A stretch of DNA of 64,000 bases from Flavobacterium sp. I3-2 (GTDB lineage Bacteria > Bacteroidota > Bacteroidia > Flavobacteriales > Flavobacteriaceae). Positions 1 through 64,000 of the stretch are shown in pieces. The notes below the pieces were generated by a model. The model was not told the DNA's origin. It searched no databases and saw nothing but the letters and a program-made list of their open reading frames with translations. Position numbers and translations under genes: made by a program. Numbering within the stretch: the first letter of the stretch is position 1; every line of letters begins with the position of its first letter. The stretch covers positions 2,976,001-3,040,000 of the forward strand of contig NZ_CP058306.1 of the NCBI RefSeq assembly GCF_013389595.1, read 5' to 3'.

Positions 1-94
1 AAAATTCATTAATAAAAAATTGAAATACAAACAAAACCTTTAAATAGTAATAAAAATTACACTTCTTTTATCATTTTAATCTTTTTTATAAAAA

Positions 95-859
95 TTATCT
101 AGTAAATACATATTTATTTTCAGTAGATAACGATTCATCAAAAGCGTAACCTTCTGCATTAAAAAACTTTAAACCATCGATTGAGTCAATTTCATTGTCA
201 ATAATATAACGCGCCATTAATCCTCTTGCCTTCTTTGCGAAAAAACTAATCATTTTTAATTTATCGTCTTTGTAATCTTTAAATTCAGGAGTAACAACCT
301 TTGCTTTTAATAATTTTGTATCAACAGCCGAAAAATATTCAGTGCTTGCTAAATTAACCAAAACATCATCTGCATTTAATTCTTTATTCAGAAAATCAGT
401 AACTAGAGGTTTCCATATTTGATATAAGTTTTCTTTTTTCCCTACTTTCAATTTCTTACCCATTTCTAAACGATAGGGTTCAATTAAATCAAATGGTTTT
501 AAAATACCGTACATTCCCGACAGAATTCGAACTTTATCATTTAAAACTTCATAGCTTGAAGAAGGAATTGAAAACGCATCTAAACCAGTATAAACTTCGC
601 CATTAAATGCAAAAACTGCTTGACGTGCATTTTCTAAAACTGTTGTTGCTTCAAAATTTCTTTCTTGATTACGTTGCCAATTTAATTCGGCTAATTTATC
701 TGAAATAGACATCAATTCAGATAAATCTTTGGGAGACAATTTTTTTAATGATTTATTTATGGTCTTAGAAGTCTCTAAAAAAAACGGTATTGTTACCAAT
801 TCAGTCGGAACTGCAGTTGTATAATCCAATGATTTTGCTGGCGATATAACTAATTTCAT
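95..859 (-). CDS. yaaA: Peroxide stress protein YaaA (DUF328 family)
   Basis: This 254-residue protein belongs to the YaaA/DUF328 family, which in E. coli limits free iron and DNA damage during peroxide stress. The family N-terminus MKLVISPAKSLDY is present, followed by the characteristic FNGEVYTGLDA and LSGMYGILKPFDLIEPYRLEMG blocks in the first half and a SFFAKKARGLMARY segment near the end. Length matches the family (about 250-260 residues), with no signal peptide, so it is cytoplasmic. It is a single gene with about 90 bp between its start and the next minus-strand gene. The family assignment is firm; the physiological role is transferred from E. coli. Confidence 0.93.
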   Translation of the reverse strand: MKLVISPAKSLDYTTAVPTELVTIPFFLETSKTINKSLKKLSPKDLSELMSISDKLAELNWQRNQERNFEATTVLENARQAVFAFNGEVYTGLDAFSIPSSSYEVLNDKVRILSGMYGILKPFDLIEPYRLEMGKKLKVGKKENLYQIWKPLVTDFLNKELNADDVLVNLASTEYFSAVDTKLLKAKVVTPEFKDYKDDKLKMISFFAKKARGLMARYIIDNEIDSIDGLKFFNAEGYAFDESLSTENKYVFTR

Positions 860-945
860 GCTTTATTTTATTTTCAAAATTAAACGAAACGCAATACAAA
901 TTACGTAATTCACAAATGATTTTATTGATTAAGTCATAGAAATAA

Positions 946-1956
946 TCAATTTTGATTACCTTTTAAACGCGTCCATAATTTTTGTAAAAGTTGAAAACCG
1001 TCACGTTTTTCTTTTTCAACCTCTTTAGCTTTCCAAACTCCATTTTCATCATACAATTCATACGAAAAAGCATATTTAATATCGTTTGGATTATTTGATA
1101 ACAAACCAAATCTTAAATCATTAAACAAAAGCTTATCTTCATTTTTTGTAACAATATATTGATTTTCTGAAATACGCTTTAATTGCTTGATAATTAGTTC
1201 GTTCGAAATTAATTTTATGTACTCGTGATTTTTATAATGCGTTTCAAATTTCATTTCTTTTGTATCGAAAAAAGAATAATCAGAAATCAAAAACGCGTCT
1301 TCGGTTTCAATAATAATATTCCATAAAATGGTATTCATCGCAGTTGGCTTCACAACCAAACTTGTATATTGAATTTGATTAATTTCTAAATTTTCTTCAA
1401 CTTTATTTTTTACAATTAACTGAAGAAAAACAGTTAAAATTAAATACGTCGAACTGATTACTAATCCTATTGCATTCCATAAAAAACGTTTCGGATTTTC
1501 TTTGTTTATTCGCATCGAAATCAATAAACAAATTAAAAACGGAATAGTATAAAGTGGGTCAATTACAAAAATTGATTTAATAGCTAATTTGTCGTAAAAT
1601 GGCCAAAAAAGCTGCGTTCCCCAAGTTGTAAAAACATCTAAAAGCGAATGCGTTAATAGTATTAAAAAAACTGCTAGATAACTTTCTTTAAAATTGACGT
1701 TATTTTTTTTCTCAATTTTACTTACGACAAATGCCAAAATGAAACTGAGAAGTATATAAAACAAAATGGAATGTGAAAAACCGCGATGTACTTCGATTTG
1801 TGTAATCGGATTATAAAAAAATTTGGCAATCCAGACATCTAAATCAGGAATTGTGCCTATCAATGCGCCGTAAACAATTGAGTGATTTCCGATTTTTTTA
1901 CCTAAAACTGCATTTGACACAGCAGCACCTAAAACGATTTGAGATAATGAATCCAT
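946..1956 (-). CDS. YdjM-like membrane-bound metal-dependent hydrolase
   Basis: The 336-residue protein has the features of the YdjM/DUF457 family of membrane proteins annotated as metal-dependent hydrolases: MDSLSQIVLGAA at the start, GTIPDLDVW near residue 34, HRGFSHS near residue 57, and THSLLDVFTTWGT near residue 102. These His/Asp clusters could bind metal. About four hydrophobic segments occupy the first 180 residues; the C-terminal half is polar and probably extracytoplasmic. Enzymatic activity has not been well shown for this family. Family call is good, function is open. Confidence 0.85.
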   Translation of the reverse strand: MDSLSQIVLGAAVSNAVLGKKIGNHSIVYGALIGTIPDLDVWIAKFFYNPITQIEVHRGFSHSILFYILLSFILAFVVSKIEKKNNVNFKESYLAVFLILLTHSLLDVFTTWGTQLFWPFYDKLAIKSIFVIDPLYTIPFLICLLISMRINKENPKRFLWNAIGLVISSTYLILTVFLQLIVKNKVEENLEINQIQYTSLVVKPTAMNTILWNIIIETEDAFLISDYSFFDTKEMKFETHYKNHEYIKLISNELIIKQLKRISENQYIVTKNEDKLLFNDLRFGLLSNNPNDIKYAFSYELYDENGVWKAKEVEKEKRDGFQLLQKLWTRLKGNQN

Positions 1957-2045
1957 TAAAATTTAAATAATTCGAAGCGTACAAAGATACACTTTTGAAA
2001 GATTAAAACATTCCGTTTAATATTGGTTTTAGTTATTAATTCAGA

Positions 2046-3125
2046 TTAAAACCATTTTTTGTATTTAAAATACATTGCCATAAGAATAGCTAAAACAAAC
2101 ATGCCACTAAGTACAATATAATAGCCATTTTCATAATTAAGTTCAGGCATGTTTTTAAAATTCATACCATACACTCCAACAATAAAAGTCAGTGGCATAA
2201 AAATTACCGAAACAACTGTCAACACTTTCATAATCTCATTCATTCGATGACTTTGCATAGAAAAAAAGAAACTAGAAGCGTTATTCAATTGATTTAAATC
2301 ATAATCGATTTGGTCAATAATTTCTAAAGATTTATGATGTAAACGACTAAAATAAACTTGATTGCTTTCTTCTAAAAAAGAAAATTCTTCGCTTAACGAA
2401 CTATTTTTTAGACTAAACAACACATCTCGAATTGGAATTAAAGCACGTTTTAAATCGTTTAGATTTTCTGAATTCAATTGGATTTTTTCTAAAACTATTG
2501 GATTTTTGGCTGTTTTTGCTTCAAGAATTACTCTTTCAACTTCATCTTCAATATTATCTAAAGTCAAAAAGTAATTTTCCATGATAGCATCTAACATTAA
2601 ATACAAAAGATAATCTTCTTTTTTCTTTATAACATTACCTGTTTTTGTACGAATACGTTCACGAATATGTTCAAAAAGATTATTTTTTTTCTCTTGAAAC
2701 GAGAATAACTGATTTTCTTTAATAACAAAACTGATTGGAATAATCTGAATTTTATCTTCAACTAATTTAGGAAATGTAGCTTTTAAATTAAAAAACATAA
2801 TGCCATCTTGCTCCTCCCAGCGTGTTCTACGAGAAAAACTCAAAACTTGATTTAAAGTAGATAGAGGAATTAAAAAGCATTTTGAAATTTCAGGAAATAA
2901 TTCAACATCATTAAAACCATGTAAATTAAACCATAACATTTCATCAGGTTTTATACTTGATATGGTATTTTCAATTTGATTTCCATCTTTGTATTTTTTT
3001 TCAAAAAAAGATTCTTCATCATAAACAAAAACCTCAATATCAGTAACTTCATCTTTATAAATTCCGTTATATTCCCAATTATAAGGTTGTAATTTTTTTA
3101 CTTTATTAAATTTTATTCGTTTCAA
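2046..3125 (-). CDS. corA: CorA-type magnesium/cobalt transporter
   Basis: A 359-residue CorA-family channel for Mg2+ (and Co2+/Ni2+). The N-terminal two thirds is the cytoplasmic domain with a long helical stretch. Two transmembrane helices lie at the C-terminus and are separated by the diagnostic pore loop YGMNFKNMPEL, with GMN at residues 320-322. A short basic tail (FKYKKWF) follows the last helix, as in CorA. It is transcribed divergently from hutI with about 70 bp between them. Family assignment is firm; the ion preference is inferred. Confidence 0.95.
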   Translation of the reverse strand: MKRIKFNKVKKLQPYNWEYNGIYKDEVTDIEVFVYDEESFFEKKYKDGNQIENTISSIKPDEMLWFNLHGFNDVELFPEISKCFLIPLSTLNQVLSFSRRTRWEEQDGIMFFNLKATFPKLVEDKIQIIPISFVIKENQLFSFQEKKNNLFEHIRERIRTKTGNVIKKKEDYLLYLMLDAIMENYFLTLDNIEDEVERVILEAKTAKNPIVLEKIQLNSENLNDLKRALIPIRDVLFSLKNSSLSEEFSFLEESNQVYFSRLHHKSLEIIDQIDYDLNQLNNASSFFFSMQSHRMNEIMKVLTVVSVIFMPLTFIVGVYGMNFKNMPELNYENGYYIVLSGMFVLAILMAMYFKYKKWF

Positions 3126-3194
3126 AATCTATTTTTTATTTAAATATAGTTATTTTTTAAAATATCCTCTTATTTTTACAACAAATTAAAGCAA

Positions 3195-4430
3195 ATGAAA
3201 ATCTTAATCACCAATATAAAAGAACTACTTCAGGTCAGAGAAATCAGTATTGACAAAGTATCTGGAAGTGAAATGAAAATTTTACCATCGATCAAAAACG
3301 CATTTTTATATCTTGAAAATGATTTGATTTCTGATTTTGGAAAAATGGAAAATTGTCCAAATATAATTGATGCAGAAATTTATGATGCAGCTGGAAAAAT
3401 TGTTTTACCAACTTGGATAGATAGCCACACGCATTTGGTTTACGCTGGAAGCCGTGAACAAGAATTTGTTGATCGAATCAATGGATTATCGTACGAAGAA
3501 ATTTTTAATCGAGGTGGTGGAATTTTAAACTCTGCCAAAAAACTACAAGAAACGACAGAAGAAGATTTATACGAACAATCTAAAGTTCGCTTGGAAGAAG
3601 TGATGCTTCAAGGCACAGGCGCAATTGAAATCAAGTCGGGATATGGATTGACATTAGAAGCAGAAATGAAAATGCTACGTGTAATTAAACGTTTGAACGA
3701 AAATTATCCAATCGAAATCAAGGCTACATTTTTGGGAGCTCACGCATTTCCTTTGTCATATAAAGACAATCATAAAGCCTACATTGACTTAATTTGTGAT
3801 GAAATGATTCCAAAAATTGCAGAAGAAAAACTAGCTGATTATGTTGATGCTTTCTTGGAATCAGGTTATTTTTCTGTTGAAGAAACAACGCGAATCATGG
3901 AAGTCGGAAATCAATATGGTTTGAAAAGTAAAATACATGTTAATCAGTTTACTGCAATTAATGGAATTGAAGCTTGTGTAAAAAATAATGCTTTATCAGT
4001 AGACCATCTAGAGATTGTAACCGATGAAGATATTGAAGTTCTAAAAAACAGTGTAACTATGCCAGTTGCTTTGCCGACTTGTTCCTATTTCATTTCGATT
4101 CCATACACGCCTGCAAGAAAAATGTTAGAAGCAGGATTACCTTTGGCATTGGCTTCTGATTTTAATCCGGGAACAACTCCTTCAGGAAATATGAATTTTG
4201 TTGTTGCGACGGCTTGCATAAAAATGAAAATGACCCCAGAAGAAGCAATCAATGCTGCAACAATCAATGCTGCTTATGCAATGGATTTATCAAACACTCA
4301 CGGAAGTATAACAAAAGGTAAAAAAGCAAGTATTATTATCACCAAACCAATTGAATCTTTTTATCAAATTCCATATGCATTTGGAAGCAATTTAATAGAG
4401 AAAGTAATTATAAACGGACAGTTCATGTAA
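3195..4430 (+). CDS. hutI: Imidazolonepropionase (histidine degradation)
   Basis: HutI hydrolyses 4-imidazolone-5-propionate to N-formimidoyl-glutamate, step three of histidine breakdown. At 411 residues it has the usual length. The amidohydrolase metal motif DSHTHLVYAG is present with the paired histidines at 78 and 80. EIKSGYGLTLE, LGAHAFP, KIHVNQF, VDHLEIV and ASDFNPGT follow in family order, supplying further metal and catalytic residues. No signal peptide, so cytoplasmic. It precedes hutG by about 210 bp on the same strand; hutH and hutU are not in the window. Confidence 0.96.
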   Translation: MKILITNIKELLQVREISIDKVSGSEMKILPSIKNAFLYLENDLISDFGKMENCPNIIDAEIYDAAGKIVLPTWIDSHTHLVYAGSREQEFVDRINGLSYEEIFNRGGGILNSAKKLQETTEEDLYEQSKVRLEEVMLQGTGAIEIKSGYGLTLEAEMKMLRVIKRLNENYPIEIKATFLGAHAFPLSYKDNHKAYIDLICDEMIPKIAEEKLADYVDAFLESGYFSVEETTRIMEVGNQYGLKSKIHVNQFTAINGIEACVKNNALSVDHLEIVTDEDIEVLKNSVTMPVALPTCSYFISIPYTPARKMLEAGLPLALASDFNPGTTPSGNMNFVVATACIKMKMTPEEAINAATINAAYAMDLSNTHGSITKGKKASIIITKPIESFYQIPYAFGSNLIEKVIINGQFM

Positions 4431-4436
4431 CAAAAA

Positions 4437-4462
4437 ACACACTAAGCTTGCACTTAGTGTGT
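4437..4462. terminator. Hairpin after hutI, orientated for minus-strand transcripts
   Basis: A perfect 10-bp stem (ACACACTAAG/CTTAGTGTGT) with a 6-nt loop begins seven bases after the hutI stop. On the plus strand it is followed by a run of A, not T. Read on the minus strand the stem is followed by a T run, so as an intrinsic terminator it would stop antisense transcription entering hutI. It may also protect the 3' end of the hutI mRNA. Confidence 0.55.
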
Positions 4463-4639
4463 AAAAAAAAAATAGTTATGAAAAAGATTTTATAATCGAT
4501 ACAATCGACTTATATTTACTCATATCAAATTTACAAATAATTATCTTACAATCAACACTTTAATATATAATTAATACTAATTTTATTATAAAATAAATCT
4601 ATAGTCATTGAATTTACTAATGATTCCAATCATTTACTT

Positions 4640-5680
4640 ATGAATAACTTTTCATTTTTTAACATTTCAGATAGAAATAAATTAGTTGATCTTCGAGTTG
4701 GAGAAATCAAATTTGGAGAACGAATTGATTTTTTAGATTCTAATCAAACTATTGATTCATTTTTAGCAGAAACAGCATCTAAATATATCATTTTCGGAAT
4801 TTGCGAATCAATTGGTGTTAAAGCGAATTTTGGTAGAATTGGTACAGAAAATACTTGGCAAATTGCTTTAAAATCACTTTTAAACATTCAACATAACAAA
4901 ACTTGTAAAGGAAATAATGTTGGTGTTTTGGGATATTTTAATTTTGAAGAAGAAAATCAATTAGCAGCAAATTTAAATCCTTCAATAAAAGAAGAACGTA
5001 AACAATTATTTAAACTTGTTGAAAAAATTGATAAAGAAATCTCATTTTTAGTTTCAAAAATTGTCAAAGCGAATAAAATTCCAATCATTATTGGCGGAGG
5101 CCACAATAACGCTTATGGTAACATTAAAGGATTAGCACTAGCTAAAGGACGCGCAGTGAATGTAATTAATTTTGATGCGCATACCGATTTTCGTCCTTTA
5201 GAAGGAAGACATAGCGGAAATGGATTTTCATATGCTTTTGAAGAAGATTTCTTAGGTAATTATTTCATATTTGGAATTCATGAAAACTACACTTCAAAAG
5301 AAATTTTTTCGAGAATAAAAGAAAACAGCCAACGTGTAAAGTTTAATACGTATGAGCAAATGGAAATTCGTTTAGAAAAAGATTTCAAGATGGAATTAAA
5401 ATATGCTGCTAAGCACATCAAAGAAAATTCTTTTGGAATTGAAATCGATTTAGACGCGATAATTCACATGCCATCAAGCGCAATGAGTTATTCTGGTTTT
5501 TCTACAAAAAAAGCCAGACAATTTGTAAACTATTATGCAAATTTAGAAAACGTTGCTTATCTACATATTTGCGAAGGTGCACCAAATTTTGAATTGGAAG
5601 AAAACAAAGCCGTTTTAGGCAAATTTATTAGTTATTTAATTACTGATTTTATAAAACCTAATCTAGAAGTAATTGAATAA
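4640..5680 (+). CDS. hutG: Formimidoylglutamase, arginase/agmatinase family
   Basis: A 346-residue ureohydrolase-family enzyme. All binuclear Mn2+ ligands are visible: GGGHNNAYG (H155), NFDAHTDFRP (D179, H181, D183) and EIDLDAI (D270, D272). Coming directly after hutI on the same strand, it most likely hydrolyses N-formimidoyl-L-glutamate to glutamate and formamide, completing histidine degradation. Flavobacterial HutG proteins carry an N-terminal extension of about 120 residues before the core, as here. Arginase or agmatinase activity is the alternative; context favours HutG. Confidence 0.88.
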   Translation: MNNFSFFNISDRNKLVDLRVGEIKFGERIDFLDSNQTIDSFLAETASKYIIFGICESIGVKANFGRIGTENTWQIALKSLLNIQHNKTCKGNNVGVLGYFNFEEENQLAANLNPSIKEERKQLFKLVEKIDKEISFLVSKIVKANKIPIIIGGGHNNAYGNIKGLALAKGRAVNVINFDAHTDFRPLEGRHSGNGFSYAFEEDFLGNYFIFGIHENYTSKEIFSRIKENSQRVKFNTYEQMEIRLEKDFKMELKYAAKHIKENSFGIEIDLDAIIHMPSSAMSYSGFSTKKARQFVNYYANLENVAYLHICEGAPNFELEENKAVLGKFISYLITDFIKPNLEVIE

Positions 5681-5692
5681 AAACATTAAATA

Positions 5693-5729
5693 AAAAAGTG
5701 GAATTTTCGATTTGAAAATTCCACTTTTT
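5693..5729. terminator. Bidirectional terminator after hutG
   Basis: A perfect 16-bp inverted repeat (5693-5708 with 5714-5729, loop of 5 nt) has A runs on the left and T runs on the right. It begins 13 bases after the hutG stop and sits in a tail-to-tail intergenic space, so it can end transcripts from both directions. Confidence 0.85.
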
Positions 5730-5760
5730 GTTTGTATTGTTTAGTAAATAAAAGATGTAA

Positions 5761-5786
5761 AAAAATGGAGCTTTCACTCCATTTTT
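5761..5786 (-). terminator. Terminator of the surface lipoprotein gene
   Basis: A 10-bp stem (AAAAATGGAG/CTCCATTTTT) with a 6-nt loop lies immediately after the stop of the minus-strand lipoprotein gene (stop at 5792), with a T run on the minus strand. Confidence 0.75.
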
Positions 5787-5791
5787 ATATA

Positions 5792-7933
5792 TTAATTAGC
5801 ATTAATAATTGCTAAACCATTTCTACCTGAAGCTACAAATAAATAACCATTTTTAGCATATACATAATTCGCAGATTTTTGATCTACTGTTGAATTTGTT
5901 GTATTTAATCTAAAATGTCCAACATATTCTAAAGTATTTTTATTTAAAGCAACAACTCCATCACCCCCATTAGCAATATAAACAAAACATCCATCTACAG
6001 TAACTGCGTTAGATCTTCCGTTGTTTTTCAACACTTTATAACCATCTAAACCTCTAAATTCATTTGGAATAAATTGTGCTTTTAATTCACCAGTTGTCAT
6101 ATCAAATTTGGCTACTCCTTTGTCACTAAATGCAGCATAAACATAATCTTTATTAGCTGGATCAGAATCTAATGCTAAAGTATTTTTACCATCAGTTACA
6201 TTTAATTCAATTGATTGATAGGTTTTAACAGGATTGAAACGACTTGCTCCAGTTTCATCAGCAAATCTAATATATGGTACTTTGTTATTTAAAGCTAAGT
6301 AAACTTGATTGTTTGCATTTGCAACTACATATTTTGCACCCACATTATTATCAACAATAGAATTTAATGTAAAATCAGAATTTAATTTCATTAACCCTCC
6401 ATTTGTTCCGCTAGATGTTAACCAAATATCATTTCCATTGAAATAAATATTCTTAGCAGATAAAGAAGGTAAATTAGTTGACTTAATTGCATCTAAAGAA
6501 TTTGTAAACATTCCATCAACTAATGGAACAGTGTACATAATTGCGCCATTTTTATTATTACCAACAGCATACAATGTTTCGTTGTGGATTTCTAAAGAGT
6601 TAAATTCTGCTTTGTTAAAATCAGCTTGAGCAATAAGAACAGGATTTGAACCAGCAATATCAAATACACGTACACTTCCGTAAGGAGCATCTCCAAATTC
6701 TTCATCATTTGTGTGGTAAGAAACATAAGCTTTACCATTTTCAACTCTAACATCTGTTGCACTTAATGTAATTTCTACACCATTTGCATTTATTTTTGGG
6801 CTAGCAAAAATTCCTGAATAATTTAAGTTGATTGAAGTAGCCGTACAAGAAATAGTACCTAAAGTAACATCAATACAACCATCATTAGCTATATAAGTAT
6901 TGTGATTTAAAACTACTTCTGAAGCTATTTTTAACTGATTTGCTGTTAAGTTTGTATTAATATCAATACCACCTTTAAAAGCAGGATTTGCATTCATATT
7001 ACCTAAAGTAACACCTGAACCTAAATTAATTCTTGCTCTATTGGTAAGTGTATTTACAGATGAATTCTCAACTAAACCATCAATACTTAATTGTCCGTTT
7101 ATTACATCTGTAAACGATCCGCCTGATACATTAATACGTCCATTTCCGTTAATAGAAAAACCGTTTTTAAAAGTAACCTTAGATTCATTAAAAATTTTCC
7201 CATTAAACTGTGTGTTTTTTTCGAAAGTAACGTTACATTTATTATTTATAATACTATTTCCATTTACAGTAAAATTTTGTGAACCATTAAAAACAAGTGT
7301 TTTGTAGTTATTTAAAATACCGTCAATTGTGTTTGATTTGTAAGTAAAAACACCGAAGTTATCTAATTCACCATTACCATTTAAATGAATAATAGTTTGA
7401 GTTCCAAAGGTAGCATTTGGTCCAACAACTAATTTACCATTAGCTGGTACATTAATTTGGTTGGTAGAAGATACTGTTCCTTCTACATAAACTTCTGCAG
7501 CTCCATTAAAATTCAAAGTTCCTGAATATGTACCTTGGATAATTAATTTAGCTCCTGAAACTAAGTTGATACTTCCGCTAAAAGATTCTCCTGTTGGAAC
7601 GAAATAAACTTTACCGCTTTCAGTATTAACGTTAGAATTATTAGCTAATGTAACAAGATTGATAGCTCCTGTTACAGCTTGATTTTGATAAGTTGGCAAT
7701 GAATTTCCAGAACGAGCTGAATATCCATTTATAAGATTAATTTTAGAATTATTGCTTTCTGAATAATGATTCAATAAACTATTTCCGTATGTAATAGTAA
7801 CATCGTCATTACTTAGAACTTTAGACTCTAAATTGTTGTTTGTTGTTTCTGTTGAATCATCACTCGAACATCCTACTAGAGCAAAACAAAGTGCTGCGCC
7901 TAAGAATGTTAATTTAAATTTTTTGTTTTTCAT
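5792..7933 (-). CDS. Surface lipoprotein with beta-helix-like and beta-propeller-like regions
   Basis: A 713-residue protein. It begins with a lipoprotein signal peptide (MKNKKFKLTFLGAALCFALVGC, lipidated Cys22). SSDDS follows the Cys, resembling the acidic export signal that sends Bacteroidota lipoproteins to the cell surface. Residues about 75-390 are short Asn/Gly/Val-rich repeats (GTYSGTLNFNGAAEVYVEG type) typical of a beta-solenoid. Residues about 400-713 look like a beta-propeller of LVIVD type (SVRVFDIAG, GVVALNKNTLEYVGHF, LFVASGRNGLAIINAN). Function unknown; it could bind polysaccharide or other surface material. It lies 110 bp downstream of the exopolysaccharide cluster on the same strand but has its own promoter box and terminator. 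Confidence 0.7.
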   Translation of the reverse strand: MKNKKFKLTFLGAALCFALVGCSSDDSTETTNNNLESKVLSNDDVTITYGNSLLNHYSESNNSKINLINGYSARSGNSLPTYQNQAVTGAINLVTLANNSNVNTESGKVYFVPTGESFSGSINLVSGAKLIIQGTYSGTLNFNGAAEVYVEGTVSSTNQINVPANGKLVVGPNATFGTQTIIHLNGNGELDNFGVFTYKSNTIDGILNNYKTLVFNGSQNFTVNGNSIINNKCNVTFEKNTQFNGKIFNESKVTFKNGFSINGNGRINVSGGSFTDVINGQLSIDGLVENSSVNTLTNRARINLGSGVTLGNMNANPAFKGGIDINTNLTANQLKIASEVVLNHNTYIANDGCIDVTLGTISCTATSINLNYSGIFASPKINANGVEITLSATDVRVENGKAYVSYHTNDEEFGDAPYGSVRVFDIAGSNPVLIAQADFNKAEFNSLEIHNETLYAVGNNKNGAIMYTVPLVDGMFTNSLDAIKSTNLPSLSAKNIYFNGNDIWLTSSGTNGGLMKLNSDFTLNSIVDNNVGAKYVVANANNQVYLALNNKVPYIRFADETGASRFNPVKTYQSIELNVTDGKNTLALDSDPANKDYVYAAFSDKGVAKFDMTTGELKAQFIPNEFRGLDGYKVLKNNGRSNAVTVDGCFVYIANGGDGVVALNKNTLEYVGHFRLNTTNSTVDQKSANYVYAKNGYLFVASGRNGLAIINAN

Positions 7934-7975
7934 AATTAATAATTATTGTTTATAATAGGGCATTCAAATTTTGAG

Positions 7976-7983
7976 CAAAAATA
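7976..7983 (-). promoter_or_regulatory. Candidate -7 box TATTTTTG of the lipoprotein gene
   Basis: On the minus strand the sequence TATTTTTG matches the Bacteroidota -7 consensus TAnnTTTG and lies about 43 bp upstream of the lipoprotein start. No clear -33 TTG was found at the right distance, so this is a moderate call. Confidence 0.45.
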
Positions 7984-8043
7984 AAATATACAAACTAGAT
8001 AATCGTTTTGTTATTTTATCTTTTTCTTGTTGTTTTTTCATTT

Positions 8044-9351
8044 TTACATTCCATATTCCTTTGCTTTTTTCGAAGTTTTTAACGGATTCCAAACATCTTT
8101 ATAGGAATCATAAAAAAACAACTCATCCAAATATGAAATTGTACGAACAATACGCATATAATATCCCATATAAATTGGAAAGAGAGGAAGATATATCAAT
8201 TTAGAAAGAAGTTTTTTCTTGTCTTTATTAACCGATACAGCAAACATGTATTGACCAAATGTAATTGCAAGGTAAATGGTATATTTAAAAGGAAACCAAA
8301 TTAGCATGAAAGTTGGATCGGTTAAAATAATTTTGAACATATAGAAAAACCATAAAAAATCTAAAACAAGACTAAAAAAAACATTTTCAAAAAATGACAT
8401 AAAATTTATTAATCTAAAATTTTTATCAGGCATCCAAACATCTTTATGTTTTCTTAATCTAAATCGAATTAATGATCTTGACCATCTCAATCTTTGTTTA
8501 GTCAAAGCAGTCCAAGTAACTGGAACGTGCGTTCTACAAATCGCTTCTTCTTCAAAAACTGTATGGTAATCAATCTTTCTAATTTTTACCGTAATATCTC
8601 CATCCAAACCTGGACCAATATCCCAACCTCCAATTCGTTCTAAAACTTCTCTTGGAAATGCACCAAATGCACCAGAAATAATTTTATATATTTTTAATTT
8701 TGATTGAACAATTCTAGAAACACTAATTGATTGCAAATATTCTAAAAATTGCATTGTTGTAGTTAATGATTCTTCTTCATTTCTTACAATTAAATTTCCA
8801 CCAACTCCACCAATATTTTCAAATCTATAAAAAGGTATGAGTACTTTTTCAATAGCGTCACTATCTAATGATGAATCTGCATCTAAATGAACTACATATT
8901 TCCCGTTTGAATATCGAAGTCCCAAATTAGCAGCAGAAGCTTTACCACCTCTTTCTTTAACAGAAATAAATCTATCTATTTGACCATATTTTTCAAAAGA
9001 ACGTGCAATTATTGCTGTATCATCCGTAGAACCATCATCGACAACAATCAACTCTAAATTTTTATATGTCTGTCTATTCATCGACTGAACAAGCTTGAAA
9101 AGATGTTTACCTTCATTATGTCCAGGAACCAAAACAGTTACTAAAGGCATTTCATTTAACAAATCTTCTCTAGCTTTTTCCCATAAATGCTTTGTTTTTC
9201 TTCTACTGAATTTACTCCAATATAAGGCAATACCCTCTACGATAAAAAACCTAGGAATATCTAAAACAAAAATATACCATCCCCATTTCATCAAAGTTTG
9301 CCAATCAAGAACATGCCACATATAGAAATATCTATCCCATAATTCTATCAT
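8044..9351 (-). CDS. Processive family-2 glycosyltransferase, exopolysaccharide synthase
   Basis: A 435-residue membrane GT2 enzyme of the PgaC/NodC/cellulose-synthase type that would polymerise a beta-linked polysaccharide from nucleotide sugars. All processive GT2 motifs are visible: VVDDGSTDD (D105, D106), HLDADSS (DAD 157-159), GLDGD with D250/D252 as catalytic base region, and QRLRW at 286-290. A hydrophobic segment lies near residues 20-45, and two or three more lie in the C-terminal third, as needed for a channel. No PilZ domain is present. Its ATG overlaps the stop of the upstream zinc-ribbon gene by 4 bp (ATGA), implying translational coupling. The sugar is unknown; poly-N-acetylglucosamine is one possibility. 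Confidence 0.87.
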   Translation of the reverse strand: MIELWDRYFYMWHVLDWQTLMKWGWYIFVLDIPRFFIVEGIALYWSKFSRRKTKHLWEKAREDLLNEMPLVTVLVPGHNEGKHLFKLVQSMNRQTYKNLELIVVDDGSTDDTAIIARSFEKYGQIDRFISVKERGGKASAANLGLRYSNGKYVVHLDADSSLDSDAIEKVLIPFYRFENIGGVGGNLIVRNEEESLTTTMQFLEYLQSISVSRIVQSKLKIYKIISGAFGAFPREVLERIGGWDIGPGLDGDITVKIRKIDYHTVFEEEAICRTHVPVTWTALTKQRLRWSRSLIRFRLRKHKDVWMPDKNFRLINFMSFFENVFFSLVLDFLWFFYMFKIILTDPTFMLIWFPFKYTIYLAITFGQYMFAVSVNKDKKKLLSKLIYLPLFPIYMGYYMRIVRTISYLDELFFYDSYKDVWNPLKTSKKAKEYGM

Positions 9352-10310
9352 TTCTCTAAAACTTGTTGAAAACCTAAATTAGTTAATTCGTATGCATATA
9401 TTTTTCTTACAATCAATTCATCTGGACTTTGTTCTAATTTACAATCTACACAATGTACTCCAATTGGTGCTTCTTGAAATTCATGATTACATTTTTTATT
9501 CTTACAAAAGAAAATTTTCCCAGGCTTGTCGTAATCAACTCCTAAATTTTTTAATTCAGACGAACATTTAGGACAAACTAATTGATCTTTTAATACAAAA
9601 TCTTTGTCAACACCAACATAAGCACATCTGAAGTGATGAATAAGATTTCTAACTTTTAAGTTATGTTCAGAACATTTTGGACATTTTTCTCTAAAATTTA
9701 AAAATCCACTGTGACAATTTTTACACAAATGAGAAGTATCAACATAATTTCTAGACAATGAACCTCCAAGAAAAGACTCTCTTAATAACATTCGTGATTT
9801 TGCATAAGCTTCTTTTTTTTCTTCAAAAAAAGCTTCAATTCTGGTATATGAATAACCAGATAAAGACTTTCTATTAATTATTGGAACGATATTTTTTTTG
9901 CGAGTATAATAATAATCTAGAATTTTTAAAGTGTAAAATTCATCTGATTTTTTATCAAAAACATCATATTTAAATGCGTTCTTTTCAATAAAATTGGTAA
10001 TCGTTTCTATATATGGAATTTTGTCAATAAAATTTAACCATTTGATATATCCATCACTTAAGCTCTTTAATACATCAGCACTTAAAGCATAAGTTTTTTT
10101 TAATTCTTTTTGTAAAAAAATTGGTTTTAAATAAACTCGTATATCTTCTGAACGAATAATTTGATATAAAAAACGTTTTACTAATTTTGGATCATTATGA
10201 TTAACCACCCATACATCAGCTAATTTTGGGTCAGGTAAAATATTATTTACTATCGCATATTCTAAAAGCAAAACTTTCTTTCCATGAATTTCAATTATAC
10301 TATCTAACAT
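9348..10310 (-). CDS. Multi-zinc-ribbon protein resembling the TackOD1 domain
   Basis: A 320-residue soluble protein with no signal peptide. Residues 1-180 are mixed alpha/beta and unrecognised. Residues about 190-295 carry CxxC knuckles at 196-199, 210-213, 246-249 and 287-290, plus Cys269/Cys274. Between them are HHFRCAYVG (225-233) and GVDYDKPGK (257-265). This arrangement fits my memory of TackOD1, a Cys-rich output domain often found with signalling modules. The gene sits between the HlyD-like and glycosyltransferase genes of a tight operon, so a cytoplasmic role controlling polymer synthesis, perhaps by metal or redox sensing, is inferred. The exact family needs a profile search. Confidence 0.6.
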   Translation of the reverse strand: MLDSIIEIHGKKVLLLEYAIVNNILPDPKLADVWVVNHNDPKLVKRFLYQIIRSEDIRVYLKPIFLQKELKKTYALSADVLKSLSDGYIKWLNFIDKIPYIETITNFIEKNAFKYDVFDKKSDEFYTLKILDYYYTRKKNIVPIINRKSLSGYSYTRIEAFFEEKKEAYAKSRMLLRESFLGGSLSRNYVDTSHLCKNCHSGFLNFREKCPKCSEHNLKVRNLIHHFRCAYVGVDKDFVLKDQLVCPKCSSELKNLGVDYDKPGKIFFCKNKKCNHEFQEAPIGVHCVDCKLEQSPDELIVRKIYAYELTNLGFQQVLEK

Positions 10311-10318
10311 AATAAACT

Positions 10319-11362
10319 TTATATATTAATTAATCCCTTTCTAACTTTTACAGGAATATTACTTACTTTCAATTTATCCCAACCTTTACAATTTGTTGGT
10401 AAAATTTCAACAACAACTCCATGTTTATAATCAATTATAGAATTATCAACAATAACATCATCTTTAGTTTCAGAAACAGCATACATTTTACTAACTTTCC
10501 CTGCAAGATTTTTGTATCCATATGGTAGTACCACAACAACATCATCCCCTATTTCGAATTTATCTAAATCAGACATTTCGATATAAGCGCGAACAAAATA
10601 AACAGGTCTGATGATTGAAAAAACCTTTTCTGGTTTATAGCAAATTTGATTTTCTTGAACTACAATTCGATCTATTTTACCATCCACTGGCGAAATAAAA
10701 TACGTTTTTTGATTTGCATAATGTAAACCAACTTTATTTAATTGATTAGCATATGAAAGACTTTGAAGCATCTTTAAGCGTTCATTTACCAACACTTGAT
10801 ACTCAGCTTGAACCGTTGCAATTTCATATCTTGTATCATCAATTGATCTATCGACATTTGCTAATTCATTTTGCGTGATTACATTTAAATAAACTAATTT
10901 TTCTTTTCTTGTATGTTCAGACAACCAGTAATTTAATCGTTTTTTCAAGGCAACTAAAAAAAGCCTTCTTTTTTCTATTTGAGCTTCGATTGCAATTAAA
11001 GCATCTTTTCCATTATTTTGATTTCGTAGCATTTGTAGCGAATCTAAATGGATGTTTTTATCATTTGAATTTTCGTTAAATCTTTCATAAGCAAACAAAG
11101 TATCCCCTTTAAGTACATAATCATCCTCATGTATTTTATAATCTAAGACACGAATATCATTTGTAAATTTTACATCGTATTGTTCTTGCAATAAAATTCC
11201 ATGAGCATAATCAAAAAACCAAGGTGTTGTAAGCCATCTTATAAAAGACCCTAACAATAAAACCAATACTCCAATATATAACCATCTATCCCATCTTCTT
11301 CTTTTTGATTTTTCTGGTTGCGAGTTATCGACTACAATATCTTTTGTGAATTTGACTTTCAT
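10319..11362 (-). CDS. HlyD/Alg44-like membrane fusion protein for polysaccharide export
   Basis: A 347-residue periplasmic adaptor. A single transmembrane helix lies at about residues 28-46 (RWLYIGVLVLLLGSFIRWL), followed by a split biotinyl-lipoyl domain (EDDYVLKGDTLFAYE, then FISPVDGKIDRIVVQENQ). An alpha-helical hairpin of about 110 residues separates the two halves, and a beta-barrel region follows (FEIGDDVVVVLPYG). This is the layout of adaptors that bridge an inner-membrane synthase to an outer-membrane channel. Its start overlaps the stop of the upstream TolC-like gene by 4 bp and its stop lies 8 bp before the zinc-ribbon gene, so all are probably one operon. Confidence 0.82.
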   Translation of the reverse strand: MKVKFTKDIVVDNSQPEKSKRRRWDRWLYIGVLVLLLGSFIRWLTTPWFFDYAHGILLQEQYDVKFTNDIRVLDYKIHEDDYVLKGDTLFAYERFNENSNDKNIHLDSLQMLRNQNNGKDALIAIEAQIEKRRLFLVALKKRLNYWLSEHTRKEKLVYLNVITQNELANVDRSIDDTRYEIATVQAEYQVLVNERLKMLQSLSYANQLNKVGLHYANQKTYFISPVDGKIDRIVVQENQICYKPEKVFSIIRPVYFVRAYIEMSDLDKFEIGDDVVVVLPYGYKNLAGKVSKMYAVSETKDDVIVDNSIIDYKHGVVVEILPTNCKGWDKLKVSNIPVKVRKGLINI

Positions 11363-13422
11363 TCATTTGGATTTAATAGCGCTGAAACATCGTAATAACT
11401 AATTTCTGTAATTCCTTGATTTTTCAATTCTTTCAATGCCATTTTTAATTCTTCGTCATTTTTAAAATCGCTTAATCGCAAAACCCAAACAAAATTATCT
11501 TTTAAAATATTTCTCAATTTTTCAGTGCGTTTTAATAACTTATTTTGATCCACATTTTCATAAGCCATTATATAAGTTTTGATTTTTAATTTTCTCAAAA
11601 CTTTTGCGTTTTTTTCGGTTAAATTCATTGGTACACTTACACTTAACTGCATATTATTTTCGTTGCACAATTGGTTAACTTGTGTGAAAATAGTATTCAT
11701 GTTTTCGACGTAGCTATCCATATTTTCACGATAATCAGAAAAAGTATGAGGTTCAATATCCAAATGTATTCCTGTGTAAGTATTTTTATCTATGTGATTG
11801 ATTTTTCGAATCAATTTTTTTAATCCAAGCTGATTTTGTGCATATGAATTCTCTCCTATTAATCGATGAATTTTAATTTGATTTTGATTGGCTTGAACAA
11901 CAAAATCATTTAACTTTTCATCATTATTTTCTCCAGGAGAAAGAAATACGGTTTTTATTTTATTCTCATTTAGAATGGTTACCAAAGATTCATTGGTTTC
12001 TGTTTTAAATGTATTACTCCATAAATAGGTAGAACTCGGTGTTATTGAACTTTCTTCTTTCAATGAAATCTCAAAAGGTGTTTCTAAAACATTTGAATTA
12101 AAAACTTGCGAAGTTGTTTTTTTACTCTGTTCAGTGATTAATTGATATGTTATAAAATACTCCGAAAGCGTTTGATTAACATCTAAAATTTCAATCTTCT
12201 TTTTTAGAAATTGCATAGCAAAATCGATGTATTTTTCTGGACTGAAATTCATAATATGTTTCTCATAAATCTGAATTTCATTATCTAAAAGCGCATCAAT
12301 CAGTTTCAAATCATTTTGTAAATTCTTTAATTCATTCTTTTTAGAATAAAAATCAAAATAGAGTTTCTCTAAACGCTCTTGAGTTTTTAATTTTTGAAGT
12401 TCTAATTTTTCATCAAAACTTTCGATTTTATATTCAAGAGCATGATCTTTTCCAAACCGAATTGGAACTGATAACGAAGCTCCAACGCTAGCAAACGAAC
12501 GATTAAAATCGCCTTCTGAATTAAAAACATTATATCTTACTTTGGTTCTGAAACTCGGTCGATCCGAATTTTTTCGGTCTTTTCGAATTAACTCTTTCTC
12601 AAGTTCAACAATTTCTGAATCAATTGCTAAAAGATCTGTCAATTCTTTTTTGTCAATATTTAGCAAATCATAATTGACATTCGGAATATTTCCATATTCA
12701 CTTAAAAGCGATTGATTATCTTGATTTGATAAAAAATTTTCACTCAAATCGAGATTGTTTTTTATCTTAGAATAATCGTTTTCAACTTTTATTTTTTCAG
12801 GAAGATTAATCAATTTTGAAGCAAATAATTTGTTTGTGTAATCAACTTTTGCTTTTAGGAAATCAGCGTATTTTTTTAAAATTTCAATACGTTGCATATC
12901 ATAAATATATTGAAGTGTTTCTATTTTTTTTTGCGAAACATCATTTTTCTTCAATAACATCAATTCTAATGAATCTTTTCGATTTTCGATAAGATTTAAT
13001 TTTAAATCATTTTTGTGTTTAAAATAACTACCTTCTCCAAAAATTACCCAATCTAATCCTGTTGAAACCTTTGACCTAAAATAAATATCTTCATCATCAG
13101 AACCACCTAATCCAAAATTATGAGTAAAGTCAGAAACCCATTTCAATCCAATATTCGAAACTGAATTTTGTTCGTTAAAATTTTGGCTACTACTTTTTTT
13201 ATTAACTAGATTTTCATTCTGATCAATAAACTTTAGTAAAATTTCTTTGTCAGAAGATTGTGTTTTATGATAGACTTGTTCAACTAATTTTTTACTAGCA
13301 AAAAAAAGTGCGTTGTATTCAATTACTAGTTGATCTAACTCTTGATTTGATTTTTTACTTGTTTGCGCATTACTATCAACACAAAACAAAAAAATTAAAA
13401 TCAAGCTCCATAATAATCTCAT
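11359..13422 (-). CDS. TolC-like outer-membrane protein fused to a TIM-barrel hydrolase-like domain
   Basis: A 687-residue protein with a signal peptide (residues 1-19, ending SNAQ). Residues about 25-455 are long amphipathic helices with short strand segments (FRTKVRYNVFNSEGDFNRSF, ASLSVPIRFGKD), like a TolC-family channel. Residues about 470-685 resemble a TIM-barrel glycosidase (KTVFLSPG, GIHLDIEPHT with the LDIEPH motif at 554-559, LSVSVPMN, IKTYIMAY, GITEISYYD). Glu557 is the candidate catalytic acid. As first gene of the cluster it would let polysaccharide cross the outer membrane while the fused domain trims or modifies it. Each half is recognisable, but the enzymatic activity is inferred. 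Confidence 0.72.
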   Translation of the reverse strand: MRLLWSLILIFLFCVDSNAQTSKKSNQELDQLVIEYNALFFASKKLVEQVYHKTQSSDKEILLKFIDQNENLVNKKSSSQNFNEQNSVSNIGLKWVSDFTHNFGLGGSDDEDIYFRSKVSTGLDWVIFGEGSYFKHKNDLKLNLIENRKDSLELMLLKKNDVSQKKIETLQYIYDMQRIEILKKYADFLKAKVDYTNKLFASKLINLPEKIKVENDYSKIKNNLDLSENFLSNQDNQSLLSEYGNIPNVNYDLLNIDKKELTDLLAIDSEIVELEKELIRKDRKNSDRPSFRTKVRYNVFNSEGDFNRSFASVGASLSVPIRFGKDHALEYKIESFDEKLELQKLKTQERLEKLYFDFYSKKNELKNLQNDLKLIDALLDNEIQIYEKHIMNFSPEKYIDFAMQFLKKKIEILDVNQTLSEYFITYQLITEQSKKTTSQVFNSNVLETPFEISLKEESSITPSSTYLWSNTFKTETNESLVTILNENKIKTVFLSPGENNDEKLNDFVVQANQNQIKIHRLIGENSYAQNQLGLKKLIRKINHIDKNTYTGIHLDIEPHTFSDYRENMDSYVENMNTIFTQVNQLCNENNMQLSVSVPMNLTEKNAKVLRKLKIKTYIMAYENVDQNKLLKRTEKLRNILKDNFVWVLRLSDFKNDEELKMALKELKNQGITEISYYDVSALLNPNE

Positions 13423-13465
13423 TTTTAATACTTTTTTAAAAAACTAAATCGTTTAAAAATACCTG

Positions 13466-13473
13466 CAAAATTA
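13466..13473 (-). promoter_or_regulatory. Candidate -7 box TAATTTTG of the exopolysaccharide operon
   Basis: The minus-strand octamer TAATTTTG matches TAnnTTTG exactly and lies about 44 bp upstream of the first gene of the cluster. No convincing -33 TTG is seen. Confidence 0.5.
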
Positions 13474-13511
13474 GATATTCTAAAAGTAGCTTCGTTTTTT
13501 AATTTACATTT

Positions 13512-14378
13512 TTAATTTGTGATTTTTACACTGTTTAACAAAAATTCACGCATTTCACTTGGTGATTTTCCTAAATTTTTCTTAACAAAGGTGCTGAAAT
13601 TTGCTTCATCAGCAAATCCAAGTTCAATTGCGATTTCTGAAATATTTAATATTGAGTTTTCTAACATACGAAGTGCTTCATTAGAAACTTTTTCAACTAC
13701 AATTCGTTTTGCACCTTTTCCAATAACAGCTTTTGTCATAACAGAAAGTCGTTGTGGCGAAACATTGAGTTTTTCAGAATAAAAAGAAACACTTTTTTCC
13801 TTTTTAAAATATTTTTGTAACAAAACTCTAAATTTATTTACCTTGTCCAAATATGTAGAATGTGCACAAGTTTCTTCACAAGACTTTTCTTCTAAACTTA
13901 AAAGTCCGTCAAGCAAAAGAATTTCAACACAATTATGAGCAACTGCTATATAAATTCCAATTTCTTTTTCTTTATATAAATTAATTCGTTCTATAATTAA
14001 TGCTTTGAGAACTTCCTTTGATCCAATAGCCGGAGAAACATATATGTCGTGAATATCATTAAAATATAATTCGGAATTAAGTATAAAACTATCTTTAGCA
14101 GATTTTTCATAAAAAGAAGACGAAAAAGCAACGATTGTATTTTCTGAATTTCCATATTCATAAGTTACATTTTTGTGCGGAGCAATAAAAACTAAATTAT
14201 TAGCTTCGATAAAATAAGGTCTTCCTTCAACTATAATTTTTGTTTCTTCAAATACAATAAATATTATAAAATATTCCATTGTATTAAAATCAGAAGAACC
14301 ATTATTTTTAGTTATAAGATTATCTATCGAAATAATACTAAATCCTTTAATTTCTAACTCTTTTGAAACAGCGTACAT
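13512..14378 (-). CDS. AraC-family transcriptional regulator
   Basis: A 288-residue regulator. The C-terminal 85 residues hold a double helix-turn-helix of AraC type (SFYSEKLNVSPQRLSVMTK, then NISEIAIELGFADEANFSTFVKKNLGKSPSEMRE). The N-terminal part is a cupin-like sensor (YFIEANNLVFIAPHKNVTYE). It is transcribed in the same direction as the exopolysaccharide cluster, 89 bp before it, but that gap contains the operon's own promoter box. Regulation of the cluster by this protein is plausible but unproven; the ligand is unknown. Confidence 0.87.
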   Translation of the reverse strand: MYAVSKELEIKGFSIISIDNLITKNNGSSDFNTMEYFIIFIVFEETKIIVEGRPYFIEANNLVFIAPHKNVTYEYGNSENTIVAFSSSFYEKSAKDSFILNSELYFNDIHDIYVSPAIGSKEVLKALIIERINLYKEKEIGIYIAVAHNCVEILLLDGLLSLEEKSCEETCAHSTYLDKVNKFRVLLQKYFKKEKSVSFYSEKLNVSPQRLSVMTKAVIGKGAKRIVVEKVSNEALRMLENSILNISEIAIELGFADEANFSTFVKKNLGKSPSEMREFLLNSVKITN

Positions 14379-14400
14379 AATTATATCTTTTAGTTATTTG

Positions 14401-14408
14401 CAAAATTA
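14401..14408 (-). promoter_or_regulatory. Candidate -7 box TAATTTTG of the AraC gene
   Basis: An exact TAnnTTTG match on the minus strand, 22 bp upstream of the AraC-family start codon. The surrounding 14379-14699 gap of about 320 bp is very AT-rich and I see nothing else in it except a weak 6-7 bp hairpin near 14624-14641. Confidence 0.5.
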
Positions 14409-14699
14409 TGTAGTTAAAAACTGAAACAGTTGTCATTTTGATTAACAAAATGGTCATAAATATTTTTTAACTTTATTTTGTCAAAAAATTATAATAATTA
14501 TAACATAATTTAACGTTAATATAAATTATTGAAGAAATGAAAATTCAAAAATAGCTACATTTTACTTTTTTTTAAATTTGCTATTTTGATTTAACAAATA
14601 ATTTAAAAAGAAATTTTGGAAATGTATTTTTGGGTAAATACAAATCATTAACAAATAAAATAAATTATTTTTCTATTGAGTTTTTTTGAGATTGAAATA

Positions 14700-16394
14700 T
14701 TAAACCAATTCTTCGATTAATTCACCATATTTTACTCGTAAACGTTGTTTGGCTTTTTTAACACCATGAATCGTTATCCCAAGTAAATTTGCAATTTCTT
14801 GATTTTTTAGTCCAATTTTATTTAAAAGCACTATGCGAAGATTTGCTTCTGATAAGTCGCTAAAATTTGTTGTAATGTAATTAAAAATTTCTGGTTCTTC
14901 ATTTATAAAAGATTGTTTAAACATAAACCAATTTTCATTTGTCATCAAATGAGAAGAAATCAATTTATCTAATTCAATTTTTTCTTTAGAAACATCTTTT
15001 TTAGATTTTTTTGCAAGATCTTTTATTTCGGTTTCTAATTTAACAATTTGCCTGTTTTTTTCAATTAAGTAAGTTTTAATTGACTTAAGAGAGTCATTAG
15101 CTTCATTTAAAGCGTTTTCAATTTTAAGTTGTTCAAGTTGAGCTGTCAAAATTGAATTATCATAATAAACTTGTTGTAATTTAAATCTTCGTCTGTAAAT
15201 AACTATAAAAAGAACAAGTAAGCATAGAAGTAAACCACTAATAATAATAAAAGTAGTTTTCATAAAAGATGCTTTTTCTAATTTGATTTGTTCAGATTCA
15301 AATTTCCAATTAGCGATTTCATTTTGATTTTTCCAAGAGATTTTCTTTAAAACTTCTGCGCCATCAATCGTATCAACAATTGGTCTTAGAAAATCTAATT
15401 TTCTTCGAAAGTTCAATTCATCATTTGCATTGTTTTCTAAAATCGCTATGGATAACAAAGCTTTATTAATGTCTGCTTCCCAGCTTTTTAATTTTTCTTG
15501 AGTATGAATATATTCTAATGCTAAATTGAAAACTTGTTTTGCAGCGTTTAATTTTTTTTGTTCTAAATATAAATTTCCTAATCTGATTTGAGCAAACATG
15601 ACATTCTTAGGATTATTAACTTTTTTAGAGATTTGAATATCATCAAGCAATAAATTTTCAGCTGTTTTATATTCTTTATTTAAAATATAAATTTGAGCTA
15701 AATCGCCATAACCTTTAGCTAATCGTAACGAATCATTATTCTTTTTTGAATATAAAATAGTTTCATTAAAGTAATCATTAGCTAATTTATAATCTTTTAA
15801 ACAGAAATAGTTACAACCAATTGCGTTAAGAATAGTCGCATAATCATTTTGTGTTTTAGAAGTCAAAGCCAATGCGCGTTTCAAATATAAATTACTAATT
15901 TTCTTTTCATTAATTGATGAAAAGAAATAGGCATTATATTTCAAGACAGATAACGGATCTACAATTTCATGATCCGAAACTTCGTTTAGTAATCTAGAAA
16001 CTTTAAAAAAATAGTTGGAAGCATTTTCATATTTATAAAATTTATAATAATAAAAACCTACTTGTGTTTCTACCCAAATTTGAAGTCCGACATTATCAGT
16101 CTGATTTACTAAAAAAAGTGCTTCGTTATAAAGATTTGTACACTTATCATTAATGTCTTTACTATTATTTGCAATCTGGTTTGCTAATAAAACTTTATAA
16201 AGAATTTGTGTATTTTTCTTTTGAATTGAACTTAAATTATTCTGAATTTTCTGGATACTATTTTTTAAACCATTTTCAGAAATTTCAGTTTTATTTTCAT
16301 TGATAATATTAGTATAAAGATCATTATTACTTTGCGCAAATAGACCTACACTAAAGCTAAAAAAGATAAATAATATATATATTGAATTTTTGAT
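14700..16394 (-). CDS. Membrane-bound TPR regulator with LuxR-type helix-turn-helix
   Basis: Reading the frame upstream of the TTG at 15944 gives an uninterrupted extension with a clear signal peptide (YILFIFFSFSVGLFAQ) and more TPR-like helices, so the gene is about 564 residues rather than 414. No ATG, GTG or TTG precedes the signal peptide; the frame reaches a TGA near 16432. The best-placed start is an ATC at 16394, giving (I/M)KNSIYILFIFF. Order: signal peptide, periplasmic TPRs, a transmembrane helix (TTFIIISGLLLCLLVLFIVIY), a coiled coil, then a C-terminal HTH (NQEIANLLGITIHGVKKAKQRLR). This is a common flavobacterial regulator type. It is divergent from the first adhesin gene. Confidence 0.75.
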   Translation of the reverse strand: MKNSIYILFIFFSFSVGLFAQSNNDLYTNIINENKTEISENGLKNSIQKIQNNLSSIQKKNTQILYKVLLANQIANNSKDINDKCTNLYNEALFLVNQTDNVGLQIWVETQVGFYYYKFYKYENASNYFFKVSRLLNEVSDHEIVDPLSVLKYNAYFFSSINEKKISNLYLKRALALTSKTQNDYATILNAIGCNYFCLKDYKLANDYFNETILYSKKNNDSLRLAKGYGDLAQIYILNKEYKTAENLLLDDIQISKKVNNPKNVMFAQIRLGNLYLEQKKLNAAKQVFNLALEYIHTQEKLKSWEADINKALLSIAILENNANDELNFRRKLDFLRPIVDTIDGAEVLKKISWKNQNEIANWKFESEQIKLEKASFMKTTFIIISGLLLCLLVLFIVIYRRRFKLQQVYYDNSILTAQLEQLKIENALNEANDSLKSIKTYLIEKNRQIVKLETEIKDLAKKSKKDVSKEKIELDKLISSHLMTNENWFMFKQSFINEEPEIFNYITTNFSDLSEANLRIVLLNKIGLKNQEIANLLGITIHGVKKAKQRLRVKYGELIEELV

Positions 16395-16484
16395 AGTTGA
16401 TTTTTTGGTAAATATAGCAAAATACCTTGAAATTCAACAATTTTATAAAACACTACAAAACAGACACTTAAAAAACAAAAAACA

Positions 16485-16544
16485 TTTGTCTTCCTTTTGT
16501 CTACCCCTATTTTTTTATTTTAATTATATAAAAAACTACTTTTG
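16485..16544 (+). promoter_or_regulatory. Adhesin promoter 1: TTTGTCT direct repeat plus TACTTTTG box
   Basis: TTTGTCT occurs at 16485-16491 and again at 16496-16502, an 11-bp period, followed by ACCCCTATT. Exactly 34 bp further on, TACTTTTG (16537-16544) matches the Bacteroidota -7 consensus. The same layout with the same spacing precedes the second adhesin gene, which makes it a convincing activator-dependent promoter. No -33 TTG is present, consistent with a need for an activator. It lies in the divergent region with the TPR-LuxR gene. Confidence 0.7.
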
Positions 16545-16650
16545 AACTACTAAAATTTACAAAATGGGATTTGTACAGAATTAATCCCTTAAATAAAATT
16601 TTAGTCTACATTTAAAAACACAAAAAACACTTAATAAATATTTGTTGTTG

Positions 16651-16684
16651 AACCGAGAAATTTCTAACCAAAAATTTCTCGGTT
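16651..16684 (+). promoter_or_regulatory. Leader hairpin 1, attenuator-like
   Basis: A perfect 13-bp inverted repeat (AACCGAGAAATTT/AAATTTCTCGGTT, loop 8 nt) followed by TATTTAG lies in the 5' leader, about 100 bp before the first adhesin start. A counterpart with the same sequence around it (TGTTGTT then AACCGAGAAAT) precedes the second adhesin. It could be an attenuator, an mRNA stabiliser or a protein-binding element. Confidence 0.6.
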
Positions 16685-16786
16685 TATTTAGTTTATATAA
16701 ATAAGCTAATTTATAATTTCAATCAAAATATTTTATAAATAATATTTAATTGCATTCTAAATAAAAACTATTATTAAATTTTTAAA

Positions 16787-19700
16787 ATGAGACAACTTTA
16801 CTTTTTATTACTATCATTATTTTTTGTAATACAAATACAAGCTCAAGACTACACTACTTTGCACGTCACTTCTGGTTTTAATGTAGATATTATTGCAGAA
16901 AATTCTCCAGCATCTACCTACACTACAGCATCGGTTGACGCAGCAAGCAATGGTGCTAATACAGCATTGATGAGCGTTACTTACCCCAATGCCACGGTTG
17001 GTTTACCAGCTAATGGCTTAATTACTTCTATTGCAACAAGTACACCAGGATTAACCTTTCAATTAGCACCATATATTCAGAATAACAGTTTAAAGATTAA
17101 TGATAATAATGGTACGGGTACTTTGGTGATTCAAACAACTAATAAATTAAGTAAACTCTTTATTCTAGCTACTTCGGGAAGTGGTATCTCAAATTTTACA
17201 GGAACCATAACCTTTACGGATGGAACTACGCAAACACTTGGTTCTCAAATGGTACCTGATTGGTACAACTACGGTACACCAGAAGTTGCAATCAGAGGAA
17301 TTGGAAGAGTACCTCTCTTTGGTGCTCAAAATCCAGATAACAATATGTTTGATCCAAAACTATTTCAAATAGCCATTGATATTGATCCTCTCAATCAAAA
17401 TAAAATCATCCAAGAAGTTGCCATTACAAAAACCAACCCAGCTAGTAGTTTTTTGCATATTTTTGCTTTATCTGGTGAAATTACACAAACTTGTTTTAAA
17501 CCATTAAACATAACAGTACAAACAATTACTAAAAACTCTGCACAACTGTTATGGCATGCTCCTACACAGGGAAATCTACCTGCATTAGGATACAAAATAG
17601 AAGTTAGAACAAGTGGGCAACCTGGTGATGCCACAGGGCTAGTTCAAACACTTAATACTACTAATTTATCTGAGACGATAATAGGTTTAAATTCTGAAAC
17701 AGAATATCTTATCTATGTTCAATCACTTTGCGCAACAACAGATGAAAGTACTTGGAGTGGAATATCTTTTACTACATTATGTAATCTTCTGGAATATGAA
17801 TTAACCACAAGTGCTTCAGATTTATCGTTCTGTGATTCTCATGAGGTTACTTTAGAAGTAAATACACAAGGAATCGTGAATTGGTACAATTCAGCAACAT
17901 CAACAACTCCAATCCATTCAGGAAATACCTATACAACAACCGTATCTGCTACTTCTTCATTCTGGTATCAAGTGTCTTCTCTTGAATCAACGGGTCCGTT
18001 AAATGCGGCAGCAGTAAGTACAACATCAGGCAATTGGAGTACAGAATGGGATGTGTATTTTACTATTTTTGAACCAACAAAATTAAAGAGTATTGATATC
18101 TATCCTTCTACTGCCGGACAAACTGGTAGAATGATCTTTAAACAAAGAGGAGCAACAGGTTCCGCAACCGTTGGTACCATTGATTATACCACCGTTGGAG
18201 CAAACAGAACTGTAAAACAAGTAGTTCCTATTGATCTTCAATTACTACCAGGAACCTATGTAATAGAAACCACTTTACCTTCTGATGGAATATTGAGAAA
18301 TACGAATGGTGCCTCTTATCCTTATAGTTCAGCAGTAGCTTCTATTACAGGCAATGAATACCTTCCTTCTTATTATATGGGATATTACAACTGGATTTTT
18401 GAAACAGGATGTACCTCACCCCGTACGGAAGTAGTAGTAACCATTAATGAAACCCATGCACCTACATCAACTTCACAAACATTTTGTACGGGTGCAACCA
18501 TTGCTAGCTTAACAGCAACAGGTTCAAACATCAAATGGTATAATGCTGCTACAGGTGGAACGCCTTTAGCTTCAACAACTGTCTTAACATCTGGAACCTA
18601 TTATGTAAGCCAAACTTTAAACGCTTGCGAAAGTAATAGAACAGCTGTTGTGGTAACCATTAATAATACACCTGCGCCTACAGCTAGTGCACAAACATTC
18701 TGTTTTGCTGAAAACAAAACGATTGCAGATTTAGTTGCAACAGGAACTAATTTAAAATGGTATGATGAAGCAACAGGTGGAAACGCTTTAGCTTCAACAA
18801 CTGTTTTAACTTCAAAAAGTTATTTTGTTTCACAAACGGTTTCGAATTGTGAATCAGAAAGAACAGAAGTTATCGTTACGATTACGTCAAACCCGAATGC
18901 ACCAACAGCAGTTGCTCAAACATTTTGTTTTGCTGAAAACAAAACAATTGGAGATTTAGTTGCAATAGGTTCAAATATCAAATGGTATGACGCAGCAACA
19001 GGTGGAAATGTATTAAATGCAACAACTGTTTTAACTTCAAAAACTTATTTTGTTTCACAAACCGTTTCGAATTGTGAATCTGAAAGAACAGAAGTAATCG
19101 TTACAATTACACCGAATCCAGTGGCTCCAACGGCGACAGCTGCAACATTCTGTTTTGCTGAAAACAAAACGATTGCAGATTTAGTTGCAACAGGAACTAA
19201 TTTAAAATGGTATGATGTAGCAACAGGTGGAAATGTATTAGATGCAACAACTGTTTTAACTTCAAAAAGCTACTTTGTTTCGCAAACCGTTTCGAATTGT
19301 GAATCTGAAAGAACTGAAGTTATCGTTACGATTACTCCAAATCCGAATGCTCCAACTTCAACTGCTCAAACATTTTGTTTTGCTGAAAACAAAACGATTG
19401 CTGATTTAGTTGTAACAGGAATTGATGTAAAATGGTATGACGTAGCAACAGGTGGAAACGCTTTAGTTCCAACAACTATGTTAGCTACGAAAAGTTACTT
19501 TGTTTCACAAACGGTTTCGAATTGTGAATCTGAAAGAACAGAAGTTATCGTTACGATTACTCCAAATCCGATGGCTCCAACAGCAACTGCTCAAACATTT
19601 TGTTTTGCTGAAAACAAAACAATTGGAGATTTAGTTGCAATAGGTTCAAATATCAAATGGTATGACGTAGCAACAGGTGGAACTGCTTTAACTCCAACAA

Positions 19701-21193
19701 CTGTTTTAACTACAGGAAGTTATTTTGTTTCGCAAACGGTTTCGAATTGTGAATCTGAAAGAACAGAAGTTGTTGTTACGATTACTCCAAATCCGATGGC
19801 TCCAACGGCAATTGCTCAAACATTCTGTTTTGCTGAAAACAAAACGATTGCGGATTTAGTAGCTACAGGAACTAATTTAAAATGGTATGATGTAGCAACA
19901 GGTGGAAATGCTTTACCTTCAACAACTGTTTTAACTACAAAAAGTTATTTTGTTTCACAAACCGTTTCGAATTGTGAATCTGAAAGAACAGAAGTTATCG
20001 TTACGATTACTCCAAATCCGATAGCGCCAACAGCAAACGCTATTCAAGAATTTTGTTCAAATACTAATTCTAAAATTTCAAACATTGAGATTTCTGGTTC
20101 AAATATTAAATGGTATGCTTCAATAAATTCTACTACTGAATTAAATGAAAATACTTATTTAACAAATGCAAGTACCTATTTTGCAACTCAAACAATTAAT
20201 GGATGCGAAAGTGAACTTAGAACACAAGTAACAGTTCAAATTTCAACGCCTCCTACTTTACCAACGGGAGATAGTATTCAAACTTTTTGTGGAAATGCAA
20301 CGATTGCTGATTTACAAATTAATGCCATTACTGGCGCGGAGTTAATTTGGTACACAACATCATATTCAAATACGGTATTACCAACATCAACAGCTTTAGC
20401 AAATGCAACTTACTATGTTGCACAAAAAGTTGGCGCTTGTATTTCTGAAAGAAAAGCTGTAACTGCTAGAATCATTAATTTAAGTCCACCGAATATAGGC
20501 AATTTTGAATTTTGTGGAAGTGCACAGGTTTCAGATTTATATATTCCTACACCAACTGGAGTAACTTATAAATGGTATAATTCACCATCGAATCCAAATG
20601 AATTACAGCCTTACGATTCACTAACAACAGGAACTTACTTTGTTTCAAAAAGTCAGTATAATTGTGAAACTGCAAGAGCTGCTGTATCCGTTGTGATTAA
20701 AGATTTACCAGAAAGTCCAACGGGTATTTCTCCACAATCATTTGTTGAAGGTTCGGTTATAAATCAAATTTTAATTAATCCTACAACTGCAGTTTGGTAT
20801 ATTACAGAAAATGATGCAATAACGAGTACGAATCCATTATCTCCAAACATGCCGTTAGTTAACGGAACGACATATTATGCAGTAAATATTGGAACAAACG
20901 GATGTCCGAGTTTACCTTTTGCTGTAACCGTGGATGTTTATTTATCTAACGATGCATTTGAAATGGATAAACTAAAATATTATCCGAATCCGGTTAACGA
21001 TAAATTAAACATTGTTTATTTTGAAAACATCATTCAAGTTGATGTGTTTGATTTAACTGGAAGAAACGTAAAATCAGTATTTACTAGCAGTCAAAACATC
21101 GAAGTGGATTTATCTGATTTAAGTACTGCGACTTATATGATTCAACTTAAAACCGAATCGAAACAACAATTTATTAAAATCATTAAAAAATAA
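16787..21193 (+). CDS. Giant T9SS-secreted Ig-like repeat protein, adhesin 1
   Basis: A 1468-residue secreted protein. The signal peptide is residues 1-20 (ending IQAQ). A novel N-terminal region runs to about residue 235. A fibronectin type III-like domain (about 236-335) and a further Ig/lectin-like stretch (340-560) follow. Six 75-residue Ig-like modules occupy residues 631-1080, each with TFCFAENKTI, KWYD.ATGG, SYFVSQTVSNCESERTEV. Divergent modules of the same kind run to about 1390. Residues 1391-1468 form a type A T9SS sorting domain (YYPNPVNDKLNI, VFDLTGRNVKS, ATYMIQLKT, FIKIIKK). It is probably displayed on the surface as an adhesin. Its last 450 or so residues are nearly identical to those of the next gene. 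Confidence 0.85.
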   Translation: MRQLYFLLLSLFFVIQIQAQDYTTLHVTSGFNVDIIAENSPASTYTTASVDAASNGANTALMSVTYPNATVGLPANGLITSIATSTPGLTFQLAPYIQNNSLKINDNNGTGTLVIQTTNKLSKLFILATSGSGISNFTGTITFTDGTTQTLGSQMVPDWYNYGTPEVAIRGIGRVPLFGAQNPDNNMFDPKLFQIAIDIDPLNQNKIIQEVAITKTNPASSFLHIFALSGEITQTCFKPLNITVQTITKNSAQLLWHAPTQGNLPALGYKIEVRTSGQPGDATGLVQTLNTTNLSETIIGLNSETEYLIYVQSLCATTDESTWSGISFTTLCNLLEYELTTSASDLSFCDSHEVTLEVNTQGIVNWYNSATSTTPIHSGNTYTTTVSATSSFWYQVSSLESTGPLNAAAVSTTSGNWSTEWDVYFTIFEPTKLKSIDIYPSTAGQTGRMIFKQRGATGSATVGTIDYTTVGANRTVKQVVPIDLQLLPGTYVIETTLPSDGILRNTNGASYPYSSAVASITGNEYLPSYYMGYYNWIFETGCTSPRTEVVVTINETHAPTSTSQTFCTGATIASLTATGSNIKWYNAATGGTPLASTTVLTSGTYYVSQTLNACESNRTAVVVTINNTPAPTASAQTFCFAENKTIADLVATGTNLKWYDEATGGNALASTTVLTSKSYFVSQTVSNCESERTEVIVTITSNPNAPTAVAQTFCFAENKTIGDLVAIGSNIKWYDAATGGNVLNATTVLTSKTYFVSQTVSNCESERTEVIVTITPNPVAPTATAATFCFAENKTIADLVATGTNLKWYDVATGGNVLDATTVLTSKSYFVSQTVSNCESERTEVIVTITPNPNAPTSTAQTFCFAENKTIADLVVTGIDVKWYDVATGGNALVPTTMLATKSYFVSQTVSNCESERTEVIVTITPNPMAPTATAQTFCFAENKTIGDLVAIGSNIKWYDVATGGTALTPTTVLTTGSYFVSQTVSNCESERTEVVVTITPNPMAPTAIAQTFCFAENKTIADLVATGTNLKWYDVATGGNALPSTTVLTTKSYFVSQTVSNCESERTEVIVTITPNPIAPTANAIQEFCSNTNSKISNIEISGSNIKWYASINSTTELNENTYLTNASTYFATQTINGCESELRTQVTVQISTPPTLPTGDSIQTFCGNATIADLQINAITGAELIWYTTSYSNTVLPTSTALANATYYVAQKVGACISERKAVTARIINLSPPNIGNFEFCGSAQVSDLYIPTPTGVTYKWYNSPSNPNELQPYDSLTTGTYFVSKSQYNCETARAAVSVVIKDLPESPTGISPQSFVEGSVINQILINPTTAVWYITENDAITSTNPLSPNMPLVNGTTYYAVNIGTNGCPSLPFAVTVDVYLSNDAFEMDKLKYYPNPVNDKLNIVYFENIIQVDVFDLTGRNVKSVFTSSQNIEVDLSDLSTATYMIQLKTESKQQFIKIIKK
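18677..20026 (+). repeat. Six tandem 225-bp modules in adhesin 1
   Basis: Module starts fall at 18677, 18902, 19127, 19352, 19577 and 19802, exactly 225 bp (75 codons) apart with no indels. Each encodes one Ig-like unit with a CFAENKTI start and a SNCESERTEV end. Third-position variation is low between units, showing recent amplification or homogenisation. Confidence 0.92.
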
Positions 21194-21253
21194 ATCAAAC
21201 ATTTTTAATTTTTATAACGAGGATATTTCTTAATTGAAATTCCTCGTTTTTTT
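19830..21253 (+). repeat. Near-identical block shared with adhesin 2, copy 1
   Basis: From about 19830 to the stop codon this sequence aligns without gaps to 28176-29539 at a constant offset of 8346 bp, with only scattered substitutions (for example around 20253 and 20334). Similarity continues through the terminator. This is a second-copy relationship rather than ordinary family resemblance. Confidence 0.9.
21216..21253 (+). terminator. Terminator of adhesin 1
   Basis: AACGAGGA and TTTC pair with GAAA and TCCTCGTT around a short loop, followed by seven T. It starts 23 bp after the stop. A copy is found after adhesin 2. Confidence 0.82.
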
Positions 21254-21430
21254 ATATCCTAAAAATAGTAGAAATTATAAACTTCTACATTTTATTTTAG
21301 TCAAATTTATTAATCCTAAATAGATTTTTTTAAAACAACTTTCGATAAAAAGCAGTTATTTTGAATATAAAAACAGTTAACACATACAAAAAAAACACCT
21401 GATTAACAACAAATTAAAACAAAAAACTTA

Positions 21431-21490
21431 TTTGTCTCCTATTTGTCTCCCCCCTATTAAAAAAAAGAAAAATAGTTTTTTTTACTTTTA
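21431..21490 (+). promoter_or_regulatory. Adhesin promoter 2: TTTGTCT direct repeat plus TACTTTTA box
   Basis: TTTGTCT at 21431-21437 and 21442-21448 (11-bp period) is followed by CCCCCCTATT, then exactly 34 bp after the second repeat by TACTTTTA (21483-21490), one base off the -7 consensus. Layout and spacing equal those before adhesin 1, although the bases in between have diverged. The conserved spacing argues for function. Confidence 0.68.
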
Positions 21491-21570
21491 TGAAAAATTA
21501 TTACCTAATTGTTTTCAATTTTTTATTTGTAAAAAAGATTTAATTAAAAACGCTTAAATATCTGTTGTTT

Positions 21571-21605
21571 AACCGAGAAATTCTTAACCAAAAGATTTCT
21601 CGGTT
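21571..21605 (+). promoter_or_regulatory. Leader hairpin 2, attenuator-like
   Basis: AACCGAGAAAT (21571-21581) pairs with ATTTCTCGGTT (21595-21605). An inner CTT/AAG pair shortens the loop. It is followed by TATTTG, lies 59 bp before the adhesin 2 start, and is the counterpart of the hairpin before adhesin 1. Confidence 0.58.
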
Positions 21606-21664
21606 TATTTGATTAAAGCTATTAATTTATTTAAATCTCAATACTAAACTTCAATTTTTAAAAT

Positions 21665-24600
21665 ATGAAAAAAAAATTACTTTTATTTTTAACGCTATTT
21701 TGCATTTTTGGTATTCATCAAAATGTAAAAGGACAGACTACTTTAGGACCTGGTGACATCGCTTTTATAGGCTTTGATATAGGAGGCTTAGATGGTTTCA
21801 GCTTTATAGCCCTAAAAAATCTACCTGCTGGAGAAGTTGTTTACTTCACTGAAGAAGGTCTCTCCGCAAATGGCTGGATAGGCAGTGGTGAACCACATAT
21901 CAGATGGACGATACCTTCTGGTGTGACCTGTGGAAAAATCATCTCTGTTATCGAAACTGCAACAAACAATGTTTTTACAGTAACAGGCGGATCAACAGCT
22001 GATTTTGTAATTAATCCAGAAGGACCTGTTTACAGTTTTAACTTAGCCGCAGGAGACCAGATGCTAGCGTATCAAAGTATTGGCAATGCCATGAGACCTA
22101 CAATTTCACCAGTAACCATAACTTTTTTAGCTGGTGTACATGGTGATTATAATGCAAGTAATTATGACGGTACGACTAAATGGAATAATTCTTTAGAAAC
22201 AAATTATCTTGGTGGTTCGGAAAGTATTCTACCTCAAGGATTAACAAATGGTGTAAATTGTGTATCATTATTTCCCGGTGGACCAGAACCTAGTCAATAT
22301 TATGCAAAATATTCTGGAACTTTAACCGGCACAGCTACTCAAATTAGAACAAGTATTAATACCTACACTAACTGGACTTTTACATCAACGACTACTAATC
22401 CTTCGGGCACACAGGGAATTTTACCCAGCAACTATACTCCAAATGTAACTTGTACATCAGTACCCACAGCAACAACAAATACTTCTGTAACAAATTTTGG
22501 AGCACATACAGCTACATTAGGAGGCACAAACGATAATGGCGGTGATACTAGTGTTTTAGATAGAGGTATTGTTTGGTCGTTAACTACAAATCCTGTCATT
22601 GGTGGTATTGGCGTAACAAAAGTAGCAGCGACACTTAATGGCACTGGTTCTTTTACTGTAAATGCTACTGGACTACCTGCTGGAACAACAATATATTACA
22701 GAGCATATACACAGAATTCAGTAGAAACATCTTATGGAAGTACAGTCTCATTTACAACCAATGTAGCTTTATCTGCTACACAATCGCAAACAATTGCTTG
22801 TAATGGTATAAGCAACGGAACGGCAACAGTTGTACCTTCAGGAGGAAAAACTCCATATACCTATTTATGGTCTCCATCGGGAGGAACTGGAGCGACTGCC
22901 AGTGGCTTATCCCCAACTAATTATACTGTTACAATTACAGATAATGAAGGAACTTCAATACAAAAAAACTTTACTATAACTCAAAACTCTGTTATAATAA
23001 CAGGAGTTACTATTACTGACGTGAGCTGCTATGGTGGAAATAATGGCTCAATAGATATATCACCGACTGGCGGTAGCGGTTCTTATACATATAATTGGGG
23101 AGCTGGAATAACAACTCAGGATAGAACAAATCTTACTGCTGGCACTTATTCTGTTACAATTACGGACACAAATAATTGCAACTCCATAATAAACAATATA
23201 ACAGTTGGTCAGCCAGTTGCTCCTTTAAACGTATTAACTGGAGGAGGCAACACCAACGTATCCTGCAATGGAGGCGCGAATGGTACAGCAACAGTAGCGC
23301 CAACTGGAGGAACTCCTACTTACACCTACTCTTGGAACACCACTCCTGCTCAAACAACTGCCACTGCAACGGGGCTTTCTGCAGGAACTTATACGGTGAC
23401 GGTAACCGATGCGAATGCATGCCAAGCCACTAGAACCTTTACCATTAATCAACCAACTGTACTTTCAGCAGTAACATCTAAAACTAATGTTTCTTGTAAT
23501 GGTGGTGCTAATGGTTCTGCAACTGTAAACGTTACAGGTGGAACTCCTGGATATAGCTATTCATGGGCTCCTTCTGGAGGAACTGCGGCAACAGCAACTG
23601 GACTAGCAGCAGGAACTTATACCGTTACTGTTAAAGATGCAAATAACTGTTTAGTTAGTAATCAAGTAATAATTACAGAACCAACTACATTATCAGTAGG
23701 TGATCCAACGGTATTTGGTGATAACGTATGGAATTTTTATGCTTGGAATTCTGGTCCTAACATTGAAAATTCTTGGAACTCCAATTATGCAGGTTTCTAT
23801 GTTATTAATGAATTAAATTTTGATACACGTAGTCAGTGGTCGACTCACAATTCACCTTCAAGTGCTCAAGGATACCAAGGGTGTACTGTAGATGTAAATT
23901 ATTTTTCATGGAGCGCTAAAAGAAGTGGTTTTACAAGCGGGTACTATTCCGTGGCTGTAAATGCATTAGATGATATCGGAGAACTTTGGATAAATGGAAC
24001 TAAAGTATGGTTTCAAACTAATTGTTGCTTAAACAGTTCAAACAATCAAGTTTGGAGTGGATATTTATGTGAAGACAGTACAATAGAATTAAGAGGTTAT
24101 GATGAAATAGACCCTGCATATGCTAAACTTGATTTCACTTTTCTTCCTTTAGATATTCAAACAACTATCTCAAATTTAAGTTGCTATGGAGAAAATAACG
24201 GAACTGCTTCAGTTAATATAGAAAATAATGTGAGTTATTATTTCAATTTATTAATGAATCAAATTGATAACTCGCATCCAATAGCTCCACATGAAATAGA
24301 TGGAATTTATGATTTAATTTCAAATTTTTTAAATAGCTTAAATACTGTTACTTACACTTGGAATACAACCCCACCACAAACGGGTCCAACAGCAACAAAT
24401 CTTTCTGCTGGAGAACATAATGTAATTATATCATTTGCAAACGGATGTACAGAAACAAAAAGTTTTACTATTTCCCAACCTCCAGCATTAATTGCAACGG
24501 AAGGTGGACAAACTAATGTTTCTTGTAATGGAGGTGCCAACGGTACTGCAACAGTAAACGTAACTGGTGGAACTGGAAATTATACCTATTCATGGGCGCC

Positions 24601-27600
24601 TTCTGGAGGAACTGCAGCAACAGCAACTGGACTTGCTACAGGAACTTACACAGTTACTGTGACCGATGCAAATTCTTGTTCTACGACTCAAAGTTTCACT
24701 ATTACCCAACCTCCAGCATTAATTGCAACGGCAGCAGCGCAATCGAACGTTTCTTGTAATGGAGGTGCCAACGGTACTGCAACAGTAAACGTAACTGGTG
24801 GAACCGGAAATTATACCTATTCATGGTTTCCTTCTGGTGGAACTGCAGCAACTGCAACTGGACTTTCTGCAGGAACCTATACAGTTACTGTAACCGATGT
24901 AAATTCTTGTTCTTCAACTCAAAGTTTCACTATTACTCAACCTCCAGTATTAATTGCAACGGCAGGTGGACAAACTAATGTTTCTTGTAATGGAGGTGCC
25001 AACGGTACAGCAACTGTAAACGTTACTGGAGGAACCCCGGGATACACCTATTCATGGGCGCCTTCTGGTGGAACTGCAGCAACAGCAACAGGTCTCTCAG
25101 CAGGTAACTATACCGTAACAGTAACTGATGCTAATTCATGCCAAACTACTAGAAGTTTTACGATTGGACAGCCAAATACAGCTTTAAACACATTAGCTGT
25201 AGGACAAAATAATGCTTCTTGTTATGGAGGCACCAATGGAACTGCAACAGTTGTGGCAACAGGTGGTACTCCAGGCTATACCTATTCTTGGAATACAACT
25301 CCTGTACAATGGACAGCAACAGCAACAGGACTTGCTGCAGGTACTTATACGGTGACGGTAACTGATGCTAATAACTGTGAGGCAACAAGAAGTTTCACTA
25401 TTACCCAACCTTCAGCATTAATTGCAACGGTAGGTGCGCAAACGAACGTTTCGTGCAATGGAGGTGCAAATGGTACTGCAACTGTAAACGTTACTGGCGG
25501 AACCCCAGGATATACATATTCATGGGCTCCATCTGGAGGAACCGCTGCAACTGCGTCTGGACTTGCAGCAGGTACATATACAGTAACGGTAACCGATGCA
25601 AATTCTTGTTCTAAAACTCAAAGTTTCACTATTACTCAACCCTCTATTTTATCAGCTACAAAATCACATACAAATGTTCTTTGTAACGGCACTGCTACAG
25701 GAAGTGCTACAGTAGTTGCATCAGGAGGTTCAGGAACTTATACCTATAGTTGGTCTCCTTCAGGGGGAACAGCTGCTACTGCTACTGGCTTAGTCGTTGG
25801 TAATTATAGCTGTGTAATTACAGATTCTAATGGATGTACTATAACTGAAACTTTTACTATTAATCAGCCTTCTGTATTGACAGCTATTACTTCACAAATA
25901 AATGCTACTTGTACTACTGGAGGAGAAGCTACTGTAAATCCATCTGGAGGTGAAAGTGATTATCAATATTTTTGGACGCCTGGAGGTGCTACTACTGCAA
26001 CAATTACTAATTTAACGGCAGGCAATTATAGCTGTTTGATAACAGATGCTAATGGATGTAGTATTACTAAAAACTTTACAATAAACACAACCAATACTTT
26101 AGTCGCTTCCACTTCAAAAACTGACGTAACTTGTAATGGTAAAAATACAGGTTCTGCAACCGTAATACCATCAGGAGCAGTTGGACCATTTACTTACGTA
26201 TGGTCACCTACTGGAGGAAATGGTGATACGGCTACAAATCTTGCTGCAGGAAATTATTCTGTTACAATTACCGCTGGGAATGGATGTTCTATAGTAAAAA
26301 ACTTTACAATAAATGAACCACCAGCTATTGAAATTACAAAAATATCGCAAACGAACGTTTCTTGCAATGGAGGTACGAATGGTTCTGCTACTGTAAATGT
26401 TACTGGTGGAACTGGTGTATACATATATTCATGGGCGCCTTCTGGAGGAAATGCAGCAACAGCAACTGGGCTTGCTGCTGGAACGTACACAGTTACAGTA
26501 ACCGATTCAAATTTATGTACCAAAACAGAAACTTTTATCATCACACAGCCTGATGCATTTATCGCTACGACAACAAAGACGGATGTTTCTTGTAATGGTG
26601 GAACTAATGGAACTGCAACAGTAAACGTAACTGGCGGAACTGGAACTTACACATACTTATGGTCTCCATCTGGAGGAACTGCAGCAACTGCATCTGGACT
26701 TACTTCTGGAAACTATACTGTTACAATAAAAGATTCTAATTTATGTCAAACTACTGCAACAGTAATCGTAGATGAACCTACTTTACTTACAGCAACAATA
26801 AATAAAACAGATGTTTTATGTTTTCAAGCAAATAATGGAACTGCTTCTGTAACTGCTTCTGGAGGAACTGAACCTTACACCTACTTATGGTCTCCATCTG
26901 GAGGAAATTCAGCAACAGCATCAGGATTAGCTCTAGGTTCTTATGATGTTAAAATAACCGATGCAAATGGATGTTTTATAACAAAAAACATTGTAATAAC
27001 AGAACCTTCAATTGTATTACCTCCAACAGTAACTGCTCAAACATTTTGTTTTGCTGAAAATAAAACGATTGCAGATTTAGTTGCTACAGGAACTAATTTA
27101 AAATGGTATGATGCAGCAACTGGTGGAAATCCATTAGATGTAACAACTGTGTTAACAACAAAAAGTTATTTTGTTTCGCAAACAGTTGCGAATTGTGAAT
27201 CTGAAAGAACAGAAGTTGTTGTTACGATTACGCCGAATCCGAATGCACCAACAGTAACTGCTCAAACATTTTGTTTTGCTGAAAATAAAACGATTGCAGA
27301 TTTAGTTGCTACAGGAACTAATTTAAAATGGTATGATGCAGCAACTGGTGGAAATCCATTAGATGTAACAACTGTGTTAACAACAAAAAGTTATTTTGTT
27401 TCGCAAACAGTTGCGAATTGTGAATCTGAAAGAACAGAAGTTGTTGTTACGATTACGCCGAATCCGAATGCACCAACAGTAACTGCTCAAACATTTTGTT
27501 TTGCTGAAAATAAAACGATTGCAGATTTAGTTGCTACAGGAACTAATTTAAAATGGTATGATGCAGCAACTGGTGGAAATCCATTAGATGTAACAACTGT

Positions 27601-29539
27601 GTTAACAACAAAAAGTTATTTTGTTTCACAAACAATTTCGAATTGTGAATCTGAAAGAACTGAAGTTATTGTTACGATTACGCCGAATCCGAATGCACCA
27701 ACAGTAACTGCTCAAACATTTTGTTTTGCTGAAAATAAAACGATTGCAGATTTAGTTGCTACAGGAACTAATTTAAAATGGTATGATGCAGCAACTGGTG
27801 GAAATCCATTAGATGTAACAACTGTGTTAACAACAAAAAGTTATTTTGTTTCACAAACAGTTGCGAATTGTGAATCAGAAAGAATAGAAGTTGTTGTTAC
27901 GATTACTCCGAATCCGAATGCACCAACAGCAAATGCTCCAACATTTTGTTTTGCTGAAAATAAAACGATTGCAGATTTAGTTGCAACAGGAACTAATTTA
28001 AAATGGTATGATGAAGCAACAGGTGGAAACACTTTAGCTCCAACAACTGTGTTAACTTCAAAAAGTTACTTTGTTTCGCAAACCGTTTCGAATTGTGAAT
28101 CTGAAAGAACAGAAGTTATCATTACGATTACGCCAAATCCAATGGCTCCAACGGCAACGGCTCAAACATTTTGTTTTGCTGAAAACAAAACGATTGCGGA
28201 TTTAGTAGCTACAGGAACTAATTTAAAATGGTATGATGTAGCAACAGGTGGAAATGCTTTACCTTCAACAACTGTTTTAACTACAAAAAGTTATTTTGTT
28301 TCACAAACCGTTTCGAATTGTGAATCTGAAAGAACAGAAGTTATCGTTACGATTACTCCAAATCCGATAGCGCCAACAGCAAACGCTATTCAAGAATTTT
28401 GTTCAAATACTAATTCTAAAATTTCAAACATTGAGATTTCTGGTTCAAATATTAAATGGTATGCTTCAATAAATTCTACTACTGAATTAAATGAAAATAC
28501 TTATTTAACAAATGCAAGTACCTATTTTGCAACTCAAACAATTAATGGATGCGAAAGTGAACTTAGAACACAAGTAACAGTTCAAATTTCAACACCTCCT
28601 ACTTTACCAACGGGAGATAGTATTCAAACTTTTTGTGGAAATGCAACGATTGCTGATTTACAAATTAATGCCATTGCAGGCGCGGAGCTAATTTGGTACA
28701 CAACTTCATATTCAAATACGATATTACCAACATCAACAGCTTTAGCAAATGCAACTTACTATGTTGCACAAAAAGTTGGCGCATGTATTTCTGAAAGAAA
28801 AGCAGTAACTGCCAGAATAATTAATTTAAGTTCACCGAATATAGGCAATTTTGAATTTTGTGGAAGTGCACAGGTTTCAGATTTATATATTCCTACACCA
28901 ACTGGAGTAACTTATAAATGGTATAATTCACCATCGAATCCAAATGAATTACAGCCTTACGATTCACTAACAACAGGAACTTACTTTGTTTCAAAAAGTC
29001 AGTATAATTGTGAAACTGCAAGAGCTGCTGTATCCGTTGTGATTAAAGATTTACCAGAAAGTCCAACGGGTATTTCTCCACAATCATTTGTTGAAGGTTC
29101 GGTTATAAATCAAATTTTAATTAATCCTACAACTGCAGTTTGGTATATTACAGAAAATGATGCAATAACGAGTACGAATCCATTATCTCCAAACATGCCG
29201 TTAGTTAACGGAACGACATATTATGCAGTAAATATTGGAACAAACGGATGTCCGAGTTTACCTTTTGCTGTAACCGTGGATGTTTATTTATCTAACGATG
29301 CATTTGAAATGGATAAACTAAAATATTATCCGAATCCGGTTAACGATAAATTAAACATTGTTTATTTTGAAAACATCATTCAAGTTGATGTGTTTGATTT
29401 AACTGGAAGAAACGTAAAATCAGTATTTACTAACAGTCAAAACATCGAAGTGGATTTATCTGATTTAAGCTCTGCAACTTATATGATTCAACTTAAAACC
29501 GAATCGAAACAACAATTTATTAAAATCATAAAAAATTAA
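21665..29539 (+). CDS. Giant T9SS-secreted SprB-repeat and Ig-like repeat protein, adhesin 2
   Basis: A 2624-residue secreted protein. The signal peptide is residues 1-24 (ending VKGQ). An N-terminal domain (about 25-265, GDIAFIGFDIGGLDGFSF) and a fibronectin-like unit (268-367) follow. About sixteen SprB-type units of roughly 77 residues (SCNGGANGTATVNVTGG, YTYSWAPSGGTAAT, TYTVTVTDANSC) run to residue 1786, interrupted at about 681-835 by a PA14-like domain. Six 75-residue Ig-like modules (1787-2236), divergent modules, and a type A T9SS sorting domain (2547-2624, YYPNPVNDKLNI) complete it. SprB repeats occur in flavobacterial gliding adhesins, so a surface adhesin or motility role is likely. 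SprB itself is longer and uses a type B signal. Confidence 0.87.
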   Translation: MKKKLLLFLTLFCIFGIHQNVKGQTTLGPGDIAFIGFDIGGLDGFSFIALKNLPAGEVVYFTEEGLSANGWIGSGEPHIRWTIPSGVTCGKIISVIETATNNVFTVTGGSTADFVINPEGPVYSFNLAAGDQMLAYQSIGNAMRPTISPVTITFLAGVHGDYNASNYDGTTKWNNSLETNYLGGSESILPQGLTNGVNCVSLFPGGPEPSQYYAKYSGTLTGTATQIRTSINTYTNWTFTSTTTNPSGTQGILPSNYTPNVTCTSVPTATTNTSVTNFGAHTATLGGTNDNGGDTSVLDRGIVWSLTTNPVIGGIGVTKVAATLNGTGSFTVNATGLPAGTTIYYRAYTQNSVETSYGSTVSFTTNVALSATQSQTIACNGISNGTATVVPSGGKTPYTYLWSPSGGTGATASGLSPTNYTVTITDNEGTSIQKNFTITQNSVIITGVTITDVSCYGGNNGSIDISPTGGSGSYTYNWGAGITTQDRTNLTAGTYSVTITDTNNCNSIINNITVGQPVAPLNVLTGGGNTNVSCNGGANGTATVAPTGGTPTYTYSWNTTPAQTTATATGLSAGTYTVTVTDANACQATRTFTINQPTVLSAVTSKTNVSCNGGANGSATVNVTGGTPGYSYSWAPSGGTAATATGLAAGTYTVTVKDANNCLVSNQVIITEPTTLSVGDPTVFGDNVWNFYAWNSGPNIENSWNSNYAGFYVINELNFDTRSQWSTHNSPSSAQGYQGCTVDVNYFSWSAKRSGFTSGYYSVAVNALDDIGELWINGTKVWFQTNCCLNSSNNQVWSGYLCEDSTIELRGYDEIDPAYAKLDFTFLPLDIQTTISNLSCYGENNGTASVNIENNVSYYFNLLMNQIDNSHPIAPHEIDGIYDLISNFLNSLNTVTYTWNTTPPQTGPTATNLSAGEHNVIISFANGCTETKSFTISQPPALIATEGGQTNVSCNGGANGTATVNVTGGTGNYTYSWAPSGGTAATATGLATGTYTVTVTDANSCSTTQSFTITQPPALIATAAAQSNVSCNGGANGTATVNVTGGTGNYTYSWFPSGGTAATATGLSAGTYTVTVTDVNSCSSTQSFTITQPPVLIATAGGQTNVSCNGGANGTATVNVTGGTPGYTYSWAPSGGTAATATGLSAGNYTVTVTDANSCQTTRSFTIGQPNTALNTLAVGQNNASCYGGTNGTATVVATGGTPGYTYSWNTTPVQWTATATGLAAGTYTVTVTDANNCEATRSFTITQPSALIATVGAQTNVSCNGGANGTATVNVTGGTPGYTYSWAPSGGTAATASGLAAGTYTVTVTDANSCSKTQSFTITQPSILSATKSHTNVLCNGTATGSATVVASGGSGTYTYSWSPSGGTAATATGLVVGNYSCVITDSNGCTITETFTINQPSVLTAITSQINATCTTGGEATVNPSGGESDYQYFWTPGGATTATITNLTAGNYSCLITDANGCSITKNFTINTTNTLVASTSKTDVTCNGKNTGSATVIPSGAVGPFTYVWSPTGGNGDTATNLAAGNYSVTITAGNGCSIVKNFTINEPPAIEITKISQTNVSCNGGTNGSATVNVTGGTGVYIYSWAPSGGNAATATGLAAGTYTVTVTDSNLCTKTETFIITQPDAFIATTTKTDVSCNGGTNGTATVNVTGGTGTYTYLWSPSGGTAATASGLTSGNYTVTIKDSNLCQTTATVIVDEPTLLTATINKTDVLCFQANNGTASVTASGGTEPYTYLWSPSGGNSATASGLALGSYDVKITDANGCFITKNIVITEPSIVLPPTVTAQTFCFAENKTIADLVATGTNLKWYDAATGGNPLDVTTVLTTKSYFVSQTVANCESERTEVVVTITPNPNAPTVTAQTFCFAENKTIADLVATGTNLKWYDAATGGNPLDVTTVLTTKSYFVSQTVANCESERTEVVVTITPNPNAPTVTAQTFCFAENKTIADLVATGTNLKWYDAATGGNPLDVTTVLTTKSYFVSQTISNCESERTEVIVTITPNPNAPTVTAQTFCFAENKTIADLVATGTNLKWYDAATGGNPLDVTTVLTTKSYFVSQTVANCESERIEVVVTITPNPNAPTANAPTFCFAENKTIADLVATGTNLKWYDEATGGNTLAPTTVLTSKSYFVSQTVSNCESERTEVIITITPNPMAPTATAQTFCFAENKTIADLVATGTNLKWYDVATGGNALPSTTVLTTKSYFVSQTVSNCESERTEVIVTITPNPIAPTANAIQEFCSNTNSKISNIEISGSNIKWYASINSTTELNENTYLTNASTYFATQTINGCESELRTQVTVQISTPPTLPTGDSIQTFCGNATIADLQINAIAGAELIWYTTSYSNTILPTSTALANATYYVAQKVGACISERKAVTARIINLSSPNIGNFEFCGSAQVSDLYIPTPTGVTYKWYNSPSNPNELQPYDSLTTGTYFVSKSQYNCETARAAVSVVIKDLPESPTGISPQSFVEGSVINQILINPTTAVWYITENDAITSTNPLSPNMPLVNGTTYYAVNIGTNGCPSLPFAVTVDVYLSNDAFEMDKLKYYPNPVNDKLNIVYFENIIQVDVFDLTGRNVKSVFTNSQNIEVDLSDLSSATYMIQLKTESKQQFIKIIKN
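22780..27000 (+). repeat. SprB-type repeat array
   Basis: About sixteen units, each opening with a C-(N/Y)-G motif and closing with FTI(T/N)QP, with a typical period of 231 bp (for example 24521 to 24752). The central units (about 24520-25640) are nearly identical to one another; the outer ones are more diverged. One interruption by a non-repeat domain lies at about 23705-24170. Confidence 0.85.
27023..28372 (+). repeat. Six tandem 225-bp modules in adhesin 2
   Basis: Starts at 27023, 27248, 27473, 27698, 27923 and 28148, spaced exactly 225 bp. The first four units are almost identical at the DNA level, even at third codon positions, which implies very recent amplification. The sixth unit matches the sixth unit of adhesin 1. 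Confidence 0.93.
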
Positions 29540-29599
29540 ATCGTCCAATTTAATTTTTATAACGAGGATATTTCTTAATTGAAATTCCTCGTTTTTTTT
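28176..29599 (+). repeat. Near-identical block shared with adhesin 1, copy 2
   Basis: This is the partner of the block at 19830-21253 (constant offset 8346 bp up to the stop). It covers the last Ig-like modules, the T9SS sorting domain, the terminator and the AATAGTAGAAAT sequence beyond it. Confidence 0.9.
29561..29599 (+). terminator. Terminator of adhesin 2
   Basis: Same hairpin as after adhesin 1 (AACGAGGA...TCCTCGTT with a run of T), starting 22 bp after the stop codon. Confidence 0.82.
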
Positions 29600-29712
29600 A
29601 TTCTAAAAAATAGTAGAAATTTAAAATAAGAAACATCTCTTTTATCCGAAAGAGATTCGGAAATAACTTAATTTATTAATATCTTGCAATAAAGATTCTA
29701 ACAATAAAAAGC

Positions 29713-30414
29713 ATGAATCAAGCAATAGTTCGTGTCGAAAACGTAAAGAAAACGTATCAATCTGGAGATACTTTAGTTACAGCTTTGGATACTTCAACTG
29801 AAACTTTTAACAAAGGTGAACTTACCTTAATTATGGGACCATCTGGTTCTGGAAAAACAACGCTTTTATCTTTAATCGGGTGTGTAATTTATCCGACATC
29901 GGGTGATGTTTTTCTAAAAAATACACAAGTCAATAAATTATCTGAAAACGAATTAGCTCAAATCAGATTAAATACAATTGGTTTTGTGTTTCAACAATTT
30001 AATTTAATAGAACCTTTAACAGCTCTAGAAAATGTAATGCAACCATTACTTCTGCAAGGTTTAAACAATAAAAACGCAAAAAATAAAGCCATCGTTGCTT
30101 TAGAAAAAGTAAATTTATCTGATCGAAAAAACAACCTACCCAAAAAATTAAGTGGTGGACAAAAACAACGGGTTGCAATTGCACGTGCTTTGGTAACAAA
30201 TCCGGAAATTATTTTGTGTGACGAACCAACAGCTTCACTTGATGCTAAAAGTGGTGCTTTAATAATGGAAGAATTAAAACAATTGGCTCACCAAAATAGA
30301 GCCGTTATCATTGTTACGCATGATTTAAGATTAAGAAAATTTGCTGACCGAATTATTTATGTCGAAGAAGGAAAAATATCAAATACCATTTCAAATGAAG
30401 AAGATTATAAGTAG
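29713..30414 (+). CDS. ABC transporter ATPase, LolD/DevA type
   Basis: A 233-residue ATPase that would power a MacB-like efflux permease. Visible motifs are Walker A GPSGSGKTT, Q-loop FVFQQFN, signature LSGGQKQR, Walker B IILCDEPTAS and the switch His in VTHDLR. Because the ATPase is separate from the permease, the system resembles DevBCA more than fused MacB. It is the first of four co-directional genes; its end overlaps the start of the adaptor gene. Substrate unknown. Confidence 0.92.
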   Translation: MNQAIVRVENVKKTYQSGDTLVTALDTSTETFNKGELTLIMGPSGSGKTTLLSLIGCVIYPTSGDVFLKNTQVNKLSENELAQIRLNTIGFVFQQFNLIEPLTALENVMQPLLLQGLNNKNAKNKAIVALEKVNLSDRKNNLPKKLSGGQKQRVAIARALVTNPEIILCDEPTASLDAKSGALIMEELKQLAHQNRAVIIVTHDLRLRKFADRIIYVEEGKISNTISNEEDYK

Positions 30415-31327
30415 TTTATTTATATTAAGTTTCCTCTTTTTGAGTTGCTCTGACAAAGAAAAAGAAAGCAAGTCAATAGAAAATTCACAAGAAAAAATTT
30501 CAACCGTTGTAGGTATTGGAAAAGTTTTACCTAAAAATGGAATTATTCCGCTTTCGATCTCGCAAACCAATCAGGTGGTTGCTTTATACAAAAAAATGGG
30601 TGATACAGTTCAAGCTGGTGAATTGATTTTTAAGATGAAAGCGGTATCTGAAAATTTAGACGTTCAATTAGCAAAATCAAGTCTACAAGCAACACTTGAT
30701 AAAAATAAAGCAAGTGCTGTTGATTATGAAATTGAACAAATTAAGCTGAATGAATTAAAGCAACTTTTTTTAACTTCGAAAAAATTATACAACCAAAAAG
30801 CAGAAACGAAGCAAAAAGTATATTTAGATAGTATAGCTTATGTACAACAACTTCAAAAAGTAAATCAAAGCAAACTAAATAAAGTAGCTAATAATGAATT
30901 AATGAACGAAAAAGAAGTTCAATTAAAAACTGCTTTAAATAAACTTAATGAACAAGAATTTAGAGCATTACAATCAGGAATTTTAATTCGATTTGATGTT
31001 GCTTTAGGACAAGTTTTAACTGCAAATTCTATTTTTGGTGAACTAGCAGAATTATCTGATTTAGTAATCGAAGGTGAAGTTGATGAACTTTATGCTTCGG
31101 ACATTAAAACAGGTCAAGAAGTTGAAATTTATCTGGTTGGACAAAACACAATGATTGCAAAAGGTACTATTTCTTTCGCCGCATCAAGTCTTCAAAATAA
31201 ATCGATTATTTACGAAACCATCGGTGAAGGTTCTGACCGACGTGTTCGCAGATTTACTGTTGCAATTTCTAATGAAAATAAATCACTTTTGATTAATCAA
31301 AAAGTTGAATGTAAAATTAAAATATAA
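30395..31327 (+). CDS. HlyD/MacA-type periplasmic adaptor, lipoprotein
   Basis: I chose the ATG at 30395 because it begins a lipoprotein signal peptide (MKKIISSLFILSFLFLSC, Cys18); a start at 30341 would bury it. The protein is then 310 residues and overlaps the ATPase gene by 20 bp. A lipoyl-type half (NQVVALYKKMGDTVQAGELIFKM), a helical hairpin of about 110 residues and a beta-barrel region (GEVDELYASDIKTGQEVEIYL) give the adaptor layout. It would connect the permease to the TolC-like channel. Confidence 0.87.
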   Translation: MKKIISSLFILSFLFLSCSDKEKESKSIENSQEKISTVVGIGKVLPKNGIIPLSISQTNQVVALYKKMGDTVQAGELIFKMKAVSENLDVQLAKSSLQATLDKNKASAVDYEIEQIKLNELKQLFLTSKKLYNQKAETKQKVYLDSIAYVQQLQKVNQSKLNKVANNELMNEKEVQLKTALNKLNEQEFRALQSGILIRFDVALGQVLTANSIFGELAELSDLVIEGEVDELYASDIKTGQEVEIYLVGQNTMIAKGTISFAASSLQNKSIIYETIGEGSDRRVRRFTVAISNENKSLLINQKVECKIKI

Positions 31328-31329
31328 AT

Positions 31330-32463
31330 ATGTTTGCATTAGCCTGGAAATTTATTCGGTTTGATAGAGCCAAATCTGTAGGAATAATTACAGCCATTGT
31401 AATTAGTATCTTTTTGATTGGACAACAAGTTGGTTTATTACTTTTTTTAATGGGCTTGATGGGAAATTTAGTTGGAAATGCAAATGTAAAAGACAATCAA
31501 ATTTGGGTTATTGAATCGCAAACGCAAAACGCAAATACTTTAACAAAAATCGATATCCGTTATGTACAACAATTACAATCCATAAACGGAATTGAGCAAG
31601 CCTACCCTGTTGTAATTGGAAATGCAGAAGCTAAATTTTTAGATGGTAATACCGCATCCGTTCAAATCATAGGAAGCGACGCACCTGATTTTGTTATTGG
31701 TCCAAATCAATCGCGAATTTTTCAGGGCAACCTAAATGATTTAACCTTACCTGAAGCTGTTTCAGTCGAATTTTTTAATGCAAAATCTTGGAATACCAAA
31801 CTACATTTAAATAAACAAATTGAATTAAATTCAAAAAGTGCACAAGTAAAATTGATTACTAAAAATGCGCAAGCTTTTGGCGGAAATTATGTTTATACTA
31901 ATCTGTTTAACGCCCGTTATTACGGAAATATTGAACCATCTAAAGTAAGTTTGATTGTTTTAAATATCAATAAGCAAACAAATAAACAAGACGTAATTTC
32001 AAACATCAATTCACAATATCCAAATCTTCGGGCTTGGGATGCAAAGGCACTCCAAAAATCAACAGTTAAAGAAATTCTTATTTCTTCAAATATGGGAATG
32101 AGCTTCGGAACTTTAGTCGTTTTTGCAATGATTTCAGGTTTCTTTATAATTGGATTAACGCTTTATTCTTCGGCACTTGACCGCGTCAAAGATTACGGAA
32201 CATTAAAAGCAATTGGCGCAAATAAATCTTACGTAAACAGATTATTAATCACTCAAGCATTACTTTATGCATTAATTGGTTTTTCGATAGCATTTTTACT
32301 TTTAATAGGTTTTAGTCAAGGTGTTAAAAAAAGTGGTCTTGAAATAAATTTTAGTTTTGAGTTTATTTCTTTTCTATTAGGAATCACATTATTTATTTCA
32401 ATTGGAGGTTCGTTATTTGCCGTTCGAAAAATTTCGAAATTAGAACCTGCTTCTGTTTTTTAA
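31330..32463 (+). CDS. FtsX-like ABC permease, DevC/MacB type
   Basis: A 377-residue permease with one N-terminal transmembrane helix (SVGIITAIVISIFLIGQQVGLLLFL), a large periplasmic domain of about 220 residues, and three C-terminal helices (from MSFGTLVVFAMISGFFIIGLTL onward). DRVKDYGTLKAIGA is the typical FtsX coupling loop. It lies 2 bp after the adaptor gene and 3 bp before the TolC-like gene. Confidence 0.9.
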   Translation: MFALAWKFIRFDRAKSVGIITAIVISIFLIGQQVGLLLFLMGLMGNLVGNANVKDNQIWVIESQTQNANTLTKIDIRYVQQLQSINGIEQAYPVVIGNAEAKFLDGNTASVQIIGSDAPDFVIGPNQSRIFQGNLNDLTLPEAVSVEFFNAKSWNTKLHLNKQIELNSKSAQVKLITKNAQAFGGNYVYTNLFNARYYGNIEPSKVSLIVLNINKQTNKQDVISNINSQYPNLRAWDAKALQKSTVKEILISSNMGMSFGTLVVFAMISGFFIIGLTLYSSALDRVKDYGTLKAIGANKSYVNRLLITQALLYALIGFSIAFLLLIGFSQGVKKSGLEINFSFEFISFLLGITLFISIGGSLFAVRKISKLEPASVF

Positions 32464-32466
32464 ATC

Positions 32467-33726
32467 ATGAAAAAAATAGTAATCTATATCAGTTTATTGA
32501 TTTCTGCACAAACATTTGGGCAAGAATTATCTTTATCAAAAGCTTTAGAGCTAGCTAACAATCGCGAATACAAACAAGCCGAATTAGATGTTTTAAAACA
32601 AGAAATCAATCTCAAAATTCAAAAAAACAAACGCTTACCGTTACTATATGGCGAAGCAAATATACAACGTAATTTAATTGTTCCGGTTACGCCGGTTCCT
32701 GCCATTGCTTTTGACCCAAACGCACAACCTGGCGAAATTACTCCACTTAAATTTGCTACGGATTGGTCGGCAAAAGCAGGTTTACAACTTAGTTTAGATT
32801 TATTCAATTCACAGAATCAATTAAAAATAAAGCAAGCTGAAAATCTAACTAAGAAAAGTGAATTATCAAGAAAAGAATCGGTTGAAACATTCAAAAATTT
32901 AATTATCGATTTGTATGCTCAAACCTATTTGGCTCAACAGCAATTTGAATTATCTATTCAAAACGAAAATAATTACAAAGAAACTTTAGCAGTTTTAATA
33001 AAACGAAATGAAGCAGGTAGAGCCTCTGATTTAGAAAAAAATACTGCTTTACAAAAAGCTTACGAATTAACGTTAACGGCGGATGAAGCCGAAATGGTTT
33101 TAAAAAACAAATGGTTGCAATTAGCTAATTATTTAGATATTTCTGCTTTTGATTTGATTTCAACTTCAATTGAAGAAATCATTTATGTAAATTATGAAAC
33201 TTCCGATTTTGAAATAGAACAATTGCAATTGGATTTAGATGCCAAGCAAATCGAGATTCGAAACAATAAATTAAGTTCAATTCCGAAACTAACTTTTAAT
33301 GCTTTTTATGGTGGTCAGTTTTATGATAATCAGTTAAAAATAAATCAATCTGAAAATTGGTTTGGAAATAGTTACGTAAATCTAACATTACGAATTCCGT
33401 TGACAGAAAATTTTGAAACAAGTTTAAAAAATAAACAGTTTGAATACGAAAAAGAAATCACTCAAAATAAAATTGAAATTTTAACCCAAGAAAAACAAAC
33501 GTCCGAATTACAAAAGCAAAATGAGATTTTATTGCTAACACAAAAAATAAATACGTTTAAACAAATTGTTGCTTTGGCTGAAACAAATGTCTCAATAATA
33601 AAAAGTCAGGTCGATGCTGGTACTGTTTTGATAACTGAATATACTAAAGAAATTGAAAACTTATTTAGTCAAAATCAAAAACTATGGCAATTAAATTATG
33701 ATTTACTAAAAAAGCAACTTGAATAA
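32467..33726 (+). CDS. TolC-family outer-membrane efflux channel
   Basis: A 419-residue outer-membrane efflux protein with a signal peptide (residues 1-18, ending QTFG), long amphipathic helices and two outer-membrane strand regions (LYGEANIQRNLIVPVTPVP; WFGNSYVNLTLRIPLTENFE). It completes a four-gene tripartite efflux operon with ATPase, adaptor and permease. Substrate unknown. Confidence 0.9.
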   Translation: MKKIVIYISLLISAQTFGQELSLSKALELANNREYKQAELDVLKQEINLKIQKNKRLPLLYGEANIQRNLIVPVTPVPAIAFDPNAQPGEITPLKFATDWSAKAGLQLSLDLFNSQNQLKIKQAENLTKKSELSRKESVETFKNLIIDLYAQTYLAQQQFELSIQNENNYKETLAVLIKRNEAGRASDLEKNTALQKAYELTLTADEAEMVLKNKWLQLANYLDISAFDLISTSIEEIIYVNYETSDFEIEQLQLDLDAKQIEIRNNKLSSIPKLTFNAFYGGQFYDNQLKINQSENWFGNSYVNLTLRIPLTENFETSLKNKQFEYEKEITQNKIEILTQEKQTSELQKQNEILLLTQKINTFKQIVALAETNVSIIKSQVDAGTVLITEYTKEIENLFSQNQKLWQLNYDLLKKQLE

Positions 33727-33838
33727 ATCATTACAATTCTTTAGTTGTTAACTTAGTATTTATTATAAAAAAGAAGTTTCAATAAATAGTTTTTTAATAA
33801 AATTGAGAGTTAAACTATCTAATAATGAAATTAAAAAA

Positions 33839-34441
33839 ATGACAAAAATTTGGAAATTTGAATCATCAAAAAAGAATAACATAATTGTAATTGATAATCA
33901 AAAAATATATAAAGGTATAATTGATAAAAATGAATTCAATTATCTTAACAAAGAAAAAATTGACACTAATATTCTGAAAAAATTATTTCCTATTCCCTAT
34001 TCATATATTAAGCTAATCGAAAATCAAAAAGGAAATGAATTCATTAAGATTTATTTTGGAGTTAACTCTGAAGAAGAACTTTTTTTTGATAACGAAAAAG
34101 TTAAAGATGAGGTTTTCGAATATTTAAAATCTGATTTTAATTTAGCTTATTATAGTAAAGAAATTCCAACGATTTATAGGTATGCTAAACCTCAAATATT
34201 TGCTTTAATTATTGTTACTCTTTTATATTTTTGGTCTGTATATTTAGCTGTAGAAATTGAAAATGGAGCCGTTTATCAAATAATTGGTAACTCTGGAGGA
34301 TTTCTTTCATTTATACTAATACTGGCAAATTTAGGAAGTTTACAGCTTTCTATTGCTTATCTAATTTTACTTGGTGTGATGTTTTTTTCTTTAAATAAGA
34401 AATTAAAATCAAGAACTGAAATTGAATATCTTAGACGATAA
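33839..34441 (+). CDS. Hypothetical membrane protein
   Basis: The ATG at 33839 gives 200 residues; a TTG at 33803 would add 12. The first 130 residues are charged and soluble, Lys-rich and resembling a small bacterial PH or DUF domain. Two or three transmembrane helices follow (FALIIVTLLYFWSVYLAV, GGFLSFILILANLG, LSIAYLILLGVMFFSL). I do not recognise the family. It lies about 110 bp after the efflux operon on the same strand. Confidence 0.6.
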   Translation: MTKIWKFESSKKNNIIVIDNQKIYKGIIDKNEFNYLNKEKIDTNILKKLFPIPYSYIKLIENQKGNEFIKIYFGVNSEEELFFDNEKVKDEVFEYLKSDFNLAYYSKEIPTIYRYAKPQIFALIIVTLLYFWSVYLAVEIENGAVYQIIGNSGGFLSFILILANLGSLQLSIAYLILLGVMFFSLNKKLKSRTEIEYLRR

Positions 34442-34587
34442 ACAAATCTGATAATCCGTTGTAAAACAACATTATTTTAAATAACAATAAATACATCAAT
34501 TTTGTAGATTAAAATAAATTGAATTAGTGAGTTTACAATGATTTTACTGATTTTTTTAATTGTGATAAAAATAGACAACCATAAAAA

Positions 34588-34619
34588 AAACAGTAGCAAC
34601 ATGAAAGCTACTACTGTTT
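34588..34619 (-). terminator. Terminator after the TlpA-like gene
   Basis: AAACAGTAG pairs with CTACTGTTT; on the minus strand the stem is followed by eight T. It lies about 90 bp beyond the stop at 34707. The rest of the 34442-34706 gap is AT-rich and I see no gene in it. Confidence 0.7.
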
Positions 34620-34706
34620 GATTTCTTTAATCATTGAAAAACTACATCAATTTTTCAGGACTTTTAAAATGTATTTTAATTTTATTTACTGATTTAAATA
34701 AAAATA

Positions 34707-35825
34707 TTATTTTAATAACTCAGCAATTTTAGCATCTAATTCTGGACCTCTTAAGTCTTTTGCTACAATTTTTCCAGAAGCATCTAAAACAAACATTGCA
34801 GGAATACTCTGAACATTGTATTCTTTAGCAATTGGATCTTCCCAGTATTTTAAGTTTGAAACCTGAGTCCAAGTTAAATTATCGTCTGCAATTGCTTTTT
34901 TCCAAGCTTCAGCATCTTTGTCTAAAGAAACACCAATGATAGCTAAACCTTGGTCTTTATATTTGTTATATAAAGCTACTACATTTGGATTTTCTTGACG
35001 ACAAGGTCCACACCAAGCAGCCCAAAAATCAATAATTGTTACTTTTCCTAAACTTTCTTTTAAAGAAACCATTTTTCCTTCAGTATTTGGAGCAGAAAAA
35101 TCTGGAGCCATTTTTCCAATAGCTACTTTCTCCATATTTGCTAATTTATCAGCAAGTTCTTTACCTCTTTTAGTTGTTTTTAAACTTGCATCTAAAGCAT
35201 CATAAAATGTTTTAAATTCTTCGTTTGTAATTGCCTGAGAAGCTGTTAATTGCTCAAGTAATAATAAAGAAATAAAAGCGTCTTTATTCGTTTTTAAGAA
35301 TTCAATATTTTGCTTTTTAATATTCTCTCCAATTGCATTATATTCAGCTCTTAAACTCTCGATTGTTGCCATATCTTGAGCTTGTTGCGCTTGCATCATT
35401 TTATCATTATTCGCTTGTTGAAAATCTCTAGCTTGCTTTTGTAATTTAAAAGCCTCTGTATTATATGTAGCTAAATAATCGTTATTTTTTGAACCTACAA
35501 CTTTAGAATCTTCAGGTTTTGCTTTGTCATAAGTAACTTTAATTTCACCGTTCTCTAAAATAAAAGGAACAATAAACTCTTTAGTAGAACCTAATTCTAT
35601 GAATTTCAAATCAGTTTCAGTAGCAGCACCTTTAAATTCAAAAAGACCACCTTTAATTTCAGCTGAATCAAGTTTAATAAAATCTTGTTCGCCCTCTTCT
35701 AAAATATAAACTTTAGTACCATCTTCAAAACCTTGAACAGTACCATTAATTGTGTAACTATCAGCTGATTTGTTACATGCAGCAAGTACTGCAACAGCAC
35801 AAGCTAAAGTAAAAATTTTTTTCAT
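34707..35825 (-). CDS. TlpA/ResA-like thiol-disulfide oxidoreductase lipoprotein
   Basis: A 372-residue lipoprotein (MKKIFTLACAVAVLAAC, Cys17). Residues about 25-120 look like the DUF4369 domain common before Bacteroidota thioredoxins. A helical stretch follows. The C-terminal 140 residues form an AhpC/TSA-thioredoxin domain with the active-site WAAWCGPCRQE and the cis-Pro loop SIPAMFVLD. It probably reduces or rearranges disulfides in periplasmic proteins. Specific partners cannot be told from the sequence. Confidence 0.9.
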   Translation of the reverse strand: MKKIFTLACAVAVLAACNKSADSYTINGTVQGFEDGTKVYILEEGEQDFIKLDSAEIKGGLFEFKGAATETDLKFIELGSTKEFIVPFILENGEIKVTYDKAKPEDSKVVGSKNNDYLATYNTEAFKLQKQARDFQQANNDKMMQAQQAQDMATIESLRAEYNAIGENIKKQNIEFLKTNKDAFISLLLLEQLTASQAITNEEFKTFYDALDASLKTTKRGKELADKLANMEKVAIGKMAPDFSAPNTEGKMVSLKESLGKVTIIDFWAAWCGPCRQENPNVVALYNKYKDQGLAIIGVSLDKDAEAWKKAIADDNLTWTQVSNLKYWEDPIAKEYNVQSIPAMFVLDASGKIVAKDLRGPELDAKIAELLK

Positions 35826-36030
35826 TTATAATTTATTATTTATTTTAAAAAATATTAAGCAAAAATAGTAAATAAGTGTTCAATTTCAATATTTTTAAAT
35901 TAAAATTCAAAAACTTATTTAATATTTATTTAATAAAACTTCATTTGTAAAAAAATTGAACTTTATTTATTTAAAATATAAAATTTATTTTCATCTAATT
36001 TTAAATTTTAATTCAACAAATCGTTAATAA

Positions 36031-36063
36031 AAATAGGAATTTTATTTAATAAAATTCCTATTT
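36031..36063 (-). terminator. Terminator of htpG
   Basis: A perfect 15-bp stem (36031-36045 with 36049-36063) and 3-nt loop, followed by a T-rich run on the minus strand, 6 bp after the htpG stop. Confidence 0.8.
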
Positions 36064-36068
36064 GCTAA

Positions 36069-37916
36069 TTATTTGATATTTTCAAAATTACGTTTGATAA
36101 AAGACGTTAAAGCTTCTCCTTTTAATAAACCTTGAGAAAGTTTAGCTAAATCTAACGCTTGATTTATTAAAGCTGTTTGTTTTTCTCCTTCGGTTTGTAA
36201 GATTGAAGTTGCTAATTCACTATTTGTGTTTACAACCAAATTGTACATTTCAGGGAAATTTCCAAACATTCCTCCACCGCCAGTAGCTTGCATTTCTTTC
36301 ATTCGACGCATAAACTCAGGTTGCGTAATCATAAACGGAGCTGCGTGACTATCTAAAGCTTCTGTTTGCACCGTATAAGTTGCTTTCGGAACAATGTTTT
36401 CTAAAACTTCTTTCAGTTTTGTTTGTTCATCTTCTGATAATATAGAAATAGTATTTTCATCTTTTTTAATTAAATTATCAATATGATCCGCATCAACACG
36501 TACAAAAGATAGATTTTCGTTATCCATTTCTAACTTTTGAATTAAATGCGAAACGATAGGAGAATCTAATAATAAAACTTCATAACCTTTAGCTTTAGCT
36601 TGTTCAATATAACTGTGTTGTGCTTCTTTGTTTGAAGTGTACAAAACAATTAATTTTCCGTCTTTATCTGTTTGTTTATCTTTTAAGGCTACTTTTAATT
36701 CTTCTAAAGTGTAGAATTTATCCTCAGTTGTTGGATACAATACAAAACTTCCAGCTTTTTCGTAGAATTTAGGTTCAGAAAGCATTCCGTATTCTAAAAC
36801 CATTTTAACATCATTCCATTTTTGTTGGAAATCTTCACGGTTTTCGTTGAATAACGATTTTAATTTATCTGCAACTTTACGTGTGATGTAATTCGAAATT
36901 TTCTTTACATTCCCATCAGCTTGTAAATACGAACGCGAAACGTTTAACGGAATATCCGGAGAATCAATAACACCTTTTAACATCGTTAAAAATTCCGGAA
37001 CAATTCCTTCAACGTTATCGGTTACAAAAACTTGATTTTGATACAGTTGAATTTTATCTTTTTGAAGTTGTAAATCGCCAGATAATTTAGGGAAATATAA
37101 AATACCAGTTAAATTAAACGGATAATCTACATTTAGATGAATATTAAACAAAGGTTCTTCAAATTGCATGGGATACAATTCATGATAGAATTTCTTATAA
37201 TCTTCATCTGTTAAATCCGATGGTTGTTTTGTCCAAGCTGGATTCGGATTATTGATGATGTTGTCAACTTCTACTTTTTCATCGCCTTCACCTTCTGTTT
37301 TTGTACCGAATTTAATTGGCACTGGCATGAATTTGTTGTACTTCGTTAACAATTCGTTGATTTTGTATTCTTCTAAGAATTCTAACGAATCTTCAGCAAT
37401 GTGTAAAATGATTTCTGTTCCACGATCTGTTTTGTCAGAAACTTCTAGAGTAAATTCTGGTGATCCATCACAAGTCCAATGTGCTGCAGGTGCTTCTTTG
37501 TAAGATTTTGTAATGATTTCAACTTTATCAGCGACCATAAATGCAGAGTAAAATCCTAAACCAAAATGACCAATAATACCAGAATCTTTAGCAGAATCTT
37601 TATATTTTTCTAGAAACTCTTCAGCTCCAGAAAACGCTACTTGATTTATATATTTTTCAACTTCTTCAGCAGTCATTCCCAAACCTTGGTCAATGATATG
37701 TAATTTTTTATTTTCTTTATCGATGCGAACTTCAATTTTAGGATTACCATATTCGACATTAGTTTCTCCGATTGAACATAAATGCTTTAATTTCAAAGTA
37801 GCATCGGTTGCATTTGATACTAATTCACGAAGAAAAATTTCGTGATCGCTGTACAAAAACTTTTTAATTAACGGAAAAATATTTTCAACCGTTACATTTA
37901 TTTTACCTGAAGTCAT
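36069..37916 (-). CDS. htpG: Chaperone HtpG (bacterial Hsp90)
   Basis: A 615-residue Hsp90 ATPase that assists folding of client proteins in the cytoplasm. Family blocks are clear: FLRELVSNATDATLK, IIDQGLGMT, SGAEEFLEKYKDSAKDSGIIGHFGLGFYSAF split over residues 95-130, GTEIILHI, and DIPLNVSRSYLQ in the middle domain. Length is typical of bacterial HtpG. It is a single gene with its own terminator. Confidence 0.97.
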   Translation of the reverse strand: MTSGKINVTVENIFPLIKKFLYSDHEIFLRELVSNATDATLKLKHLCSIGETNVEYGNPKIEVRIDKENKKLHIIDQGLGMTAEEVEKYINQVAFSGAEEFLEKYKDSAKDSGIIGHFGLGFYSAFMVADKVEIITKSYKEAPAAHWTCDGSPEFTLEVSDKTDRGTEIILHIAEDSLEFLEEYKINELLTKYNKFMPVPIKFGTKTEGEGDEKVEVDNIINNPNPAWTKQPSDLTDEDYKKFYHELYPMQFEEPLFNIHLNVDYPFNLTGILYFPKLSGDLQLQKDKIQLYQNQVFVTDNVEGIVPEFLTMLKGVIDSPDIPLNVSRSYLQADGNVKKISNYITRKVADKLKSLFNENREDFQQKWNDVKMVLEYGMLSEPKFYEKAGSFVLYPTTEDKFYTLEELKVALKDKQTDKDGKLIVLYTSNKEAQHSYIEQAKAKGYEVLLLDSPIVSHLIQKLEMDNENLSFVRVDADHIDNLIKKDENTISILSEDEQTKLKEVLENIVPKATYTVQTEALDSHAAPFMITQPEFMRRMKEMQATGGGGMFGNFPEMYNLVVNTNSELATSILQTEGEKQTALINQALDLAKLSQGLLKGEALTSFIKRNFENIK

Positions 37917-38060
37917 TTTATTTGTATTTTAGTATGATTATTTAAATTTATAATTAAGTTATAATTCAAAGAAAATACCAATTATTTACTTTGTGACAAA
38001 CTGTCATAAAATAGTTTTTTCTTTTTTTATAAAAAAATATTATCAAGGCACATTATTTGC

Positions 38061-38068
38061 TACTTTTG
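38061..38068 (+). promoter_or_regulatory. Candidate -7 box TACTTTTG of the lipocalin-OmpA operon
   Basis: An exact TAnnTTTG match 19 bp upstream of the lipocalin-like start. No clear -33 TTG upstream. Confidence 0.5.
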
Positions 38069-38087
38069 TATAAGTAAAATTAAAATT

Positions 38088-38525
38088 ATGAGAAAAATTT
38101 TAGGAATTGGTTTAATTGCATTATCTTTTGTGGCGTGCAAACCAACAAACGATGTTAAATCACAAATTGGTTTAAAAGGTGAATGGACATTAACAAATGT
38201 TTCATATCCTAAAGGTTTTAAAGTAACTTCTTTTCATGTTGCTGATGCTAAATGTTTTGAAGGTAGTCATTGGAAATTTGTTCCTAACAATAATACAGGA
38301 ACAATAACTTTAGATAATCCTGGTGATTGTCCAACTTTTTCGTCAAATATAGTTTGGACTATTGGGAATGATCAATCTTTTAATATGAAATTTGTTGGAA
38401 ATGAAAAAGCAAAACATATTACTACAGGTTATAAATTAGCAATCGAAAATCAATCAGCTAATTCATTTGATTTAGTAGATAACTCAACTGGAACAAAAGT
38501 TGTTTATAAATTCGCGAAAAATTAA
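38088..38525 (+). CDS. Lipocalin-like lipoprotein
   Basis: A 145-residue lipoprotein (MRKILGIGLIALSFVAC, Cys17) of the small lipocalin-like family of Bacteroidota. KGEWTLTNVSYP begins the first strand; a regular series of beta strands ends with GTKVVYKFAKN. Two Cys (near residues 63 and 84) could form a disulfide. It lies 21 bp before the OmpA-type gene and is probably co-transcribed with it. The ligand is unknown. Confidence 0.78.
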   Translation: MRKILGIGLIALSFVACKPTNDVKSQIGLKGEWTLTNVSYPKGFKVTSFHVADAKCFEGSHWKFVPNNNTGTITLDNPGDCPTFSSNIVWTIGNDQSFNMKFVGNEKAKHITTGYKLAIENQSANSFDLVDNSTGTKVVYKFAKN

Positions 38526-38546
38526 TAATAATAGAAACTAAATATT

Positions 38547-39245
38547 ATGAGAAAATTTAATACTTACTTGTTATTAGGAGCTTTAATTAGTGGAACTTTT
38601 TTAACTAGTTGTAACACAGTAAAAAATTCAAACAATACACAACGTGGAGCCGCAGCAGGTGCCGCAGCAGGTGCTATTTTAGGTGGTGTTTTAGGTAATA
38701 ATGTTGGAAGTAAAAACAATAGTGCTTTAGGAGCTGTTCTTGGTGGTGTTGTAGGAGGAACTGTTGGTGGAGTGATTGGTAAAAAAATGGACAAACAAGC
38801 TCAAGAAATTCAAAACACCTTACCTGGTGTAGAAGTTGAAAGAGTTGGTGAAGGTATTAAAGTTACTTTAGGAGAAAGCACTGTAAATTTTGAATTTGAT
38901 AAATCTGATTTAACAGACAAAGCTAAAGCTAATTTAGATAAACTTGCCAAAGTTTTTATCGCAAATCCTGACACAAAACTTATGATTTATGGTTATACAG
39001 ATAATGTTGGTAAGGAAGAATATAATGTCAAATTATCTCGTAGTAGAGCAAATGCTGTTAAAGCATATTTAGTAAGTAAAGGTATTGGAACAAAACGTTT
39101 AACTACTGAAGGAATGGGAATGGCAGATCCGATAGCATCAAATGATACAGCAGCAGGTAGAGCTAAAAATCGTCGTGTTGAATTTAGCATCGTTGCTAAC
39201 GAAGATATGATTAGAGATGCCCAAAACGAAGTGAATAGATACTAG
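38547..39245 (+). CDS. OmpA-family lipoprotein with glycine zipper
   Basis: A 232-residue lipoprotein (lipobox LTSC, Cys22). Residues about 33-85 are a glycine zipper rich in GAAAGA and GGVLGG. Residues about 110-222 form an OmpA C-terminal peptidoglycan-binding domain with VNFEFDKSDLTD, YGYTDNVGKEEYN, LSRSRANAVKAYLV and GRAKNRRVEF. It anchors the outer membrane to peptidoglycan. Same operon as the lipocalin-like gene. Confidence 0.93.
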   Translation: MRKFNTYLLLGALISGTFLTSCNTVKNSNNTQRGAAAGAAAGAILGGVLGNNVGSKNNSALGAVLGGVVGGTVGGVIGKKMDKQAQEIQNTLPGVEVERVGEGIKVTLGESTVNFEFDKSDLTDKAKANLDKLAKVFIANPDTKLMIYGYTDNVGKEEYNVKLSRSRANAVKAYLVSKGIGTKRLTTEGMGMADPIASNDTAAGRAKNRRVEFSIVANEDMIRDAQNEVNRY

Positions 39246-39260
39246 TTTAGTGTTTCATAA

Positions 39261-39296
39261 AAAAAACGTTCAGTGTTTACACACTGAACGTTTTTT
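39261..39296. terminator. Bidirectional terminator between OmpA and TonB-family genes
   Basis: A 16-bp perfect stem (39261-39276 with 39281-39296) and 4-nt loop, with A runs on one side and T runs on the other, in the tail-to-tail space of two convergent genes. Confidence 0.9.
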
Positions 39297-39319
39297 TTAT
39301 GAAACTAACTACTTGGAAC

Positions 39320-41788
39320 TTACATCATCTCATCTATATCTTCAGATTGCATTTGCTTTTTCTGATTTTTCATTCGATCATTTTTTGATTGATTAAATCG
39401 ATATGTAAACGATAAATTTATGGTTCTTTCTCTCCATTGCATTTCTGAATAAGATTTAGATTGTACTAAATCAAGATCCATTCTGTGCTTTCTTGAATTA
39501 AATAAATCTTGAACATTCAAAGATAAAGTTCCTTTTTCTTTTAGGACATCTTTACTAAAGGCTAAGTTAACTGCTGTAGAACTTAAACGTTTTCCTTGAG
39601 CTGTTGTTTGTGGTCCTTCATACATTACATTTGTTTGCCATTCAACTTTCCCAGGTAAAGTTACTCTTGAATTTAATCGTCCTGTAAACGTAAAAGTATC
39701 GTTGTCAAAATTTTGATTAACCACTTGATCTAGGTAATCAATATATTGATAATTTCCTCTAGTTGAAACTTGAAATAAATTTGCATTTGCATTTAATCTC
39801 CACCAAGAAAAAGGTGTGTAATTTAAATTCAATTCTAATCCATATCTGTATTCAGTTGCTAAATTGATAGGTCCACTGATTGTAATTGGAATAGCTTCTT
39901 CATTTACACCATCAACTCTTCTAACAAATTGTGTAGCATCAGTTGTTTTATTGAAGTATGCCGAAGCGTTCAAAGTAAACTGATGATTGAAACGTTTCAT
40001 ATACCCAAAATCATAAGCATCAGTAAACGAAGGATTCAAATCTGGATTACCCATAAAGAAGTTGATTGAACTTGAATAATTCGAAATAGGATTTAACATT
40101 CTACCTCTTGGTCTTCTTACTCTTCTACTATAACTTGCAGAAATATTTTCACCATCAACTAATTCATAGCTTAAGAAAGCACTAGGAAATAAATCATTGT
40201 ATTTTTTCTTATTAAAATCTTGATTTATTAATTGGTTTACATCTATTTGTGTATCTTCCCAACGTAAACCAACCATATAACTGAATTTATTAATTTTGTT
40301 TCCGTATTGAGCATAAATTGCATTTACACGTTCTTTGTATTCTAAATCGCTTCTAAATAAATCATTTGGTTCTAAAACACCAGCGTTATTCAAAGAATTA
40401 ATATCAAATGATGTATGTAACTCATTAAAATTTCCTAAATATCCAGCTTCAAATTGGCTTCCTTCACCTAAAGGTAATACATAATCAACTCGAGCGATGA
40501 TTCGTTTTTCGTCTTCTGTAGCTCTGGTTACATCTTTAGATAAAAGGTTAGCAGTTTGACTAATTGTTGAAATATCCGAATTTTCAGTATCGGTATTATC
40601 ACTTATACTTCCAGATACAAATAATTGATGTCCTTTATCATTAAATTTATACGTGAAATCAGTAGTGTATTCTTTCGTTTCTTTACGATCATCTTCTTCC
40701 GTTAAACGACTTCTAGTATCAATTAAAGTGTAGTTTTCGTTATAATTAGAATAGTTTAATGTTTTAGGAATTTCTCCTTTACTTTTACGATATGTAACTC
40801 CATTGTTCCAAGTTAACTTATCTGTAATATTCCATTCAACTCCAAAATTTCCGTTAAAACCATTTCGATCTCTCGTGCTTTCAGAACGCTCATTAACAAA
40901 TTGAGAAGTTGTTCCGTCTTCATTAAAATATTCAGAATCGTTCATCGAATTTCCGAATGTTTTATTTTTCGAATAACCCAAGTTAGCAAAAAGATTTACG
41001 CTTTTCATACGATGATTAACATTTGCGTTAACTCCGTAACTTAAAGGATCTCCGACATTAACTGATACACTTCCGTTTGTACCGTTATTACTTCCTTTTT
41101 TAAGAATGATATTGATAATTCCAGCTCCTCCTTCAGCTTCATAACGAGCTGATGGATTGGTAATTACCTCAACTCGATCGATTGATTCTGATGGTAACAT
41201 TTTCAAAGCATCTCCAATATTTGAAGCCAAACCAGAAGGTTTACCATCAATTAAAACACGCACAGACTCATTTCCTCTCAAACTTACATTTCCGTCAGAA
41301 TCAACTTGAATAGATGGAATGTTATCCAGGACATCGCTTGCAGTTCCACCACGTACAATGGCATTGTCAGCAACGTTGTAAATGCGTTTATCTAGTTTAA
41401 TCTCAACTTCAGCACGTTTTGCAGTTACTACTAAACCTTCTAAAACTTCAGAATCATTTTGAATTTTGAAAGTTCCCAAATCCGTTGATTCTGTAATTTC
41501 TTTATTAGAAATTTCAATTGTTTGATAACCTAAATATTCAACACGAATATTATAAGTTCCTGAAGATGTACTAATATTAAAATTACCACTTGTATCAGTA
41601 ACATCACCAGTTATCAAGTCGGGATTTATGGTGCTAATTAGTGTAATATTAGCATATTCAAGAGGTTGGTTCGTTGAAGCCTCAACTACCGTTCCTTTGA
41701 TGAATATTTCATTTGAAGGCGTTTGCGCCCAGACTAATGAACTAAAAGAAAGTGAGGCAACTACTGTTAAAAACCGTGTCGATTTCAT
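39320..41788 (-). CDS. TonB-dependent receptor-like outer-membrane beta-barrel protein
   Basis: An 822-residue outer-membrane protein. Signal peptide residues 1-22 (ending VWAQ). A carboxypeptidase-regulatory-like domain (IKGTVVEASTNQPLEYANITL) lies at about 28-110. A plug domain follows, with SDVLDNIPSIQVDSDGNVSL and RVEVITNPSARYEAEGGAGI. The rest is a large beta-barrel of the outer-membrane beta-barrel family 3 type ending in LSFTYRFNQ and a polar Met-rich tail. No partner lipoprotein of SusD type is nearby. The substrate, possibly a siderophore or peptide, cannot be inferred. Confidence 0.9.
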   Translation of the reverse strand: MKSTRFLTVVASLSFSSLVWAQTPSNEIFIKGTVVEASTNQPLEYANITLISTINPDLITGDVTDTSGNFNISTSSGTYNIRVEYLGYQTIEISNKEITESTDLGTFKIQNDSEVLEGLVVTAKRAEVEIKLDKRIYNVADNAIVRGGTASDVLDNIPSIQVDSDGNVSLRGNESVRVLIDGKPSGLASNIGDALKMLPSESIDRVEVITNPSARYEAEGGAGIINIILKKGSNNGTNGSVSVNVGDPLSYGVNANVNHRMKSVNLFANLGYSKNKTFGNSMNDSEYFNEDGTTSQFVNERSESTRDRNGFNGNFGVEWNITDKLTWNNGVTYRKSKGEIPKTLNYSNYNENYTLIDTRSRLTEEDDRKETKEYTTDFTYKFNDKGHQLFVSGSISDNTDTENSDISTISQTANLLSKDVTRATEDEKRIIARVDYVLPLGEGSQFEAGYLGNFNELHTSFDINSLNNAGVLEPNDLFRSDLEYKERVNAIYAQYGNKINKFSYMVGLRWEDTQIDVNQLINQDFNKKKYNDLFPSAFLSYELVDGENISASYSRRVRRPRGRMLNPISNYSSSINFFMGNPDLNPSFTDAYDFGYMKRFNHQFTLNASAYFNKTTDATQFVRRVDGVNEEAIPITISGPINLATEYRYGLELNLNYTPFSWWRLNANANLFQVSTRGNYQYIDYLDQVVNQNFDNDTFTFTGRLNSRVTLPGKVEWQTNVMYEGPQTTAQGKRLSSTAVNLAFSKDVLKEKGTLSLNVQDLFNSRKHRMDLDLVQSKSYSEMQWRERTINLSFTYRFNQSKNDRMKNQKKQMQSEDIDEMM

Positions 41789-41877
41789 TAAAGAAAGTTT
41801 TTTAAATTTTGTAGCAAAAATACTAAAACAATCGGGTTTTAGTGATAATATTTTGTTAAAGAGCTGTTGTTTGTAGA

Positions 41878-42222
41878 TTAAATAATCTCATTAATTCTCG
41901 AAAATGGACGTGCGATAACTCCATGATTTTCATTAATCACAATTGGACGTTCAATTAACTTCGGATTTTCTGACAATATCTTAATTATTTCATCGTCAGT
42001 AAGTGTTTTATCTTTATAATTCTCTTTCCAAATTGCCTCTTTTGTACGAACAAGTTCAATGGGTGAAATATTTAATATTTTAATGATTCTATTTAATTCA
42101 TCGATACTTAAACCTTCATCTAAATATTTTACAACACTATGCGGTATTTTTTGTTCTTCTAAAAAGCATAAACCTTCTCTTGATTTGCTGCAACGCGGAT
42201 TGTGATAAATTGTAATCATCAT
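41878..42222 (-). CDS. Arsenate reductase-like protein, ArsC/Spx thioredoxin fold
   Basis: I place the start at the ATG pair at 42222/42219, giving 113-114 residues (MMITIYHNPRCSKSREGL). A start at 42264 would overlap the divergent CPBP gene and add an unusual leader. The glutaredoxin-coupled ArsC motif NPRCSKSR supplies the catalytic Cys, and ERPIVINENHGVIARPF closes the domain. This family reduces arsenate with glutathione-type thiols, but many chromosomal copies have unproven roles. No ars operon is nearby. Confidence 0.88.
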   Translation of the reverse strand: MMITIYHNPRCSKSREGLCFLEEQKIPHSVVKYLDEGLSIDELNRIIKILNISPIELVRTKEAIWKENYKDKTLTDDEIIKILSENPKLIERPIVINENHGVIARPFSRINEII

Positions 42223-42254
42223 TTTATTTTTTATCAAATTTAATGTAACTTCGA

Positions 42255-43163
42255 ATGGAATCAAAATATAAAAAAATGTATATCGAACAATTAAAAAACA
42301 AAAAAGAATCGTTAATCAAATATTTACCTTTTCCATTGGTTTTCTTTCTGTTTATGGGATTAAACTATGTTGCAACTTTAGCCAGTGATGCAAGTACTAA
42401 TGATTTGATTGAAGCAACAATAAAAGTTTTTGGAAAGAATTTAACCTTTGCTTTTATGATTGTTCCGCTGTCTTTTTTATGTGTGATTTTACTTCTTTGG
42501 GTTAAATTTTTTCATAAACAAACCATTACTTCCTTAACCACAGCAAGGCCAAAAATTGATATTAGACGAATATTCTTTTCATTTTTTCTTTGGGCAGCAA
42601 TTCTTGTTTCTGTAATTTTGATTCAATATTTTATTTCACCAGATGATTTTTTAATCAATTTTAAATTAGGACCATTTCTTGTTTTATTGGTTTTAGCAAT
42701 TGTATTAATTCCGTTGCAAACCAGTTTTGAAGAATATTTGTTTCGCGGCTATTTAATGCAAGGATTAGGTTTATTAACTAAAAACAAATGGTTTCCGCTT
42801 TTGTTTACTTCAATTTCATTCGGATTGTTACATATTGCGAATCCAGAAGTTGGAGCTTACGGCATGCAAATGATGGTTTTCTACATCGGTACAGGTTTAT
42901 TTTTAGGTATCATAACTTTAATGGACAATGGTTTAGAATTAGCCTTAGGTTTTCATGCGGCGAATAATTTAGTTGGTGCACTTTTGGTAACCTCAAAAAA
43001 TTCGGCATTGCAAACAAATGCAATTTTTGAGCAAAATGTTGAATCGATGAGTTTTACAGAAATTTACATTCAAGTTTTAGTAGTGTTTCCGATTTTGATT
43101 TTTTTGTTTGCTAAAAAATACAAATGGAACGATTGGAAAAATAAATTAACAGGAAAGATTTAA
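42255..43163 (+). CDS. CPBP-family intramembrane metalloprotease
   Basis: A 302-residue membrane protein with about eight hydrophobic segments. The three CPBP (Abi/Rce1-like) motifs are present: FEEYLFRGYLMQG, FGLLHIANPE and FHAANN. These supply the glutamates and histidines of the intramembrane active site. Substrate unknown; relatives process prenylated proteins or bacteriocin-related peptides. It ends directly before menE. Confidence 0.9.
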   Translation: MESKYKKMYIEQLKNKKESLIKYLPFPLVFFLFMGLNYVATLASDASTNDLIEATIKVFGKNLTFAFMIVPLSFLCVILLLWVKFFHKQTITSLTTARPKIDIRRIFFSFFLWAAILVSVILIQYFISPDDFLINFKLGPFLVLLVLAIVLIPLQTSFEEYLFRGYLMQGLGLLTKNKWFPLLFTSISFGLLHIANPEVGAYGMQMMVFYIGTGLFLGIITLMDNGLELALGFHAANNLVGALLVTSKNSALQTNAIFEQNVESMSFTEIYIQVLVVFPILIFLFAKKYKWNDWKNKLTGKI

Positions 43164-44198
43164 ATGATGAACACAAATTATATTCATAACAATTTCCGTT
43201 TGAATGGAGAATTTTATGATGAAAAACAATTAATTGAACTTGCAAATCAGTATCAAAATTCAGACGAAACTTACAAACAAGATTTTGGAAATTTGATTAT
43301 GCAATGGTTTGATACGAATGATTTTATTACATTAACAACCTCGGGAACAACCGGAACTCCCAAGCAAATCGAATTAAAAAAGCAAGCAGTTATCAATTCT
43401 GCAAAAGCTACCGGAATCCATTTTAATTTACAACCAACCAATTCGGCGTTACTTTGTTTACCAACAAAATACATTGCAGGGAAATTAATGTTTGTTCGCT
43501 CTTTGATTTTGGGATTACATTTAGATTTGGTAAATCCAAGCTCAAATCCATTAAGTGAAATTATTAAAACTTACGATTTTGTTGCGATGGTGCCTTTGCA
43601 AGTAATTAATAGTGTTGATAAACTTCATCTGATAAAAAAATTAATTGTAGGTGGTGCAAAACTAGATTTAAAAGTTAAAGAATTGATTTTAGATTCGACT
43701 TCTGAAGTTTACGAAACTTACGGTATGACCGAAACCATTACGCATATCGCAGCTAAGAAAATTTCAGAAGAATTTTTTACCCCACTTCCGCATGCTCAAA
43801 TTTCGGTTGATGCTCGTGGTTGTTTAGTTATCGATGCACCTAGCGTAAATCCAGATAAACTAGTTACTAATGATTTGGTTGAATTTAAAACTCCAAATCA
43901 ATTCAAATGGTTGGGGCGCGTCGATAATGTGATTAATTCGGGTGGTGTCAAGCTTTTTCCTGAACAAATTGAAGAAAAATTGGCACCTTTTATTTCGTAT
44001 CGATTTTTTGTAATCGGTAAAGAAGATATTGTTTTAGGAAATAAATTGGTTTTGGTGATTGAAAGCGAGCCTTATCTAATAGAACCTCAAATGTTTGATG
44101 TTTTATTGCCGTTTGAAAAGCCTAAAGAAATTCAATTTGTAACGAATTTCAAAGAAACCGCAACAGGTAAAATTTTAAGAAAAGATAATTTAAGATAA
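43164..44198 (+). CDS. menE: o-Succinylbenzoate-CoA ligase (menaquinone biosynthesis)
   Basis: A 344-residue acyl-adenylate-forming enzyme that would activate o-succinylbenzoate to its CoA thioester. TTSGTTGTPKQIELKK is the P-loop, ETYGMTETITHIA the adenylate motif, and WLGRVDNVINSGGVKLFPEQIE the hinge region. FKETATGKILRKD carries the C-terminal catalytic Lys. It is shorter than E. coli MenE (about 450 residues), missing much of the N-terminal subdomain, as I recall for other Bacteroidota. No other men genes are in the window, so the substrate rests on the family match. Confidence 0.85.
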   Translation: MMNTNYIHNNFRLNGEFYDEKQLIELANQYQNSDETYKQDFGNLIMQWFDTNDFITLTTSGTTGTPKQIELKKQAVINSAKATGIHFNLQPTNSALLCLPTKYIAGKLMFVRSLILGLHLDLVNPSSNPLSEIIKTYDFVAMVPLQVINSVDKLHLIKKLIVGGAKLDLKVKELILDSTSEVYETYGMTETITHIAAKKISEEFFTPLPHAQISVDARGCLVIDAPSVNPDKLVTNDLVEFKTPNQFKWLGRVDNVINSGGVKLFPEQIEEKLAPFISYRFFVIGKEDIVLGNKLVLVIESEPYLIEPQMFDVLLPFEKPKEIQFVTNFKETATGKILRKDNLR

Positions 44199-44664
44199 AA
44201 GCTTAATGCTAAATTTATTTCAATTCATTAATTTTTTTTCTATTTTAAAATAAAAACACTAGAAAATAAATATTTTTTTATAAATTTTATAATTATTTCA
44301 GCTTGACTAATTAACTTATTATTTTTAAAGTATAAATTTAGTTCCAAGATATCAAATATTAATTTCTACAATTTAAGATAAAAAACAAGCAGTTTTTTTG
44401 TAAATCTAATTGGTTTTTAAGAAATTTTAATGACAATTTGGATCTTATCAAATTTTAAATCTAAACTTAATGCTGTTGTTTAAATTATTGAAATAATAAC
44501 TATGAATATTATCGAATTTATTTTGGCTCCAGAATTATTATTAAAGGAAAAATTTAATATCATTTTTATTCACTTTGTTTTTTTTCTTTAATGAATTTTT
44601 TATCAAAAAAACTAAAAGTAAATGAATTAATTAAAAAATCATCCATTTAAATAAATACTTCGTT
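44199..44664. other. AT-rich intergenic gap without recognisable gene
   Basis: This 466-bp tail-to-tail gap is extremely AT-rich. The largest candidate is a 29-codon ORF at 44502-44591, which lacks any family signature. The short phrase ATTTAAGATAAAA of the menE end recurs near 44370, and CTTAATGCT at about 44207 and 44466, hinting at a small decayed duplication. I see no hairpin terminator or RNA gene. Confidence 0.4.
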
Positions 44665-46746
44665 TTATTGATTATCAATCTCACTCATTATTTTTTTTAA
44701 TGCTACATGCTCGTCTTCAGGTAAATAAGGAATTAAATCGGTAAAATGTTTTTTAAATTCTTTTTTAGAACACAATTTAATAATAGCTTCACGTCCAAAT
44801 TTTCTGAATTGTGGTTTATGGCTAACTAATGCATTTACTAAATGTGGTAATGTGTTGCTATCGTATTGATTCAAAAACCACATTGCAGAAATAGCATTCA
44901 TTCGAACATTGCTGTTGTATTTTGAATATGCATAACCTTCCAATTCTTTATACCAATTTGGCTTTTTATCTAAATTATAATTATCAGTTGCTAATGCCAA
45001 CATCAACCAAGTAATTCGTAAATTTTTATCGTTGAAACCTTCCCAATTTTTAGATTTATCTAAAACCTTATGTTTCAAATCTGGACGTTGATACCAAATG
45101 TTTTTTAAAGCGATTTCTTGAGTTATGTAAGATTCGTCATCTAGAAATGTTTCATAAGTTTCAACATATTCATTCGGAATTTCTTTCAAAATTTGAACCA
45201 TTGCTTGACGTACTTTTAGATTATCTGATTGCGCTACATAATCATAAAATTCTTTTGCTTCTGGATATGAAACATTATGTATTTGATATATAACTTCTTG
45301 TTTTACTTTGTCATAAGGACTATTAACTAAAGTATTAATTAAGTACTCTTTTTTTGATTCAAATGGTAAAGCTTGTTTGTCAATCAATTCTAAATACTGA
45401 TGAATCATTGGATTATTCTTCAATAAAAAAACGGCTTGTTTAATATCGAATTTACTGTTATTCAACCAATCTTTTTTGAATTTAGCTGAATCAAAACTAC
45501 AAACATTTTCAACTTCTTTTAAAAAATCATCAGTCGATACATTCTGAAAAGCATATTTTGTAAGATAGTTTTTTACAGCTGTTTGAAAATTAGCATCACC
45601 AATTTGATTTCTTAATGCAAATAACGCCCAAGCTCCTTTTTCATAATAAGTCAATGAAGTTGAACCTTCACTTAAGATGGTTGTATTGGTTTGATTTTGA
45701 CTTTCTTTCTGAATTTTTTCGGCCATTTCGTAAAGCTCCCAATAAAAATAATCATCACCATAAATTTCGCGTTCAGCCAAAAGTGCATAAAATGTTGCAA
45801 ATCCTTCTTGTAACCAATGGTCTTTACCCGATTTTGCAGTAATTAAATCGCCAAACCATTGATGTGCCAATTCATGCGCATTTACATTAACGTAATTTCT
45901 ATCGAATGCTCCAATATTATCAACTACAAAATCTTGATTAAAAATGGTGGATGTTGTATTTTCCATTCCTGAATATAAAAAATCTTCAACCGGAACATTT
46001 CTATAAATCTTCCAAGGATAATTATAACCAATTTCTTTTTCAAAGAAATCAAACATTTGTTTGGTATGTTGATATGTACTTTCGTATTTTGTTTTATCCG
46101 AAGGTTTTAGGTAAGATTCAATCGGAATCCCAGAAGTACTTTTTTGCGTAGAAACATCATACTTACCAACTGCAAACATTAACAAATAAGAACTCATCGG
46201 TTGTTCCATCTGATAATTCCAAGTAACATTATTTCCGTTCGTTTTTTTATTTGCTAAAACTCCGTTTGAAACAACTTGGTAATTTTTATCAAACGAAATT
46301 GACATATTAAAAATAACCTTTTCATTGTAATCATCAAAACTTGGCAACCAATGTGAAGTGTATTTTCCTTGTCCTTGTGTCCAAATTTGCAAATCATTTC
46401 CAGTTCCAACAAAATAAACGGTCTGTTTTGGAATTGTATTGTACTTTATAGCTAAATTATTACTTCCGATTTTATAACCTGCATACAATTTAATTTGCTT
46501 GTTATCATATTTAAAACCAGCTGATTTACCGTCAATCAAAACCGATTGAATTTGCATATTTTTGGCGTCAATTCTAATGGTATCAATTTCAGATTTCAAA
46601 TCAAATGTATAAGAAACATTTCCTAAAATTTTTCGTTGCGAAATATCAAAATCAATAGTTGCATTGGCTTTAATAAAATCGACTTGATTTTGAGCAATTG
46701 TTATTTGAGATAATAAGATAAATACAGGAAGTAATATTTTTTTCAT
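44665..46746 (-). CDS. M1-family aminopeptidase
   Basis: The ATG at 46746 gives 693 residues and a good signal peptide (MKKILLPVFILLSQITIAQ); an upstream ATG at 46767 would add seven residues. The zinc motif HELAHQWFGD (HExxH) with the downstream Glu in WLQEGFATFYALLAERE is intact, and the exopeptidase motif is represented by the GMENTTS segment. The C-terminal 250 residues are HEAT-like helical repeats. It would trim peptides in the periplasm or outside the cell. Confidence 0.93.
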   Translation of the reverse strand: MKKILLPVFILLSQITIAQNQVDFIKANATIDFDISQRKILGNVSYTFDLKSEIDTIRIDAKNMQIQSVLIDGKSAGFKYDNKQIKLYAGYKIGSNNLAIKYNTIPKQTVYFVGTGNDLQIWTQGQGKYTSHWLPSFDDYNEKVIFNMSISFDKNYQVVSNGVLANKKTNGNNVTWNYQMEQPMSSYLLMFAVGKYDVSTQKSTSGIPIESYLKPSDKTKYESTYQHTKQMFDFFEKEIGYNYPWKIYRNVPVEDFLYSGMENTTSTIFNQDFVVDNIGAFDRNYVNVNAHELAHQWFGDLITAKSGKDHWLQEGFATFYALLAEREIYGDDYFYWELYEMAEKIQKESQNQTNTTILSEGSTSLTYYEKGAWALFALRNQIGDANFQTAVKNYLTKYAFQNVSTDDFLKEVENVCSFDSAKFKKDWLNNSKFDIKQAVFLLKNNPMIHQYLELIDKQALPFESKKEYLINTLVNSPYDKVKQEVIYQIHNVSYPEAKEFYDYVAQSDNLKVRQAMVQILKEIPNEYVETYETFLDDESYITQEIALKNIWYQRPDLKHKVLDKSKNWEGFNDKNLRITWLMLALATDNYNLDKKPNWYKELEGYAYSKYNSNVRMNAISAMWFLNQYDSNTLPHLVNALVSHKPQFRKFGREAIIKLCSKKEFKKHFTDLIPYLPEDEHVALKKIMSEIDNQ

Positions 46747-46836
46747 AGATGCATTAAAGTAAGTCATAAAAATAGTAAAACTTTTATAATCTGATTATTT
46801 ATTTGCGTCAAATTACAAGCTTCACTTAAAAAAACG

Positions 46837-46844
46837 TAATTTTG
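46837..46844 (+). promoter_or_regulatory. Candidate -7 box TAATTTTG of the DEAD helicase gene
   Basis: An exact TAnnTTTG match 16 bp upstream of the helicase ATG, implying a very short leader. Confidence 0.5.
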
Positions 46845-46860
46845 CAACAAATAACAATTT

Positions 46861-48135
46861 ATGCAGTTTACAGATTTTAAATTAAACAATAATGTTTTAG
46901 AAGCGATTAAAGATGTTGGTTATGAGTCACCTACTCCAATTCAACAAAAAGCTATTCCTTTAATTTTAGAAGGAAAAGATTTAGTTGGATGTGCACAAAC
47001 AGGAACAGGAAAAACAGCTGCATTTGCCATCCCAATCATAAACGATATTCATAAAATTGTTGGTTCTGCTAAAAAAAGAAAGTTAATTCGGACGGTTGTC
47101 TTGACTCCTACTCGCGAATTAGCCATTCAAATAGAAGAAAATTTTGTTAAATATTCTCAATTTACAAATATCAAAACTTTGGTACTTTATGGAGGTGTAA
47201 ATCAAGTTCCTCAAGTTGATGCGTTAAAAAGCGGAATTGATGTTTTGGTAACCACACCAGGACGTTTTTTAGATTTATACAAACAACAACATATTAATGT
47301 AGACCACGTACATCAATTGGTTATCGATGAAGCTGATTTGATGTTAGATATGGGTTTTATTGCCGATGTTCGTAAAGTAATTAAATTGACTCCAGATAAT
47401 CGTCAAACGCTTTTATTTTCTGCAACCATGCCAATGGCTGTTCGTGAATTAGCGGATGATTTTATGACAAATGCTGCATTTGTTTCGGTTGACCCGATTT
47501 CGAGTGCTTCGATTCAAGTGAAACAGCGCATCTATTTTGTCGAAAAAGAAGATAAAAAGAAACTATTATTCCATATCATTTCTGAACAAAATTTAAAAAA
47601 TGTTTTAATTTTTGCAAGAACCAAACACGGTGTTGATTCCATTGTTGAATATCTTCAGAAAAACAATTTAAATGCTGACGGAATTCATGGAGATAAATCA
47701 CAAAATAAACGCGAAGAAATTTTAAAGAATTTTAAAGATAAGCAATTAGATATTTTAGTTGCAACTGATGTCGCTTCGCGCGGAATCGATATTGATGCGC
47801 TTAATTACGTTATCAATTTTGATTTGCCAAATGTTCCAGAAACTTACGTTCACCGAATTGGTAGAACCGGTCGTGCTGGAATGGAAGGAACTTCGATTGC
47901 TTTTTGCGGTAAAGACGAAAAGGTTTATTGGGAGGCAATTAAAAAATTAACTCGAATTGTTGCTAAAGAAGTTTTAGACCATCCGTTTCCATGGAAAGAA
48001 AAAAATCCAAATGCCAAACCTGATTTCCGAAATAAAAAGAAAACAAATCCTAAAAACGGAAATTCAACATCAAAAAATAATTCGAATTCTAGAAAATCTG
48101 ATAGTTCAAAAAAGAATAAAAAAAGATGGTATTAA
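46861..48135 (+). CDS. DEAD-box ATP-dependent RNA helicase
   Basis: A 424-residue cytoplasmic helicase with the complete motif set: Q motif (YESPTPIQQKAIP), I AQTGTGKT, Ia PTRELAIQ, II IDEADLML (here DEAD), III SATMP, V ATDVASRGID and VI HRIGRTGRAG. The last 45 residues are a Lys/Asn/Ser-rich tail typical of RhlE-like proteins that bind RNA. It probably acts in ribosome assembly or cold adaptation. The subfamily (RhlE) is inferred. Confidence 0.95.
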   Translation: MQFTDFKLNNNVLEAIKDVGYESPTPIQQKAIPLILEGKDLVGCAQTGTGKTAAFAIPIINDIHKIVGSAKKRKLIRTVVLTPTRELAIQIEENFVKYSQFTNIKTLVLYGGVNQVPQVDALKSGIDVLVTTPGRFLDLYKQQHINVDHVHQLVIDEADLMLDMGFIADVRKVIKLTPDNRQTLLFSATMPMAVRELADDFMTNAAFVSVDPISSASIQVKQRIYFVEKEDKKKLLFHIISEQNLKNVLIFARTKHGVDSIVEYLQKNNLNADGIHGDKSQNKREEILKNFKDKQLDILVATDVASRGIDIDALNYVINFDLPNVPETYVHRIGRTGRAGMEGTSIAFCGKDEKVYWEAIKKLTRIVAKEVLDHPFPWKEKNPNAKPDFRNKKKTNPKNGNSTSKNNSNSRKSDSSKKNKKRWY

Positions 48136-48157
48136 GAATCCTACATTAAGGATTCTT
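48134..48157 (+). terminator. Terminator of the DEAD helicase gene
   Basis: AAGAATCCT (48134-48142) pairs with AGGATTCTT (48149-48157), followed by a T-rich run; it overlaps the stop codon. Confidence 0.82.
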
Positions 48158-48262
48158 TTTATTTTTTAGGAATTTAAAATCATATAAAAAATATTTTATT
48201 AAATAATTTTATAATCTATATTAAAAATATTTTCTTCATATTTGTGATAGAGAAAAAAGAAC

Positions 48263-50038
48263 ATGATAAAAGTTGAGCGTTTATTCGATGTCGCTTACTA
48301 TGCGCACGAAAAATATAATTTACCTGTACAATTTGCTACAAAAAGTAATGGTAATTGGAAAAAAACTTCGAGTAAAGAATATTTAGAAAAGGTTAATGCA
48401 ATTTCAAAAGCATTAATTCATATTGGTGTACAACCTAATGATAAAATTGCTGTAATCACAACTGCGAACAGAACTGAATGGAATATTTTGGATATTGCTA
48501 TTTTACAAGTTGGAGCACAAAATGTACCGATTTACCCAACGGTTTCTGTTGAAGAGTTTGATTATATTTTCAACCATTCAGAAGCAAACTTATGTTTTGT
48601 ATCTGATGAAATTTTATATAATAAGATTAAAGCTATTGAAGATAAACTTCCTTTAGTTAAAGATTTATATTCATTTGATAAAATAAATGGATGTAAAAAT
48701 ATCAATGATTTAATTGCTTTAGGAAATACTTTAAATAATGAATCAGAAGTTGAAGTTCGAAAAAGCAATATTAAAACAGATGATTTAGCAACTATTATTT
48801 ATACTTCTGGAACTACTGGCAAACCAAAAGGAGTTATGTTATCTCACAAAAACATAATTTCAAATTTTATGGGATGTCAAAATCGCGTACCATTTGTTTA
48901 TGGAAGTGATAGAGCATTAAGTTTTTTACCTTGTTGCCATGTTTATGAACGTATGCTTTTGTATTTGTATCAATATGGTGGTTTAGAAATCTATTTTGCA
49001 GAATCAATCGATAGAATTGGAGAAAATATAGTTGAAGTTAAACCTCACGTTATGTGCGTTGTTCCTCGTTTACTAGAAAAAGTTTATGATAGAATCATTG
49101 AAAAAGGAGCTGCATTATCTGGTATTAAAAGAAAACTATTTTTCTGGTCTGTTGAACTAGCAGAAGAGTTTCAGCCCTACGGACAAAACGGAGCTTGGTA
49201 TAACTTTAAATTAAGTATTGCTCGTAAATTAGTATTATCTAAATGGAAACAAGCTTTAGGCGGAAATTTAAACACGGTTGTTTGTGGAAGTGCGGCCCTT
49301 CAGCAACGTTTAGGTAGAGCTTTCACTGCTGCCGAAATGGTTTGCATGGAAGGTTATGGTTTAACCGAAACTTCTCCGGTAATTGCAGTAAATGATTTAC
49401 GAAATAGAAATTTAAAATATGGTACTGTCGGCAAACCATTAGATGGTTTTGAAGTTAAGATTGCTGAAGATGGAGAAATAGTAACCAAAAGTGATTCGGT
49501 GATGTTAGGATATTATAAAGATCCTGAAAAAACTGCCGAAGTTATCAAAAATGGATATTTCCATACCGAAGATATTGGAGAAATTGATACAGATGGATTC
49601 TTGAAAATTACCGACCGTAAAAAAGAAATGTTCAAAACTTCTGGAGGAAAATACATCGCTCCTCAAGCTTTAGAAAATGCGATGAAAGCTTCTCGTTTTA
49701 TCGAACAAATTATGGTTGTTGGTGATGGTGAAAAAATGCCTGGAGCTTTAATTCAACCCGATTTTAATTTTGTTCGCGAATGGGCAAAACGCAAAAACTT
49801 AAATGTAGGAACATCAAATACAGAACTTATTGCAAATGAGCAAGTAATTAATAGAATTCAAAAAGTAATTAACGATATAAACAAAAGTTTTGGTAATTGG
49901 GAACAAATAAAAGTTTTTCAATTAACACCTGATGTTTGGAGTATCGAAGCAGGTCACCTTACGCCTACTTTAAAATTTAAACGCAGACATATAAAAGAAA
50001 AATATATAAACGAGTACAATAAAATGTACCAACATTAA
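48263..50038 (+). CDS. Long-chain fatty-acid-CoA ligase (AMP-forming)
   Basis: A 591-residue acyl-CoA synthetase that would activate long-chain fatty acids. YTSGTTGKPKGVMLSH is the AMP-binding P-loop, GYGLTETSPV the adenylate motif, and GYFHTEDIGEID followed by TDRKKEMFKTSGGKYIAP the hinge with the invariant Arg/Lys. Length and the C-terminal HLTPTLKFKRRHI match the FadD15-type long-chain ligases. It is a single gene with a terminator. Confidence 0.93.
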   Translation: MIKVERLFDVAYYAHEKYNLPVQFATKSNGNWKKTSSKEYLEKVNAISKALIHIGVQPNDKIAVITTANRTEWNILDIAILQVGAQNVPIYPTVSVEEFDYIFNHSEANLCFVSDEILYNKIKAIEDKLPLVKDLYSFDKINGCKNINDLIALGNTLNNESEVEVRKSNIKTDDLATIIYTSGTTGKPKGVMLSHKNIISNFMGCQNRVPFVYGSDRALSFLPCCHVYERMLLYLYQYGGLEIYFAESIDRIGENIVEVKPHVMCVVPRLLEKVYDRIIEKGAALSGIKRKLFFWSVELAEEFQPYGQNGAWYNFKLSIARKLVLSKWKQALGGNLNTVVCGSAALQQRLGRAFTAAEMVCMEGYGLTETSPVIAVNDLRNRNLKYGTVGKPLDGFEVKIAEDGEIVTKSDSVMLGYYKDPEKTAEVIKNGYFHTEDIGEIDTDGFLKITDRKKEMFKTSGGKYIAPQALENAMKASRFIEQIMVVGDGEKMPGALIQPDFNFVREWAKRKNLNVGTSNTELIANEQVINRIQKVINDINKSFGNWEQIKVFQLTPDVWSIEAGHLTPTLKFKRRHIKEKYINEYNKMYQH

Positions 50039-50043
50039 AAATT

Positions 50044-50080
50044 AAAATCCCATCGGTTGTTATTCCTTTGGGATTTTTTT
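50044..50080 (+). terminator. Terminator of the acyl-CoA ligase gene
   Basis: AAAATCCCA (50044-50052) pairs with TGGGATTTT, followed by further T. The loop of 16 nt is long but the stem and T run are clear. Confidence 0.72.
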
Positions 50081-50242
50081 ATTAAAAAATTTATATAAAA
50101 TATCAATGAAATCAGGGATATTTTATTTGGTAAAAATTCCATATTTTTAAATAATTATTATTTTTTTAGATACGATTTTAGAAAATTTTTCTAAATATAT
50201 TCCATATACTAATATTTAAATCAACTGACAAAACATAAAGTC

Positions 50243-50719
50243 ATGCTACAAGGAATATTTTCATTATTTAATTCAAAAGCAGATAAAAAAATTAAAATAT
50301 CTACATTTTTAATTGATGATTTTAATGAAATAGATACAGTTATAGAAAATAATAGCATTTTTTATAAAAATGAATCAAAACATTTTTACATAACTATTCT
50401 TAATCTAAATGATGAGAAAATCGAATATCGATTAAATGGATTAATTCGATCTGACAAAATGTTTCAAAAGACGATAAAGAAAATTAAAAATAAACAAGAA
50501 ATCAGTAACGGAATTTTTTATATAAAACACTTTGTAGAAATTAAACCGATTAGTAGAAAAAAATTTGATCAAATTTGTAATTATACTTATTCAAAAGAAG
50601 AAACAATAAAACTACCCAAGAATATTAAATCTATTAAAATTGAACTTTACGAAGAAATTATTGAAAAGAAAAAAAATCGTATTTTTAATTTAATAGCTGA
50701 AAAATACATTTTATTATAA
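50243..50719 (+). CDS. Hypothetical protein, 158 residues
   Basis: A Lys/Ile-rich soluble protein without a signal peptide or membrane helices. It begins MLQGIFSLFNSKADKKIK and contains a predicted beta-rich centre followed by helices. I do not recognise a family. Base composition and codon use resemble the surroundings. It lies 49 bp before the lipoprotein gene on the same strand. Confidence 0.55.
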   Translation: MLQGIFSLFNSKADKKIKISTFLIDDFNEIDTVIENNSIFYKNESKHFYITILNLNDEKIEYRLNGLIRSDKMFQKTIKKIKNKQEISNGIFYIKHFVEIKPISRKKFDQICNYTYSKEETIKLPKNIKSIKIELYEEIIEKKKNRIFNLIAEKYILL

Positions 50720-50768
50720 ACTGTAATTGAGAATTTGAATTCCTAAATTCTTTATTAAACTTCTATAA

Positions 50769-51590
50769 ATGAAAAAGATGACTTACTTCTTGCCTATTTT
50801 ATTTTTAATTTTTAACTGTCAAACTAAAATTGAAAATGTAAAAAATGATGTTGAAATTAGTACTCAAGATTCATTAGTTTATAACGATTCAATTAAAACG
50901 GCACATATTTTAGTTGCTCTTTGTGATAATAAATATCAAGGAATTGTCCCTGTACCTGCCAAAATTGGGAATGGTCAAGATCCGAATAATAATTTATATT
51001 GGGGAGCAGGTTATGGAGTTCGAACTTATTTTAAAAAGAGTAAAGATTGGGAATTACTGAAACAAACTAAAATAGATGAAACCATTCTTGAACGCTTGGT
51101 TTTTAAGCATAAAACTCAAAACTTTTATTTAATTGCGGATGCTTATGATGGCAAAGAAATTGAACAAACTACGATTGATTTTTTAAAAAGTAGTTCAGGA
51201 CAGTTCAAAGATACCATTCATATCAATGATGAAGTTATTGGAATTAATGGCAATGCAAATTTAATTACATATATTGGACATGATGGTTTAATGGATTTTC
51301 AATTAAAAAATGAATTTATAAATTTAGACAAAAAACAACGTGATGTGATTATTTTAGCTTGTTATAGCAAGCGGTTTTTTGGTCCTTTGATGCAAGATAA
51401 TAATGTAAATCCGATAGTTTGGACAAGTCATTTAATGGCACCTGAAGCTTACATTATTCACGATGCATTAGAAGGTTACGTGAATAATGAATCAAATGAA
51501 TCGATTAGAAATCGAGCGGCACAAGCCTATTCAAAATATCAAAAATGTAGCATAAAAGCAGCTAGAAATCTATTGATTACGAATTGGTAA
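50769..51590 (+). CDS. Conserved lipoprotein of unknown function
   Basis: A 273-residue lipoprotein (MKKMTYFLPILFLIFNC, Cys17). The body contains HILVALCDNKYQGIVPVP, NNNLYWGAGYGVRTYF, LITYIGHDGLMDF and ILACYSKRFF. These patches look like a caspase-like or other cysteine-hydrolase fold: His in IGHDGL and Cys in ACYS could be a catalytic pair, as in C11/C14-type peptidases. That reading is tentative. I do not recognise a named family. Confidence 0.65.
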   Translation: MKKMTYFLPILFLIFNCQTKIENVKNDVEISTQDSLVYNDSIKTAHILVALCDNKYQGIVPVPAKIGNGQDPNNNLYWGAGYGVRTYFKKSKDWELLKQTKIDETILERLVFKHKTQNFYLIADAYDGKEIEQTTIDFLKSSSGQFKDTIHINDEVIGINGNANLITYIGHDGLMDFQLKNEFINLDKKQRDVIILACYSKRFFGPLMQDNNVNPIVWTSHLMAPEAYIIHDALEGYVNNESNESIRNRAAQAYSKYQKCSIKAARNLLITNW

Positions 51591-51594
51591 ATAA

Positions 51595-51624
51595 AAAAAC
51601 GAGAACTTTAAAGTTCTCGTTTTT
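51595..51624. terminator. Bidirectional terminator between the lipoprotein gene and purB
   Basis: A perfect 15+15 palindrome (AAAAACGAGAACTTT/AAAGTTCTCGTTTTT) in the space between two convergent genes. Confidence 0.87.
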
Positions 51625-51632
51625 GTTTATAT

Positions 51633-52979
51633 TTAAAATTGAATTCCTAAATAAGTACTAGGTGTAATTTGTTTTAATTCAGATTTTATTTCATCAGAAA
51701 CATTTAAATTAGAAATAAATTCTTGAATAGATTCTCTAGTAATTGCAGTATTTGTACGAGTTAAATCTTTTAATGCTTCATACGGATTTGGATAAGCTTC
51801 TCTTCTCAAAATCGTTTGAATGGCTTCAGCTACAACCGCCCAATTATTTTCTAGATCTTGTTCGAATTTAGATTCGTTTAATAACAATTTATTCAATCCT
51901 TTTAATGTTGCTTCAAAAGCAATAATTGTATGTCCCATTGGAACACCCACATTACGTAAAACAGTACTATCTGTTAAATCTCTTTGTTGACGAGAAATTG
52001 GAAGTTTTGCTGCTAAATGTTCAAAAATAGCATTTGCAATTCCTAAGTTACCTTCAGAATTTTCAAAATCAATCGGATTTACTTTATGTGGCATCGCTGA
52101 TGAACCAATCTCTCCAGCTTTTATTTTTTGCTTGAAATATTCCATTGAAACATATTGCCAAATGTCACGATCTAAGTCAATTAAAATGGTATTAATACGT
52201 TTTAATGCATCAAAAAATGCAGCAAAATGATCGTAATGTTCAATTTGTGTTGTTGGGAATGAATGTTTTAATCCTAAAATTCCTTCAACAAAATCTTCTC
52301 CAAATTGTTTCCAATCGTTTGTAGGATAAGCTACAAAATGTGCATTAAAATTACCGGTTGCGCCACCAAATTTAGCAGCAAACGGAACGTTGTTTAACAA
52401 ACGTAATTGCTCTTCTAAACGCACAACAAAAACATGAATCTCTTTTCCTAAACGTGTTGGAGATGCAGGTTGACCATGCGTTCTTGCTAACATCGGAACG
52501 TCTTTCCATTCCATGCTTAACTCTTTCAACTTGTTAATTACGTTGATTAAAGTTGGCATATAAACATTTGAAAACGCATCTTTTGTAGATAATGGAATTG
52601 CGGTATTATTTATATCTTGAGAAGTTAATCCGAAATGGATAAATTCTTTATGTTCATGTAAACCTAATTTGTCAAAAGCTTGCTTAATAAAATACTCAAC
52701 AGCTTTTACATCATGATTGGTTGTTTTCTCAGTTTCTTTAATCCATAAAGCATCTTCCGTAGAAAAATCTTCATAAATTTTACGTAACGACGGATAAATA
52801 ACTTTGTCAATATTTTGTAATTGAGGTAAAGGCAATTCACAAAGTGCAATAAAATATTCAACCTCTACCAAAACGCGATATTTAATTAAAGCTTCCTCAG
52901 AAAAATAAGGTGCTAAAGCTTGTGTTTTACTTCTATAACGACCATCAATTGGTGAAATAGCATTTAATTCTGTAAGCAT
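51633..52979 (-). CDS. purB: Adenylosuccinate lyase
   Basis: A 448-residue fumarase/aspartase-superfamily enzyme acting twice in purine synthesis (SAICAR to AICAR, adenylosuccinate to AMP). The signature loop GSSAMPHKVNPIDFENSEG is intact, as are TNHDVKAVEYF, HFGLTSQDINNTA and ARTHGQPASPT. Length fits the short E. coli-like PurB class. It has its own promoter box and no operon partner. Confidence 0.97.
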   Translation of the reverse strand: MLTELNAISPIDGRYRSKTQALAPYFSEEALIKYRVLVEVEYFIALCELPLPQLQNIDKVIYPSLRKIYEDFSTEDALWIKETEKTTNHDVKAVEYFIKQAFDKLGLHEHKEFIHFGLTSQDINNTAIPLSTKDAFSNVYMPTLINVINKLKELSMEWKDVPMLARTHGQPASPTRLGKEIHVFVVRLEEQLRLLNNVPFAAKFGGATGNFNAHFVAYPTNDWKQFGEDFVEGILGLKHSFPTTQIEHYDHFAAFFDALKRINTILIDLDRDIWQYVSMEYFKQKIKAGEIGSSAMPHKVNPIDFENSEGNLGIANAIFEHLAAKLPISRQQRDLTDSTVLRNVGVPMGHTIIAFEATLKGLNKLLLNESKFEQDLENNWAVVAEAIQTILRREAYPNPYEALKDLTRTNTAITRESIQEFISNLNVSDEIKSELKQITPSTYLGIQF

Positions 52980-53002
52980 AATTTAATTGTGTTGTTAAGA
53001 TG

Positions 53003-53010
53003 CAAATATA
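53003..53010 (-). promoter_or_regulatory. Candidate -7 box TATATTTG of purB
   Basis: An exact TAnnTTTG match on the minus strand, 24 bp upstream of the purB start. Confidence 0.5.
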
Positions 53011-53069
53011 GTTAGCTTTTTACGAGTTTAAAAATATTACGTATATTGAATTTTGAAATTTTAATTGAA

Positions 53070-53703
53070 ATGAAAAGAATTTTAAAAGCAATTGGCATTT
53101 TTTCTATTGTTGTTTTAATTGCAACAATTATTGCAAATAGAAGTATTATAAATTGTACAAAAGAAAAACATTCGGACAAAATTGAAAATGTTCCCTTTAA
53201 AAAAGTAGGATTGCTTTTTAGGAACCAATAAAAATTATTCAAACGGAAATCCAAACCAATATTTTTATAATCGGATTGATACAGCAGTTGAACTTTACAA
53301 AGCTGGAAAAATAAAATATATAATAGCCTCAGGCGATAATAGTGTTGAAGGCTATAATGAACCTGAAGAAATGAAATTAGAATTGATTGAAAGAGGAATT
53401 CCAGAAGAACATATTTTTCTAGATTTTGCAGGTTTTCGTACTTTGGATTCAGTAGTTCGTACTAATGAAATTTTCAGTCAAGACGATATAATTATCATTT
53501 CACAAAAATTTCATAATCAACGCACTATTTATATTGCTGATAAATATGGTATTGAAGCATTCGGATTTAATGCAAAAGATGTCAATACAGTTACCATTTC
53601 AAAAACACAAGTACGAGAATACTTTGCGCGCTTAAAAGTTTTTTTAGATATTCTTAGACGCACAGAACCTAAGTTTAAAGGAGATAAAATTAAAATTGAA
53701 TAA
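53070..53703 (+). pseudogene. Frameshifted SanA/YdcF-family (DUF218) gene
   Basis: Frame one begins MKRILKAIGIFSIVVLIAT with a transmembrane helix and reaches VGLLF at 53215. It then stops. If one T of the five at 53216-53220 is ignored, the frame continues as VGLLLGTNKNYSNGNPNQYFYNR, then IKYIIASGDNS, EHIFLDFAGFRTLDSVVR, IISQKFHNQR, the canonical SanA order, to 53703. The restored product is about 210 residues, full length for SanA, an inner-membrane protein linked to envelope barrier function. This is either a real frameshift or a sequencing error in a homopolymer. The CotH gene starts 13 bp later. Confidence 0.9.
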
Positions 53704-53716
53704 AAAATTAACTACT

Positions 53717-55423
53717 ATGAAATCATATAAATTACTTATTATATTCATTTTTATATCCATAAAGATGCATGCAAATGAAACTATAATTGTAAATCAGAAT
53801 CAATTTTTTATTGATACAACAAATCATATAGTTTTAACAAACATGGATATTGATTATATAAATACCAATTGGATAGGATTAAAGACAAATATCATGATTG
53901 GTGAATTATGTTCTTTTATAAGTCCTGTTTCCACAATTGAAATCGGAACACCATATTCCATTTTCATACCATCACAAAATTCCAATTTTATACTTTATTT
54001 TACCGAGTTTCCTATAATCTCAATTTCAACATCAAACACAATTGTTGACGAACCAGATGTGTGGGCTAATTTTAAAATGATTGAAAAAAATCAGAATTAT
54101 TTAGAGTCTGATATTGGTATTCAATATCGAGGTGGTTATAGTCAAAGCCTTCCTAAAAAATCAATGGAAATTAAGTTTTGGACAGATGCATTAGGAACAG
54201 ATACTGAGGACCATTCATTATTAAACATGGTTACAGAAGATAGTTGGAATTTACAAGCTATGGCAAATGAACCATTAAGAATTCGTAATAAAACAAATTT
54301 CGACATTTGGAGAATAATCAATGATTTACATTATATTGAAAACGAACCCGAAGCTATTAATGCTGTAAGAATGAATTATGTTGAACTCTTCGTTAATAAT
54401 GAATATCGTGGAATTTATTGTTTGGGAGAAAAAGTTAAAAGAAAACAATTAAAATTAAAAAAACATAACGGAACAATTCGTGGCGAATTATACAAAGGTG
54501 ACCATTGGGGAAACACAACCTTCTATACCTTACCTCCTTTTGATAACAACTCTGATATATGGGATGGATTCGAATATAAACATCCAGATGAAGAAATTAA
54601 TTGGCAAAATTTATATGATTTAAGTGATTTTATAATTAACTCAACAGATACCGATTTTTATGCAAATTACAGTACAAAATTCCATATTGATAATTTAGTA
54701 GATTATTATATTTTCTTAAACTTGTTAAGAGCCACGGACAATACCGGTAAAAACATTTACATTGCAAAATACGATACAAACACACCGTACTTTTATGTAC
54801 CTTGGGATTTAGATGGAACTTTTGGAACCATGTGGACGGGATCTAATGATACTGAAACACAAGATCTTTTAACCAATGGCTTTTATGATCGTTTAATTAA
54901 CGATTGTAGTGAAAATGGATTTCGTGATAAACTACGTTCAAAATGGCAATCACTAAGACAAAATGATATTACACATTCTTCAATAATGAACATGTTTAAT
55001 ACAAATTATAATTTATTATTACAAAACGGAGTTTATGAAAGAGAAACTCTAGTTTGGGATGATTTTGATTATTATACAGGAAATCTGACCTATATGTCAG
55101 ATTGGATAACAGATAGATTATCTTATCTCGACACAGTTTTTAATGAAGAATGTGATATACTTTCTAGAAATGAATTCGATTCACAAAAAAATAATTTCAA
55201 GATTTATCCAAATCCAGCTTCAGATTTCGTTGAAATCAATTCAACAATTGAATCAATTTTTAGTCTAGAAATTTACAATAATTTAGGTCAAATCGTACTA
55301 ACAGAAAATTTTAATACTCAACAAAAACAAATAGATTTATCTAATTTGAGTAACGGAATTTATATCTTTAAAATAAAGAATAAAGATTTACAAGAAGTTC
55401 ATAAAATCATTGTAAATAGATAA
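53717..55423 (+). CDS. Secreted CotH-kinase-like protein with T9SS sorting domain
   Basis: The ATG at 53717 gives 568 residues with a signal peptide (MKSYKLLIIFIFISIKMHA); the TTG at 53696 would add seven. Residues about 95-470 are a CotH domain, an atypical protein kinase fold first known from spore coats: IQYRGGYSQSLPKKSMEIKF, NYVELFVNNEYRGIYCLGEKV, YIFLNLLRATDNTGKNIYI and VPWDLDGTFG (metal-binding Asp pair). Residues about 490-568 form a type A T9SS sorting domain (FKIYPNPASDFVEI, IYNNLGQIV, SNGIYIFKI). It is probably a surface or extracellular protein kinase; substrates unknown. Confidence 0.88.
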   Translation: MKSYKLLIIFIFISIKMHANETIIVNQNQFFIDTTNHIVLTNMDIDYINTNWIGLKTNIMIGELCSFISPVSTIEIGTPYSIFIPSQNSNFILYFTEFPIISISTSNTIVDEPDVWANFKMIEKNQNYLESDIGIQYRGGYSQSLPKKSMEIKFWTDALGTDTEDHSLLNMVTEDSWNLQAMANEPLRIRNKTNFDIWRIINDLHYIENEPEAINAVRMNYVELFVNNEYRGIYCLGEKVKRKQLKLKKHNGTIRGELYKGDHWGNTTFYTLPPFDNNSDIWDGFEYKHPDEEINWQNLYDLSDFIINSTDTDFYANYSTKFHIDNLVDYYIFLNLLRATDNTGKNIYIAKYDTNTPYFYVPWDLDGTFGTMWTGSNDTETQDLLTNGFYDRLINDCSENGFRDKLRSKWQSLRQNDITHSSIMNMFNTNYNLLLQNGVYERETLVWDDFDYYTGNLTYMSDWITDRLSYLDTVFNEECDILSRNEFDSQKNNFKIYPNPASDFVEINSTIESIFSLEIYNNLGQIVLTENFNTQQKQIDLSNLSNGIYIFKIKNKDLQEVHKIIVNR

Positions 55424-55473
55424 GTTCATTTTCGTTTTTTTTGTAATTTTAATAAAACTAAAAAAAGTATAAA

Positions 55474-56370
55474 ATGAATATTAAAAATGTTACAGTTGCA
55501 GGAAGTGGTGTTTTAGGTTATCAAATTGCATTTCAAACGGCATTTCATGGTTTTAAAGTAACTGTTTACGATATAAACGATGAGGTTTTAGAGAAAGCAA
55601 AATCAAAATTTGATACGTTAGCAAATGCTTATAAACGCGATTTAAATGCAAACGATGAACAGTTAAATAATACGTTCCAAAATCTACAATACAACTCAAA
55701 TCTAGCAGAAGCTGTAAAAAATGCTGATTTAGTAATTGAAGCCATTCCAGAGAATCTGGCTAGCAAATTTAGTTTCTATAAACAACTAGCAAATTTAGCT
55801 CCAGAAAAAACGTTGTTCGCTACAAATTCGTCAACCTTATTACCAAGTATGTTTGCACAAGCAACGGGGCGTCCAAAGAAATTCTGTGCTTTACATTTCG
55901 CTAATACAATTTGGATAAATAATACAGCCGAAATCATGGGACATTCCGAAACCTCAAAAGAAACATTCGATACTATTGTTGACTTTGCAAAAGCTATCGG
56001 AATGGTAACTTTACCACTTCATAAAGAACAGCCAGGCTACATCCTAAATTCTTTATTAGTACCTTTTTTAAGCGCGGCAACAAACCTACTTATAAACGAA
56101 GTTTCGGACATCGAAACCATTGATAAAACTTGGATGATTGCAACTGGTGCGCCAATTGGTCCTTTTGCAATTTTAGATATTGTTGGTATCACAACGGCAT
56201 ATAACATCAACCAAATGGCGGCTCAAAAAACAAATGATCCACTTAAAATAAAAACAGTTGAGTATCTTAAGCAGCATTTTATCGATCAAAATAAGTTGGG
56301 AGTTGCAACTGGTGAAGGTTTTTACAAATACCCAAATCCGGCTTATAAAGACAAAGATTTTTTGAAATAA
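55474..56370 (+). CDS. 3-Hydroxyacyl-CoA dehydrogenase
   Basis: A 298-residue NAD-dependent dehydrogenase. VTVAGSGVLGYQIAFQTA is the Rossmann GxGxxG motif, VIEAIPENLASK the second strand, FATNSSTLLPS and LHFANTIWINNTAEIMGH the catalytic region with His. GEGFYKYPNP closes the C-terminal domain. It oxidises 3-hydroxyacyl-CoA in beta-oxidation or butanoate metabolism. Single gene in this context. Confidence 0.93.
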   Translation: MNIKNVTVAGSGVLGYQIAFQTAFHGFKVTVYDINDEVLEKAKSKFDTLANAYKRDLNANDEQLNNTFQNLQYNSNLAEAVKNADLVIEAIPENLASKFSFYKQLANLAPEKTLFATNSSTLLPSMFAQATGRPKKFCALHFANTIWINNTAEIMGHSETSKETFDTIVDFAKAIGMVTLPLHKEQPGYILNSLLVPFLSAATNLLINEVSDIETIDKTWMIATGAPIGPFAILDIVGITTAYNINQMAAQKTNDPLKIKTVEYLKQHFIDQNKLGVATGEGFYKYPNPAYKDKDFLK

Positions 56371-56379
56371 AATAACCTT

Positions 56380-56500
56380 GGCGTTCCGCTTACAAAAAAT
56401 CCGAAGTCGTTTTTTAATCGGCACGTGTTTCGCTAAATCTTTTTCTAAATTAAAATTCAGAAAAAGGATATCGCTTCACCCGTTAACGCACTTACGCTTT
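56380..56500. repeat. REP-like intergenic element
   Basis: A locally GC-richer stretch in the gap after the dehydrogenase gene. On the minus strand it reads GCGTTAACGGGTGAAGCGAT, ATCC, then TTTTTCT...AGAAAAAGATTTAGCG, a stem at 56438-56446/56459-56467, then CCGATTAAAAAACGACTTCGG-like pairing. It resembles hairpin elements scattered at gene ends in Flavobacterium, as I remember them (AGCGATATCC-hairpin-GATATAGCGGA type). A search of the genome for copies would settle it. Confidence 0.5.
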
Positions 56501-56504
56501 CAAT

Positions 56505-56543
56505 AAAAAAAGCACATCAAATTTAATTTGATGTGCTTTTTTT
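56505..56543. terminator. Bidirectional terminator between dehydrogenase and BtuF-like gene
   Basis: A perfect 19-bp stem (56505-56523 with 56525-56543) flanked by A and T runs, between convergent genes. Confidence 0.9.
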
Positions 56544-56558
56544 ATTTCTAATTTTTAT

Positions 56559-57365
56559 TTATTCGTCACCTAAACGATCGTGTAAAATCTTAAAATATTC
56601 AAATGCACGAACCAATCGAACACCATGCCAAGAAAACATTTCGCCATCAACAAAAACGGTTTTCGCATGATGTGTACTTCTGCCAATTTCAAAAGCATGT
56701 TCTTCTTTAAACGGGTAAGGTTCCGATGATAAGAAAACAACATCAGGATCTCCCTGAATTCGCATTTTTCGGATTTCAACTTCAGGATAACGATCCTCAC
56801 GATTATCATAAATATTAGTAAAGTTATTTAAAGTTAACAACGTATTAATAAACGTATCTTTTCCTGCAGCCATATAAGGTTCACGCCAAATCAAATAAGC
56901 CGATTTACGTGTTGGTTTGTCCGAAACAAATTTCTGAAAATCATCTAGAGCAAATTGCGTTTTCTCAATCCATTTTTTAGCATCGGTTCTTCTATTAAAA
57001 ATTTCACCAAAATCAGCAATCATTTGAACACTATCTTCAACTGAACGAACATCTGTAACCCAAACTGGACAAATATTTTTTAACGATTCAACAATTTCTA
57101 AGGTGTTTTCTTCTTTATTAGCAACAATAATATCGGGATTTAAAGCTCGAATTTTTTCGACATGAACTTTCTTAGTTCCACCAATCGATAATTTAGTTGC
57201 TTTTAAATGATACGGATGCACACAAAATTTGGTAATACCAATAATTTTATCTTCTAAACCTAACTCAAATAAAGTTTCAGTTTGTGAAGGAACCAAAGAA
57301 ACGATACGTTTTGGTGCCGTTTCAAAAGTATATGTTACTCCTATTTGATCTGTGATTGTAAGCAT
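56559..57365 (-). CDS. BtuF-like helical-backbone metal-receptor protein without signal peptide
   Basis: A 268-residue periplasmic-binding-protein-fold protein of the BtuF/FhuD class (PKRIVSLVPSQTETLFELGLEDKIIGIT, LNPDIIVANKEENT, YLIWREPYMAAGKDTFI, FSWHGVRLVRAFEYF). Relatives bind cobalamin or ferric siderophores for ABC import. It has no signal peptide or lipobox, so it seems cytoplasmic, which is unusual for a binding protein. It follows pyrF by 3 bp, probably in the same operon. No BtuCD genes are nearby. The ligand is inferred. Confidence 0.85.
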   Translation of the reverse strand: MLTITDQIGVTYTFETAPKRIVSLVPSQTETLFELGLEDKIIGITKFCVHPYHLKATKLSIGGTKKVHVEKIRALNPDIIVANKEENTLEIVESLKNICPVWVTDVRSVEDSVQMIADFGEIFNRRTDAKKWIEKTQFALDDFQKFVSDKPTRKSAYLIWREPYMAAGKDTFINTLLTLNNFTNIYDNREDRYPEVEIRKMRIQGDPDVVFLSSEPYPFKEEHAFEIGRSTHHAKTVFVDGEMFSWHGVRLVRAFEYFKILHDRLGDE

Positions 57366-57368
57366 AAT

Positions 57369-58190
57369 TTAAAAATTAAACGAAAGAATTACTTCCATTT
57401 CTTTTTGAAGTTTTAAAGCTTCGTTACGAGCTGCAGTTGCAAAATCAGTTCCGTTTGAAGCGTAAATAATTCCACGTGAAGAATTGATTAATAAACCAAT
57501 TTGTTTGTTTAAACCAAACTGACAAACATCTTTTAAACTTCCGCCTTGAGCGCCAACTCCAGGAACCAACAAAAAATTATTTGGTACAATTTGACGGATT
57601 TCTTTAAAATACTCAGCTTTTGTTGCTCCAACCACATACATTAAATTTTCTGAATGATGCCATTTTTTTGATGTTTGAATAACTTTTTTATAAAGTTCTT
57701 CACCATCAACTGTTTTAGTCTGAAAATCAAAAGCACCTTCGTTTGAAGTTAAAGCTAACATAATGGTATGTTTATCTTTAAAAGCTAAGAATGGTTCCAC
57801 TGAATCTTTTCCCATGTACGGAGCAACAGTTACCGAATCGAAAGCTAAATCTTCGAAAAAAGCTTTTGCGTACATGGTTGAAGTATTTCCGATATCACCG
57901 CGTTTTGCATCGGCAATTGTGAAAATTTCAGGATATTTTTCGTTGATGTAATTAATGGTTTTTGCTAAAGATTGCCAACCTTTGATTCCGTAAGCTTCGT
58001 AAAAAGCTGTATTGGGTTTATACGAAACACATAAATCATGTGTTGCATCGATGATGGCTTTATTGAATTCAAAAATTGGGTCTTCGGTTTGTAATAAATG
58101 GTGTGGAATTTTATTTAAATCGACATCTAAACCAATACATAAAAATGATTTTTTTGTACGAATTTGTTCTACCAGTTGTTTTGTTGTCAT
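57369..58190 (-). CDS. pyrF: Orotidine 5'-phosphate decarboxylase, type 2
   Basis: A 273-residue enzyme converting OMP to UMP, the last step of pyrimidine synthesis. [14 protein letters not shown] is the first strand, [15 protein letters not shown] carries the catalytic Asp-Lys-Asp array, [16 protein letters not shown] follows, and [11 protein letters not shown] is the phosphate-binding loop. The longer type 2 form (about 270 residues) is standard in Bacteroidota. It lies next to prfA, a frequent neighbour there. Confidence 0.96.
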
Positions 58191-58229
58191 GGTTTAAAAA
58201 ACTTAAAAATAAAACAATATGTTTATGTT

Positions 58230-58285
58230 TAGCCCCGATTGAGCGTCTAGCTTTTGTGAAACAAAACTAATAGCGAAAGCGGGAC
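58230..58285. repeat. REP-like intergenic hairpin element
   Basis: AGCCCCGATTGAGCG at 58231-58245 and AGCGAAAGCGGGA at 58272-58284 flank a small hairpin TTTTGT-GAA-ACAAAA (58252-58266); CCCG/CGGG pair at the ends. This AGCCCCGAT...GCGGGA pattern matches an interspersed element I recall from Flavobacterium intergenic regions. It is much richer in GC than its surroundings. Confidence 0.6.
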
Positions 58286-58330
58286 AATATAAAAAATAAC
58301 CTGAAGTTTATGCTTTAAAAAATAGAAAAA

Positions 58331-58351
58331 AAGCCTCTAAATAAGAGGCTT
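58331..58351 (-). terminator. Terminator of prfA
   Basis: AAGCCTCT (58331-58338) pairs with AGAGGCTT (58344-58351); on the minus strand the stem is followed by a T run. It begins 6 bp after the prfA stop. Confidence 0.85.
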
Positions 58352-58357
58352 ATATAA

Positions 58358-59434
58358 TTAAAATACTTCAGATTCTTTTAACTTTTCAGTATTTGCAACT
58401 AATTGTAATTCATCGATAAATTTTTGAATTTTACCACTCATTACACCATCCATATCAAAAATATCCATTCCGATACGGTGGTCTGTTACACGACCTTGTG
58501 GATAATTGTATGTACGAATTTTAGCCGAACGGTCACCAGAAGAAACCTGAGAAGAACGTTTTGTAGCATCTTCAGCTTGTTTCTTTGCCAACTCCATTTC
58601 GTATAAACGAGAACGCAAAACGGTTAAAGCTTTATCTTTGTTTTTATGTTGCGATTTTTGATCTTGACATTGCGCCACTAATCCAGTTGGAATGTGTGTT
58701 AAACGAACGGCTGATTTTGTAGTATTTACCGACTGACCACCAGGACCTGATGAACAGAAAAAGTCCACACGAACATCGTTCATATCAATTTGAACGTCAA
58801 ATTCTTCAGCTTCTGGTAAAACCATAACTGTTGCAGCCGATGTATGCACACGTCCTTGTGTTTCTGTTTGAGGAACACGTTGTACACGGTGAACACCTGC
58901 TTCGTATTTTAAGCTTCCGTAAACGTCTTCTCCAGTAACTTCAAAAATAACCTCTTTGAAACCACCTGAAGTTCCTTCGTTTAAATCTACAACAGAAGTT
59001 CTCCATCCTTTTGCTTCACAGAATTTTGTGTACATACGGAATAAATCTCCAGCAAAAATAGAAGCTTCATCACCTCCAGTACCCGCACGGATTTCAACCA
59101 TAACGTTTTTAGCGTCTTCCGGGTCTTTAGGAATCAACATAAATTTGATTTCTTCTTCTAATTCAGGTAAAAGAGCTTTTGCTTCTTCTAATTGCATTTT
59201 AGCCATTTCAACCATTTCGGCATCTGAACCATCTGCAATTATTTCGTTAGCTTCTTCAATGTTACCAACTGCATTTATATATTCTTCGCGTTTATCAACT
59301 AACGCTTTTAAATCTTTATATTCCTTATTTAACTGTACATAACGCTTTTGGTCGGCGATAACATCAGGTTGAATAATCAAATCTGAAACTTCGTCAAAAC
59401 GTTGTTTTACATATTGTAATCTATCTAACATCAT
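58358..59434 (-). CDS. prfA: Peptide chain release factor 1
   Basis: The start at 59434 (or the adjacent ATG at 59431) gives 358 residues beginning [16 protein letters not shown], the usual RF1 N-terminus; a start at 59509 would add a non-conserved leader crossing a terminator. [18 protein letters not shown], the catalytic [13 protein letters not shown] (GGQ), and [16 protein letters not shown] are present. RF1 releases peptides at UAA and UAG. Family call is firm. Confidence 0.97.
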
Positions 59435-59463
59435 ACTGTTTGGATTTTCGAATTGCAAATGTA

Positions 59464-59499
59464 CAAAAAAAGAGGAACTTTTTAAACAAGTTCCCCTTT
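59464..59499 (-). terminator. Terminator of the YceI-family gene
   Basis: GAGGAACTT (59472-59480) pairs with AAGTTCCCC (59488-59496), with one G-U type mismatch; a T run follows on the minus strand. It lies between the YceI gene and the prfA start. Confidence 0.78.
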
Positions 59500-59522
59500 T
59501 CAGTCTCATATTTTTTTTAAGC

Positions 59523-60116
59523 TTATTTTTTAGCTATTTCTACATTTAAAGTAACTTGTGTCCAAGTTTTATCCATGTGTAATTCTTTACATAATTCATG
59601 AATACTATTAAACGCTTTTGTACCGTCAAAATCTTCGATGATGTCGATTTCTCCGTTCATTTTTAAAACATTATCAACCACTGTATAAGTGAAGTCTTTT
59701 GTTTTAGTTACATCGTTCATTGTTAATTCAACAACTGCTTTACCGTTTTGAAAAGAAACAAATTTTCCGTTGATATCACCAGCTAGTAAACCAAAGAAAC
59801 CTGCTTTTAATTTATCATCACGACCTGCATCTTTTGTATTAACTGATGAAGTTGTGATTTTAAAAGCAGCTCCTGTATAATCTTGGTCAACTACACCAGA
59901 ATCTTTAACTCCAGTAACTTCAATGGTATTGAATGTTCCGTTAACTCCAATTTTCTCAGGAGTTTTATATGCCGTCCACTCTAATTTATTAGTATAAGCA
60001 ACTTCTTCTAAAACAACTTCTTCTAAAACTTGTTCTTCGTTAACTTTTGGTTCTTCTTTTTTACAAGAAGCAAATACAGTAGCAATCACTGCAAGAGCTA
60101 ATATTGACTTTTTCAT
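59523..60116 (-). CDS. YceI-family lipoprotein
   Basis: A 197-residue lipoprotein ([18 protein letters not shown], Cys18) with an acidic Glu-rich linker (residues 20-40). The YceI domain follows, recognisable from [18 protein letters not shown], a beta-rich core and [19 protein letters not shown]. YceI proteins have a lipocalin-like barrel that binds isoprenoid lipids. The ligand and role here are unknown. Confidence 0.85.
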
Positions 60117-60185
60117 TATTTTTAATATTTTAAGCGATAAAATTACTATAAATCTAAACTGAAATAATTAAAATATTGTTAATTC

Positions 60186-62750
60186 TTATCCACATTTAGA
60201 TGAACCACAATCTTTACAAGTTAAACAACCTTCTTGATACATTAAATTCGTAGATTGACAGTTTGAACATTTTTGACCTTTAGCTTCAGTTCCGTCCGGC
60301 ACAAAACGTTTTAATGCACGAGCAACTCCGTTTTTCCAAGTGTTGATTGATTCGTTATCTAATTGTAATGAGTTGATTAATTCAACCACATTGTCAATTG
60401 CCATTCCGTGTCTTAAAGTACCCGAAATTAATTTAGCATAATTCCAGAATTCAGGATTAAAACGGTGCGATAAACCTTCGATAGTTGTTTTATAACCGCG
60501 TTGGTTGATGTATTGGAAATCGTATCTAGAATTTCCTTTTTCATCTCTATTTTTGATAATAAATCCTTCGTTAACCCAACGTGGAATTAAAATTCCGTCT
60601 TCGTCATCAGCTAAACCGGTAAAAATTTCATACGGTTGGTCATCAATTTTTCCAATAAATGCAATCCATTTTTCTTTGTTGTTTTGGAAACGAACAATAT
60701 CACAATCTAATATTTGTGGACGTTTTGTAGGGAAATTAGTTTCTTTAATTTCTACTTCGTTTTCTTTTTTATCTTCTTTTTTGTCATTTGCCAAAAGAAC
60801 TCCGGCACGTGAGCCATCACGGTAAACCGTCACACCTTTACAACCAACTTCCCAAGCTTTCATGTACAACTTATCAACCAATTCTTCAGTTGCATCGTTT
60901 GGAATATTAATCGTTACAGAAATTGAGTGGTCAACCCATTTTTGGATTGCTCCTTGCATTTCAACTTTACTTAACCAATCCACATCATTTGATGTAGCTT
61001 TGAAATATGGCGATTGCGAAATTAACTCATCGATTTCTTCATTCGAGAAGTTTTTAGAAGAATTAATTCCGTTCACTTCCATCCATTGTTTGAATTTATG
61101 ATGGAAAACTACATATTCTTCCCAAGAATCTCCAACTTCATCAATAAAATCAACACGAACATCTTTGTCGTTTGGATTTACTTTACGACGACGTTTGTAA
61201 ACTGGCATAAACACAGGTTCGATTCCAGATGTAGTTTGCGATAATAACGAAGTACTTCCGGTTGGAGCAATCGTTAATAAAGCAATATTTCTACGTCCGT
61301 ATTCTAACATATCATTATAAAGAGCTGGGTCAGCTTCTTTCATACGTAACATAAACGGATTATTTGCTTCGCGTTTTGCATCAAATATTGCAAAGGCACC
61401 ACGTTCTTTAGCCATATCAACTGATGAACGGTAAGCAGCCAAAGCCAAAGTTTTATGAATATTTACAGCAAACGCATTTCCTTCTTCACTTCCGTAACGA
61501 ATTCCTAATGCTGCTAACATATCACCTTCTGCTGTAATTCCAACTCCAGTTCTACGTCCTTCACCCGCTTTTTTACGGATTTCTAACCATAAATTTCTTT
61601 CGATATGTTTTACTTCTTCTCCTTCTGGATCTTGATCAATCTTAACTAAAATAGCATCGATTTTTTCTAATTCTAAATCAATAATATCATCCATCATACG
61701 TTGTGCAATTGCCACGTGTTTTTTGAATAATTCGAAATTGAAAGAAGCTTCTTTTGTAAATGGATTTTCTACGTATGAAAATAAATTAATCGCTAATAAA
61801 CGACAAGAATCATACGGACATAAAGGAATTTCTCCACATGGATTTGTAGAAACGGTTTTGTATCCTAAGTCAGCGTAACAATCTGGCAACGATTCGTTGA
61901 TGATTGTATCCCAGAATAAAATTCCTGGTTCTGCTGATTTCCAAGCATTATGAACAATTTTTTTCCATAATTCATGCGCTTGAATTTCTTTTGAAAAAGC
62001 AGGATTTGAACTAAAGATAGGATATTTCTGAGTATAAACTTTTTTATCGCGAACCGCACGCATAAAATCATCATCGATACGAACAGAAACGTTTGCACCT
62101 GTAATTTTACCTTGTTCTAACTTCGCATCGATAAATCCTTCAGAATCTGGATGGTTGATAGAAACTGATAACATCAAAGCACCACGACGTCCGTCTTGAG
62201 CAACTTCACGTGTTGAGTTTGAATAACGCTCCATAAACGGAACCAATCCTGTAGATGTTAAAGCTGAGTTTTTAACTCCAGAACCTTTTGGGCGGATGTG
62301 AGATAAATCATGACCTACTCCACCACGACGTTTCATTAATTGAACTTGTTCTTGGTCGATTTTCATGATTCCTCCGTATGAATCACTTTCTCCTTTATTA
62401 CCAATTACGAAACAATTCGATAAAGATGCAATTTGGTAAGGATTTCCGATTCCTGTCATTGGACTACCTTGAGGAATAATGTATGTGAAATTTTTGATTA
62501 AATCAAAGATTTCAGATTCAGTCATCGGATTAGAATATTTAGCTTCTACTCTTGCAATTTCAGATGCAATACGTTTGTGCATTTCATCTGGAGTACTTTC
62601 ATAAATATTACCTTCAGAATCTTTTAATGCATACTTATTAATAAATACAGTTGCAGCTAGTGTATCGCCTTTAAAGTATTCTGTTGAAGCAGAAACTGCT
62701 TCCTCATTTGAGTATATCTTCTTGATTTCAGGAAAAGTAAGTGTATTCAT
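60186..62750 (-). CDS. nrdJ: Adenosylcobalamin-dependent (class II) ribonucleotide reductase
   Basis: An 854-residue class II reductase that makes deoxyribonucleotides using coenzyme B12. MTGIGNPYQIASLSNCFV, VSTNPCGEIPLCPYDSC (finger-loop Cys), LLTIAPTGSTSLLSQTTSGIEP and MKRRGGVGHDLSHIRP are family blocks. The C-terminus has a TSCPD-like domain and a zinc ribbon (CSNC...CLTCKDCGSSKCG), standard for NrdJ/Z. No ATP-cone or metal-dependent small subunit gene is nearby. It is monocistronic with its own promoter. Confidence 0.96.
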   Translation of the reverse strand: MNTLTFPEIKKIYSNEEAVSASTEYFKGDTLAATVFINKYALKDSEGNIYESTPDEMHKRIASEIARVEAKYSNPMTESEIFDLIKNFTYIIPQGSPMTGIGNPYQIASLSNCFVIGNKGESDSYGGIMKIDQEQVQLMKRRGGVGHDLSHIRPKGSGVKNSALTSTGLVPFMERYSNSTREVAQDGRRGALMLSVSINHPDSEGFIDAKLEQGKITGANVSVRIDDDFMRAVRDKKVYTQKYPIFSSNPAFSKEIQAHELWKKIVHNAWKSAEPGILFWDTIINESLPDCYADLGYKTVSTNPCGEIPLCPYDSCRLLAINLFSYVENPFTKEASFNFELFKKHVAIAQRMMDDIIDLELEKIDAILVKIDQDPEGEEVKHIERNLWLEIRKKAGEGRRTGVGITAEGDMLAALGIRYGSEEGNAFAVNIHKTLALAAYRSSVDMAKERGAFAIFDAKREANNPFMLRMKEADPALYNDMLEYGRRNIALLTIAPTGSTSLLSQTTSGIEPVFMPVYKRRRKVNPNDKDVRVDFIDEVGDSWEEYVVFHHKFKQWMEVNGINSSKNFSNEEIDELISQSPYFKATSNDVDWLSKVEMQGAIQKWVDHSISVTINIPNDATEELVDKLYMKAWEVGCKGVTVYRDGSRAGVLLANDKKEDKKENEVEIKETNFPTKRPQILDCDIVRFQNNKEKWIAFIGKIDDQPYEIFTGLADDEDGILIPRWVNEGFIIKNRDEKGNSRYDFQYINQRGYKTTIEGLSHRFNPEFWNYAKLISGTLRHGMAIDNVVELINSLQLDNESINTWKNGVARALKRFVPDGTEAKGQKCSNCQSTNLMYQEGCLTCKDCGSSKCG

Positions 62751-62806
62751 AACATCGTTTTTTAGTTTTACTAATGTATAAAAAAATAAAACATAAAAAA
62801 CATTGT

Positions 62807-62838
62807 CAAAAATAAAGTTAACAACAAAAAAGTGTCAA
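62807..62838 (-). promoter_or_regulatory. Promoter of nrdJ (TTG-N21-TATTTTTG)
   Basis: On the minus strand TTG (62838-62836) is followed after 21 bp by TATTTTTG (62814-62807), fitting the Bacteroidota TTG...TAnnTTTG promoter. The leader is about 55 nt. I see no cobalamin riboswitch in the 62751-62991 gap, which is otherwise AT-rich and featureless. Confidence 0.65.
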
Positions 62839-62991
62839 TTACCTAAAAAACAATAACTTAGCTTTTTTAAAAAATTAAAAAAGTTTTCAAAAAATTAATT
62901 TCAAAATTTTTAAAGTAAAAAATAAAAATAAGTTTTTAACACATTAAAGTCAACATTAATAAGGGATTACAACTTTATTAATACAAGAATG

Positions 62992-64000
62992 TTAATAACT
63001 ACTTTTAGAAAATTTATCTGGAAAAATTTTACCTGGATTTAAAATTTGCTTCGGATCAAAAACATTTTTGATATTTTTCATTAATTGTAAAGAAATATCC
63101 GAAAATGCAATAGTCATATATTCTTTTTGTACCAAACCGATTCCATGTTCACCAGAAAGCGTTCCGTTTAAAGCAACTGTTTTTTCAAATATTTCACGAA
63201 TTCCTTTTGGTACTTCATGCTTCCATTGCTCGTCAGTTAAATCATCTTTGATAATATTCACATGTAAATTTCCGTCTCCGGCATGTCCGTAACAAATAGA
63301 TTTAAATCCGTATTTCTCGCCTGCATCTTTAACCGCTTTTAACAAAGCAGGTAATTCATATCTTGGAACAACGGTATCTTCTTCTTTATAAATAGTATGC
63401 GATTTTACAGCTTCGGCAACGTTTCTACGTAACTTCCAAAGTGCATTTTTTTGATCTTCGGTTTCTGCATAGAAAACTTCGTCAATTTTAAATTGTTCAA
63501 CCACTTCCATGATCTTTTCAGCTTGAGCGAATAAAACATCTTGATAATTTCCATCCACCTCAATCAATAAATGAGCTTGAATTCCTTCTTTTAAACCAAT
63601 CTCAATGGCATCAGTAAACTTTAAGGTCCAATCAATGGCATCACGTTCCATAAATTCCATAGCACTTGGAACGATTCCTGCTTTAAAAATTTCAGAAACT
63701 GCTTTTGCTGCTTCATTCATATTATAAAACGGAACCAACATCAACACATTAAAATCATTTTTAGGAAGTAATTTCAATACAATCTTAGTTACAATTCCCA
63801 AAGTTCCTTCGCTCCCAACCATCAATTGCGTTAAGTTATATCCCGTAGAGTTTTTCAACGTATTCGCTCCTGTTTCAATTATTTCACCATTCGGAAGCAC
63901 GACTTCTAAATTCAACACATAATCTTTGGTAACACCATATTTAACCGCTCGAGCTCCACCTGAATTTTCGGCGATATTTCCGCCAATAAAGCAACTTCCT
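62992..64000 (-). CDS. FAD-linked oxidase, GlcD/D-lactate dehydrogenase-like (5' end beyond window)
   Basis: The frame is open to the right edge of the window, so the N-terminus lies outside; a GTG at 63918 is an internal codon. The visible 336 residues start GSCFIGGNIAENSGGARAVKYG, the end of the FAD-binding (PCMH) domain. LMVGSEGTLGIVT follows, then the C-terminal FAD oxidase domain with CYGHAGDGNLHVN and GEHGIGLVQKEYM. Such enzymes oxidise glycolate or D-lactate at the membrane. Substrate cannot be told from this part. Confidence 0.92.
   Translation of the reverse strand, partial: GSCFIGGNIAENSGGARAVKYGVTKDYVLNLEVVLPNGEIIETGANTLKNSTGYNLTQLMVGSEGTLGIVTKIVLKLLPKNDFNVLMLVPFYNMNEAAKAVSEIFKAGIVPSAMEFMERDAIDWTLKFTDAIEIGLKEGIQAHLLIEVDGNYQDVLFAQAEKIMEVVEQFKIDEVFYAETEDQKNALWKLRRNVAEAVKSHTIYKEEDTVVPRYELPALLKAVKDAGEKYGFKSICYGHAGDGNLHVNIIKDDLTDEQWKHEVPKGIREIFEKTVALNGTLSGEHGIGLVQKEYMTIAFSDISLQLMKNIKNVFDPKQILNPGKIFPDKFSKSSY

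Follow-up and report, generated by a model that had tools for sequence, protein, structure and literature searches.

A TackOD1 zinc-ribbon protein is paired with a putative exopolysaccharide synthase in a conserved, probable export operon of Flavobacterium sp. I3-2

Synthase-dependent export of polysaccharides is already known, and several described systems share parts with the locus examined here. PgaABCD of E. coli combines a membrane GT2 of the PgaC/IcaA kind with a glycoside hydrolase working beside the exporter, the porin PgaA, and includes PgaD. PgaD-like partners are constitutive assembly or stability subunits of the synthase. Polymer export by a GT2, an HlyD-like protein and a TolC-like channel (XcsA-XcsB-TolC) has been proposed for cyanobacterial cellulose, in a model called unproven. 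According to the accessible text of that report, XcsA is a cellulose synthase with PilZ, the genes are scattered in T. vulcanus, the endoglucanase is separate rather than fused, and TackOD1 is absent (PMC12430437). Pairs of a GT2 with an HlyD-domain partner have likewise been proposed in rhizobia, where BgsBA offers a case of c-di-GMP-era synthase control (PMC9495663, PMC5567048); BgsA binds c-di-GMP via its own C terminus, and the accessible text mentions neither TackOD1 nor a fused channel (PMC9495663). TackOD1 itself has been a domain of obscure function since 2018 (PMC5847659). Archaeal TackOD1 proteins, with 11 cysteines, an HXXC motif and REC-TackOD1 architectures, were connected with type IV pilus loci of Thaumarchaeota, and the domain was noted in some bacteria, with no glycosyltransferase link described in the accessible parts of these papers (PMC5847659, PMC4858521). 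An earlier note on the present DNA knew of no characterised system with the same layout. In a literature search that left most subscription papers outside its reach, we found neither a description of a TackOD1-GT2-HlyD-TolC system nor a characterised locus arranged in this way; the statement nevertheless has to be qualified, as far as the accessible source goes, by the GT2-HlyD-TolC route proposed before (PMC12430437).

The window, i.e., the whole stretch of 64,000 nucleotides that was analysed, belongs to a genome of one contig (3.55 Mb) from a member of the Flavobacteriaceae close to Paenimyroides. It contains the following features, with positions counted from the first letter of the window.

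13512..14378, minus strand: AraC-type regulator, candidate transcriptional regulator (HTH_18, 53.5 bits)
11359..13422, minus strand: TolC-type channel with C-terminal GH18-like barrel, 687 aa (ORF, Pfam OEP, model)
11362..12051, minus strand: GH18-like TIM barrel, channel residues 458-687, eight strands in the model (predicted model)
11752..11766, minus strand: HLDIE, channel residues 553-557 (conservation in 58 sequences)
10319..11362, minus strand: HlyD/EmrA-type periplasmic adaptor, 347 aa (ORF, HlyD_3)
9348..10310, minus strand: TackOD1 protein, 320 aa (ORF, PF18551)
9975..10286, minus strand: receiver-like domain, TackOD1 protein residues 9-112 (fold resemblance)
9384..9935, minus strand: TackOD1 zinc-ribbon domain, residues 126-309, eleven conserved Cys and one His (PF18551, alignment)
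8044..9351, minus strand: membrane GT2, putative polysaccharide synthase, 435 aa (ORF, Glycos_transf_2)
8482..8496, minus strand: QRLRW, GT2 residues 286-290 (ORF translation, alignment)
5792..7933, minus strand: putative surface lipoprotein, 713 aa, probable fifth gene of the operon (lipobox LVGC, by eye)
5693..5729, scored on both strands: terminator-like hairpin downstream of the lipoprotein gene, weak

The ORF coordinates confirmed the four genes, their positions and the tight spacing first noticed in this DNA: the channel and adaptor ORFs overlap by 4 bp (11359-11362), the adaptor and TackOD1 ORFs are separated by 8 bp (10311-10318), and the TackOD1 and GT2 ORFs overlap by 4 bp (9348-9351, sequence ATGA). 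Scans for flanking signals were poorly informative, with 4 hairpin sites in the region versus a shuffle mean of 2.3 (weak) and 49 sigma-70 promoter sites versus 58.4 in shuffles, i.e., fewer than expected by chance. The GC content of the operon is low (0.25 to 0.29), and recent transfer is not claimed on this ground because the neighbouring DNA has a similar composition. In comparison to PgaABCD, the window has a TolC-type channel and an HlyD-type adaptor where the E. coli system has the PgaA porin, and TackOD1 instead of PgaD; unlike in PgaABCD, no deacetylase domain was matched in the window system.

Scanning of 84,980 species genomes with a TackOD1 alignment revealed 474 relatives. The best 80 of the 474 were kept and, together with the window, form a set of 81 loci that, being chosen by similarity, leans towards the window. 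Within this set, GT2 was found in 79 loci, HlyD in 78, the channel in 71, and the GH domain in 52. All four core genes were present in 70 of the 81 loci, with identical order and strand in 70/70. This fixed layout is more than chance and is not peculiar to the window's genome. The distance between the adaptor and TackOD1 genes exceeded 300 bp in 11 of the 70 complete loci, ten of which carry an insert of ~1.4 to 1.9 kb corresponding to a gene of a dehydrogenase family. By their coordinates, eight incomplete loci (L020, L031, L042, L050, L057, L071, L073, and L079) end before the place of the missing gene, an explanation that does not apply to three others (L013, L078, and L080). The same counts bear on the idea that the channel and adaptor form an efflux system next to which an unrelated GT2 lies by chance. 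TolC and HlyD families are indeed mostly parts of efflux or protein secretion machines; the cassette, however, has no inner-membrane pump, and its order is fixed in all complete loci, across several phyla, making this idea very improbable.

The adaptor matched HlyD_3 (25.8 bits; Pfam cut-off, 22.2), and its profile (A8) matched the membrane fusion protein 8dck (E 3.2e-16) and EmrA (8zar, E 5.7e-10), confirming an HlyD/EmrA-type adaptor in the operon. Profiles were needed, since phmmer searches of PDB sequences with the window TackOD1, channel, and adaptor proteins returned nothing useful. The channel protein matched OEP (27.9 bits; Pfam cut-off, 22), and its AlphaFold model (mean pLDDT 83, pTM 0.52) retrieved the TolC fold (Foldseek, E 5.7e-11). 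The same model contains a predicted GH18-like TIM barrel, and structure prediction thereby bore out the proposal of a TolC-like protein with a fused hydrolase-like domain. Within the barrel, the sequence HLDIE, which we take to correspond to the last part of the catalytic motif of GH18, includes the invariant E557, H553 and D555 being conserved in at least 90% of 58 aligned sequences and M619 and Y621 being invariant. The predicted barrel and these residues fit the D-x-E motif and the Tyr of chitinase-type TIM barrels, although no GH18 Pfam model was matched by 21 members (E 0.01) or, at E 1, by the window protein. Joining the hydrolase to the exporter is frequent without being universal: the GH domain is fused to the channel in 47 of the 52 loci having it, is encoded separately, behind a signal peptide (read in three cases), in 5, and is absent from 19 of the 71 channel-bearing loci. 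In the sister Paenimyroides loci L007 and L008, the separate GH gene is placed after the lipoprotein gene. In L007, L009, and L017, the GH protein encoded on its own starts with a signal peptide recognised by eye, which supports a periplasmic location of the barrel where it is fused to the channel.

The GT2 matched Glycos_transf_2 with 97.2 bits (Pfam cut-off, 23.3). Its best NCBIfam model was PgaC_IcaA, at 172 bits and far under the cut-off of 422.3, and the CelA/BcsA model was far from reached (27.4 bits; cut-off, 699.1). No PilZ domain was matched in the protein. The motifs DDGS, DAD, DGD, and QRLRW were all present, with residues D105-S108, D157-D159, and D250-D252, as well as Q286, R287, R289, and W290, invariant among 41 aligned sequences. 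The protein thus possesses the D, DxD, D, and QxxRW residues of processive membrane GT2s, as had been proposed, and profile searches did not place it in a non-processive family, PgaC/IcaA remaining the closest model at its sub-cut-off score; its polymer-making activity is putative. A GT2 profile built here found E. coli PgaC at 1e-46.

Several gene families recur around the cassette. The AraC-type family (F7) was present in 8 of the 81 loci and, in 5 of them, lies upstream in the same orientation. The operon for an arabinose-containing polysaccharide in S. meliloti is a candidate relative because it is controlled by an AraC regulator, the accessible text describing neither TackOD1 nor the channel (PMC7902896). 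The lipoprotein family (F5) was found in 28/81 loci and, in 24 of them, immediately follows GT2 in the same orientation. Since the lipoprotein gene follows GT2 in 17/17 short-form loci having GT2, the closest complete relatives of the window, the proposal of a full synthesis-to-surface path in four genes stands for the four parts themselves but not for their number, and the gene at 5792-7933 probably belongs to the operon. A Tenacibaculum relative of the lipoprotein ends in DUF4114, and no match to the lipoprotein was found in PHROGs. Eight marine-type loci contain a gene clustering with the H-NOX family, confirmed by Pfam in L030, where kinase, Hpt-like, and LytTR genes lie beside it. A nucleotide-sugar dehydrogenase family occurs in 17 of the 81 loci. 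Among six dehydrogenases tested, the four full-length ones scored best with TviB, under its cut-off but over that of the general model. TviB is the UDP-GlcNAc dehydrogenase of the Vi antigen. Dehydrogenase and GH domain were inversely distributed (2 loci with both, 13 with the dehydrogenase only, 50 with the GH domain only, and 6 with neither; Fisher 4e-8). A functional link was not retained, because the absence of the GH domain maps to a single change on the tree, with 0 independent pairs, and the pattern is treated as a difference between clades.

Three weak but agreeing signs, namely PgaC/IcaA as the nearest model, the chitinase-type barrel, and the TviB-like dehydrogenases of relatives, suggest that an amino-sugar polymer is the most likely product. 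The polymer might instead be a β-glucan or another neutral polymer, with the GH18-like domain acting as a binding module. HlyD-partnered glucan synthases described in the accessible text for rhizobia (PMC9495663) and cyanobacteria (PMC12430437) provide a precedent for this alternative, which we nonetheless consider unlikely in view of the same three signs, including the ~27 bits obtained with CelA and the conservation of E557 and Y621 in the GH18 fold.

The cytoplasmic protein had been described as a multi-zinc-ribbon regulator. It belongs to the TackOD1 family (PF18551, 158.2 bits, E 2.2e-46; cut-off, 32), and its predicted model is confident (pLDDT 94.7, pTM 0.84), although Foldseek returned no match for the whole model at E ≤0.001, a result on which no claim of a new fold is based. 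The nearest named relative, with 87% identity, is from P. tangerinum. The eleven Cys and the HXXC motif given for the family in the accessible text of its description (PMC5847659) are present in the window protein: C196, C199, C210, C213, H225, C229, C246, C249, C269, C287, and C290 were invariant among 63 sequences, and C274 was conserved in at least 90%. The N-terminal part resembles a receiver only in its fold, since Response_reg was not matched at E 1 (Pfam) and Asn37 aligns with a column occupied by Asp in 37 of 63 long relatives. By contrast with the window protein, a Palleronia relative has a real receiver (PF00072, E 8.9e-11). In the long forms, the C-terminal profile matches GGDEF structures (E 3e-13), and these proteins resemble REC-GGDEF regulators such as PleD and DgcR in having a receiver-like N terminus and a GGDEF-like C terminus. 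They differ from these regulators by lacking the GG[DE]EF signature in 63/63 cases, and the whole GGDEF domain is missing from the window protein and its group. The TackOD1 protein therefore looks like a decayed response regulator, made of a receiver-like domain, zinc ribbons and, in most relatives, a signature-less GGDEF domain. As proposed at the outset, no c-di-GMP or PilZ control parts were detected, GGDEF, EAL, and PilZ being unmatched anywhere in the window's genome. The view of a metal-binding regulator foreign to that signalling system holds only in part, since the apparent descent of TackOD1 from a REC/GGDEF response regulator makes ancestral ties to c-di-GMP signalling likely.

The search across Bacteroidota suggested by the earlier note revealed TackOD1 over cut-off in 10 of 296 genomes, with 11/11 stretches adjoining GT2 (10/10 without the own genome). 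Among 398 Pseudomonadota genomes, TackOD1 was present in 15, with 16/16 stretches adjoining GT2 (15/15 without the chosen centre, G352). Pooling both samples, with the own and chosen genomes excluded, gave 25/25 over-cut-off stretches adjoining GT2; each sample also contained 3 sub-cut-off TackOD1 matches without an adjoining GT2. The cassette is patchy, as TackOD1 occurred in 5 of 60 near relatives (own genome included) and in 2 of 37 genomes within the genus. The reverse search, by tblastn with the GT2 against plasmids (686 records), led to 12 of 30 listed matches being opened, 8 of which had TackOD1 beside GT2, identified by Pfam in L101-L104 and by the profile built here in L125, L127, L128, and L129, with one small gene between the two in L128. 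In another, L126 from S. medicae, GT2 and HlyD are followed by a TackOD1-like ORF of 109 aa, and TackOD1 was absent from L130, L131, and L132. In a tree of 49 GT2s, obtained after dropping 11 near copies and using 17 of the 79 cassette GT2s, a branch with support of 97/80 separated 44 TackOD1-linked rows and the S. medicae sequence (L126) from E. coli PgaC, an XrtG-associated GT2, and two others, the places of these outside rows being unsure owing to a long-branch warning; E. coli BcsA, a weak match, fell out. As judged from these sequences, the synthase group appears widespread and nearly always located beside TackOD1, which suggests a role for the TackOD1 family.

What this role would be is less firmly indicated. 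A far-reaching model, held at slightly under even chances, is that bacterial TackOD1 is an obligate zinc-ribbon control subunit of one synthase clade, derived from a receiver-zinc-GGDEF regulator that became a c-di-GMP-independent switch by stepwise loss of the phospho-acceptor and of the GGDEF signature; it would define a new class of synthase-dependent exopolysaccharide systems spread over six or more phyla-level lineages, many of its members having the hydrolase fused to the exporter. Less probable, but a serious possibility, is that the export machine is the same and that TackOD1, stapled by zinc, constitutively helps to assemble or stabilise the synthase as one of its subunits and carries no signal. 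The ribbon cysteines are kept while the receiver and GGDEF parts decay or vanish, and S. medicae has just a 109-aa ribbon-like ORF beside GT2 and HlyD, as expected for a staple, but the receiver of Palleronia and the histidine kinase or response-regulator genes adjoining many loci suggest signalling, at least ancestrally.

Together, these results partly support the initial interpretation of the locus. We consider it likely that the operon specifies a synthase-dependent exopolysaccharide system in which TackOD1, in place of c-di-GMP or PilZ, controls or holds the synthase; the polymer is probably N-acetylhexosamine based. In a reading that uses every part, the GT2, located in the inner membrane, would build a chain from a nucleotide-activated sugar and deliver it to the periplasm, where the HlyD-type adaptor would link the synthase to the TolC-type channel through which the chain would cross the outer membrane. 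The GH18-like barrel, tethered on the periplasmic side of the channel, would trim or clear chains, and the lipoprotein would probably hold or shape the polymer at the cell surface. We infer that TackOD1, inherited from a receiver-zinc-GGDEF response regulator, acts as the dedicated cytoplasmic partner of GT2, which it would contact directly and either switch or stabilise; in the window lineage, the loss of the GGDEF part and of the usual aspartate of the receiver would make this control independent of c-di-GMP.

As far as our searches show, three things are new: the partnership with TackOD1, how widely it is spread, and the fusion of channel and hydrolase. The fixed place of TackOD1 beside one synthase clade offers a testable role for this domain. 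The cassette would extend the known exopolysaccharide systems by one class, present in gut-type, soil, marine, and symbiont bacteria. Some of these lineages have no detectable c-di-GMP proteins, and the control of biofilm polymers in them is poorly understood. The fused channel and hydrolase lend themselves to asking at which point of export chains are trimmed.

Five loci, all from a single Bacteroidota family, carry an additional ORF of ~110 to 150 amino acids in the interval between the adaptor and TackOD1 genes:

L090, 2469-2816, additional ORF
L091, 712-1065, additional ORF
L092, 2481-2870, additional ORF
L094, 2470-2910, additional ORF
L099, 2483-2815, additional ORF

The TackOD1-protein profile matched these five ORFs with E values of 2e-9 to 2e-12; no convincing Pfam family was found for them. 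At locus L013, the TackOD1 gene (8001-8948) adjoins a gene of the lipoprotein family and is not followed by a GT2 gene within 780 bases; the same organism also has a complete cassette (L019). On a Sinorhizobium medicae plasmid (L126, 6260-6589), a 109-residue zinc-ribbon ORF resembling half a TackOD1 is located after the GT2 and HlyD genes and is possibly a minimal form of TackOD1.

A mobilizable plasmid of Aeromonas caviae harbors a TackOD1-GGDEF, GT2, TolC-GH, and HlyD gene set (L103, 5422-11244), indicating that a sister version of the cassette is carried by a mobile element. In three Bacteroidales channel proteins of 850 to 970 residues (L024, L035, and L049), the GH-like domain has lost the HLDIEPH motif and may therefore only bind the polymer.

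In the window, the operon is accompanied by the following genes:

16787-21193 and 21665-29539, + strand, pair of very large ORFs oriented divergently to the operon
3195-5680, + strand, putative imidazolonepropionase gene and putative formimidoylglutamase-like gene (histidine breakdown), assigned by eye, downstream of the operon

The ORF at 16787-21193 contains many near-identical repeats, and its C terminus resembles, by eye, a type IX secretion sorting signal.

In marine Flavobacteriaceae, signaling genes are located directly upstream of the cassette:

L030, 527-3750, H-NOX (heme-NO-binding) protein, PAS histidine kinase, Hpt-like protein, and LytTR response regulator

Clustering identified an H-NOX family gene in 8 of the 81 loci. 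Together with this upstream location, its presence suggests that the polymer is under nitric oxide control.
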